The notes under the pieces were generated by a model. The model made no database searches and had not been told where the DNA came from. It saw only the letters and a list, made by a program, of their open reading frames with translations. Positions 1 to 40,965 of a stretch of DNA of 40,965 nt are shown piece by piece (the first letter of the stretch is position 1; each line of letters opens with the position of its first letter). Source of the DNA: Patescibacteria group bacterium (lineage in GTDB: Bacteria > Patescibacteriota > Minisyncoccia > UBA6257 > GWB1-50-10); the NCBI GenBank assembly GCA_030017555.1, contig JASEIC010000005.1:1-40965 (forward strand), read 5' to 3'. A program made the position numbers and the translations under genes.

Positions 1-94
1 CCAGATCGGAGCGGTTTTTCTTGACCTCCGACTTATGTATTTGCTATACTATTTATAGTTCTTTTTTCATAATTAAACTAAATAAAGGCAGCTA

Positions 95-538
95 ATGAAA
101 CTTGTTATTGGTATTTTGGCAATTATTCTTTTTGTAAACATTGGTTATTCTCAAGATCGTCATTTTTTGGGTTCGCAAATTTATCCGGCTTATGGCGATT
201 TACTTCCATTAAATCAGAAATTTTTTGCTCGCGGGGCACTGACGTTTTTTAGTGAAAAAGGTGATTTAAGACACGCCTTTTCTCTTCGGGGACCAAATTG
301 GATAGAAAAAGATTTTTGGACGGTTCCTAGAATGGGAATTGTGGTTGATACGCGTAATATTCCAGAAAAAACAATTTGGTATGGTTTGAGTGGGGAATTT
401 ATCAATTCAAGAGCGTTATGTGGTTCTTACATCGGCACAAAATATAAAAATTATGATTTTAAATTGCGGTATTTATTTGGCCGATACAAACCTTTTCGCG
501 GTGGCAATATTGGATTTTACGTAAGATTTAATTTTTGA
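95..538 (+). CDS. Secreted hypothetical protein, beta-strand rich, ends in ...GFYVRFNF
   Basis: ORF with N-terminal signal peptide (MKLVIGILAIILFVNIGYSQ); upstream TTGACC (21-26) -18 nt- TATACT (45-50); AAAGG before ATG. Confidence 0.7.
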   Translation: MKLVIGILAIILFVNIGYSQDRHFLGSQIYPAYGDLLPLNQKFFARGALTFFSEKGDLRHAFSLRGPNWIEKDFWTVPRMGIVVDTRNIPEKTIWYGLSGEFINSRALCGSYIGTKYKNYDFKLRYLFGRYKPFRGGNIGFYVRFNF

Positions 539-553
539 GGAAAGGAGACAAAC

Positions 554-943
554 ATGAATTTACAGGAATCTACAGCAAATCAAGAAATTACACTTGAGAG
601 ATTTCTTAAAAAAGAACTAAATGCTCAAAGCCAATCTATTGATGAATATATACAATCATTACCTAGGGCAATCATTCCTTTTTTTGAATTTTATTTAGGT
701 AGGATACATTCGGTTCAAATTCGCATTGAAGATTTTATTCTCTTGGTTGTCAGACCAGTTAGCAACGAAACGATAAAACGATTGATTAAAAAGCATTTTT
801 CAAAACCAGGCGTTGAAATTGAAGAAATGTTTGATACGGTGCTGGTTGTCAGAATTGATAAAAAACAAGAACTTATAGTAAATTGGACAAACGGCGAAGG
901 ATTAGGAGGAGGAAAAATTAGGATATCTGTAATTAAGAATTAA
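554..943 (+). CDS. Hypothetical protein, 129 aa
   Basis: ORF with strong SD (aaaggag) and a terminator directly downstream. Confidence 0.75.
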   Translation: MNLQESTANQEITLERFLKKELNAQSQSIDEYIQSLPRAIIPFFEFYLGRIHSVQIRIEDFILLVVRPVSNETIKRLIKKHFSKPGVEIEEMFDTVLVVRIDKKQELIVNWTNGEGLGGGKIRISVIKN

Positions 944-950
944 AAGATTA

Positions 951-978
951 AGACTCTACTTTTTGTAGAGTCTTTTGT
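951..978 (+). terminator. Rho-independent terminator
   Basis: agactctac-ttttt-gtagagtct followed by T-run. Confidence 0.8.
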
Positions 979-1004
979 ATTTTTATTATAATCTCGATTT
1001 TTTA

Positions 1005-1042
1005 TAAAAAAGCGCCGTTTTATATTTATAAACGGCGCTTTT
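1005..1042 (-). terminator. Rho-independent terminator (minus strand)
   Basis: aaagcgccgttt / aaacggcgcttt perfect stem, T-run on minus strand; directly after the 17-aa ORF. Confidence 0.75.
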
Positions 1043-1047
1043 AGGTT

Positions 1048-1101
1048 TTATCTCTTTCCTCGATTCTTTGTCGCTTTCTTTGCTTTTTTCTTTTTAGCCA
1101 T
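1048..1101 (-). CDS. Putative 17-aa polybasic peptide MAKKKKAKKATKNRGKR
   Basis: Not in ORF track. ATG..TAA on minus strand, upstream extended -10 TGTTATACT (-10 at 1140-1145), immediate downstream terminator. Confidence 0.5.
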   Translation of the reverse strand: MAKKKKAKKATKNRGKR

Positions 1102-1174
1102 TACATTAGGAGATTCTTAGATGCCCGACCTTTAATTTCAGTATAACAAATTATTTTTAATGATTTTATTTAAT

Positions 1175-1203
1175 TTGAAAGAAATTTGCTCAACTTGTAT
1201 ACT
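1175..1203 (+). promoter_or_regulatory. Sigma70-type promoter for the Fe-S operon
   Basis: TTGAAA (1175-1180) - 17 nt - TATACT (1198-1203). Confidence 0.6.
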
Positions 1204-1222
1204 TTTTATGTACTAAATTCAT

Positions 1223-2479
1223 ATGAAAAAGAAATTTTTCTATTTTGATTTCGCATCAACGACTCCGATTGAAAAAAAGTACGTGTTCAATGCAATGAAA
1301 ACTTATTTTTCAGATGAATTTGGCAATTCATCTAGTTTATATTCGCTAGGCCGTCACGCAAAAATAGCTATCGAGAAATCTTTAGGACAAATCTCTGATG
1401 TTTTAAGATGCAAACAAGATGAATTTGTTTTTACCGGTAGCGCAACCGAAGCAGATAATCTTGCAATTGCTGGCGTGGCAATGGCAAATAAAGAAAAAGG
1501 GCATAAAATCATTGTTTCTAATATTGAACATAAAGGCATTCTTTCAATTTGTAGTGTATTAAAAAAACAAGGCTTTGAAATTTTAGAATTAAAAGTCAAA
1601 AAAAACGGGCTACTTAATCCGAAAGATTTGGAAAATTTAATTGATAATAAAACAATTTTAGTATCTTTGACTTATGTTGATTCAGAAACGGGCACAATTC
1701 AGCCGATAAAAGATTTAGTAGGAGTCGTAAAGCGTTTCCGAAAAGAAAAAAAATCAAATTTTCCTTATTTTCATACTGATGCAAGTCAAGCCGCGCTTTA
1801 TCTTGACGTAGCTGTGGATAACTTAGGTATTGACCTCATGACCATTTCTGCTCACAAAATGTATGGACCAAAAGGAATTGGTGGTTTGTATGTCAGGCGG
1901 GGCGTAAATATAAAACCAATAATATATGGCGGCGGTCAGCGGGGCAGTTTAAGATCGGGTACGGAAAATATTCCGGGCATTGTTGGTTTTGGTGAAGCAT
2001 TTTCTCTTGCAAGAAAAAATCAAAAAAAAGAAACAATACGAATTAAGAAACTTCGGGATAAATTAGAATACGGAATTTTTAAAAAAATTCCAAAAGTTAT
2101 TTTAAACGGTCATCCAACAAAACGTTTGCCTAATTTTTTGAATATTTCTATTTTAGATATTGAAGGGGAAGCCCTTTTGTTATATTTGGATAAACTTGGC
2201 ATTATGGTTAGTACTGGCTCGGCCTGCAATTCTCAAAACTTAGAACCTTCTTATATTTTAAGCGCGTTGAGGAGACCTTATGAATTTATTCACGGTAGTT
2301 TAAGATTTTCACTTGGTAAATGCAATGAAGATTTTCACATAAATTTCGTTTTAAAAAATCTACCAACGATTGTAAAAAAATTAAGAGCCATATCGCCGTT
2401 AAACCTTCCGCTTAACATAAACAAAAAAGTTTCAGAACCCAAAGCATTTATTGGCGGACAAACACCGCATTTTTTTTAA
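1223..2479 (+). CDS. Cysteine desulfurase (NifS/IscS family)
   Basis: PLP-lysine region SAHKMYGPKGIGGLY, active-site loop STGSACNSQ, SLRFSLG. Confidence 0.95.
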   Translation: MKKKFFYFDFASTTPIEKKYVFNAMKTYFSDEFGNSSSLYSLGRHAKIAIEKSLGQISDVLRCKQDEFVFTGSATEADNLAIAGVAMANKEKGHKIIVSNIEHKGILSICSVLKKQGFEILELKVKKNGLLNPKDLENLIDNKTILVSLTYVDSETGTIQPIKDLVGVVKRFRKEKKSNFPYFHTDASQAALYLDVAVDNLGIDLMTISAHKMYGPKGIGGLYVRRGVNIKPIIYGGGQRGSLRSGTENIPGIVGFGEAFSLARKNQKKETIRIKKLRDKLEYGIFKKIPKVILNGHPTKRLPNFLNISILDIEGEALLLYLDKLGIMVSTGSACNSQNLEPSYILSALRRPYEFIHGSLRFSLGKCNEDFHINFVLKNLPTIVKKLRAISPLNLPLNINKKVSEPKAFIGGQTPHFF

Positions 2480-2524
2480 AAACCCGATAGTACAACTTTT
2501 AACAGCTAATTTAGTTTTTTACTT

Positions 2525-3265
2525 ATGTCACAATTTTTAAAGCAACATAAAATTTCAATAAAAAATCCCAAGGTTGTACTATCGGGTATGCCGAAGATTA
2601 AAATAAAAAAAACAAAGCCCGATATTGTAAATAAATTTACCGGTGATAAGTGGGTTTATTCAAAAATAGTAAAATCTCATTTTTTTTATCCGAAGAATTT
2701 CTTGGTCGGCGATATAAAGAAATTAAATTTTGACGTCGAAGGAATCATCGGTTCACCGGCTTGCGGTGACGTGATGCGTGTGTGGCTTAAGATTGATCCA
2801 AAAACCGAAAAAATTAAAAAATTTAAATGGCGAACATTCGGTTGCGCGAGCGCCATTGCCGCGACTTCAATACTTTCGGTAATGGTAACGGAAAAAGGCG
2901 GTATGAAGATTGATAGAGCTTTAAAGATTAAACCCCAAGATATTATGAAGCGATTAGGCGGTTTGCCGGATAGAAAAATTCATTGCTCGGTTTTGGGCGA
3001 CAAAGCGCTTAGAATAGCGATAAATAACTGGTTTAAAAAAACCGAACAGTATGAAAGGATTATAATTGAAGGATCAAGAATTTTAGATCCCAATACTAAA
3101 GTTACCGAAGCTGACATTGAAGAAGCCGTACTTGAAGGCGCGACAACACTTGAAGCGGTTCAAAAAAGAACAAAAGTCGGCATCGGTTATTCAAAATGCA
3201 TCCTTGAAGTCGAAGAGCTTATCAAGTTTTATCGAGAAAAATATTATGGACCGGACAAAAAATAA
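2525..3265 (+). CDS. IscU/NifU-type Fe-S scaffold with N-terminal extension and degenerate BFD-like C-terminus
   Basis: SPACGDVM, FGCASA, IHCSVLG scaffold cysteines; C-terminal VTEADIEEAVLEGATTLEAVQKRTKVGIGYSKCILEVEELI resembles Fer2_BFD. Confidence 0.88.
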   Translation: MSQFLKQHKISIKNPKVVLSGMPKIKIKKTKPDIVNKFTGDKWVYSKIVKSHFFYPKNFLVGDIKKLNFDVEGIIGSPACGDVMRVWLKIDPKTEKIKKFKWRTFGCASAIAATSILSVMVTEKGGMKIDRALKIKPQDIMKRLGGLPDRKIHCSVLGDKALRIAINNWFKKTEQYERIIIEGSRILDPNTKVTEADIEEAVLEGATTLEAVQKRTKVGIGYSKCILEVEELIKFYREKYYGPDKK

Positions 3266-3476
3266 AATTAAAAAAATACTTGGAAAAATAAAACCATTTA
3301 TTCAAATGCACGGCGGTGATGTTGAATTAATTGAGATAAAAGGCGAAGAAGTAACCCTTAAAATATACGGCTCTTGCGTGAATTGTCCTTTAGCTGATTT
3401 AACCTATAATAAAATGATAGGGGGATTAATTAAAAAAGAAACGCCCCAAATTAAAAAGGTCATTATTATAAATTAA
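3246..3476 (+). CDS. NifU C-terminal (Nfu-type) domain protein, 76 aa
   Basis: IQMHGGDVELIEI...GSCVNCPLA (CxxC Nfu motif); start MDRTKNK at 3246 preferred over tracked start 3117. Confidence 0.85.
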   Translation: MDRTKNKIKKILGKIKPFIQMHGGDVELIEIKGEEVTLKIYGSCVNCPLADLTYNKMIGGLIKKETPQIKKVIIIN

Positions 3477-3480
3477 TTTT

Positions 3481-3741
3481 ATGGCGGATTTAAAAGAATA
3501 TAAACGAGATAAAATTGATTCAAAATTCGGAAAAATTGTGATTGATCGAGATTTGTGTATTGGCGCCGCGTCTTGCATTGCTGTTTCTGGCGTAACTTTT
3601 GAACTGGATAATGAAAATAAAGTAATTGTCATAGATTCCGAGAGCGTTGATGATGATATGCTTTTTGTTGCCGCTGAGTCGTGTCCCACGAAAGCAATTC
3701 TTCTTTTTGACAAATCTGGTAAACAAATATTTCCAAAATAA
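3481..3741 (+). CDS. Small 4Fe-4S ferredoxin
   Basis: DRDLCIGAASC...AAESCPTKAI ligand pattern. Confidence 0.85.
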   Translation: MADLKEYKRDKIDSKFGKIVIDRDLCIGAASCIAVSGVTFELDNENKVIVIDSESVDDDMLFVAAESCPTKAILLFDKSGKQIFPK

Positions 3742-3760
3742 AGAATAATTGGCGGCTTTT

Positions 3761-5005
3761 ATGGATAATTATAAATATCTCATTATTGGAGGTGGGGTAG
3801 CGGGTTCAACCGCGGCTGAAACCATCCGCTTAAAGGATTCTGTTGCTTCAATTGCAATAATAAACGATGAGCTTTATACGTTATATTCGCGAGTAATGCT
3901 TTCAAAGCCGAATTTTTTCTTAGGTCAAATTCCTTTTGACAGCGTTTGGTTGAAAAATAATGAATGGTATAAAAAAAATAATATTGTATTCTTGGGTGGA
4001 ATAACGGTTGTTAAATTGGATGCCAATAAAAAAACAGTAATACTTTCTGATAACCTAATTTTAGGATATGAGAAGTTGCTTATTGCCACCGGTGTTTGTA
4101 CGAGAAAATGGAATTTTCCCGGTTCTCAAAAAAAAGGAATTTACTATCTTAGAACGCTTGATGACGGTAGAGCAATAATGAATGCAATTAAAATCGCAAA
4201 ACGAGCTGTTACAATCGGCGGAGGATTTATTAGTTTCGAAATGGCTGATTTATTAAAAATGGCTGGTATTGATACGACAATGATTATTAGAGAGAACTAT
4301 TTTTGGGAACCAATGCTTGATGAAGATTCGGGCCGAATGGTTGAAAATGCTCTTAAAAAAAATGGTATTAAGATTATTTATAAATCTGAAGTAAAAGAAG
4401 TTATTGGCGAAACCAATGTTAAAGCGGTTATTTTGCAGGATAATACAAAAATCGAATGTGATATGATTATCTGCGGTATTGGCGCTTATTGTGATTTTGG
4501 CTGGCTTGCGGATTCCGGTTTGAAAACTAATCGCGGAATTTTAGCTGATGAATATTTAAAAACTAATTTGCCGGATGTGTGGACTGCTGGCGATGTTGCT
4601 GAATTTAACGATCTTATTCTTGACGAAACAATTCAAATAGGTAATTGGGTTAATGCTCGGGAACACGGCAGAATTGTCGCGTTAAACATGGTTGGTGAGC
4701 ATACGGCTTTTAAATTTGTTTCATTTTATACCACACAAGGTCTTGGAATTTCTATTGCTTTTATTGGTGATGTGCGACTTGATAAAAATCGTCTTGTTAT
4801 CAAACGCGGTTCACCGAATAAAAATTCTTATGGCCGGATTATTATTCTGGACAAAGGCGTACGCAAAGAAGTTGAGGGTGCGACTTTAATTAACAGGACA
4901 AGCGAAATGACTGCGATTGCCAAAATAATTGAAAAAAACATTGATGTTTTGAACAAATTAGATAAGCTTGGAGATGATAATTTTGATTTAAAATCAATAG
5001 CTTGA
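3761..5005 (+). CDS. FAD-dependent NAD(P)/ferredoxin (rubredoxin-type) oxidoreductase
   Basis: YLIIGGGVAGSTAAE Rossmann, TIGGGFISFE second Rossmann, VWTAGDVAE; MDNYKYL start preferred over tracked 3749. Confidence 0.88.
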   Translation: MDNYKYLIIGGGVAGSTAAETIRLKDSVASIAIINDELYTLYSRVMLSKPNFFLGQIPFDSVWLKNNEWYKKNNIVFLGGITVVKLDANKKTVILSDNLILGYEKLLIATGVCTRKWNFPGSQKKGIYYLRTLDDGRAIMNAIKIAKRAVTIGGGFISFEMADLLKMAGIDTTMIIRENYFWEPMLDEDSGRMVENALKKNGIKIIYKSEVKEVIGETNVKAVILQDNTKIECDMIICGIGAYCDFGWLADSGLKTNRGILADEYLKTNLPDVWTAGDVAEFNDLILDETIQIGNWVNAREHGRIVALNMVGEHTAFKFVSFYTTQGLGISIAFIGDVRLDKNRLVIKRGSPNKNSYGRIIILDKGVRKEVEGATLINRTSEMTAIAKIIEKNIDVLNKLDKLGDDNFDLKSIA

Positions 5006-5113
5006 TTTTAATTCTCCTCGCTCCTATTTTGCTATTAGATGATCCCGCAAATGTATGATATAGTAATTAATACGTACGCGCGTAAGGGTGTGGCAAAAGA
5101 AATAAATTAAACT

Positions 5114-6385
5114 ATGAATAAGTTTTTAAATAATAAATTAATTCCTCCTTGGTTTTTAATGGGCATAATTATTTTAATATTTGGATCGTTCGTCTTTATT
5201 GGATATGTGTATAAAAAAACAGAAAATATTCAATTTTCTGTTGAGGATCGTCAAACGAAAAAAGATCACATTATTCTCTTAAATTCTAACGTTACAACGT
5301 TAACAGATTTTGAGAAGAAATGCGAAAGTCAAAAAGGCAGATTTAACCTAGTGCAAGTAAGAGGACAAAATTATGCGGGGTGTGGTTATAATGGAGATGT
5401 TGGACAAAATAAACTTTGCTATTTTATAGATCAAAGCAGAAATATTCAGACAGAAAATGAATGTAATTTATGTAAATATAGTTTTAGTTGTGGTGAACCA
5501 AATTTTCCACAAAATATTCTGTTAGATAATTCACAAGAAAAGAAAACCGATATAAATCAATGTTGGTGCAATCACTATGAGCAACTGTATTTATTACCAA
5601 TTACTAGTTCTCAAGTTCGTATTTTCTTTGATAATATGATAGTTAGCACTTCTTCAGAGCAGTTTGGGATTAAAAGTTTAAAAGAGAACAAACCGAAAAA
5701 AATAAACGTTTCCTTGCAAGCAGAAAATGGTATCGTGAAAGCTGGAGAAAAATATACAATATCGTGGCAAGGATCAAATATACCTGATTATTCAACGATA
5801 GAATTGCACGAATGTACTGGCGAAGGTTGTAGTGGTATTGCAAGTGTTCCTTATAAACCACAACAGTATGTTTGGACCGTTCCTAAAACTGAATTTCCGA
5901 GAAGCCGCTATATATCATTATCGATAAAAGAGGGGACAGAATCAAAATATAGGGTTACAGCATCGGGTAGCTCAGCAGATCATTTTTTTGTTATTAACCC
6001 CGCCTTTCCTACAAAATTTCTTTACGATTCAGATAATATTTTTCCTCTTGCTAATAAAAACGAAACTTATAGGTTGGTTTGGAATTTGAACGCGAAAGAC
6101 GCACAAGAACCTGTTTATTTGCATATTGTAAAATGGATTGATTCAGGGAATAGTTTAGTTTCGCTTGACGCCATAAGAGTTAATTCCAATATAAATTTCC
6201 ATGATTTGATTATTTCTGAAAAATTTCAAGAAAGTACTCAATATATTGCCATTTTAACAAAGACCCCTTCTATATCAGGTAAAGCATGGGATGATAAATT
6301 AGTCGATGAAATTACCTCATATGATACTAGAGTAACATTTTGTGTTGAAAGTTGTCCTCCAGAAAGAGGTGTAGATTATAACTAA
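5114..6385 (+). CDS. Membrane-anchored Cys-rich surface protein with Ig-like TISW domain
   Basis: N-terminal TM segment; Cys-rich region; VKAGEKYTISWQGSNI motif. Confidence 0.65.
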   Translation: MNKFLNNKLIPPWFLMGIIILIFGSFVFIGYVYKKTENIQFSVEDRQTKKDHIILLNSNVTTLTDFEKKCESQKGRFNLVQVRGQNYAGCGYNGDVGQNKLCYFIDQSRNIQTENECNLCKYSFSCGEPNFPQNILLDNSQEKKTDINQCWCNHYEQLYLLPITSSQVRIFFDNMIVSTSSEQFGIKSLKENKPKKINVSLQAENGIVKAGEKYTISWQGSNIPDYSTIELHECTGEGCSGIASVPYKPQQYVWTVPKTEFPRSRYISLSIKEGTESKYRVTASGSSADHFFVINPAFPTKFLYDSDNIFPLANKNETYRLVWNLNAKDAQEPVYLHIVKWIDSGNSLVSLDAIRVNSNINFHDLIISEKFQESTQYIAILTKTPSISGKAWDDKLVDEITSYDTRVTFCVESCPPERGVDYN

Positions 6386-6498
6386 GTTTAGATTATGTTA
6401 TTTTTAATGTAAAAAGTGAAAATTGGTCAGTAAATATTAACAGTTTACCAGCAAATAATAATTTTAGTAATTGATTTGAAAAATCAAACCGCACTACA

Positions 6499-6532
6499 AG
6501 ACCGCTTCAATTAATTGAAGCGGTCTTTTTTT
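6499..6532 (+). terminator. Rho-independent terminator
   Basis: aagaccgcttcaattaattgaagcggtctttttt. Confidence 0.9.
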
Positions 6533-6551
6533 ATGTGCCTCTTTGTGAAAA

Positions 6552-6662
6552 CCGCGGGCGTAAGCCCGTGGATGAAGGTATCCCGTGGTGCTATGACATG
6601 TCATAGCACCACGGGCAAGCGAAGCTTGTATTCCAAAAGAAACCACGGACGTAAGTCCGTGA
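6552..6662. repeat. Nonautonomous hairpin element (REPIN / IS200-IS605 MITE-like)
   Basis: Outer hairpins ccgcgggc-gtaa-gcccgtgg (6552-6571) and ccacggac-gtaa-gtccgtga (6643-6662); central 34-bp perfect palindrome 6582-6615; mini hairpin caagc-gaa-gcttg 6616-6628. Confidence 0.6.
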
Positions 6663-6666
6663 TTGT

Positions 6667-8700
6667 TCATTCAATCATAAACCGCGCGTCAACAATATGC
6701 GCATTTTTTTCATTTGCGATAACCGGATTTAAATCAATTTCTTTTATTTCAGAGCGGGTAAGCGCTAATTTGGATAATTTAATAATAATATCCGCGATTT
6801 TATTCAAGTTAACGGATTTTTCGTTACGCAAACCTTTCAAAATATTAAAACCTTTAATTTCTTGAATCATTTTTATGGCTTCTTTTTGATTAACTGGTGT
6901 GATTCTTATTGAGACGTCTTTTAATGCTTCTACAAATATGCCGCCCAGGCCGAATACAATGACCGGACCGAAAACAGAATCGCGTTTCATGCCAATAATT
7001 ACTTCTTTACCTTTTATCATCGGTTGAATTAACATGCCTTCGATTTTAGCCCTTAAATTATTTTTCTTAATTGATTTAAGTATTGAGTCCCAAGATTTTT
7101 CAGCTTCTTCCAGATTTTTTATATTTAATTTTATGCCGTGAACATCGGTTTTATGAATTATATTTTGGGAAATGATTTTCATTGCCAATAACTGCTCTTT
7201 TTTTGTTCTGAATAATTTGTTCAAATCCTTTTTCTTTTGGATTAACTGGCCTTCAAGGTTAAGACCAAAGCCATTTAGAATTTTTATTGTTTTGGTTAGT
7301 TTTATCATTTTCAACTTAGTTTCATCCGATTTTGTGGCGATAGGTTTCTTTGTTTTTAAAGATTCAATTCCGCCAAGCGCATCCAGCGATTCAATGGCAT
7401 CTTTAGGAAAGTCAAAATTAATTAAATTGTTTTCTTCAAAGACTTTTTGAGCTTCTTCCAGAGATTTACCGCCAATAAATACGGGAATAATTGGTTTTTG
7501 TTTGGCATAAGAAATAAGCATTTTTGCCGTTGTTTCGGCTTCAGTCATAAATTGAGGGGTAAGTATCACAATAATCCCATCAATATTTTTTTCTTTAACA
7601 AGTATTTTTAAGGCTTCTTCATAACGATTAACTAAAGCGTCGCCTAAAATATCTATTGGATTGTTAATTGCTGCGGCCGGCGGCAATATTTTTTTGAGTT
7701 TTTGCCGAGCTCTATTTGATATTTCAGAAAGTTCAAGTGATTTTGAAAGATCGATTAGGTCGGTTGCTACAACCGAAGGACCGCCGCCATTTGTTAAAAT
7801 CACTAACCGGCGCAATGGTTTTAATATGCCAATATGAAAAAGTTTTGCGAGATTAAAAAATGATCTTAACGAATCAACGGTTATTACTTTACTTTCTTTG
7901 CATACCGCTTCAAAAATAGAATCTTGAGGCGCGAGTGAGCCGGTATGCGACATTACTGCTTTTAGGCCTTTAGCGCTTCGACCGGCTTTTAATATAACAA
8001 TTGGTTTTTTTGCGGTTATTTTCTTTAAGTTTTTTATAAACTTTTCGCCATTGGTTATTTTTTCAAGATAAAGGAAAATTGCTTTTGTGCGAGGATCATT
8101 ACCTAAAAATTCAAGAAAATCCAATTCGGAAAGCATTGCTTCATTGCCTAAACTTATGAATTTTGAAAAACCAATTCCTTTATTATTAGCCCAATCAAGC
8201 GTCGCGCTGCCTAAAGCGCCCGATTGAGATAAAAATCCAATATGGCCCGAAAGCGGTTTACTTACGGCAAACGAGGCATTTAGATCGGACGAGGAATCAA
8301 TAATGCCCAAACAATTCGGGCCCAAAAGCGAAATTTTGTACTTTTTACAAATCTGTTTTAATTTTTCCTCAAGTTTTTTTCCATCTTCACCCGATTCCTT
8401 AAAACCGGAAGATATAACAATGGCATTAGATATTTTCTTTTTACCGCATTCTATAAGCGCCGACGGTACAAATTCTGCCCTTACAATAATAATCGCTAAA
8501 TCAATTTGGTCTTTTATATCCAAAACAGAATGATAACAATTTAAACCCAAAATTTCTTCGCGAGTAGGGTTTACCGGATAAATTTTACGGTTTTTCCCCC
8601 GAAGTAAATTAAAAAGAACAGCGTACCCGACTTTATTTTTTTCCGGTGTTGCGCCAATTATCGCAATTGATTCTGGATCAAAGAATTTATTTAGATTCAT
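6667..8700 (-). CDS. Acetate-CoA ligase (ADP-forming), fused alpha/beta
   Basis: CoA-binding start SIAIIGATPEKNKVGYAV, phospho-His motif MSHTGSLAP, C-terminal ATP-grasp. Confidence 0.93.
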   Translation of the reverse strand: MNLNKFFDPESIAIIGATPEKNKVGYAVLFNLLRGKNRKIYPVNPTREEILGLNCYHSVLDIKDQIDLAIIIVRAEFVPSALIECGKKKISNAIVISSGFKESGEDGKKLEEKLKQICKKYKISLLGPNCLGIIDSSSDLNASFAVSKPLSGHIGFLSQSGALGSATLDWANNKGIGFSKFISLGNEAMLSELDFLEFLGNDPRTKAIFLYLEKITNGEKFIKNLKKITAKKPIVILKAGRSAKGLKAVMSHTGSLAPQDSIFEAVCKESKVITVDSLRSFFNLAKLFHIGILKPLRRLVILTNGGGPSVVATDLIDLSKSLELSEISNRARQKLKKILPPAAAINNPIDILGDALVNRYEEALKILVKEKNIDGIIVILTPQFMTEAETTAKMLISYAKQKPIIPVFIGGKSLEEAQKVFEENNLINFDFPKDAIESLDALGGIESLKTKKPIATKSDETKLKMIKLTKTIKILNGFGLNLEGQLIQKKKDLNKLFRTKKEQLLAMKIISQNIIHKTDVHGIKLNIKNLEEAEKSWDSILKSIKKNNLRAKIEGMLIQPMIKGKEVIIGMKRDSVFGPVIVFGLGGIFVEALKDVSIRITPVNQKEAIKMIQEIKGFNILKGLRNEKSVNLNKIADIIIKLSKLALTRSEIKEIDLNPVIANEKNAHIVDARFMIE

Positions 8701-8819
8701 AAATAATATTCTTTATAGAGTTGTTCTTTACCCAGCAGTAGAAACTTGATATATTTTTGTTTTCGACTTATTTTTTTAATTATCATAGATAAAGCATATT
8801 CGTGGAACCAATTGAGTTT

Positions 8820-9596
8820 TCACTGCTGGGCTTCGAAAGTCGGTTTGGAAATTTCATAAAAAATACCGCAGGGAATCTTGTTTTGATTATTTTTTATTTT
8901 TTGCATTGCAATTTCAGGATCGTTTGCGGGCGAATCATCAATCCAAAAAATTCTTTCTTTAAAATATTCACGGGTATCAAAGAATGTGATGCATGGTTGG
9001 ATAATATCAACAAATGCAAATCCTTTATGTTCTGTGGCTCGTTTCATTATTTCTTTTGTTTTTGGAATATCCAAAGCAAATGTTCTTGCGATAAATGATG
9101 CGTTTAAACTAAGCATCAAGAGAATTGGATCAAACGGTTCGTCAATACTGCCAAATGGCGTTGATTTACCTTTAAAACCCTTAGGACTTGTCGGCGTTGC
9201 TTGGCCGGTAGTTAGGGCGAAAACCTGATTATTATGAACGAATAATTTAATATCAGAATTCCGACGCGCCGCATGAATTAAATGCTCCATACCTTCAGCG
9301 TAAGCATCGCCATCACCGGAAAAACCGATTACTGTTAAATTGGGGTTTGCGGTTTTTATGCCCGTCATCGTCGGGATTGATCGACCATGAAGGGAAGTAA
9401 AAGTATTCATATTTAGATATTCTACGATTTTCCCATGGCAGCCAATACCGGCTGTCGCAACAATATTTTCTATTTTTATTTTATTTTGAGATGTAAGTTC
9501 AGTAATTGCTTCTCTAAAAGCAACCAGTATTTGGAAGTTTGGACAGCCCGGACACCAAGTTATTTTTGCTTTTGTGTTTAAATCCTGATTTATCAT
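8820..9596 (-). CDS. 2-oxoacid:ferredoxin oxidoreductase, beta subunit
   Basis: WCPGCPNF, GIGCHG, TPP motif GFSGDGDAYAEGMEHLIHAARRN. Confidence 0.92.
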   Translation of the reverse strand: MINQDLNTKAKITWCPGCPNFQILVAFREAITELTSQNKIKIENIVATAGIGCHGKIVEYLNMNTFTSLHGRSIPTMTGIKTANPNLTVIGFSGDGDAYAEGMEHLIHAARRNSDIKLFVHNNQVFALTTGQATPTSPKGFKGKSTPFGSIDEPFDPILLMLSLNASFIARTFALDIPKTKEIMKRATEHKGFAFVDIIQPCITFFDTREYFKERIFWIDDSPANDPEIAMQKIKNNQNKIPCGIFYEISKPTFEAQQ

Positions 9597-11308
9597 TTTA
9601 AAAGCTTGTTTAATTCTTCGGCTAATTCTATTGGTTCAAACGGTCGAGAATCATATGCGAGAATTTTCTCATTGGCTTCAATGCCCGTTTTTTCCCGAAG
9701 AAGTCCGGTAAATTGTGCATTATGATTACTTTCAATTGAAATTATATTTTTTACTCCATTAAACGCCGCCGAAATTCTTTTAACATCGAAAGGTTCCATC
9801 CATAAAACCTGAATTAATTTAGCTTTTTTATTCAGATATTTATTTGCTTCCAAAACAACGGTTTTCGTTGAGCCCCAAAAAATAATTGCGTTTTTGCTTT
9901 TTTGATCGCCATAAACTTTAACTGTTTCGTATTTCTCGATTTCTTTTAAAATAGATTCTCCTTTTTTAAATCTTTTATTCTGCATTTTTTTAATAATATC
10001 TAAATCTTCCGTAGCAATGCCGTCTTCATCATGTTCGTAACTATTTGACTTAACTGAAGCATTGGGCGTTCCGGGAAAAACAATAGGGGAGACTCCACCT
10101 TCCGTAAATAAATAACGACTATAATGATTATCAATTTTCTCTAAGGGCTTGCCTCTCTCAATTTTTATGGAATCGGCATTAAGAATACCGGTGGTTAAAT
10201 TTTCCGACACGTGTTTATCTAAAAGTACAACAACCGGCAGTTGATATTGCCACGCAAGATTCAAGGCATAAGCTCCACATTGAAAGGCTTCTTCCGGATC
10301 TCCCGGCGCCATTACGATTCTTGGAAATTCACCGTGACCGGCGTGAAGCACAAATCTTAAATCAGTCTGACTTGAATGAGTGGGCACCCCAGTTGCCGGC
10401 CCTTGTCGTTGTGACACGGCAATAACAATCGGTATTTCAGAAATTCCGGCCAAACTAAATGCTTCTTGCATTAATGCAAAACCGCCGGTTGCGGTTCCTA
10501 TAGCGACGCGTTCGCCGGTATAAGCTATGCCTAAAGCCATATTAATAACCGCGATTTCGTTTTCGGGTTGAATAACTTTAATATTAAAATCTTTTTGCTT
10601 TTTTGCTAAAAAATGGAGAATAGAAGTAGATGGCGTCATTGGGTAAGCAATATAAAATTTGAGTCCCGCCGCGATAAGTCCTCGCGCTAATGCCGTATTG
10701 CCGTCTACAAGCTCCTTTGTATTAATTTTATCTCTTTTAATTTCTTTCCAGTGCCTGAAATTTATTTTCTCTAAATGTTCGTATCCTAATTTTGCAAGCG
10801 TAATATTCGATTCCAATGATTTTTCTTGAAATACTTTATGTAGAATATTTAACATTTCGTTTAAAGGTAAATCAAGAAGATAGCACATAGCGCCGAGGGC
10901 GGCTGATGAACGAGCAATGACGGGCGCTTTGGTATTTTTTATAAAATCAGAAAAAGGCAAATTTACCAAAGTGACATTTTGGCGTTCTATTTTTTCTTTT
11001 TCATAATTTTCCGTAAAAATAACCGCGTTTTTGCTTAATTTCGGTAAATGGCGCAAAACAGTTTCATCGGTTAAAGCAATTAATGCGTCAATGTGGGAAT
11101 TATCATAAAAAACTTTTTCATTGGAAAAACTTATCCGCGCATAATTATGGCCGCCGCGAATAAGCGACGGATATTTAAAAGAAATAAAAACTTCATAACC
11201 GATTTTAGCCAGGATTTGGCCAAGATTATTGCCGGCTTCGCGGATACCATCGCCAGCCGCGCCGCCAATAACTATAGTAAAAATACTGTTATGATTATGT
11301 TCGATCAT
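9593..11308 (-). CDS. 2-oxoacid:ferredoxin oxidoreductase, fused gamma-alpha subunit
   Basis: N-terminal GGAAGDGIREAG gamma domain; YPMTPSTSILHFLA, QPENEIAVINMALG; 4-nt overlap with beta gene. Confidence 0.93.
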   Translation of the reverse strand: MIEHNHNSIFTIVIGGAAGDGIREAGNNLGQILAKIGYEVFISFKYPSLIRGGHNYARISFSNEKVFYDNSHIDALIALTDETVLRHLPKLSKNAVIFTENYEKEKIERQNVTLVNLPFSDFIKNTKAPVIARSSAALGAMCYLLDLPLNEMLNILHKVFQEKSLESNITLAKLGYEHLEKINFRHWKEIKRDKINTKELVDGNTALARGLIAAGLKFYIAYPMTPSTSILHFLAKKQKDFNIKVIQPENEIAVINMALGIAYTGERVAIGTATGGFALMQEAFSLAGISEIPIVIAVSQRQGPATGVPTHSSQTDLRFVLHAGHGEFPRIVMAPGDPEEAFQCGAYALNLAWQYQLPVVVLLDKHVSENLTTGILNADSIKIERGKPLEKIDNHYSRYLFTEGGVSPIVFPGTPNASVKSNSYEHDEDGIATEDLDIIKKMQNKRFKKGESILKEIEKYETVKVYGDQKSKNAIIFWGSTKTVVLEANKYLNKKAKLIQVLWMEPFDVKRISAAFNGVKNIISIESNHNAQFTGLLREKTGIEANEKILAYDSRPFEPIELAEELNKLLK

Positions 11309-11394
11309 AAATTCAATTCTTCTAATTATAACATTTATTTTTAATAAGCACTCCCCGTATTTAAAAAGGTGTGTTATGATATATAAAAGTATTT

Positions 11395-11880
11395 ATGGCT
11401 GAAGATAAAAAAATAAAAATTGGATGGTTTTCTTTTTCGTGTTGCGAGGATAATACGATTGTGATGACCGAAGTAATGAACGATCACTGGCAGGAGTGGA
11501 AAAAAATCTTTGACTTCCGGCATATGCGCGTTTTAAAATCAAAAAATGTTCTGGATGAACTGGATATCGCTTTTATTGAAGGGGCGATTGCTTCGCCGGA
11601 ACATGAAGAAACTGTAAAAGATATTCGCGCGCGTTCCAAAAAACTTGTGGCAGTCGGTTCTTGCGCGGTAATTGGCTTGCCAGCCGGTCAGCGAAACACT
11701 TTTACTGAAGATCAGAAAAAAAGCATTGAATTTTTAATTACCCGTTTTGGCGCTCTGCCTAAAGTTTTAAAAGTCGTTGACGTAGTAAAAGTTGACGCTG
11801 AAATTCCGGGGTGCCCGATGAATCCGAATAATTTCTTAAAAGTTGTAGACGATTTAGTTCGGGAATTTCAACAAAAATAA
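11395..11880 (+). CDS. [NiFe]-hydrogenase small subunit (NuoB/HoxY-like, single cluster)
   Basis: FSFSCCEDNTIVMTE, FIEGAIASPEHEE, VAVGSCAVIG, PGCPMNP. Confidence 0.88.
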   Translation: MAEDKKIKIGWFSFSCCEDNTIVMTEVMNDHWQEWKKIFDFRHMRVLKSKNVLDELDIAFIEGAIASPEHEETVKDIRARSKKLVAVGSCAVIGLPAGQRNTFTEDQKKSIEFLITRFGALPKVLKVVDVVKVDAEIPGCPMNPNNFLKVVDDLVREFQQK

Positions 11881-11881
11881 A

Positions 11882-13177
11882 ATGCATACATTTGATTTAT
11901 CGCTTGAACATATAACAAAAATAGAAGGCAATGCCTCGCTTAACGTAAGTGTAAAAGACGATAAGGTAACAAACGTTAAATTTAAAACTGTTGAATACAA
12001 ACGTTTTTTTACTGAAGCAATGAAAGGCAAACCAATTGGCGCCATGCCCGCGCACCTAGCGCGCATTTGCGGCACTTGTTCTAATGCTCACATAATGTGC
12101 AGTATTGAAGCGTGTGAAAACGCGTTAGACATCGAACCGTCAGAACAAACAAAAATTTTAAGAACACTCACCATGCATGGACTTATAATCCGCGATCACG
12201 CGCTTCATTTATATTTATTCTCCTTACCTGATATTTATAACAAAGATTCATTTCTTGATTTAGATGAGAATAATAAAGAAGAGCACGATTTGTTGCATGA
12301 TGGTTTTGATATAAAAGCCGCTGGTAATTTTTTAGCGACTTTAATTGCCAGTCGAAGCGTTCATGCTACATATCCCACTATTGGCGGGTTTTTGCATTTT
12401 CCTGATAAAACAGGCATTGAAGAAGCAATTAAAAAGTTAAAGAATGTCAGAGAAGGAGTATTAAAACTGATTAAAATATTTTACGGGGCGCCATTTCATT
12501 TTGATCGAGAAACCAATTTTATGGCGCTTGTGCCGGAAAAAAGCTTTGGTTACATCAATGGTCAAATTTTGACAAGTAAAGGCGAAAAATATGGCGAGGA
12601 TAAATTCCGAGAACATTTAGAACAAGTAGTTTTGCCGTATTCGCAAGCATCGGCTTATCAATATAAAGGCGAAAGTTATATGGTTGGAGCATTGGCGCGG
12701 ATAAATCTCGCTAAAAATTTACTCCATTTAAAAACGAAAGAATCAATCGCGGAAATTCTTAAAGTTTTTCCTTCAACTGATATTTTCCATAATAATTTAG
12801 CTCAAGCAATTGAAATTCTCCATTCTATCGATGAATCAATAGAACTCCTCAAAAACAATGCGTTTGTGCCGGAACCGGTTATTAAAAAGCCGTTTCGCGA
12901 AGCAACCGGTATCGGCGTAATTGAAGCGCCGCGCGGCACTCTTTATCATAAATTGACAATTGATGAAAAAGGCATCGTAAAAGAAGGCGAAGTGATAGTA
13001 CCAACGGGTCAGAATCAAATAAATATTGAACAGGACATTGGCCGATTAGTTCAAAATCTCTTACCCGATACGTCAAAAGATAAAATTGTTTTTGAGATCG
13101 AGAAATTGATAAGAGCGTACGATCCTTGCATGAGTTGCGCCGCTCATTTCCTTAAAGTTTATTGGAACGAAGGATAA
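11882..13177 (+). CDS. [NiFe]-hydrogenase large subunit
   Basis: L1 motif RICGTCSNAH, C-terminal L2 motif YDPCMSCAAH followed by tail FLKVYWNEG. Confidence 0.93.
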   Translation: MHTFDLSLEHITKIEGNASLNVSVKDDKVTNVKFKTVEYKRFFTEAMKGKPIGAMPAHLARICGTCSNAHIMCSIEACENALDIEPSEQTKILRTLTMHGLIIRDHALHLYLFSLPDIYNKDSFLDLDENNKEEHDLLHDGFDIKAAGNFLATLIASRSVHATYPTIGGFLHFPDKTGIEEAIKKLKNVREGVLKLIKIFYGAPFHFDRETNFMALVPEKSFGYINGQILTSKGEKYGEDKFREHLEQVVLPYSQASAYQYKGESYMVGALARINLAKNLLHLKTKESIAEILKVFPSTDIFHNNLAQAIEILHSIDESIELLKNNAFVPEPVIKKPFREATGIGVIEAPRGTLYHKLTIDEKGIVKEGEVIVPTGQNQINIEQDIGRLVQNLLPDTSKDKIVFEIEKLIRAYDPCMSCAAHFLKVYWNEG

Positions 13178-13529
13178 TAGAGATTTCTTCAATGGCTTTT
13201 TTTTGAGAAATTATTGGCGGCACACAGATGATTTTTATTTTTTCAAGCCTACCCAACTTATTAAGAATTCGAAGTTCTGTTAAAGCGTCAAAATCATGAA
13301 GCGATACGCGCGGCGTTTTCGCAAAGTCATCTAAGGTGTTAAAAATTTTAACTTCGTTTATGCCCGTTGCCGTATCAATTACTGTTAATTCTTTCGGTAC
13401 GTTCCATTCTTCATTCGGGTCTTTTATCTCAAATTTAATATTTGGGAATAATTTTTTTAAATCCGGCAGGATTTTTATAGGCATTGAATCTTCTTTTATA
13501 TCGGGGTTGCCGAAAACAAATATCGTCAT
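13152..13529 (-). CDS. Hydrogenase maturation protease (HycI/HyaD-like)
   Basis: FVFGNPDIKEDSMP, TVIDTATG, SLHDFDAL, ICVPP; convergent to large subunit gene. Confidence 0.82.
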   Translation of the reverse strand: MTIFVFGNPDIKEDSMPIKILPDLKKLFPNIKFEIKDPNEEWNVPKELTVIDTATGINEVKIFNTLDDFAKTPRVSLHDFDALTELRILNKLGRLEKIKIICVPPIISQKKAIEEISIILRSNKL

Positions 13530-13530
13530 A

Positions 13531-14262
13531 TTAAATAGTTTTATTTGCGAGATTTAAACTTTGAAGCGTATATTTTTTTAATGTTTCGGCTTGGGGCAAT
13601 GAAATTATTTCACAAGGCACGTTCCAATGAATTGAAATAATATCGCCGGGTTTTATTTGTTCAATATCATATTCTGATTCCAATCGGCGCGTAAGTTTCT
13701 TTTTAATGGGTAATCCAAAGCATAATTTTCCGTTCGCGTAAATTATTGGTTCTGTTTCAACTGTAATTATAGGTCCATTTACTTCCAGTACTTTGCCGGA
13801 ACTAACAGAACATTCACTAAGGCTTTCTAAATCGTGCTCTAAATCGACATTACCGGTTCTGCGCCAAATATTTAAAACATGAAATGAATGGTGGGGAACC
13901 GCGCCTTGTTCCAATTTTTTTTCCATATATTTAAAATCTTTACTTCTTGTTTTCTTTTTTATTTGTTGACCGTAAATAAGGTGGCGATGGAAATGGCGTT
14001 TTTCAATATTTTGAAGCAAATCATTGCCTAACCAATATGCTTCAACAACTCGGCTATTAAAAGGATCCTGAATTTTATTTACCCGGGCAATAAATTCAAG
14101 GTACGGATACATTGTTTTAAATTGCGCAAGCAGCTGTTCTAAACCGACGTCAGTTACGCCTTCATCAATATAAGCTTTCACTTCGCGGTTAGCATCCGGT
14201 CCGCAATAATGAAGGCGGTTGGGTCCAAAAGCATATCGAGTACAACGTAAAACGCCGTCCAT
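13531..14262 (-). CDS. Hydrogenase-associated protein of unknown function with HypC-like C-terminus
   Basis: C-terminal CSVSSGKVLEVNGPIITVE...GDIISIHWNVPCEIISLPQAETLKKYT; adjacent to maturation protease. Confidence 0.6.
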   Translation of the reverse strand: MDGVLRCTRYAFGPNRLHYCGPDANREVKAYIDEGVTDVGLEQLLAQFKTMYPYLEFIARVNKIQDPFNSRVVEAYWLGNDLLQNIEKRHFHRHLIYGQQIKKKTRSKDFKYMEKKLEQGAVPHHSFHVLNIWRRTGNVDLEHDLESLSECSVSSGKVLEVNGPIITVETEPIIYANGKLCFGLPIKKKLTRRLESEYDIEQIKPGDIISIHWNVPCEIISLPQAETLKKYTLQSLNLANKTI

Positions 14263-14271
14263 AGATTAAAT

Positions 14272-15204
14272 TTAAATTGCCGATGATGAAATATTCGGCG
14301 CGGGCATCGGTGATTTTGAAGATTTCCGCGCGAATAAAACAAACAATATTATCCCCAAAACATAAAGAGCGGCGCTTATCGCGTCATTTAAACTAAAAAC
14401 TTTTGTTATAAAAATTGCCGAAAGAACATTAGTAACAAGCGTAGCAGGTACAAGCAGGGTAGCAACATAAGTGGCTGGCGCATATTTTAAAGCTCCATAC
14501 CAAAAACTGACAAAACCGAAAAGCAAAAAGCTCGTAAGAATCGTCCATCCCCACTGTGATTCATTTAAGTTCAAATTAAAAACTGCGGCGCCGTCTCTTG
14601 CTAGCAAAAACGCAAAAAGAATTAATGAACCCAAAATCATACGGTTTGCGGCAACAGTTGTGCTTGAAAATTCCTGCAATGCTTTTTTGGCAATAATGTT
14701 TTCAATTGCCCATAAAATAGTTGCGCCGATTATCATAAATTCTCCGGTATTAAATTTAAATCCGGTAAATCCGCCGATAAAAAAATTAGCGGCAAAAATT
14801 ATTGTTGCGCCGAGAATTTGTAATTTGGATAAACGTTCTTTCAAAAACGGATAAGCAAAAATAAAAACCCAAAGAAAGAGAGTTTTATGGATTAAGGAAG
14901 CGTTAATGGCGTTTGTTTGGGTTAAGCCGCTAAAGAACAGAGCAAAGGGCAATGAGCCGCCGACAACGCCGATTAAAATTAATTTAGTGATGTTTTTTTT
15001 TGAAGCGTTTTTTATTTCTGCCCATTTTTTCGTGATAAGAAAAATACCGAGGAGTAAAAACGCGACAATTGAATTTTTAAATGTGGTAAAGACAATCGGA
15101 TCTTTTACGGCTGTTACGGCGATTTTAGTTAGAAAATTGTTTGTACCGGAAATTAGCGCCGCTGAAAGCGCAAAAATCGTCGGGAATATTAATTTTTTAT
15201 TCAT
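14272..15204 (-). CDS. EamA/DMT-family transporter
   Basis: About 10 TM segments in two EamA repeats. Confidence 0.85.
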   Translation of the reverse strand: MNKKLIFPTIFALSAALISGTNNFLTKIAVTAVKDPIVFTTFKNSIVAFLLLGIFLITKKWAEIKNASKKNITKLILIGVVGGSLPFALFFSGLTQTNAINASLIHKTLFLWVFIFAYPFLKERLSKLQILGATIIFAANFFIGGFTGFKFNTGEFMIIGATILWAIENIIAKKALQEFSSTTVAANRMILGSLILFAFLLARDGAAVFNLNLNESQWGWTILTSFLLFGFVSFWYGALKYAPATYVATLLVPATLVTNVLSAIFITKVFSLNDAISAALYVLGIILFVLFARKSSKSPMPAPNISSSAI

Positions 15205-15227
15205 TTATTTATTATAACTATTTTTAT

Positions 15228-16250
15228 TTAGGCATCCAAACGTCTTTTGGCCGGGTGCTTGGCGGTTGACGTTTGATTTCCTTGGCTAATTTTTTGGGCT
15301 TTAATTTCATTTAAGATTTTCTCGGCATTTTTCAAACTATCTAAATCGTAAATTGAAATTGAAGTTGCATCAGAATTTATTTTTTTGAGAGTCTTTAATT
15401 TTTCTTTAAGGTTTTTTTCGGTTATTAAATCGTTTTTAGTAAGGAAAAGATATTCCGGTTTTTTAAGAAGCGTTTTATTATAAAGACCGAGCTCTTTTCT
15501 AATTATTTCATAATCTTTTTTAGGGTTAGGGGATTCTGCTGAAATAAAATGAAAAATAATATGAGTTCGTTCAATATGGCGTAAAAATTTAATGCCTAAA
15601 CCACGACCGTCGGACGATCCTTCAATCAGGCCGGGAATATCAGCCAAAATAAGTTCATAATAAACTCCTAAATTCGGTTCAAGCGTGGTAAATGGATAGT
15701 TTGCCACCTTGCTTTTTGCATTGGAAACGTGATTTAAAAAACTAGATTTGCCAACATTTGGTAATCCAACAAAACCGATGTCAGCAATAAGTTTAAGTTC
15801 TAATCTTAAATCAAAATTTTCACCGGGCAAACCCGGTTGAAATTCTTTCGGCGATGTATTAGTTGATGATCGAAAATGAAAATTGCCTTTTCCGCCCCTG
15901 CCGCCCCTTGCAATTAAAACGCATTCTCCGATTTTTGTAATTTCAACATCAGTATTATTTGTCAGATTATGAATTACAGTTCCGACTGGCAGTTTTAAAG
16001 TTAAATCTTTGCCGTTATGACCGTCTCGAAACTGACCTCGGCCATCAAAACCGTTTTCCGCAACTAAAACCTTTTTAAAGCGGAATTGATTTAAAGCGCT
16101 TAAATCAGATACGCCTTCACCATAAATATTGCCGCCATTGCCGCCGGTTGCGCCAGCCGGACCAAGACTCATTAAATTTTTATTAAAAGCTACCGCGCCT
16201 TTGCCGCCGTTACCCGCAGAAATTTTTATTGCGACGTCATCAATAAGCAT
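15228..16250 (-). CDS. obg: GTPase Obg/CgtA
   Basis: Gly-rich Obg fold, GFVGLPNVGKSSFLNHVSNAK, DIPGLIEGSSDGRGLG. Confidence 0.95.
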   Translation of the reverse strand: MLIDDVAIKISAGNGGKGAVAFNKNLMSLGPAGATGGNGGNIYGEGVSDLSALNQFRFKKVLVAENGFDGRGQFRDGHNGKDLTLKLPVGTVIHNLTNNTDVEITKIGECVLIARGGRGGKGNFHFRSSTNTSPKEFQPGLPGENFDLRLELKLIADIGFVGLPNVGKSSFLNHVSNAKSKVANYPFTTLEPNLGVYYELILADIPGLIEGSSDGRGLGIKFLRHIERTHIIFHFISAESPNPKKDYEIIRKELGLYNKTLLKKPEYLFLTKNDLITEKNLKEKLKTLKKINSDATSISIYDLDSLKNAEKILNEIKAQKISQGNQTSTAKHPAKRRLDA

Positions 16251-16331
16251 ATATTCAATTGTATAGTATCTAAACTTTGAATTAAATCAGATGATCTAAA
16301 GCACTTGACGGTTTATTAATTTAAGGTGTAA

Positions 16332-16343
16332 ACTAACGTTAGT
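16332..16343. promoter_or_regulatory. 12-bp perfect palindrome actaacgttagt near promoter of 16381 gene
   Basis: Just downstream of a TTGACG ... TAAACT promoter-like region. Confidence 0.35.
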
Positions 16344-16380
16344 AATTTTTAATTAAGCTTTAGAAAATAAAGGAGTTGTT

Positions 16381-16815
16381 ATGATCCATGAATTTTTTGC
16401 AGTGACAATAACATCTATTTATCAAGTTCATGATACGGCTGATAATGGTTTACCTTTAGTTCAAAAAATTGCTGCTGATAAAGATAGTGTTGTTTCTTTG
16501 GGTCAAAAATTAGAAACCGGTGCCATGGTAGCGATTACAAAACTTTTAATTACGTACATTCCAGAAGGTGGAGGTTTGACTTCGTTTGAGCGAAGAATTG
16601 AAATGGTTAATTCCGGATATTTTTGTGGTAATACCTCATATATTGTTGCGCTCTTTAAAACAGCAGAAGAAGCGCAAGAGTGTTTTAAAAATAAAGACAG
16701 AAAACCTTGTGATTCGCGATGGATTACACAAACAAAAGCTATTTTAAAAGAAATCGGCGATGATCATCCTGTTTTTTATGTTTGTAAAGATCTAAGATTC
16801 GGTTTATTGTCATAA
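16381..16815 (+). CDS. Hypothetical protein, 144 aa
   Basis: ORF with SD aaaggag and own terminator. Confidence 0.75.
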   Translation: MIHEFFAVTITSIYQVHDTADNGLPLVQKIAADKDSVVSLGQKLETGAMVAITKLLITYIPEGGGLTSFERRIEMVNSGYFCGNTSYIVALFKTAEEAQECFKNKDRKPCDSRWITQTKAILKEIGDDHPVFYVCKDLRFGLLS

Positions 16816-16829
16816 TATTTATATTTTTA

Positions 16830-16854
16830 CGCCCTTTCAATCGGGCGTTTTTTA
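16830..16854 (+). terminator. Rho-independent terminator
   Basis: acgccctttcaatcgggcgttttttat. Confidence 0.85.
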
Positions 16855-16944
16855 TTAGAATTGCACATTTGAATTTTTATTAGATTTAATGTATGATTTT
16901 TCTATCTGATAAGAAGCCCCGGCCGGGCATTTTTATTTATTACT

Positions 16945-18792
16945 ATGGAATTAAGAAATATCGCCATTATCGCGCACGTTGACCATGGAAAAACAACGCT
17001 TGTTGATGCTTTATTAAAGCAATCTTCAAACTTCAGGTTAAAAATTGATGCGCCAAAAGAACTGATTATGGATTCAAACGAACTTGAGCGGGAACGGGGG
17101 ATTACGATTTTTTCAAAAAACGCCGCGGTTAAATATAATAATGTTAAAATTAACATTGTTGATACGCCCGGCCACGCTGATTTTGGCGGTGAAGTTGAAC
17201 GAATTATGCGCATGGTTGATGGCGTGCTTCTTCTTGTTGACGCCAAAGAAGGGCCAATGCCCCAGACAAAATTCGTTTTAAGAAAAGCAATCCAGACCGG
17301 GCATAAAATAATAGTTGTCATCAGTAAAATCGATAAACCCGATGCTCGTCCCGAATGGGTTTTAAACGCCACTTATGATTTATTTTTTGAACTTGGCGCA
17401 ACCGAAGATCAAATTGAATTTCCGGTTGTCTACGCGGCAGCTACTTATGGCAAAGCCGGATTAACTAAAAATTTGGATTCAATGGAAGATATAAAACCGA
17501 TTTTCGAAACGATTATCAATTATATTCCGAAGCCGAAAATAGACGATACCAAACCAATGCAAATGCTCACTGTTAATTTGGTTTATGACAATTACAAAGG
17601 AAGAATTGCCGTGGGACGGCTTTATTCGGGAGTACTTAAAAAAGGAATGAACGTGGCTCATATTAATCGGGATAAAGAAATTAAAAAAGCCGAGTTAAGC
17701 GCGGTAATGCTTTTTGACGGCTTAAACCGGATTGATGTCGAAGAAGCCCGCGCTGGCGATGTTGTCGCTTTAGCCGGCATTTCGGATATTACCATTGGTG
17801 AAACAATTGCCGATATTGAAAATCCAATTGCCTTACCGGTAATAAAAATTGATGAACCGACCATTAAAATGGTTTTGGGCGTAAATACTTCGCCTTTCAA
17901 AGGCAAGGAAGGGCAATATACAACTTCAAGAAATTTAAAAGAACGATTGGAGCAAGAACTTGAAACTGATGTTGCTTTGACAGTGCAAGTAACCGAAACA
18001 ACGGATCGGTGGATTGTGTCCGGACGCGGCGAGCTGCACCTCTCAATTCTAATTGAGAAAATGCGTCGAGAAGGATATGAGCTTGAAATTTCAAAACCGC
18101 AGGTCATTTTCAAAGAAAACCCTTCGACAGGCTCAGGGCAGGAGCGGAAACTGGAACCAATTGAATTAGTATCAATTGAAGTGCCCGAAGCATATTCCGG
18201 AACAGTCATTGAAATAATGGGAAAGCGCCTAGGAGTTATGCGAGATATGCGGCTCGACCGAAACATCGCGCTTATGGATTTTGCCATACCTACGCGCGGA
18301 CTTATCGGCATCCGCGACAAATTTATGACTGTCACCAAAGGAACAGGCATTATAAACAGTATTTTTCTCGGTTACGAAGAATATAAAGGAGATATGGCGA
18401 CGCTCGCGCACGGCTCTATTATTGCGACCGAAGGAGGAACTAGCAATACATATGGATTAATTACCGCGCAGGGAAGAGGCGTGCTTTTTATCGGACCGGG
18501 CGTGCCGGTTTATGAAGGCATGGTCGTTGGCGAAAATGCGAAAGACGGCGACGTCTCGGTGCATGCGTGCCGGGCAAAAGAACTTACTAATTTTCGTTCG
18601 CGCAATGAAGGCGTGCAAGAACGTTTAGAAACGCCGCTAAACCTTTCTTTAGAAGACGCGCTTGATTATATTGGCGACGACGAACTTGTGGAAATAACTC
18701 CGAAAAGCATCAGGATAAGAAAAATGTTTTTAACTGAAAACGAAAGAAAAAGATCAAAACGCGACCAAAAAATTGGACCGTTGACAAAATAA
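16945..18792 (+). CDS. typA: GTP-binding protein TypA/BipA
   Basis: IAIIAHVDHGKTTLVDALL, RERGITIFSKN, DTPGHADFGGEVER; full BipA C-terminus. Confidence 0.96.
   Translation: MELRNIAIIAHVDHGKTTLVDALLKQSSNFRLKIDAPKELIMDSNELERERGITIFSKNAAVKYNNVKINIVDTPGHADFGGEVERIMRMVDGVLLLVDAKEGPMPQTKFVLRKAIQTGHKIIVVISKIDKPDARPEWVLNATYDLFFELGATEDQIEFPVVYAAATYGKAGLTKNLDSMEDIKPIFETIINYIPKPKIDDTKPMQMLTVNLVYDNYKGRIAVGRLYSGVLKKGMNVAHINRDKEIKKAELSAVMLFDGLNRIDVEEARAGDVVALAGISDITIGETIADIENPIALPVIKIDEPTIKMVLGVNTSPFKGKEGQYTTSRNLKERLEQELETDVALTVQVTETTDRWIVSGRGELHLSILIEKMRREGYELEISKPQVIFKENPSTGSGQERKLEPIELVSIEVPEAYSGTVIEIMGKRLGVMRDMRLDRNIALMDFAIPTRGLIGIRDKFMTVTKGTGIINSIFLGYEEYKGDMATLAHGSIIATEGGTSNTYGLITAQGRGVLFIGPGVPVYEGMVVGENAKDGDVSVHACRAKELTNFRSRNEGVQERLETPLNLSLEDALDYIGDDELVEITPKSIRIRKMFLTENERKRSKRDQKIGPLTK
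18120..18142. repeat. Dispersed repeat inside typA (cccttcgacaggctcagggcagg)
   Basis: Encodes PSTGSGQ in frame; minus strand reads CPEPVEG. Confidence 0.65.
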
Positions 18793-18895
18793 TATAAATA
18801 AATTAAGTTATTAAAGTGTTATAATAATTAACGCAGTTTCTGATAAATAAAATGCGGTAATAGTCGAAAGCCGTTGTTAAAATAAAACCCTTAAT

Positions 18896-19006
18896 ATGGC
18901 TTATAAATGTTCAGACTGTGAGAATGTTTCCAATCAGGCAGGAAATTGTCCGCAGTGTAATGTTCCAATGGTAAAAGTAAAAGAAGAGGAAGCCGCCGAG
19001 CTTTAA
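18896..19006 (+). CDS. 36-aa zinc-ribbon protein
   Basis: Not in ORF track: MAYKCSDCENVSNQAGNCPQCNVPMVKVKEEEAAEL (CxxC...CxxC). Confidence 0.75.
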   Translation: MAYKCSDCENVSNQAGNCPQCNVPMVKVKEEEAAEL

Positions 19007-19094
19007 GAGACAACGGGGGCAGAGCCCATCACAGAGTAATAATTTAGTTTTGTATAAAAAAGGTCGCAATTTTTAACCGAACAAAACATTTATT

Positions 19095-19358
19095 ATGGCT
19101 AAAGAAGTTATAAAAAAAGACGGGACAAAAGAACCGTTTGATGCCGAAAAAATTAAAAATTCAATTGCCGCGGCTGCTCAAGGAACTGATCTTTCGGAAG
19201 AAAGAAAAAATGAAGTTGTAGAACAGGTAACAGCCACAGTAATTCAGATGGCCGAAATGAAAGAAGAAATAGAAACCTTAGAAATTAAAGAAAATATCTT
19301 GGAAAAGCTCGATGCTCTCGAACCTTCTGTTTCAGCTGCTTGGAGAAAGCATAGCTAA
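19095..19358 (+). CDS. Standalone ATP-cone domain protein
   Basis: VIKKDGTKEPFDAEKIKNSIAAAAQG. Confidence 0.8.
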   Translation: MAKEVIKKDGTKEPFDAEKIKNSIAAAAQGTDLSEERKNEVVEQVTATVIQMAEMKEEIETLEIKENILEKLDALEPSVSAAWRKHS

Positions 19359-19488
19359 GAAAGGAAAAAAGTGTCCCTTTAAAACGGGGCGCTTTTTATT
19401 TGAAAAAGAGAAGGGACTAATTTCTTTTGAGATGTTATACACAAGAGGGATAATCGACTAATTTATAGCGTTTTGGTAAATTGACAAT

Positions 19489-19653
19489 ATGGTCAAATTA
19501 GTGAATCAGACAATTTTTGCCGCTAAAATAAAGGGAAAAAAGCTCTATCTTTTTGGTGCGAATGACATTTGTGTCTTATTTGGGCTATCTAATGTTGCTA
19601 TGGCCTCACCTCGGAGGAAATTAAAATCGCTGAAAGGTAGATGTATAATTTAA
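19489..19653 (+). CDS. 54-aa ORF, possible remnant of a winged-helix protein
   Basis: MVKLVNQTIFAAKIKGKKLYLFGANDICVLFGLSNVAMASPRRKLKSLKGRCII; no SD; truncated appearance. Confidence 0.3.
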   Translation: MVKLVNQTIFAAKIKGKKLYLFGANDICVLFGLSNVAMASPRRKLKSLKGRCII

Positions 19654-19770
19654 GCAACCCCCCCCGTGCCCCGAAAGAGATTTTGGAAACTAGCCAACTC
19701 TTCAATAAATTCAGAGCAGGCAAAAAAATGGTTCGATAAACTCACCGCAGGTTAGGAGGATTTTAAGCTA

Positions 19771-19800
19771 TTGACGAAAAGCATGGGAATGTTCTATTCT
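19771..19800 (+). promoter_or_regulatory. Promoter of the 40-aa ORF
   Basis: TTGACG (19771-19776) - 18 nt - TATTCT (19795-19800). Confidence 0.5.
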
Positions 19801-19861
19801 AAAATTAGATCATTGATAACTCGTTAAATGTAAACAACCACAATTAAGAAAGGAAGTAATT

Positions 19862-19984
19862 ATGACTTGGAAAGAAGCTGTAGAGGAAGCGGTCAAACAG
19901 TTGACTGCCAGCGGCGCGAAATTAACCTGGTCATTGGTTAAGGCTGCAGCTAAAACAATCTTGAAAGCCGGTGGCAATAAGTGA
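19862..19984 (+). CDS. 40-aa amphipathic, Lys-rich peptide
   Basis: Not in ORF track: MTWKEAVEEAVKQLTASGAKLTWSLVKAAAKTILKAGGNK; SD agaaaggaag; terminator downstream. Confidence 0.7.
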   Translation: MTWKEAVEEAVKQLTASGAKLTWSLVKAAAKTILKAGGNK

Positions 19985-20009
19985 CGCACAACAGATGTTG
20001 TATAATCTC

Positions 20010-20038
20010 AGCCCTGCATGATCATTGCGGGGCTTTTT
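20010..20038 (+). terminator. Rho-independent terminator
   Basis: agccctgc-atgatcatt-gcggggctttttg. Confidence 0.75.
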
Positions 20039-20191
20039 GTTGGATAGGGAGACAGGTAGGTGTGATTTTCGAAAATTGTTACTCTCTCTAATTCACCCGT
20101 CGGTAAAACTCAGGGTAAACGTGTCTGCCCGTCGTAGCTTCAAGCGAAGAAGAGAGAATATTGGAATGTCATGCCTATTTTCTATACTTTA

Positions 20192-20213
20192 ATTCGTGCG
20201 AATGGTAGAATAA
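20192..20213 (+). promoter_or_regulatory. Palindromic operator/promoter copy 1 (attcgtgcgaat-ggtagaataa)
   Basis: Near-identical copy at 20530; upstream of arsR-type gene. Confidence 0.5.
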
Positions 20214-20258
20214 GAAGAAATTTGGTAGAATGAATAAATAATAAGAAGTTTTGAAACT

Positions 20259-20519
20259 ATGAAAAATTTAGAAAGAATTTTAAAATCATTAGCCAATAAG
20301 CGCCGGCTCGCTATTTTAAAATATCTGAAAGAAAACAGAGAAGCGCCGGTGGGAGAAATTGCGCATGAAATCAATTTGTCTTTTAAGGCTACCTCCAAAC
20401 ATCTCGGCGTTTTATCGGCCGTTGATATAGTTGAAAAAGACCAGAGAATTCTGCAAATGTTTTATCGTCTGGTCCCAGATCAGCCCACGGCAGTCAAAAG
20501 CATTCTTAACCTTCTTTAG
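20259..20519 (+). CDS. ArsR-family winged-helix transcriptional regulator
   Basis: LANKRRLAILKYLKENREAPVGEIAHEINLSFKATSKHLGVLSAVDIVE. Confidence 0.88.
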   Translation: MKNLERILKSLANKRRLAILKYLKENREAPVGEIAHEINLSFKATSKHLGVLSAVDIVEKDQRILQMFYRLVPDQPTAVKSILNLL

Positions 20520-20529
20520 ACCTTCTCTA

Positions 20530-20551
20530 ATTCGCGCGAATGGTAGAATAA
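20530..20551 (+). promoter_or_regulatory. Palindromic operator/promoter copy 2 (attcgcgcgaat-ggtagaataa)
   Basis: Same box as 20192, perfect palindrome here; upstream of GerMN-like gene. Confidence 0.5.
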
Positions 20552-20574
20552 TCGAAAATAATTAACTTGGCTAA

Positions 20575-20662
20575 CCCTTCAGCCTATCTCAGGCCTTCGG
20601 CTCTAAGGCGTTCGTCCCGAGGACTCAGCCTCGAGGGGCTCAGGCTCGAAGAGGCAGGCAAA
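20575..20662. repeat. GC-rich palindromic intergenic repeat cluster
   Basis: Repeated ctcagg-c(c)t(t)cg(g) blocks in both orientations (ctcaggccttcggctct, cctcgaggggctcaggctcgaag) in an AT-rich background. Confidence 0.45.
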
Positions 20663-20682
20663 AAAATTAGGCAAGTAAATTT

Positions 20683-21270
20683 ATGAACAAAAATAAAAAA
20701 GCCTTGACCATAATGATTGCCGTTATTGCCGTTTTAGCGCTTTGGTTTTTTATTAGATTTTTCATTGGCGGTCCTGAAGATGATTGGATTTGTGTTGATG
20801 GTGAATGGGTTAAGCACGGCAATCCCACCGCACCGATGCCAACAGTGTTGTGCGACGAAAAACCTCAAACCGAAAAGTCGGTAAAGCTGTATTATTATAA
20901 TCCCGATTTGGATAAAGACGAATTCGGAAACATCGCTTGCAGCAGGAATGGATTGGTGTCGGTAGAACGAAGAATACCGATAAGTAAAACCCCGATTCAA
21001 GATGCAATTAAACTTTTAATTACCGGCCGGCTTACCAAAGAAGAAAAATCCCAAGGCATTACTACCGAATATCCTTTGGAAGGTTTTTCTCTGAAAGGCG
21101 TTTCCTTGAAAGACGGTATTTTAACGCTCGAATTTGAAGATTTTAATTATAAGACCGGTGGAGGTTCCTGTCGGGTGGGTATATTATGGTTCCAAGTTGA
21201 GGCAACAGCAAAACAATTCTCGGAAGTTCAACAAGTTCGATTTTTGCCGGGGGAACTTTTCCAGCCATAA
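20683..21270 (+). CDS. GerMN-domain-like secreted/anchored protein
   Basis: N-terminal TM anchor; PIQDAIKLLITGRLTKEEKSQGITTEYP...GVSLKDGILTLEFEDF. Confidence 0.7.
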   Translation: MNKNKKALTIMIAVIAVLALWFFIRFFIGGPEDDWICVDGEWVKHGNPTAPMPTVLCDEKPQTEKSVKLYYYNPDLDKDEFGNIACSRNGLVSVERRIPISKTPIQDAIKLLITGRLTKEEKSQGITTEYPLEGFSLKGVSLKDGILTLEFEDFNYKTGGGSCRVGILWFQVEATAKQFSEVQQVRFLPGELFQP

Positions 21271-21321
21271 TTTTTTATTGATTTGTATATTTGCACTGAT
21301 TGAGCGAAGCGAGTCGAAGTG

Positions 21322-21392
21322 CTGCGGGGGAAGGATTCGAACCTTCATACCGGGATCCAAAGTCCCGTGTCCTACCATTAGACGACCCCGCA
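21322..21392 (-). tRNA. tRNA-Gln (anticodon TTG), no encoded CCA
   Basis: Minus strand TGCGGGGTCGTCTAATGGTAGGACACGGGACTTTGGATCCCGGTATGAAGGTTCGAATCCTTCCCCCGCAG; acceptor, anticodon and T arms pair. Confidence 0.9.
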
Positions 21393-21443
21393 ATGTTAAT
21401 AAAACAATTTCTTATAAATCCTTCTTCTGTTATAATATAATCT

Positions 21444-22670
21444 GTGGTTGACGTAAAATCAATAAAAACTTTGATTGAAGCTCAAGTTGCTAAACCAGCA
21501 AATGAGGTTTCGATTATAGAATTAGTCGATCTTATTGTCGAGTATGCTTATATTACTCGCGCTTCAGATATTCACATTGAACCCGCATCCGACAAGGTAA
21601 TAATTAGATTCAGAATTGATGGAATTTTACATGATGTTTTTTACTTAATTAAAGATCTCCAACCAGAAGTTATAAGCCGCATAAAAGTTTTATCAGGTTT
21701 AAAAACCGATATTCATCACATTCCGCAAGACGGCCGTTTTAAAGTTAAGCTTGAAGACGCGGATGAAGTTGATGTCCGTGTTTCAATTGCGCCGACTTTT
21801 TATGGTGAAAATACCGTGATGCGTATTCTTGCTGAAACAATCCAAGTTTTCAATTTGGAAGATTTGGGTTTTTCCCAAACTCAACTTATTCAAATGGCTA
21901 AAGCCATAAGAAAACCTTACGGCATGATTTTGGCTAATGGCCCGACTGGCTCCGGCAAAACAACAACTCTTTATACGGTTATAAAAAAATTAAACACGCG
22001 CGAGGTATCAATTATCACCATTGAAGATCCGATTGAATATTCCATTAGTGGCATTACTCAAATGCCGGTTAATGTCCAGTCTGGACTTTCGTTCGCTTCA
22101 GGCCTTCGCTCGATTTTAAGGCAAGATCCAAATATTATCATGGTTGGTGAAATTCGTGACACCGAAACTGCCAATATTGCTATTAACGCGGCTTTAACCG
22201 GTCACTTAATGCTTTCAACACTTCATACTAATGATGCCGCAACAACTTTCCCGCGGCTTATTGACATGGGCGTACCGCCGTTTCTTGTTGCTTCAACATT
22301 AAATATTATTATTGCCCAGAGATTAGTTCGTAAAGTTTGTCAGAACTGCCGCGAAGAACGCATCCTTAATCTTGCCGAACTTAAAAGTTTAAGCAGTATT
22401 GCTAAAGAACAACTTACCGACAAAATTTATACTGTCGGTAAAGGTTGCGTAAAATGCGAAAATACCGGTTATCATGGCCGTCTCGGTATTTATGAAGTAC
22501 TTGAAATCGATGATAATATCCGGTCGCTTATTGTCGGGCACGCTGATGCGACGCAAATAAAGCAAGTTGCCGTAAAAGGCGGTATGAAAACAATGATTGA
22601 AGATGGTTTTACAAAAGCTCGCAAAGGAATCACTACAATTGAAGAAGTGCTCCGCATAATTTATGAATAA
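21444..22670 (+). CDS. pilB: Type IV pilus assembly ATPase (PilB/GspE), short N-terminus
   Basis: Walker A NGPTGSGKTTTLY, IRDTETANIAINAALTGHLMLSTLHTND, GTG start. Confidence 0.93.
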   Translation: MVDVKSIKTLIEAQVAKPANEVSIIELVDLIVEYAYITRASDIHIEPASDKVIIRFRIDGILHDVFYLIKDLQPEVISRIKVLSGLKTDIHHIPQDGRFKVKLEDADEVDVRVSIAPTFYGENTVMRILAETIQVFNLEDLGFSQTQLIQMAKAIRKPYGMILANGPTGSGKTTTLYTVIKKLNTREVSIITIEDPIEYSISGITQMPVNVQSGLSFASGLRSILRQDPNIIMVGEIRDTETANIAINAALTGHLMLSTLHTNDAATTFPRLIDMGVPPFLVASTLNIIIAQRLVRKVCQNCREERILNLAELKSLSSIAKEQLTDKIYTVGKGCVKCENTGYHGRLGIYEVLEIDDNIRSLIVGHADATQIKQVAVKGGMKTMIEDGFTKARKGITTIEEVLRIIYE

Positions 22671-23754
22671 ACCCCCTTCTTGGGTAAAAATACTGCCAAA
22701 AATCCTATATTCAGTTTCTCTCCAGGAGAAAATAAATTTTGCGCGCAATTTATCGGTTGGCATCAAAAGCGGATTAGCAATCATTGAAAGTTTACGGCTT
22801 ATTCAAACGCAAACACCGTCAAAACGTTTTAAAAAGGTAATTGACGAAGTAATAAAAGATGTGAACAATGGCCAGTCTTTAGCTCAAAGTTTGGAAAATT
22901 TTTCTTATATCTTCGGAGATTTTTTCATCAGTATGGTGCGAGTGGGGGAAACGAGCGGCAGTCTTTCGCCAAGTCTTCTTTATGTTTCGCAAGAATTAAA
23001 AAAACAACGTGAAATAAATCACCGCGTAAAATCTGCGCTTATGTACCCGATTGTTATTTTGATTTTTACTTTATTTGTTACGATTTTTTTAACGTTTTTT
23101 ATATTTCCGAAAATTTTGCCGATTTTTTCAAGTTTAAGAGTAGAACTTCCGCTCGTAACAAAAATTATGATCAACGCTTTAACTTTTATGAGCAAATACG
23201 GGCTTTATCTTTTGGGCGCCTTAGTTTTACTCGTAATTGCTTTAAAAACGTTGCTGACTGTAAAAAAAGTTCGTTATATTTTTGACAAATTAACTCTTTC
23301 GTTGCCGCTTGTCTCAAAAATAGTTATTAATCTCACGCTTACTAATTTTACCCGTTCGCTCAATGTCCTTTTAAAAAGCGGTATGACATTGGTAGACGCG
23401 CTTTTAATCGCTAAAAATACTTTTCATAATCTTTATTACCGTAAAAAAATTGATGAACTTTTAGATTTTATCAGGCGCGGCGAAGAAATGGCTCAATATC
23501 TAATAACTCAACCGAAATTTTTTCCGGCGATGTTTACGGGCATGATCCAGGTCGGCGAACGTACCGGCAACTTGGAAGAAAATTTGATTTATCTTTCGGA
23601 GTATTATGAAAGTGAAGTTGATGATGTCGTTAAAAACCTAACAACTATTTTAGAGCCATTACTTTTAATTTTAATGGGTCTAATTGTTGGTTTTGTCGCT
23701 GTTTCAATAATCACGCCGATTTACAAAATCACTGAAGGGTTGAATGTAAGATAG
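22663..23754 (+). CDS. pilC: Type IV pilus inner-membrane platform protein PilC/GspF
   Basis: Two T2SSF domains; GVKSGLAIIESL, MVRVGETSGSL, GMIQVGERTGNLEENL. Confidence 0.93.
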   Translation: MNKPPSWVKILPKILYSVSLQEKINFARNLSVGIKSGLAIIESLRLIQTQTPSKRFKKVIDEVIKDVNNGQSLAQSLENFSYIFGDFFISMVRVGETSGSLSPSLLYVSQELKKQREINHRVKSALMYPIVILIFTLFVTIFLTFFIFPKILPIFSSLRVELPLVTKIMINALTFMSKYGLYLLGALVLLVIALKTLLTVKKVRYIFDKLTLSLPLVSKIVINLTLTNFTRSLNVLLKSGMTLVDALLIAKNTFHNLYYRKKIDELLDFIRRGEEMAQYLITQPKFFPAMFTGMIQVGERTGNLEENLIYLSEYYESEVDDVVKNLTTILEPLLLILMGLIVGFVAVSIITPIYKITEGLNVR

Positions 23755-23767
23755 TTTCAATAATTAT

Positions 23768-24217
23768 ATGAAATCTTTCAAAAAAGGACGGAACAAGGGT
23801 TTTACTTTAATTGAAGTAATGATAGTTTTTGCCATTATTGCTCTTATTGCTTTGATCGGCATTTCTTTAGGCATTGATAACTATCGCTATTATCTATTAA
23901 CAACCGAGATTAAAAATTTTATAAGCATAATGCGAAGCGCGAAATGGGCGGCATTGAGCAATAATTATAAGCAGAGTTATGGATTATCTTTGCAGTTGGA
24001 TAAATTCGTTATTTTTCAAGGCTCGACTTATGCGACCCGAAACACAATTTTTGACGAAGTTTATCCGCGTAATCAGTCAATCAACGTTACCGGACCGTCG
24101 GAGGTAGTTTTTTCGCCACTGTCAGCAACCCCTAACGCGACCGGAACTTTTGTTTTTAGTAATAGCATTGTTTCTAGAATGATAACCATAAATAGTCATG
24201 GCGCAATTTTCTGGTAA
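23768..24217 (+). CDS. Prepilin-type minor pilin (GspH/FimT-like)
   Basis: KGFTLIEVMIVFAIIALIALIG. Confidence 0.88.
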   Translation: MKSFKKGRNKGFTLIEVMIVFAIIALIALIGISLGIDNYRYYLLTTEIKNFISIMRSAKWAALSNNYKQSYGLSLQLDKFVIFQGSTYATRNTIFDEVYPRNQSINVTGPSEVVFSPLSATPNATGTFVFSNSIVSRMITINSHGAIFW

Positions 24218-24219
24218 TT

Positions 24220-25674
24220 ATGACGAAGAACAATTTTAAAATAAAAAAACAAGGCCAAAGCTTAATTGAAGTTCTTATTGCTCTCACGCTTATTACTTTG
24301 GCTATTGGATTTTCTGCAATTTTGGTTTTCGGCGGCCAAAAACTTTTAGTGGATAGAATCAATTCAACGCAAGCCAGGATAATCGCTAAAGAAGGCGTTG
24401 AGGCCGCTTCTCTTATTTTAAAAAGCAGTTGGAATAGCGTGGTTGACGGTAATTATGGTCTTTTAATTTCATCAAACGGCGTTTGGCAATTTAACGGTTC
24501 AGAAGACCAAAAAGGCATTTACACTCGTAAGATAACCATTGCCACTCTCGATAGCAACACCAAAGAAATAAAAAGCAGTGTAAATTGGATAACGGATCCT
24601 AATCGTCCACTTAAGGTGGAATTGATAACACTCGCTACTAACTGGCCCGATATTGCTTCAACCGGAGGCGATACTGGCGGTGGAGGTTTAACCGGAGATT
24701 GGAAAAATCCCAAAACATTAGGGACATTTCAAACAGTGCCTTCCGGAAATTCCGGAACCGATCTTGATGTAATGAACAAAATTGTCTATCTCACCACAAA
24801 ACACAGTGCTTCTGACAAGCATGATTTTTGGGTTATTAATGCAGTAAATCCAGCAAGCCCTTTTTTTCTTGGGTCGCTTGATGTGGGAAGTGCGGGGCTT
24901 TTAAGCATTGACGTTGTTCAGAACTATGCTTATGTGGGGAATAATTCAACTAATGCGCAGTTTCTTGTTATTAACATATCAAATCCGTCAAATCCTTTTA
25001 TAATCACTTCTTTTACTTTACCGGGCGTTTCCGGCAGTGGCGCTATCGGGCAAAGTATTTTTTATTATGCCGGCAGAATATACATGGGAACAAAACAAGC
25101 CAGCGGACCGGAGTTTTTTATTATTGACGTGTCTAATCCATTATCGCCTGTTGTTTTGGGGAGTAAAGAAATAAATGCCGATGTAAATTCTATTACCGTA
25201 AGCAATAATCTTGCGTATTTGGCTACTTCCGACGATTCAAAAGAATTGGTGGTTCTTGATTCTTCAAATCCGTCCAGTATCGGCGAGCTCGGTTATTTCA
25301 ACGCGCCCGGTGGTGGAGACGGACGAAGCGTTTTCCTGTCTGGAAGCAAACTTTATCTCGGTCGTTTGAGCAGTGGTAATCCGGAGTTATATATTTTAAA
25401 TATTACAAATCCCGGAAGTATTCAATCGCTGGGCACGGTCACTCTCGGCTACGCTTTAAATGATTTAGCTGTGCGTGACTATTTGGCTTTTTTGGGAACT
25501 TCTGATACAAATCTTGAATTTCAAATAAAGAATATTTCCAATCCGGCTAATGTTACGCAGTGGAGTGATTTTAATTTCTCGCAAGAAGCGGTTGGCGTTG
25601 ATTACGAAGATAATCTTGTTTATGTTGCGGTGAGAGCAAATGACGCTTTAAGAATAATTACCTCCACGCCTTAA
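24220..25674 (+). CDS. Prepilin with C-terminal LVIVD-type beta-propeller
   Basis: GQSLIEVLIALTLITLAIG prepilin start; Gly-rich linker GGDTGGGG; repeated FLVINISNPSNP / FFIIDVSNPLSP / LVVLDSSNPSS / LYILNITNPGS. Confidence 0.85.
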   Translation: MTKNNFKIKKQGQSLIEVLIALTLITLAIGFSAILVFGGQKLLVDRINSTQARIIAKEGVEAASLILKSSWNSVVDGNYGLLISSNGVWQFNGSEDQKGIYTRKITIATLDSNTKEIKSSVNWITDPNRPLKVELITLATNWPDIASTGGDTGGGGLTGDWKNPKTLGTFQTVPSGNSGTDLDVMNKIVYLTTKHSASDKHDFWVINAVNPASPFFLGSLDVGSAGLLSIDVVQNYAYVGNNSTNAQFLVINISNPSNPFIITSFTLPGVSGSGAIGQSIFYYAGRIYMGTKQASGPEFFIIDVSNPLSPVVLGSKEINADVNSITVSNNLAYLATSDDSKELVVLDSSNPSSIGELGYFNAPGGGDGRSVFLSGSKLYLGRLSSGNPELYILNITNPGSIQSLGTVTLGYALNDLAVRDYLAFLGTSDTNLEFQIKNISNPANVTQWSDFNFSQEAVGVDYEDNLVYVAVRANDALRIITSTP

Positions 25675-25675
25675 A

Positions 25676-26164
25676 ATGAAATTTTCTAAAAACGGCTTGA
25701 CCTTAATTGAAGTTTTAATTTACTCGGCTTTGCTCGCGATTTTTTTGATTGGTTCGTTTTTATTTATTAACAGCATTCTTTCGGTTGATAAAGCATCCGA
25801 AGAACAAAACGAGGCGCTGGCTAACCAGGATTTTGTTGAAGCAAAACTAAATTGGCTGCTGGGCCAAACAACAAACATAAATACTCCACCCGCTAATGCT
25901 TCTTCAACTGAATTAAAACTGGATGGTTCTACAATTGGCATATTTCCGGCTGTTTTTTCTTTAGCCAACAATGCCATTAACCTTTCGTTAAACAACGGAT
26001 CAGTAATCCCGGTTACAAATGACCGCGTAAAAGTAACGACTTTTGCAATAGAACATTTTTCAAACAATCAATCATTTTCATCAATTAGAATCACGCTTGC
26101 TTTAGAAAGCAATATTTCGCCGAATATAAAAACAAGCAGTACGATTTTCTATGTTATTAAATAA
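25676..26164 (+). CDS. Prepilin-type minor pilin (PulJ-like)
   Basis: KNGLTLIEVLIYSALLAIFLIG. Confidence 0.85.
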   Translation: MKFSKNGLTLIEVLIYSALLAIFLIGSFLFINSILSVDKASEEQNEALANQDFVEAKLNWLLGQTTNINTPPANASSTELKLDGSTIGIFPAVFSLANNAINLSLNNGSVIPVTNDRVKVTTFAIEHFSNNQSFSSIRITLALESNISPNIKTSSTIFYVIK

Positions 26165-26540
26165 AAACAATGCTTTTATTGCGGTAATAACCGCGGTTAT
26201 TATTTCCGCGATTGTTTTAATAATCGCGATTGCCATATCAAGCAGTAATTTCATAAGCCGTTTTAATTCGCTTTCTTTTGAAATGAAAGATATCTCAAAA
26301 GGGGTGGCTAAGGGTTGCCTTGAATACGCACGCCTAAAACTTGCCGTAGGTTTTTACGGCGGCAACGAAACAACCACTATTTCTTCATATAATTGCTATA
26401 TTTATCCTATTGAAACCGTTGGCACTACTACAATAATAAAAAGCAACGCCACGGTTCAAAATAAGACAACTAACTTAAAACTTACTGTTTCAAATGGCGC
26501 TTTACAGACAATTTATCTTGAAGAAGTGAGCGGTTTTTAA
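26151..26540 (+). CDS. Pilus-associated PilX-like membrane protein
   Basis: N-terminal hydrophobic helix, overlaps upstream pilin gene by 14 nt. Confidence 0.65.
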   Translation: MLLNKNNAFIAVITAVIISAIVLIIAIAISSSNFISRFNSLSFEMKDISKGVAKGCLEYARLKLAVGFYGGNETTTISSYNCYIYPIETVGTTTIIKSNATVQNKTTNLKLTVSNGALQTIYLEEVSGF

Positions 26541-26570
26541 CTTGTGGATAATTTTATATTTTTTTGTGCT

Positions 26571-26576
26571 ATAATT
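26571..26576 (+). promoter_or_regulatory. -10 box TATAAT upstream of major pilin gene
   Basis: gtgcTATAATtataag within the 90-nt intergenic gap. Confidence 0.45.
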
Positions 26577-26629
26577 ATAAGTATTCAAGGTCGAGAGCAT
26601 ACAAAAATAAAAAGCATAGCTAATTTTTT

Positions 26630-27091
26630 ATGAAATCTAAATCAGGTTTTACATTAATCGAGCTTTTGGTGGTAATTGGCATTATTGCGATTTTAGCTGG
26701 GGTTGTCATCGTTGCTTTAAACCCCGCCCGACAATTTGCTCAAGCAAGAAATACGCAACGGTGGTCAAATGTAAATGCTATTTTAAATGCCATTGGCCAA
26801 AGAACCGCTGATAACAAAGGAGTTTTTGAAACAGGGTGCGTGGCTGGCGCCGCTTCAACGACACTTACCCTGATTGCGTCAAGCACTTATAATATTGGAC
26901 CGTGCCTTGTGCCGACTTATATTACCCAATTGCCTTATGATCCTAATGCAACAAGTACTTGCATTGCTTCATACACTGACAGCTCTAATTATAATACGTG
27001 TTACTATGTTCAAAGAGATGATACGACTGGTCGAATTACAATCACCGCGCCGTCAGCCGAGTTAGGTGAAACAATTTCAGTTTCAAGATAA
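26630..27091 (+). CDS. Type IV pilin (major-pilin-like)
   Basis: KSGFTLIELLVVIGIIAILAGVVIVALNPARQFAQARNTQR. Confidence 0.92.
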   Translation: MKSKSGFTLIELLVVIGIIAILAGVVIVALNPARQFAQARNTQRWSNVNAILNAIGQRTADNKGVFETGCVAGAASTTLTLIASSTYNIGPCLVPTYITQLPYDPNATSTCIASYTDSSNYNTCYYVQRDDTTGRITITAPSAELGETISVSR

Positions 27092-27110
27092 ATTTTGCGA
27101 AAAAAAGAAA

Positions 27111-27146
27111 AATAACCCAGCTTGTCTACGGACAGGCTGGGTTATT
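27111..27146. terminator. Bidirectional terminator between pilin and dnaX
   Basis: aataacccagcttgtc-tacg-gacaggctgggttatt; overlaps the dnaX stop codon. Confidence 0.85.
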
Positions 27147-28245
27147 TTAAACTTTCAATAACCGCTACTTCTAAAGGAATAATAGGAAACTGACTATAAC
27201 GCATTTCGCTGTAAGCGCTAATAAGATTTTTTATTAGGACAATATGTTTGTCATTAAAAATAGCCGAGTGGACAACAATTTTACTAAGATGTTCTTTTAT
27301 AAGTTCGCGGTGGAACATATTTTTCATATCGGGATTAAATTTAAGAACAGCTACTCGGCGCAAATATTGGAGTAGGTCTTTAGTAAATTGAACTAAATTA
27401 TAACCGCTATCCGAAATCCGGGATAATAATTGAAGCGTAGTTGTTAAATCATCTTTTAAGAGCGCATCGGCAAACACCGACAATTTATCAAAACCGATTT
27501 TGCCTACAGTTGTTTCAACATTTTCAAGAGATATGTTTTTTCCGCCCAAAGAAACTAATTGATCAAGCAATGATTCGGCGTCTCGAAAACTGCCTTCGGC
27601 CGAAGAAGCTATAAGATCAATCGCCTCATGGGAAATTTTAATGTTTTCCTTGACCGCGATACTCGAAATTTTTCCAGAAATAATTTCCAAAGGAACTCGT
27701 TTAAAGAAAAATTGCTGGGTTCTGGAAATAATTGTTGCCGGCACTTTTTCAATTTCGGTTGTCGCTAAAATAAAAATTATATAATCCGGCGGTTCTTCCA
27801 AGGTTTTTAAAAGAGCGTTAAACGCTTCTTTCGTAAGCATATGCGCTTCGTCAATAATAAAAACCTTGTGGCGCGAGAATGCCGGCGTAAGCCGGACGCT
27901 TTCTTTTAAATCCCTAATTTCATCAATCCCTCGATTTGAAGCCGCGTCAATTTCAATAACGTCCAAGCTTCTTCCTTCGTCAATTTCATTGCAACTTCGA
28001 CATTTATTGCATGGTTCTCCTTTAGTTTTAAAACTCTCATCGCTATAACGTTTTTCACAATTAGCGATTTTTGCTATAAGCCGGGCCGTAGTTGTTTTGC
28101 CGGTTCCGCGCGGTCCAGCAAATAAATAAGCATGGGCAAACCTATTTTGACGGCCAGATTCTTTTAAAACCCTAGCAATTAAATCCTGACCTAAAAGATC
28201 ATCAAATATTGCCGGTCGATATTTTCGGTAAATAGCCAAAACCAT
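27142..28245 (-). CDS. dnaX: DNA polymerase III gamma/tau subunit (short form)
   Basis: FAGPRGTGKTTTARLIAK, zinc motif C..CNKCRSC, VFIIDEAHMLTKEAFNALLKTLEEPP. Confidence 0.95.
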   Translation of the reverse strand: MVLAIYRKYRPAIFDDLLGQDLIARVLKESGRQNRFAHAYLFAGPRGTGKTTTARLIAKIANCEKRYSDESFKTKGEPCNKCRSCNEIDEGRSLDVIEIDAASNRGIDEIRDLKESVRLTPAFSRHKVFIIDEAHMLTKEAFNALLKTLEEPPDYIIFILATTEIEKVPATIISRTQQFFFKRVPLEIISGKISSIAVKENIKISHEAIDLIASSAEGSFRDAESLLDQLVSLGGKNISLENVETTVGKIGFDKLSVFADALLKDDLTTTLQLLSRISDSGYNLVQFTKDLLQYLRRVAVLKFNPDMKNMFHRELIKEHLSKIVVHSAIFNDKHIVLIKNLISAYSEMRYSQFPIIPLEVAVIESLK

Positions 28246-28317
28246 AGGATTTTCTATAATTATAAGAGTAATTTGTTAATTTAAAAAGCCTTAAACTAAC
28301 GTCAAAGGAGATAATGA

Positions 28318-28896
28318 ATGAAAAATAAGATTAAAATAATATCAATAACTCTATTATTTTTATTGATATTTAACCATAGCTTTGCTCAAGATAACAGTGA
28401 ATCCTTAAAAACCAAACAATTTATTCACATTCACTTGAAAAACCGTTTGCTTGATTTTTTTGAAAACGATTCTTTAATACTTCAGTTTCAAATCAGAATC
28501 GGTAAATCGGACCGTCCAACGCCAATAGGGGAAGGTTATATTTATAAAAAACGAATTAGTCCGATTTTTCGCTATTCGGATCCAGGTCCAGAAAAAGGGA
28601 AAATTATTATAAGAACAGAATGCGCTGACGGCATAAAAAAAGTTAATTATAAATTGATGCGCGCTTTAGGATTGCATTATGTGAAAATGGATAAAAACCA
28701 AAAAATAATAAAACAATTAAATCTTAAACCTCAGGGCGAAGAACGTTACAGTATCCATTCCGTCACATGCAGTGAAACTATCGGGCAGGCAGTATCAAAA
28801 GGTTGTATTGGTTTGCGCATCGCTGATATGCTGGAACTTTTTACTTTGGTAAAAGAAGGTGAATATGGGACGAAATTCATAATCACCGATGATTAA
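28318..28896 (+). CDS. Secreted L,D-transpeptidase-like (YkuD) protein
   Basis: Signal peptide ending SFAQ; YSIHSVTCSETIGQAVSKGCIGLR; SD caaaggag. Confidence 0.72.
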   Translation: MKNKIKIISITLLFLLIFNHSFAQDNSESLKTKQFIHIHLKNRLLDFFENDSLILQFQIRIGKSDRPTPIGEGYIYKKRISPIFRYSDPGPEKGKIIIRTECADGIKKVNYKLMRALGLHYVKMDKNQKIIKQLNLKPQGEERYSIHSVTCSETIGQAVSKGCIGLRIADMLELFTLVKEGEYGTKFIITDD

Positions 28897-28926
28897 AGCC
28901 CCTTGCGATTAATTAAGGGGCTTTTA
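28896..28926 (+). terminator. Rho-independent terminator
   Basis: aagcccctt-gcgattaatt-aaggggctttt. Confidence 0.85.
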
Positions 28927-28948
28927 TAATATAATTAAAGGCAAAAAT

Positions 28949-29407
28949 ATGGGAAATCTTTTATTAAAAAGTTCATCTTTTAAACAAAACGAGACAATAC
29001 CTTCAAAACATACTTGTGACGGCGATAATGTAAATCCATTGCTTGAAATTAGAAACGCGCCGCCAGAAACCAAAAGCTTGGTTTTAATAGTTGATGATCC
29101 GGATGCAACACACGGTGGAGTTTGGGATCATTGGTTGGTTTGGAATATTACTCCAAAAACTCAATACATTGATGAAGATACTGTGCCGGCTCATGCTATT
29201 CAAGGTAAAAATAGTTTTGGCAATCAAAAATATGGCGGTCCGTGCCCGCCAAAAGGCACTGGGTCTCACCGATATATGTTTAAACTTTTTGCTCTTGATA
29301 CAGAATTAGATTTAAAAGAAGGTTCAACCAAGACTGAATTAGAAAAAGCAATAACAGGACATATTTTAGATCAAACTGTTTTAACGGGCCTTTATTCAAG
29401 AAAGTAA
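28949..29407 (+). CDS. YbhB/YbcL (PEBP / Raf-kinase-inhibitor-like) family protein
   Basis: IPSKHTCDGDNVNPLLEI, DPDATHGGVWDHWLVWNI, GPCPPKGTGSHRY. Confidence 0.93.
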   Translation: MGNLLLKSSSFKQNETIPSKHTCDGDNVNPLLEIRNAPPETKSLVLIVDDPDATHGGVWDHWLVWNITPKTQYIDEDTVPAHAIQGKNSFGNQKYGGPCPPKGTGSHRYMFKLFALDTELDLKEGSTKTELEKAITGHILDQTVLTGLYSRK

Positions 29408-29408
29408 T

Positions 29409-29726
29409 TTGTTTAAACCTCCGAAAAACGACGCTAAATACTCTTGGACGCATCATATATATGACAAGATGCGTTGTTATGGCATTTCTGAAAGTCGCAT
29501 TAAAAGAATTATCCGTTTTCCAAAAAGAATTGAAGAAGGAATCGCCCTAGACACAATCGCCGTAATGCAACCCGCGGGTACAAAAAGATATCAGGAAATC
29601 TGGGTAATGTATAAATTATTTGGCAAAAAAATAAAAATCATTACGGCTTGGCGATATCCGGGAAAAAGTTCGGAAAGAAATCCGGTTCCGACAGAGATTA
29701 TTAATGAAATAAGAAAATTACTATGA
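29409..29726 (+). CDS. Hypothetical protein, 105 aa (TTG start)
   Basis: Tightly packed ORF between PEBP and AAG genes. Confidence 0.65.
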   Translation: MFKPPKNDAKYSWTHHIYDKMRCYGISESRIKRIIRFPKRIEEGIALDTIAVMQPAGTKRYQEIWVMYKLFGKKIKIITAWRYPGKSSERNPVPTEIINEIRKLL

Positions 29727-30283
29727 AGTCCGCAAAGGTTTTAACCGGAAAATTCTTTGAGAGATCAACCTTGTTAGTTGCAAGGGAATTGCTTGGCAAA
29801 TATTTGTGTCGGCGTTATCACGGTAAAACAATAAGATTAATGATTACAGAAGTTGAGGCGTATGATGGGCCAAAAGATAAAGCTTCACATGCATTCAGAG
29901 GACTCACGCCGCGCACAAAAGTAATGTTTGGACCGGCTGGATATTGGTATGTATATTTTACATATGGCATGCATTTTATGTTAAATATCGTAACTGGCAA
30001 AAAAGGATATCCGGCGGCAATTTTAATACGCGGCGTTGAAGGAATAGGCGGTCCCGCTCGTGTGACAAGAGCGTTTCATATTAATGGAAAATTAAATAAC
30101 AAGAAAGCCACTCGCACGAGTGGCATATGGATTGAAGACGAAGAAGTGAAAATTCCGCCATCAAGAATAAAAAAAGGCCCACGCGTCGGAGTGGCTTACG
30201 CCGGTCCAGTTTGGTCAAAGAAAAAATATCGGTTTTTATTGAAAACTAAAATTTTAAACATTATCCATGTTTTAAAACCATAA
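29723..30283 (+). CDS. DNA-3-methyladenine glycosylase (AAG/MPG family)
   Basis: ARELLGKYLCRR, TEVEAYDGPKDKASHAFRG, YWYVYFTYGMHFMLNIVTG. Confidence 0.93.
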   Translation: MKSAKVLTGKFFERSTLLVARELLGKYLCRRYHGKTIRLMITEVEAYDGPKDKASHAFRGLTPRTKVMFGPAGYWYVYFTYGMHFMLNIVTGKKGYPAAILIRGVEGIGGPARVTRAFHINGKLNNKKATRTSGIWIEDEEVKIPPSRIKKGPRVGVAYAGPVWSKKKYRFLLKTKILNIIHVLKP

Positions 30284-31271
30284 CATCGCCGTCTTGCACA
30301 ACATACTCTTTTCCTTCAATACGAATTAGGCCTTTATGTTTGGCTTGATTCCAGCCTTCGGTTTCAATTAATTTTTGCCAATTTATTATTTCTGCTCTAA
30401 TGAATTTATGTTCAAAATCAGTGTGAATCACGCCGGCGGCTTCACGCGCTTTTGTCCCTTTTTCAATAGCCCAGGCTCTTACTTCGTCTTCGCCGTCGGT
30501 GAGAACACCGATGGTAAAAAAACTAATGAGATTTAAAAGCTCATAAGATTGGCTAATAAGTTTGAGAAGATTTTCGGTTTTTGTTAAATCAGCAACAATA
30601 TAATTCGCTTTCGATTCTGTAAGATATTTTTTAAGTTTTTCATCAATATCTTCTTCATCACCGTTTAATAAAATTATTTGTTTTTTCGCGGTTAAAAGCT
30701 GCATTTCTTGAACAATTTGTTCTTTGGCAAAATCAGTAATAAATTCTCCTTTCTCAATTTCACTTTTTATTTTTTTGATTATCTCAATATCTTTTACTAT
30801 TTTTTTATCGCCACTTTTTGCTTGAGATTCAGCTTTTTCCAGACGTCTTCCAATTGTTTCCAAATCTTTAAGACCCAGTTCTGTTTTTATTGTTTCAATA
30901 TCTCGAATTGGGTCGGGCGTACCTTCAATATGAACAATATCGTTTTGTTTAAAACATCGGACAACTTGTACAATAATTCTGCAATCGCGGATATGAGTCA
31001 AGAATTGATTGCCTAACCCCTCACCCTTATAAGCGCCTTTTACGAGACCGGCAATATCATAAAACTCAACTACGGCCGGAATTACTTTTTTTGAAGCAAA
31101 TAACTTAACCAGTTTTTCCAAACGTTCATCTGGGACAGATACTACGCCTACATTAGGATCAATTGTGGCAAAAGGATAATTAGCAATATGCACTTGCTGT
31201 TTTGTAAGAATTTTAAAAAGCGTAGATTTCCCCACGTTCGGAAGTCCTACAATGCCGATGGATAGTTTCAT
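30261..31271 (-). CDS. ychF: YchF/EngD family ATPase
   Basis: GIVGLPNVGKSTLFKILTKQQV, DIAGLVKGAYKGEGLGNQFL; 23-nt 3' overlap with AAG gene. Confidence 0.95.
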   Translation of the reverse strand: MKLSIGIVGLPNVGKSTLFKILTKQQVHIANYPFATIDPNVGVVSVPDERLEKLVKLFASKKVIPAVVEFYDIAGLVKGAYKGEGLGNQFLTHIRDCRIIVQVVRCFKQNDIVHIEGTPDPIRDIETIKTELGLKDLETIGRRLEKAESQAKSGDKKIVKDIEIIKKIKSEIEKGEFITDFAKEQIVQEMQLLTAKKQIILLNGDEEDIDEKLKKYLTESKANYIVADLTKTENLLKLISQSYELLNLISFFTIGVLTDGEDEVRAWAIEKGTKAREAAGVIHTDFEHKFIRAEIINWQKLIETEGWNQAKHKGLIRIEGKEYVVQDGDVMVLKHG

Positions 31272-31490
31272 TGTGATTTAGCTGTATTTTACCTCATTTT
31301 AGCTAATTCTCAAGCCATTTTCAGTAAAATCATCATCACCGGGTATTTATATATAGTGAGTCGTAGAGTAAAATAAAATAAGATGAAAATAAATTTATGA
31401 AAGAAAAATTAAGAAAATTATATCGTTATTCCACTGATAACTATTTTGGTTTTGTTTAGCATTTAGTCGTTAAATAAATAATTTGAAAAA

Positions 31491-31754
31491 ATGCCAGAAT
31501 CAAATTTTGAAAAACTAGTTTCAGAGTTAGAAAAAAGCGAACAAGAAAAGCCAAAAGCAACAGATATGGAATTGGCTTTGTTTTTTGCTACCCACATAGA
31601 CAATCCCTGCGTGGCAGAAGTTAAACCGGGAAAATTCGAAAATATTAGGAAGTTTTATTTACGCGAAGCCAAAGAAGCGCTTAAAAAAATTGAAGAACCT
31701 AATGCTAAGCGATTTTTAGAATTGAAAATCAAACAATACGAAGATATTGAATAA
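31491..31754 (+). CDS. Hypothetical protein, 87 aa
   Basis: ORF with charged helical composition. Confidence 0.55.
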   Translation: MPESNFEKLVSELEKSEQEKPKATDMELALFFATHIDNPCVAEVKPGKFENIRKFYLREAKEALKKIEEPNAKRFLELKIKQYEDIE

Positions 31755-31893
31755 CATCAAAAACGTAAAGAAATAATAAGTAGTGGGGTGGGGTAAATTT
31801 TAACCACTAACCACACAAGTTCTAATATCCTTTACGATATGGAGAATGAAGTTGGTAACTGACTGCGCGGGCGAGTCGAAAATAAATAAAAAC

Positions 31894-31920
31894 AACCCCG
31901 ATTTTAAGTCGGGGCTTTTA
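31894..31920. terminator. Bidirectional terminator
   Basis: aaccccga-ttttaag-tcggggctttta. Confidence 0.8.
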
Positions 31921-31922
31921 TT

Positions 31923-32939
31923 TTATTTAGATTCGCGAAGATATTCAGCGGCTTTTTCCGGTATTACAGGGTTGATGTGAAATTCGGTGCCGAGTTCAAA
32001 GCCGGCCGGTTCGGTGAGGTGAGGCACGATCTTCAGGTAGAAGTGGTAATAACGATCATGAGAGCGTTCGTGAATCGGCGTGTTGCGGAGATAAATATTG
32101 AAAGGAGGATAGTTTAGCGTTTTGCCAAGGCGGCTGACGATGTCGGTGAAGGCCTCGGCAAGCGAACGCATTTTCTCCGGCGTGCCGTCTTCAAAGAGAG
32201 GCAGATGATTCTTTGGCAGAATCCAGGTTTCAAAAGGGAAACGTCCGGCATAGTCGGCAATGGAGAGGAAATTCTCGTTTTCCGAAATAATCCGGGATTT
32301 TTCCCGATGTTCCTGTTTCACAAGTTCGCAAAAGAGGCAAACATTTTCGTTTTCCCAATATTCTTCGCAGTTTATGAATTCGATTCGCGAAGCGGAGGGG
32401 ACGACAGGTAGGCCGACAAGCTGAAAGTGGGCATGTTCTTTGGTGGCGCCGGCTGCTTCGCCCTGATTGCCGAAGACGATGATGTATTGGATTTTCGGTT
32501 CGCCGTCCTCGTCCAAAGATTTTCGGAGATCAAGAATACGCTCTTTAAATGACCAAAGAGCGTCAGTCATTTCTTCGTTCGAAAGGTCATATACTGTTTT
32601 ATGGGAAGGCGTGGCGACAATTACTTCATGAGCGCCCCGGCCAGCCATAGTTTGGAAAATACCATCCCGCTTTTTATTAAGGTTTCCTTCAATTGCAAGA
32701 GCCAGGAATTTATTCGGGAAAATTCTGGTTTTCCAGCTTGCGCCGCCGCTGTATTCGAGAATCGTTTTCGGCGTAAGTGATTCATTGCCGGGACAAAAAG
32801 GACAGGAATGACTGTCCTCTTTAAGTTTGTTTGTCGGGACGCGGTCGTGATGAAAATCGGACGGTCGTCGGTTCCTTTCGGTCGCGATTACCACCCATCG
32901 TTTGGTTATAAGATTCCGTCGTAATTCTGATTGAGCCAT
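31923..32939 (-). CDS. galT: Galactose-1-phosphate uridylyltransferase (GalT family)
   Basis: CPFCPGNE, EHAHFQLVGLP active-site variant, ETWILPKNH. Confidence 0.88.
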   Translation of the reverse strand: MAQSELRRNLITKRWVVIATERNRRPSDFHHDRVPTNKLKEDSHSCPFCPGNESLTPKTILEYSGGASWKTRIFPNKFLALAIEGNLNKKRDGIFQTMAGRGAHEVIVATPSHKTVYDLSNEEMTDALWSFKERILDLRKSLDEDGEPKIQYIIVFGNQGEAAGATKEHAHFQLVGLPVVPSASRIEFINCEEYWENENVCLFCELVKQEHREKSRIISENENFLSIADYAGRFPFETWILPKNHLPLFEDGTPEKMRSLAEAFTDIVSRLGKTLNYPPFNIYLRNTPIHERSHDRYYHFYLKIVPHLTEPAGFELGTEFHINPVIPEKAAEYLRESK

Positions 32940-33095
32940 ACAAAATCCTGATTTAGTTTTAAATTAGAGCTAAATTAATTATACATTAAAAGAAAGTGTT
33001 TTGCAATTCATTTAGTCGTTTTCAGCCCGTGCCGAACATCAGTACAGGCTGTGTTTTTATTTTTTGAAAGAAAGCTATTATTCAGTTAAAATTAG

Positions 33096-33812
33096 ATGGT
33101 TATGAATTTTCAACTAGCAATGGAGCTTTATCAAGGACCGCTTGAAAAACTGCTTGAGCTGATTGAGGAGAAAAAAATGGAAATCTCCACCTTTAACTTG
33201 GCTCAAGTAACCGGGGATTTTTTAAAATACTTAGAAACCATAACTGATAGAAACGACCATCAGCTTTTAGCGGATTTTCTTGTTATTGCTTCGAAATTAC
33301 TGCTTATAAAATCACGTTCGCTTTTACCCAATCTTCCATTAACCGAGGAAGAAGAATCAGAAATTAAGAATCTTGAAGATCGACTTAAAATTTACCAAGA
33401 ATTGAAAAACGCAAGAATCCACATAAAAACCAGTTGGCGCGAATTACCTCAAATGTTTAGCCGCGAATTTATGATTGCCACCGAACCGCTTTTTTATCCG
33501 CCTAAGAAAATTAGTCCCAAAGAACTTCATAAAGCATTCTTGAAAATAATTGGCGAATTAGAAAGAATTTTAAAAACAGTAGTAGTCATTAAGCGAGAAG
33601 TTATAAATCTAAAAATAAAAATCGAAGAAATTTTGAAACGACTTACGGAAGGATCATTTAAATTTTCCCACCTTCATAGCGGCAAAAGTCGAACAGAAAT
33701 TATTGTTTTATTCGTCGCAATCTTACACTTGATTAAAGACCAATTAATTCGGGTTGAACAGCCAAAACATTTTGAGGAGATAACGGTTGTAAGAAAAGAA
33801 AAAAACGAATAA
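33096..33812 (+). CDS. scpA: Segregation and condensation protein A
   Basis: YQGPLEKLLELIEEKKMEISTFNLAQVTGDFLKYLE, LADFLVIASKLLLIKSRSLLP. Confidence 0.93.
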   Translation: MVMNFQLAMELYQGPLEKLLELIEEKKMEISTFNLAQVTGDFLKYLETITDRNDHQLLADFLVIASKLLLIKSRSLLPNLPLTEEEESEIKNLEDRLKIYQELKNARIHIKTSWRELPQMFSREFMIATEPLFYPPKKISPKELHKAFLKIIGELERILKTVVVIKREVINLKIKIEEILKRLTEGSFKFSHLHSGKSRTEIIVLFVAILHLIKDQLIRVEQPKHFEEITVVRKEKNE

Positions 33813-33826
33813 AATATTCTAGTTTT

Positions 33827-34474
33827 ATGGAAGAAACAACAAATCTGACAAAATTTGCTGAACTTGAAGCCTTACTTTTTTATTACGGTGAAGCTATGCC
33901 AATAAAAAGAATCGCCGGCCTGCTTGGCTTAAAAGAAGAAGAGTGCGTAAAATTAATCGAAGATTTTAAAAATAAACTTTTAAACAATCTTGATAGGGGA
34001 CTTCTTATTATTGAAAATAATAATGAAATTCAATTAGTCACGAAACCCGGGTTTCAATCCATTGGTCAAAAACTTATTAAAGAAGAATTTCGGGAACAAT
34101 TAACGCCGGCTGGTCTTGAAACATTAACGCTTGTTGCTTATTTAGGACCTTTGCCGCGGGCAACAATTGATTATATAAGAGGAGTAAATTCCAGTTTTAC
34201 TTTAAGAAACCTTCTTGTGAGAGGGCTTATTGAACGCGCGCCAAGCGTCGAAAGAAGTAATGTTTATGAATATTATGCCAATTCTGATTTCTTAAAACAC
34301 CTCGGTTTAAATAATATAAAGGAATTGCCCGAATACGAAAAATATCACGACATCTTAGAAAGATTCGAAACAGAAAAAATAAAAAACTCAGTTGAAAATC
34401 CAATTCAAAATCAAGAAAATCAAGACAAACCAACCGAACAAATTTCACAAAAAACAACTTATGGCGAATTTTAG
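33827..34474 (+). CDS. scpB: Segregation and condensation protein B
   Basis: ELEALLFYYGEAMPIKRIAGLL, LTLVAYLGPLPRATIDYIRGVNSSFTLRNLLVRGLIER. Confidence 0.93.
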   Translation: MEETTNLTKFAELEALLFYYGEAMPIKRIAGLLGLKEEECVKLIEDFKNKLLNNLDRGLLIIENNNEIQLVTKPGFQSIGQKLIKEEFREQLTPAGLETLTLVAYLGPLPRATIDYIRGVNSSFTLRNLLVRGLIERAPSVERSNVYEYYANSDFLKHLGLNNIKELPEYEKYHDILERFETEKIKNSVENPIQNQENQDKPTEQISQKTTYGEF

Positions 34475-35420
34475 GTGGCAAGCTTTAATTTTAATAGCTC
34501 TGGTTTTAATTACTTTTATGATTACCAAAACAAAAATCATATCTTTTAACGCAACAAAGGTTATTCAATCGAGAGAAAATTTAATTCAAACAAAATTATT
34601 ATCTAATACGCCGTCATTTGAAAGAACGCCTTCCCAGATCAATTCCAATGTTAATTTTAAAAAAATGCCTCTTCGTCGGTGGGATGTGCTTGATTCCGAA
34701 GTAACTTCAGAAGCGGTTTTAATTCAATCGCTTGAAAATGATTTTCCTTTTTTTAAATACAACACTTCTAAAACATGGCCAATAGCGTCACTTACAAAAC
34801 TAATTACGGCCATTGTTGTTCTTGAAGATATTGGTAAAAATAAAAAAATATCAATAAGTGAAAATGTTGTTGCCACCGAAGGTAAAGCCGGTGATTTAAA
34901 AATCGGCGAGGTTTATCGAGCTGAAGATCTTTTAAAAATCATGCTTCTTACATCATCTAACGATGCGGCTGCTGCTTTTGAAGAATACTTAGGAGGCAAG
35001 GACGCGGCGGCAAGAATTTTAAATAATAAAATCACTAAGCTTGGCATGAACGAGACAATAGTTCACGATACTTCCGGACTTTCGGATTTAAACGAATCAA
35101 CCGTCAACGATCTTTTAATTCTCGCAAAATACATCATAAAAAATAAACCGGAGATTTTAAATTGGACTCGATTGCCCAATTTAATTATTGAACCATTAAA
35201 TGACCCGAAAAGCAGAACTATTTATAATATTAATAGCTTCGTCGCCGATTCTAATTTTTTAGGCGGCAAAACCGGCACCTCTCAAGAAACACGAGAAAAT
35301 TTTTTAGCGGTTTTTTCTTTAGACAAATCAAGGGTTATTGTTATACTTCTTGGTAGTCAAGATCGAACTAAGGAAACAAAAAAACTTTTAGATTGGGTAA
35401 AAGAAGCATATTTTTTTTAA
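34461..35420 (+). CDS. D-alanyl-D-alanine carboxypeptidase (PBP5/DacA-like)
   Basis: SLTK (SxxK), SSNDAAAAF (SxN), GGKTGTS (KTG); start MANFRWQ at 34461 preferred over 34392. Confidence 0.92.
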   Translation: MANFRWQALILIALVLITFMITKTKIISFNATKVIQSRENLIQTKLLSNTPSFERTPSQINSNVNFKKMPLRRWDVLDSEVTSEAVLIQSLENDFPFFKYNTSKTWPIASLTKLITAIVVLEDIGKNKKISISENVVATEGKAGDLKIGEVYRAEDLLKIMLLTSSNDAAAAFEEYLGGKDAAARILNNKITKLGMNETIVHDTSGLSDLNESTVNDLLILAKYIIKNKPEILNWTRLPNLIIEPLNDPKSRTIYNINSFVADSNFLGGKTGTSQETRENFLAVFSLDKSRVIVILLGSQDRTKETKKLLDWVKEAYFF

Positions 35421-35429
35421 AAAATATTT

Positions 35430-36476
35430 ATGGCAATTTTTGAAGCAATTAGAATTTTAATAATGTTCGCGCTAGCATTCGTGGTGGCGCTTCTTATTAC
35501 ACCGTTAGTTTTGCGAATACTTAATAGATTCTCGTTTCAGAAAAAAAACATTAGAGATGAAAAAACCGCGCCAATTTTTCATCAATTTCATAAAGACAAA
35601 GCAAGTACTCCGACAATGGGGGGTATAATTATTTGGGGTACGGTTTTAGGATTGGCATTAACATTTTTTGTTTTTCAAGAATTATTTGACGGTTTTGCTA
35701 ATTACTTCAATTTTGTCGACCGAGCTGAAACTTATCTACCGCTTGCCGCACTTTTATTTTCGGCTATTGTCGGTTTTGTTGATGATCTTTGGGGCGTTAT
35801 GGGTAAAGGACCTCACGGCGGGGGACTCACCATGAAACAAAAACTCTTTCTCTATTCCACTGTTGCCGCAATAGGTGCGTGGTGGTTTTATTTTCGTTTG
35901 GGTTGGGACGTACTTTATATTCCTTTTGTTGGAAACATAAATATTGGATTATGGTATATTCCATTTTTCATTTTTATATTAGTTGCAAGCGCCTTTTCAA
36001 CTAATGAAACTGATGGCTTGGACGGATTAGCCGGCGGTGCGCTTTTTTTTGCTTTCGGCGCTTTAGTTGTTGTTTCTTTTGTGCTTCAAAGATATGATTT
36101 AGCGGTTATGAATGCAGTTATTTTGGGAGCATTACTCGCTTTTTTATGGTTCAATATTTATCCGGCAAGATTTTTCATGGGTGACACCGGTTCAATGTCA
36201 TTAGGCATTACTCTGGGCGTTACCGCGATGCTTACCAATACCGCGTTTTTCTTGCCTTTTTTCGGGATTATCTTAATTATTGAATCGTTGTCTGTAATAG
36301 TACAAGTTTTAAGCAAAAAAATAAGAAAAAAGAAAATATTTCTATCAACACCAATTCATCATCATTTTGAAGCGCTAGGTTGGCCAGAAAGTCAAATTAC
36401 TATGAGATTTTGGATTATAAGCGCTGTTGCTTCAATTATTGGCTTAACACTTTTCTTTCTCGCAAGATTTATATAA
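35430..36476 (+). CDS. mraY: Phospho-N-acetylmuramoyl-pentapeptide-transferase
   Basis: STPTMGGIIIW, ETDGLDGLAGG, FMGDTGSMSLG, PIHHHFEALGWPESQI. Confidence 0.96.
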   Translation: MAIFEAIRILIMFALAFVVALLITPLVLRILNRFSFQKKNIRDEKTAPIFHQFHKDKASTPTMGGIIIWGTVLGLALTFFVFQELFDGFANYFNFVDRAETYLPLAALLFSAIVGFVDDLWGVMGKGPHGGGLTMKQKLFLYSTVAAIGAWWFYFRLGWDVLYIPFVGNINIGLWYIPFFIFILVASAFSTNETDGLDGLAGGALFFAFGALVVVSFVLQRYDLAVMNAVILGALLAFLWFNIYPARFFMGDTGSMSLGITLGVTAMLTNTAFFLPFFGIILIIESLSVIVQVLSKKIRKKKIFLSTPIHHHFEALGWPESQITMRFWIISAVASIIGLTLFFLARFI

Positions 36477-36516
36477 AAACCTTCCGATTACTAAATTTTT
36501 AAGTTTGATATAAAAT

Positions 36517-36552
36517 AAAGATAAGAGGATTTAAATTCCGCTTCTTATCTTT
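36517..36552 (+). promoter_or_regulatory. 10-bp inverted repeat abutting the ATG of the D-aminoacylase-like gene
   Basis: aaagataaga (36517-36526) / tcttatcttt (36543-36552); ATG at 36553. Confidence 0.5.
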
Positions 36553-38046
36553 ATGACAATTCTTATTAAAAACGGATTAATCTATTCCGGCCTTGATGAA
36601 CCGCCAGTTAAAAAGGATATTCTTATTCAAGGCAAAAAAATTACTCATCTCGGTGATTTTTCTAAGAAAAAAGCCGATCGTATTATTGATGCCTCTCAAA
36701 AAACAGTAACACCCGGGTTTATTGATATTAATACTAGCTCTGATCATTTTCTTTCAATTTTTACCGAACCTTATCAAGAAGATTTTGTAAAACAAGGGGT
36801 AACAACGATTATCGGCGGCAACTGCGGTATTTCTCTTGCTCCAATAATAAGAGGGTCGTTGTATTTTATTGATAAATGGACAGAAACGTCGGTGGTAAAT
36901 ATAAATTGGCAATCGCTTGGAGAATTTCTAGGTTTTTTTGAAAAAAGAAAATTAGGTTTGAATTTTGGAACTTTAGTCGGTCATTCAACTATCCGCAGAA
37001 TTATCACTCAAGGCAAATTTCGAGATTTGACCGATCATGAAATAGAATTATTTAAAAAGATTCTTAAAAATTCATTTGATCAAGGCGCTTTAGGATTATC
37101 TTCCGGTTTAAGTTTTGCGCATAGCAAAAAAGTCCCTTTTTATGAAATTGAAGTTCTTGCAAAAATAGCCGCCGAATCAGGAAGAATCTACGCAACTCAT
37201 CTTAGAGATTATGAGAATAAACTTCTCGAATCCATCGAAGAAACGCTCAATCTTTCAAGAAAAACAAAAGCCAATATTGAAATAAGTCATTTTCAACCAA
37301 TTAAAAACTTTTCGCAATTATACGAAAAAGCTATCGAAATAATTAATAAGGAATCGGCTAATAATTATATAAATTTTGATGTCTATCCATTTGAAAGTTC
37401 AAGTAAGGACCTTTATGCTTTACTGCCGAAATGGTTACAAAACGGAAGTCTGGATGATATGTTTAAAATTGTTATTTCGCCCTGGTTAAACAATATTTTA
37501 TTGGAACATTTTATTCAGTTTATCGAAAAAGATATTGTTATTGAGCATATTGTTGATTCAAGGTTTAAATTTCTTGAAGGCAAAACAATTAATGAATTTG
37601 CAGAAAACCAGCAATTAAAAATTAGTGAAGCAATTCTTAAGCTGATGAAACTTACTCATTTAAGGGCGACAATTTCATTAAAAGACGTTGATTGCTCAAT
37701 ACTTGAAAAACTAATTGCTAAAAGCGGATCAATCATTGCATCAAATGCTAGAGCTTTAGGACCGAAAGATTTAAAATTCAAACGACACAACTGGACTTTT
37801 CCAACTTTCATAAAACTTATTTTGGACAAAAAAATAATTTCGTTTGAAAAAGCCATTGTGAAAATTACTTCCTTGCCCGCAAAAAAATTAAATATTTCGA
37901 AAAGAGGGGTTATTAAGGAAGGTTATTACGCCGATATTAACATCTTAAATAATGAAGTTCCTGAAACTGTTTTAATTAACGGTCAAATAGTTTTTGACCA
38001 TGGCGAATTAAAGAAAAAACTACCGGGTACTGTAATCAGGGGGTAA
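36553..38046 (+). CDS. N-acyl-D-amino-acid deacylase (amidohydrolase) family protein with divergent metal site
   Basis: TPGFIDINTSSDHF, GGNCGISLAP, YATHLRDYE, EISHFQP, KRGVIKEGYYADINIL. Confidence 0.85.
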   Translation: MTILIKNGLIYSGLDEPPVKKDILIQGKKITHLGDFSKKKADRIIDASQKTVTPGFIDINTSSDHFLSIFTEPYQEDFVKQGVTTIIGGNCGISLAPIIRGSLYFIDKWTETSVVNINWQSLGEFLGFFEKRKLGLNFGTLVGHSTIRRIITQGKFRDLTDHEIELFKKILKNSFDQGALGLSSGLSFAHSKKVPFYEIEVLAKIAAESGRIYATHLRDYENKLLESIEETLNLSRKTKANIEISHFQPIKNFSQLYEKAIEIINKESANNYINFDVYPFESSSKDLYALLPKWLQNGSLDDMFKIVISPWLNNILLEHFIQFIEKDIVIEHIVDSRFKFLEGKTINEFAENQQLKISEAILKLMKLTHLRATISLKDVDCSILEKLIAKSGSIIASNARALGPKDLKFKRHNWTFPTFIKLILDKKIISFEKAIVKITSLPAKKLNISKRGVIKEGYYADINILNNEVPETVLINGQIVFDHGELKKKLPGTVIRG

Positions 38047-38066
38047 AAATTAAATTCTTTTGTAAC

Positions 38067-39176
38067 ATGAAACGCTTTTCGACAAAACATTCATCGCCCG
38101 ATTATCTATTTATTACCCTTCTTGTTATTTTAGTTATTTTTGGATTAGTCATGCTCGCCAGCGCTTCTTCAGATCTGGCAAAAACGAAATTTGGTGATAG
38201 TTACTACTACTTGAAACATCAGCTTCTCTACGGTTTCGTCGCGGGATTAGTTGGTTTTTTAATTGGGTCTTTTATTTATTACCAGCATTGGCAAAAGTTG
38301 GCATTGCCAATTTTAATATTAAGCCTGCTATTATTAATCTTAGTATTCAGTCCACTTGGATTTCATATCAGGGGGGGAGATCGCTGGCTTAACGTTAGCG
38401 GCTTTACTTTTCAACCAAGCGAGCTACTTAAACTTACTTTTTTTATTTATTTAGCGAGTTGGATCAGTAAAAACGGCTCGCGCAGTAAAAGTTTTTCTCA
38501 AGGATTTTTACCATTTCTTGTTCTTGTCGGAGGAGTGGTAATACTTCTCCTTTTACAGCCATCAACTAGTACTGCGATTCTAATTTTTGCCGCTTCTATT
38601 CTTATGTATTTTACTGCCGGCGCTAAAATCAGATTTTTAGCTATCGCCGCCTTAATCGCTGCTTTAGGATTTACTCTAACTGTTTATTTTTCTCCTTCTA
38701 ATTATCGATTAAAAAGAATCTTAACTTTTATAAATCCCTCCGTTGATCAACTCGGTAGATCATATCATATAAACCAAGCGCTTACCGCAATCGGATCAGG
38801 CGGATTAACTGGCGTTGGTTTTGGTCAGTCAACCACGAAACTGAAGTTTTTACCAGAACCTATCGGCGATTCAATTTTCGCGGTAATTGGCGAAGAATTC
38901 GGTTTTATTGGATCAGTATCTCTTATTGTCATCTTTTTGCTTTTTATCTGGCGAGGCATCATAATCGCAAAATCAGTAGCCGATCCTTTCGGTCGAATGC
39001 TTATAACTGGTTTTATTTCCTTAATCGGGCTTCAAGCTTTCGTAAACATTGGCGCGATTTCTGGCCTTATTCCTTTAACTGGCGTACCGCTCCCGTTTGT
39101 AAGTTATGGCGGTACAGCTCTTGCCGCATTTTTAACTATGAGCGGTATTATTGTTAATATCTCAAAATACAGATAA
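38067..39176 (+). CDS. ftsW: FtsW/RodA family peptidoglycan polymerase (FtsW-like)
   Basis: VMLASASSDLAKTKFGDSYYYLKHQ, GGDRWLNVSGFTFQPSELLKL, GLIPLTGVPLPFVSYGGTAL. Confidence 0.94.
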   Translation: MKRFSTKHSSPDYLFITLLVILVIFGLVMLASASSDLAKTKFGDSYYYLKHQLLYGFVAGLVGFLIGSFIYYQHWQKLALPILILSLLLLILVFSPLGFHIRGGDRWLNVSGFTFQPSELLKLTFFIYLASWISKNGSRSKSFSQGFLPFLVLVGGVVILLLLQPSTSTAILIFAASILMYFTAGAKIRFLAIAALIAALGFTLTVYFSPSNYRLKRILTFINPSVDQLGRSYHINQALTAIGSGGLTGVGFGQSTTKLKFLPEPIGDSIFAVIGEEFGFIGSVSLIVIFLLFIWRGIIIAKSVADPFGRMLITGFISLIGLQAFVNIGAISGLIPLTGVPLPFVSYGGTALAAFLTMSGIIVNISKYR

Positions 39177-39210
39177 TTGAAAATTGATTTAGAATAATAA
39201 AGGTAACGAT

Positions 39211-40341
39211 ATGAATAAAAGAATCTTATTAACCGGCGGCGGCAGCGGGGGACATATTTATCCGCTTATTGCCGTAGCAGAAGAACTCAAAAAATTAGCG
39301 CCGGAGGGCACTGAATTTTATTATCTTGGACCAAAAAGCCCCTTTTTTGAGGAATTTAAAAAAAGAAATATTATTACAAGCTCAATCATTGGAAGTAAAT
39401 TACGGCGCTATTGTGATTTGGCTAATATTATTGATATTCCGAAATTTTTTATAAGCCTTATTCAGGCATTAATAAAAATATATTTTATTATGCCAGATGT
39501 GGTTTTCTCAAAAGGCGGTACCGGTTCATTGCCAATTGTTATTACTGCCCGTTTTTATTCAGTTCCGGTTATAATCCATGAATCAGATTCAGCGCCAAGT
39601 TTAACTAACCGCTTATCAGCTCATTTTGCCAAAAGAATTGGTGTCAGCTTTAAAAAAACTCTACGCTTTTTCCCCAAAAACAAAACTGCGCTCGTTGGGA
39701 ATCCTTTGAGAAATGAATTTTTTTATGACTGGAAAGAACAAAGCAAAACAAAAATACTTTTCGGTTTTGACCCCAAAGAACCCTTTGTTCTTATTCTTAC
39801 CGGCTCGCAAGGTTCAACACGCATTAATGCTTTTATTTTCGATCATCTTGAAGAATTGCTTAAAACCGCACAAATTCTTCATCAGGTTGGCGCTACAAAC
39901 TTAAAAGAAGCCGAAGCAATTAGTAATTTAATATTTAAAGAAATTGGCGATAATTTAAAAAATCGCTATCGCCTTATTGGCTATATGAACCCTGAAGAAA
40001 TGAAAAATGCGTTAAGCGCCGCTGATATTGTGATTTCCCGGGCAGGCGCCGGCGCAATTTATGAAATTGCGGTATCTGGTAAACCCGTTATTTTAATTCC
40101 ACTTAGCGAATCAGCCAATAACCACCAGCGCGAAAATGCTTATGAATATTCTGAAACCGGAGCGGGAATAGTTATTGAAGAAAGCAATTTAGGCATAAAT
40201 ATGCTTTTAACCGAGATTAAAAATATTTTAAAAAACGAAGAGCAAAAAACCAGAGCAAAAAACGGCTCAAGAGAATTTTTCAAACCCGATGCCGCGAAAC
40301 TTCTTGCTCAAGAAATTTTAATTTTAGCAAAAAATAATTGA
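39211..40341 (+). CDS. murG: UDP-N-acetylglucosamine--N-acetylmuramyl-(pentapeptide) pyrophosphoryl-undecaprenol GlcNAc transferase
   Basis: LTGGGSGGHIYPLIAVAEEL, SKGGTGSLP, ISRAGAGAIYEIAVSGKPVILIPL. Confidence 0.95.
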   Translation: MNKRILLTGGGSGGHIYPLIAVAEELKKLAPEGTEFYYLGPKSPFFEEFKKRNIITSSIIGSKLRRYCDLANIIDIPKFFISLIQALIKIYFIMPDVVFSKGGTGSLPIVITARFYSVPVIIHESDSAPSLTNRLSAHFAKRIGVSFKKTLRFFPKNKTALVGNPLRNEFFYDWKEQSKTKILFGFDPKEPFVLILTGSQGSTRINAFIFDHLEELLKTAQILHQVGATNLKEAEAISNLIFKEIGDNLKNRYRLIGYMNPEEMKNALSAADIVISRAGAGAIYEIAVSGKPVILIPLSESANNHQRENAYEYSETGAGIVIEESNLGINMLLTEIKNILKNEEQKTRAKNGSREFFKPDAAKLLAQEILILAKNN

Positions 40342-40397
40342 GAATTTTAACCCAACGGAGGCGATAAGAATAATTATTCAGATTTAATAGGTGGAAT

Positions 40398-40423
40398 AAA
40401 AAACCGTCGTATTTCTACGACGG
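40398..40423 (-). terminator. Rho-independent terminator (minus strand)
   Basis: minus: ccgtcgta-gaaa-tacgacgg-tttttt. Confidence 0.85.
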
Positions 40424-40449
40424 GAATAATTAACTAATTTGTTCAATTT

Positions 40450-40595
40450 TTAGAGTTCGGAGTAACGACCCAATAAAATAAGCCCATACACCCCCATAAT
40501 AAATCCAATTACTAAATGCAAAATGATGTAATTAGTAAAACAAGCGCTCTTTTTTGCATTCTTTTTACTTTTTCATCGTGTGTCTTGTACTGCAT
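40450..40595 (-). pseudogene. Small single-TM protein gene with apparent 1-nt frameshift
   Basis: SD gaaaggag then ATG at 40595; frame 0 gives 27 aa MQYKTHDEKVKRMQKRALVLLITSFCI*; adding one A in an A-run gives MQYKTHDEKSKKNAKKSACFTNYIILHLVIGFIMGVYGLILLGRYSEL*. Confidence 0.55.
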
Positions 40596-40650
40596 ATAAA
40601 ATCTCCTTTCAGAAGATATTAAATTGTTATTAAAATTAAATTATTATTTA

Positions 40651-40690
40651 ATGCTATGCTAAGTATAGCATACTATATTATAAATGTCAA
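40651..40690 (-). promoter_or_regulatory. Near-consensus sigma70 promoter with overlapping inverted repeat
   Basis: minus: TTGACA (40685-40690) - 17 nt - TATACT (40662-40667); IR atgctat/atagcat 40651-40671. Confidence 0.75.
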
Positions 40691-40725
40691 TAGCTGAAAA
40701 TCCTGATAAATAAGGGTTTATTTAA

Positions 40726-40965
<240 letters not shown>

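Follow-up and report, generated by a model that had tools for sequence, protein, structure and literature searches.

A Two-Subunit Hydrogenase of the hyd2 Type and a Candidate HypDEF-Independent Maturation Cassette in a Patescibacteria Genome

Results

We explored a hydrogenase gene cluster of a Patescibacteria group bacterium; "the window" denotes the whole analysed stretch of 40,965 nucleotides (contig JASEIC010000005.1). Upstream of the hydrogenase block, a plus-strand run encodes a NifS-like cysteine desulfurase (1223..2479; PF00266, 1.1e-64), which adjoins hyd2 hydrogenases (see below) in a minority of loci, a NifU N-domain joined to a BFD-like [2Fe-2S] domain (2525..3265; PF01592, PF04324), an Nfu/NifU C-terminal domain protein (3246..3476; PF01106, 7.7e-20), a single-cluster ferredoxin, the proposed electron partner (3481..3741; PF13459/PF13370 above cut-off; family HMM E=2.1e-33), and a ferredoxin reductase-like FAD/NAD(P) pyridine-nucleotide-disulphide oxidoreductase (3749..5005; PF07992, 8.9e-53) whose top NCBIfam matches, PadH and AndAa, both fall below their cut-offs. 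The minus strand then carries an ADP-forming acyl-CoA synthetase (ACS) with alpha and beta parts in one chain (6667..8700; PF13380, PF13607, PF13549), the beta subunit KorB of a 2-oxoacid:ferredoxin oxidoreductase (8820..9596; TIGR02177, 278 bits) and the alpha subunit KorA of a 2-oxoacid:acceptor oxidoreductase with a fused gamma domain (9593..11308; TIGR03710, 560 bits), the last two above their subfamily cut-offs. By sequence profiles, KorAB thus combines the alpha-gamma fusion with a TPP beta subunit; the NCBIfam 4-hydroxybutyrate/acetate-CoA ligase matches of the ACS-like protein reach 542 and 523 bits, all below the equivalog cut-offs. Beyond a genuine divergent intergenic region (11309-11394), the plus strand encodes a truncated hydrogenase small subunit of 161 aa (11395..11880; PF01058 and alignment) and the [NiFe] hydrogenase large subunit (11882..13177; PF00374, tree and active-site residues). 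On the minus strand follow a maturation protease of predicted HybD/HycI fold (13152..13529), a DUF6390 protein with a helical N-domain and a C-terminal HypC domain (13531..14262; PF19927, 8.6e-55) and an EamA-family permease (14272..15204; PF00892, 2.6e-36), the latter a single copy in the genome. This gene order is shared with the sister species and with other families, in line with a synteny check proposed by the initial annotation.

The initial annotation had delimited a fermentation/H2 island at 6667-14262. Its ORFs and functions are indeed there, and its "maturation factors" correspond to DUF6390 and, going by the predicted model, the HybD/HycI-like protease; the extent was too narrow, as the module reaches the EamA gene on one side and the upstream ferredoxin and FAD reductase genes, ending at 5005, on the other.

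The large subunit finds its best NCBIfam match in ShyA/HydA and its best PDB chain in 5yxy (E=1.4e-61), and among solved structures the Thermococcales sulfhydrogenases are the closest. Its 19 relatives from named genomes belong to CPR bacteria and two DPANN archaea. Within the phylum a homologue occurs in 57 of 380 genomes, with scores clearly split in two; the high-scoring set corresponds to a clade of 40 rows with 100/100 support that includes the window large subunit. Judged from sequence traits, the window enzyme belongs to a known type, the hyd2 hydrogenases described by Jaffe et al. 2020 (PMC7304191). This identity is defined by traits shared with their clade, namely a truncated small subunit, missing beta and gamma subunits and a PF07992 neighbour. 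The published hyd2 has a small subunit of about 164 aa, no beta/gamma, and PF07992 and a HypC-related family nearby; the window satisfies every trait stated for it, and the 3749..5005 flavoprotein fits the description of fam013 (Jaffe et al. 2020; PMC7304191).

The nickel-binding cysteines C63, C66, C416 and C419 (RxCGxC, DPCxxC) are invariant, as are E15, R61, D105, P350, R351, T375 and D414, all of them with the four Cys ligands in 40/40 hyd2 sequences. Against the sister species, the large subunit yields dN/dS values of 0.055/1.32 (ratio about 0.04), DUF6390 0.108/1.04 and the protease 0.111/0.787. The small subunit retains only the proximal cluster, and here the alignment reveals altered ligands: CCED replaces CxxC, with a hyd2-wide signature C-[C/S]-E-D-[S/N]-T and the other two cysteines kept. 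The proximal-cluster CxxC ligands expected of group 3b are therefore missing from hyd2; the tandem Cys is reminiscent of the complex I N2 cluster. No Fe-S beta or NAD(P) gamma subunit of the group 3b tetramer is encoded in the cluster, the nearby ferredoxin and PF07992 protein belonging to different families. The large subunit is homologous over its whole length (E about 1e-61) to that of the Thermococcales group 3b sulfhydrogenases I/II (5yxy, 9nez), but those enzymes are tetramers in which a full-length small subunit is joined by NAD(P) and Fe-S subunits, they carry Ser in place of Asp105, and the window enzyme has two subunits in a genome without HypDEF.

Neighbours were counted over 40 hyd2 loci, 37 of them distinct (duplicates: L064=G037, L076=G128, L079=G198, L080=G358). 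KorA is linked to hyd2 in 14/40 and ACS in 13/40, in unrelated families, the single-cluster ferredoxin family occurs at 20/40 (HMM built from four relatives), and a PF07992 flavoprotein lies near 15/40. With the same HMM, 3481..3741 is the sole ferredoxin found in the organism's own genome. Because the Kor/ACS synteny recurs, the link between fermentation and H2 is supported beyond adjacency in the window, as is the earlier proposal of a two-subunit, ferredoxin-linked enzyme coupled to 2-oxoacid oxidation and to ADP-forming ACS. The initial annotation had also stated that no ferredoxin adjoins the hydrogenase; none is immediately adjacent, but one is part of the same cluster. Likewise, the unit is minimal in having two subunits and no beta/gamma genes in the cluster, yet the co-conserved ferredoxin and FAD reductase leave it less isolated than suggested.

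In the large subunit, a C-terminal tail (FLKVYWNEG) follows DPCMSCAAH. The neighbouring protease has no sequence-family match, and the HycI sequence profile is not significant; its AlphaFold model (pLDDT 89.5) matches 1cfz (HybD/HycI-like) in Foldseek with E=3.8e-6, and GN, D14, D52 and H78 are invariant. Predicted fold and invariant residues together thus provide the metal-binding acid, Asp and His of HybD/HycI. In hyd2 large subunits DPCxxC is followed by a short retained tail, and the protease is kept as well; with few exceptions, hyd1 large subunits stop exactly at the terminal His, and these loci have no such protease nearby. EamA lies near 31/40 hyd2 loci and is missing near 9/40, some on short contigs; it is beside 0/10 HypDEF-containing hyd1 loci, and is also found at two hyd1 loci that lack both HypDEF and DUF6390. 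Three Lloydbacteria-type hyd2 loci have a gene for a NicO nickel permease close by.

HypDEF is the generally accepted pathway for making the Fe(CN)2CO unit in [NiFe] hydrogenases. The window's own genome (674,215 bases in contigs, 99% complete) contains none of HypA-F by tblastn with E. coli Hyp proteins, family HMMs and a CPR HypC HMM. A weak HypF match proved TsaD-like by sequence. HydE and HydG were rejected as a maturation route in this genome, neither being matched (tblastn; HydG also by genome search), and HydG is absent from all hyd2 genomes searched. The HypD, HypE and HypF of a canonical system are thus missing from this genome; what remains of HypABCDEF is a HypC-type domain (in DUF6390) and a HybD/HycI-type protease, without HypA, B, D, E or F. 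More broadly, HypD is found in 0/42 family genomes and in 0/20 hyd2 genomes of an independently found set, and matches 14/380 phylum genomes. HypD, HypE and HypF are concentrated in the same 11 hyd1 genomes of the 380 (G075, G099, G101, G117, G119, G133, G176, G177, G203, G273, G341), in some of which the hyp genes are partial and at contig ends, G117 and G177 being without a HypE match. HypE or HypF occurs in 0/41 distinct hyd2 genomes, and a single one of these 41, G325, has HypD, as HypC-HypD fragments. HypDEF is also missing from three hyd2 genomes assembled into one contig each (G206, G227, G249; 0.88-1.10 Mb). Weak HypE matches below 30 bits in some genomes were discarded, being far below the cut-off, and the model also scores in HypD-less controls.

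The absence of hyp genes from a complete genome had been named by the initial annotation as a finding that would refute its H2-producing unit, and the 99%-complete genome indeed has none. In our view this does not prove the enzyme dead: the absence is shared by essentially all hyd2 genomes, yet purifying selection still acts on the active site, the cleavable tail, the protease and DUF6390.

Maturation genes also vary beside hyd1. In one family, large subunits 88-93% identical have differing neighbouring cassettes: HypC-D-E-F in G133, G176 and G273 (HypF of G273 on another contig), DUF6390-EamA-HypC in G233 (genome 90% complete), and HydG with a HypC-HydE fusion in G244 (86% complete). The HydG match reaches 560 bits (cut-off 312) and the HydE match 296 (cut-off 255). 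As a parallel to the [FeFe] maturases HydE/HydG, the HypC-HydE fusion occurs in six HypDEF-less hyd1 CPR genomes (G244, G083, G189, G190, G193, G292), in two with HydG as well; the HydA motif is absent from the retrieved loci. Since they are exchanged beside such similar large subunits, sequence comparison suggests that the swapped cassettes perform the same job.

DUF6390 is present in 31/57 hydrogenase genomes against 1/323 others (Fisher p=1e-28, shared ancestry ignored) and never together with HypE/F (0/31 genomes; Fisher p=4e-5, shared ancestry likewise ignored). It is found near 32/40 hyd2 loci and missing near 8/40, some on short contigs. Its last 94 residues align with HypC, an OB-fold protein (hhalign E=6.6e-7, probability 85%), C150 corresponding to HypC Cys2 and H211 to His51, both invariant; the top Foldseek match is HypC 2z1c with probability 1.00, but E=0.012. 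Homology of the N-domain to HypD is unsupported (hhalign probability 0.2%), and we infer that its invariant C19 and H124 are candidates for the HypD side. Among stand-alone HypC proteins, His51 is retained in 14/14 HypDEF-containing cases and in 0/14 hyd2 cases. In canonical maturation, HypC Cys2 and HypD Cys41 hold Fe(CN)2CO, and Cys2-loaded HypC has been proposed as its deliverer (PMC11565642, PMC6886295). In Sulfobacillus and on Mycobacterium plasmids, DUF6390 lies inside full hyp operons; it thus probably serves maturation generally and is no CPR invention, and outside CPR it may be a mere accessory.

Discussion

With moderate confidence, we propose that the locus encodes ferredoxin-linked H2 evolution by a 3b-related hyd2 enzyme, with HypDEF-independent maturation through DUF6390, EamA and the protease. 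Gene content, synteny, genome-wide lack of Hyp and HydG, residue conservation and predicted folds are the direct observations from which this proposal is drawn. KorAB would oxidize 2-oxoacids to acyl-CoA while reducing the cluster-encoded ferredoxin; the hydrogenase would pass electrons from ferredoxin through its single proximal cluster to protons, giving H2, if electrons flow in this presumed direction; and the ADP-forming ACS would convert acyl-CoA to acid and ATP. The ferredoxin reductase-like flavoprotein may connect the ferredoxin pool to NAD(P)H, as a balance. The active site would be assembled without HypD, HypE and HypF: the HypC domain of DUF6390, with its iron-binding Cys and conserved His, could take the scaffold or carrier role, a precursor or a ligand might come through the EamA permease, and the C-terminal tail of the large subunit would be cut off by the HybD-like protease.

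An alternative way to build the hyd2 metal centre probably exists. It is possible, and we put this forward tentatively, that Patescibacteria hold at least two replacements for HypDEF, DUF6390 with EamA (hyd2, including the window) and the HypC-HydE fusion with or without HydG (some hyd1), the NiFe(CN)2CO site being made or acquired by an undescribed route. We know of no CO- or CN-making enzyme in the DUF6390/EamA cassette, which counts against our proposal of HypDEF-independent maturation in hyd2. Further points against that proposal are the hyp operons outside CPR that contain DUF6390, the HypC-HypD fragments of G325, the incompleteness of G233 and G244, and the hyd2 loci that have no EamA or no DUF6390 nearby.

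The systematic absence of HypDEF, the altered proximal ligands and the loss of His51 from the HypC proteins of hyd2 would also suit a metal site devoid of CO and CN (e.g. Ni or Fe alone) in a redox protein or other enzyme, HypDEF having been lost as needless. This is unlikely: hyd2 shows no variation in any ligand or second-shell residue that should surround Fe(CN)2CO (P350, R351 and T375 among them), HypDEF accompanies some but not all of the near-identical hyd1 large subunits, and protease, tail and DUF6390 are kept. CPR bacteria rely on others for building blocks, and a host or neighbour might supply Fe(CN)2CO, or just its ligands, which EamA would import and DUF6390/HypC would receive. The distribution of EamA, frequent at hyd2, missing from HypDEF-containing hyd1 loci and present at the two hyd1 loci without HypDEF and DUF6390, agrees with such an import. 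Nevertheless, EamA substrates are diverse and unpredictable from sequence, we know of no Fe(CN)2CO species that is free and could be transported, and the hyd2 loci without EamA nearby argue against it; we regard acquisition from outside as rather improbable. That HypDEF is present but missed, through binning loss, an unassembled element or excess divergence, draws on the fragmented assemblies (contigs of G325, G119, G203 and G177 break inside hypD), but is very hard to reconcile with the single-contig hyd2 genomes and with a complete lack of HypE and HypF in hyd2 under models that detect HypDEF in 11 CPR hyd1 genomes. Equally improbable is a non-functional remnant of lateral acquisition: the truncated small subunit and missing beta and gamma subunits would fit, but the large subunit is under purifying selection, the module is kept in two DPANN archaea and in many families of CPR bacteria, and protease and tail match each other.

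Jaffe et al. 2020 do not discuss the absence of HypDEF, and the word "maturation" is absent from their text; nor does their account cover the HypC domain of DUF6390, the module of EamA and protease, the Kor/ACS linkage or the altered cluster ligands (PMC7304191). Among open-licence papers we found none on HypDEF absence in CPR and none on DUF6390, and among these the HypDEF-independent state of hyd2 and its cassette appear unreported. If our proposal is true, a large clade with a conserved active site but without HypDEF would overturn the HypDEF rule, DUF6390 would gain a function, and a compact system for hydrogenase making or engineering would be at hand. Overall, the finding sharpens the view of how reduced, probably dependent bacteria discard electrons as H2.

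Six genomes that carry hyd1, the other CPR set of large subunits, and that lack the canonical maturation proteins HypDEF encode HypC joined in one protein to a HydE-like radical SAM enzyme (L213 of G244, 6779-9432; L236 of G189, 2636-5378; L237 of G083, 3560-4834; L130 of G190, 2836-4146; L238 of G193, 9067-10437; L239 of G292, 8493-9917), with HydG adjoining the fusion in two of the six. The [NiFe] enzyme of these genomes is apparently served by [FeFe] maturases. Shortened HypA-like ORFs, covering model positions 1 to ~70 and devoid of the Zn domain, lie immediately 3' of, or close to, the hyd1 large subunit at L208 (3195-3449) and in G081, G082, G118, G121, G160, G175, G189, and G075. Contigs of four assemblies (G119, G177, G203, and G325) end within hypD, at roughly the same position (residues 65-81).

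The small subunits of hyd2, the clade of the window's hydrogenase, including that at 11395-11880, display C-[C/S]-E-D-[S/N]-T instead of the proximal-cluster CxxC; the second Cys is replaced by Ser in part of a subclade, and the large subunits of that subclade carry Asn in place of their terminal His. Elsewhere in the window, a 423-aa protein (5114-6385), between the flavoprotein (3749-5005) and the ADP-forming ACS (6667-8700), matched no Pfam family above cut-off, and a type IV pilus/type II secretion-like cluster (21444-27091) includes pilin-like proteins and an LVIVD-repeat protein.

On plasmids of Sulfobacillus and Mycobacterium (L192 and L193), the hyp operons are complete and include DUF6390, the protein with a C-terminal HypC domain that the window encodes at 13531-14262 (reverse strand). 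The presence of hyd2 with DUF6390 and the EamA permease (window 14272-15204, reverse strand) in two DPANN archaeal genomes (L081 and L082) suggests transfer between CPR and DPANN.
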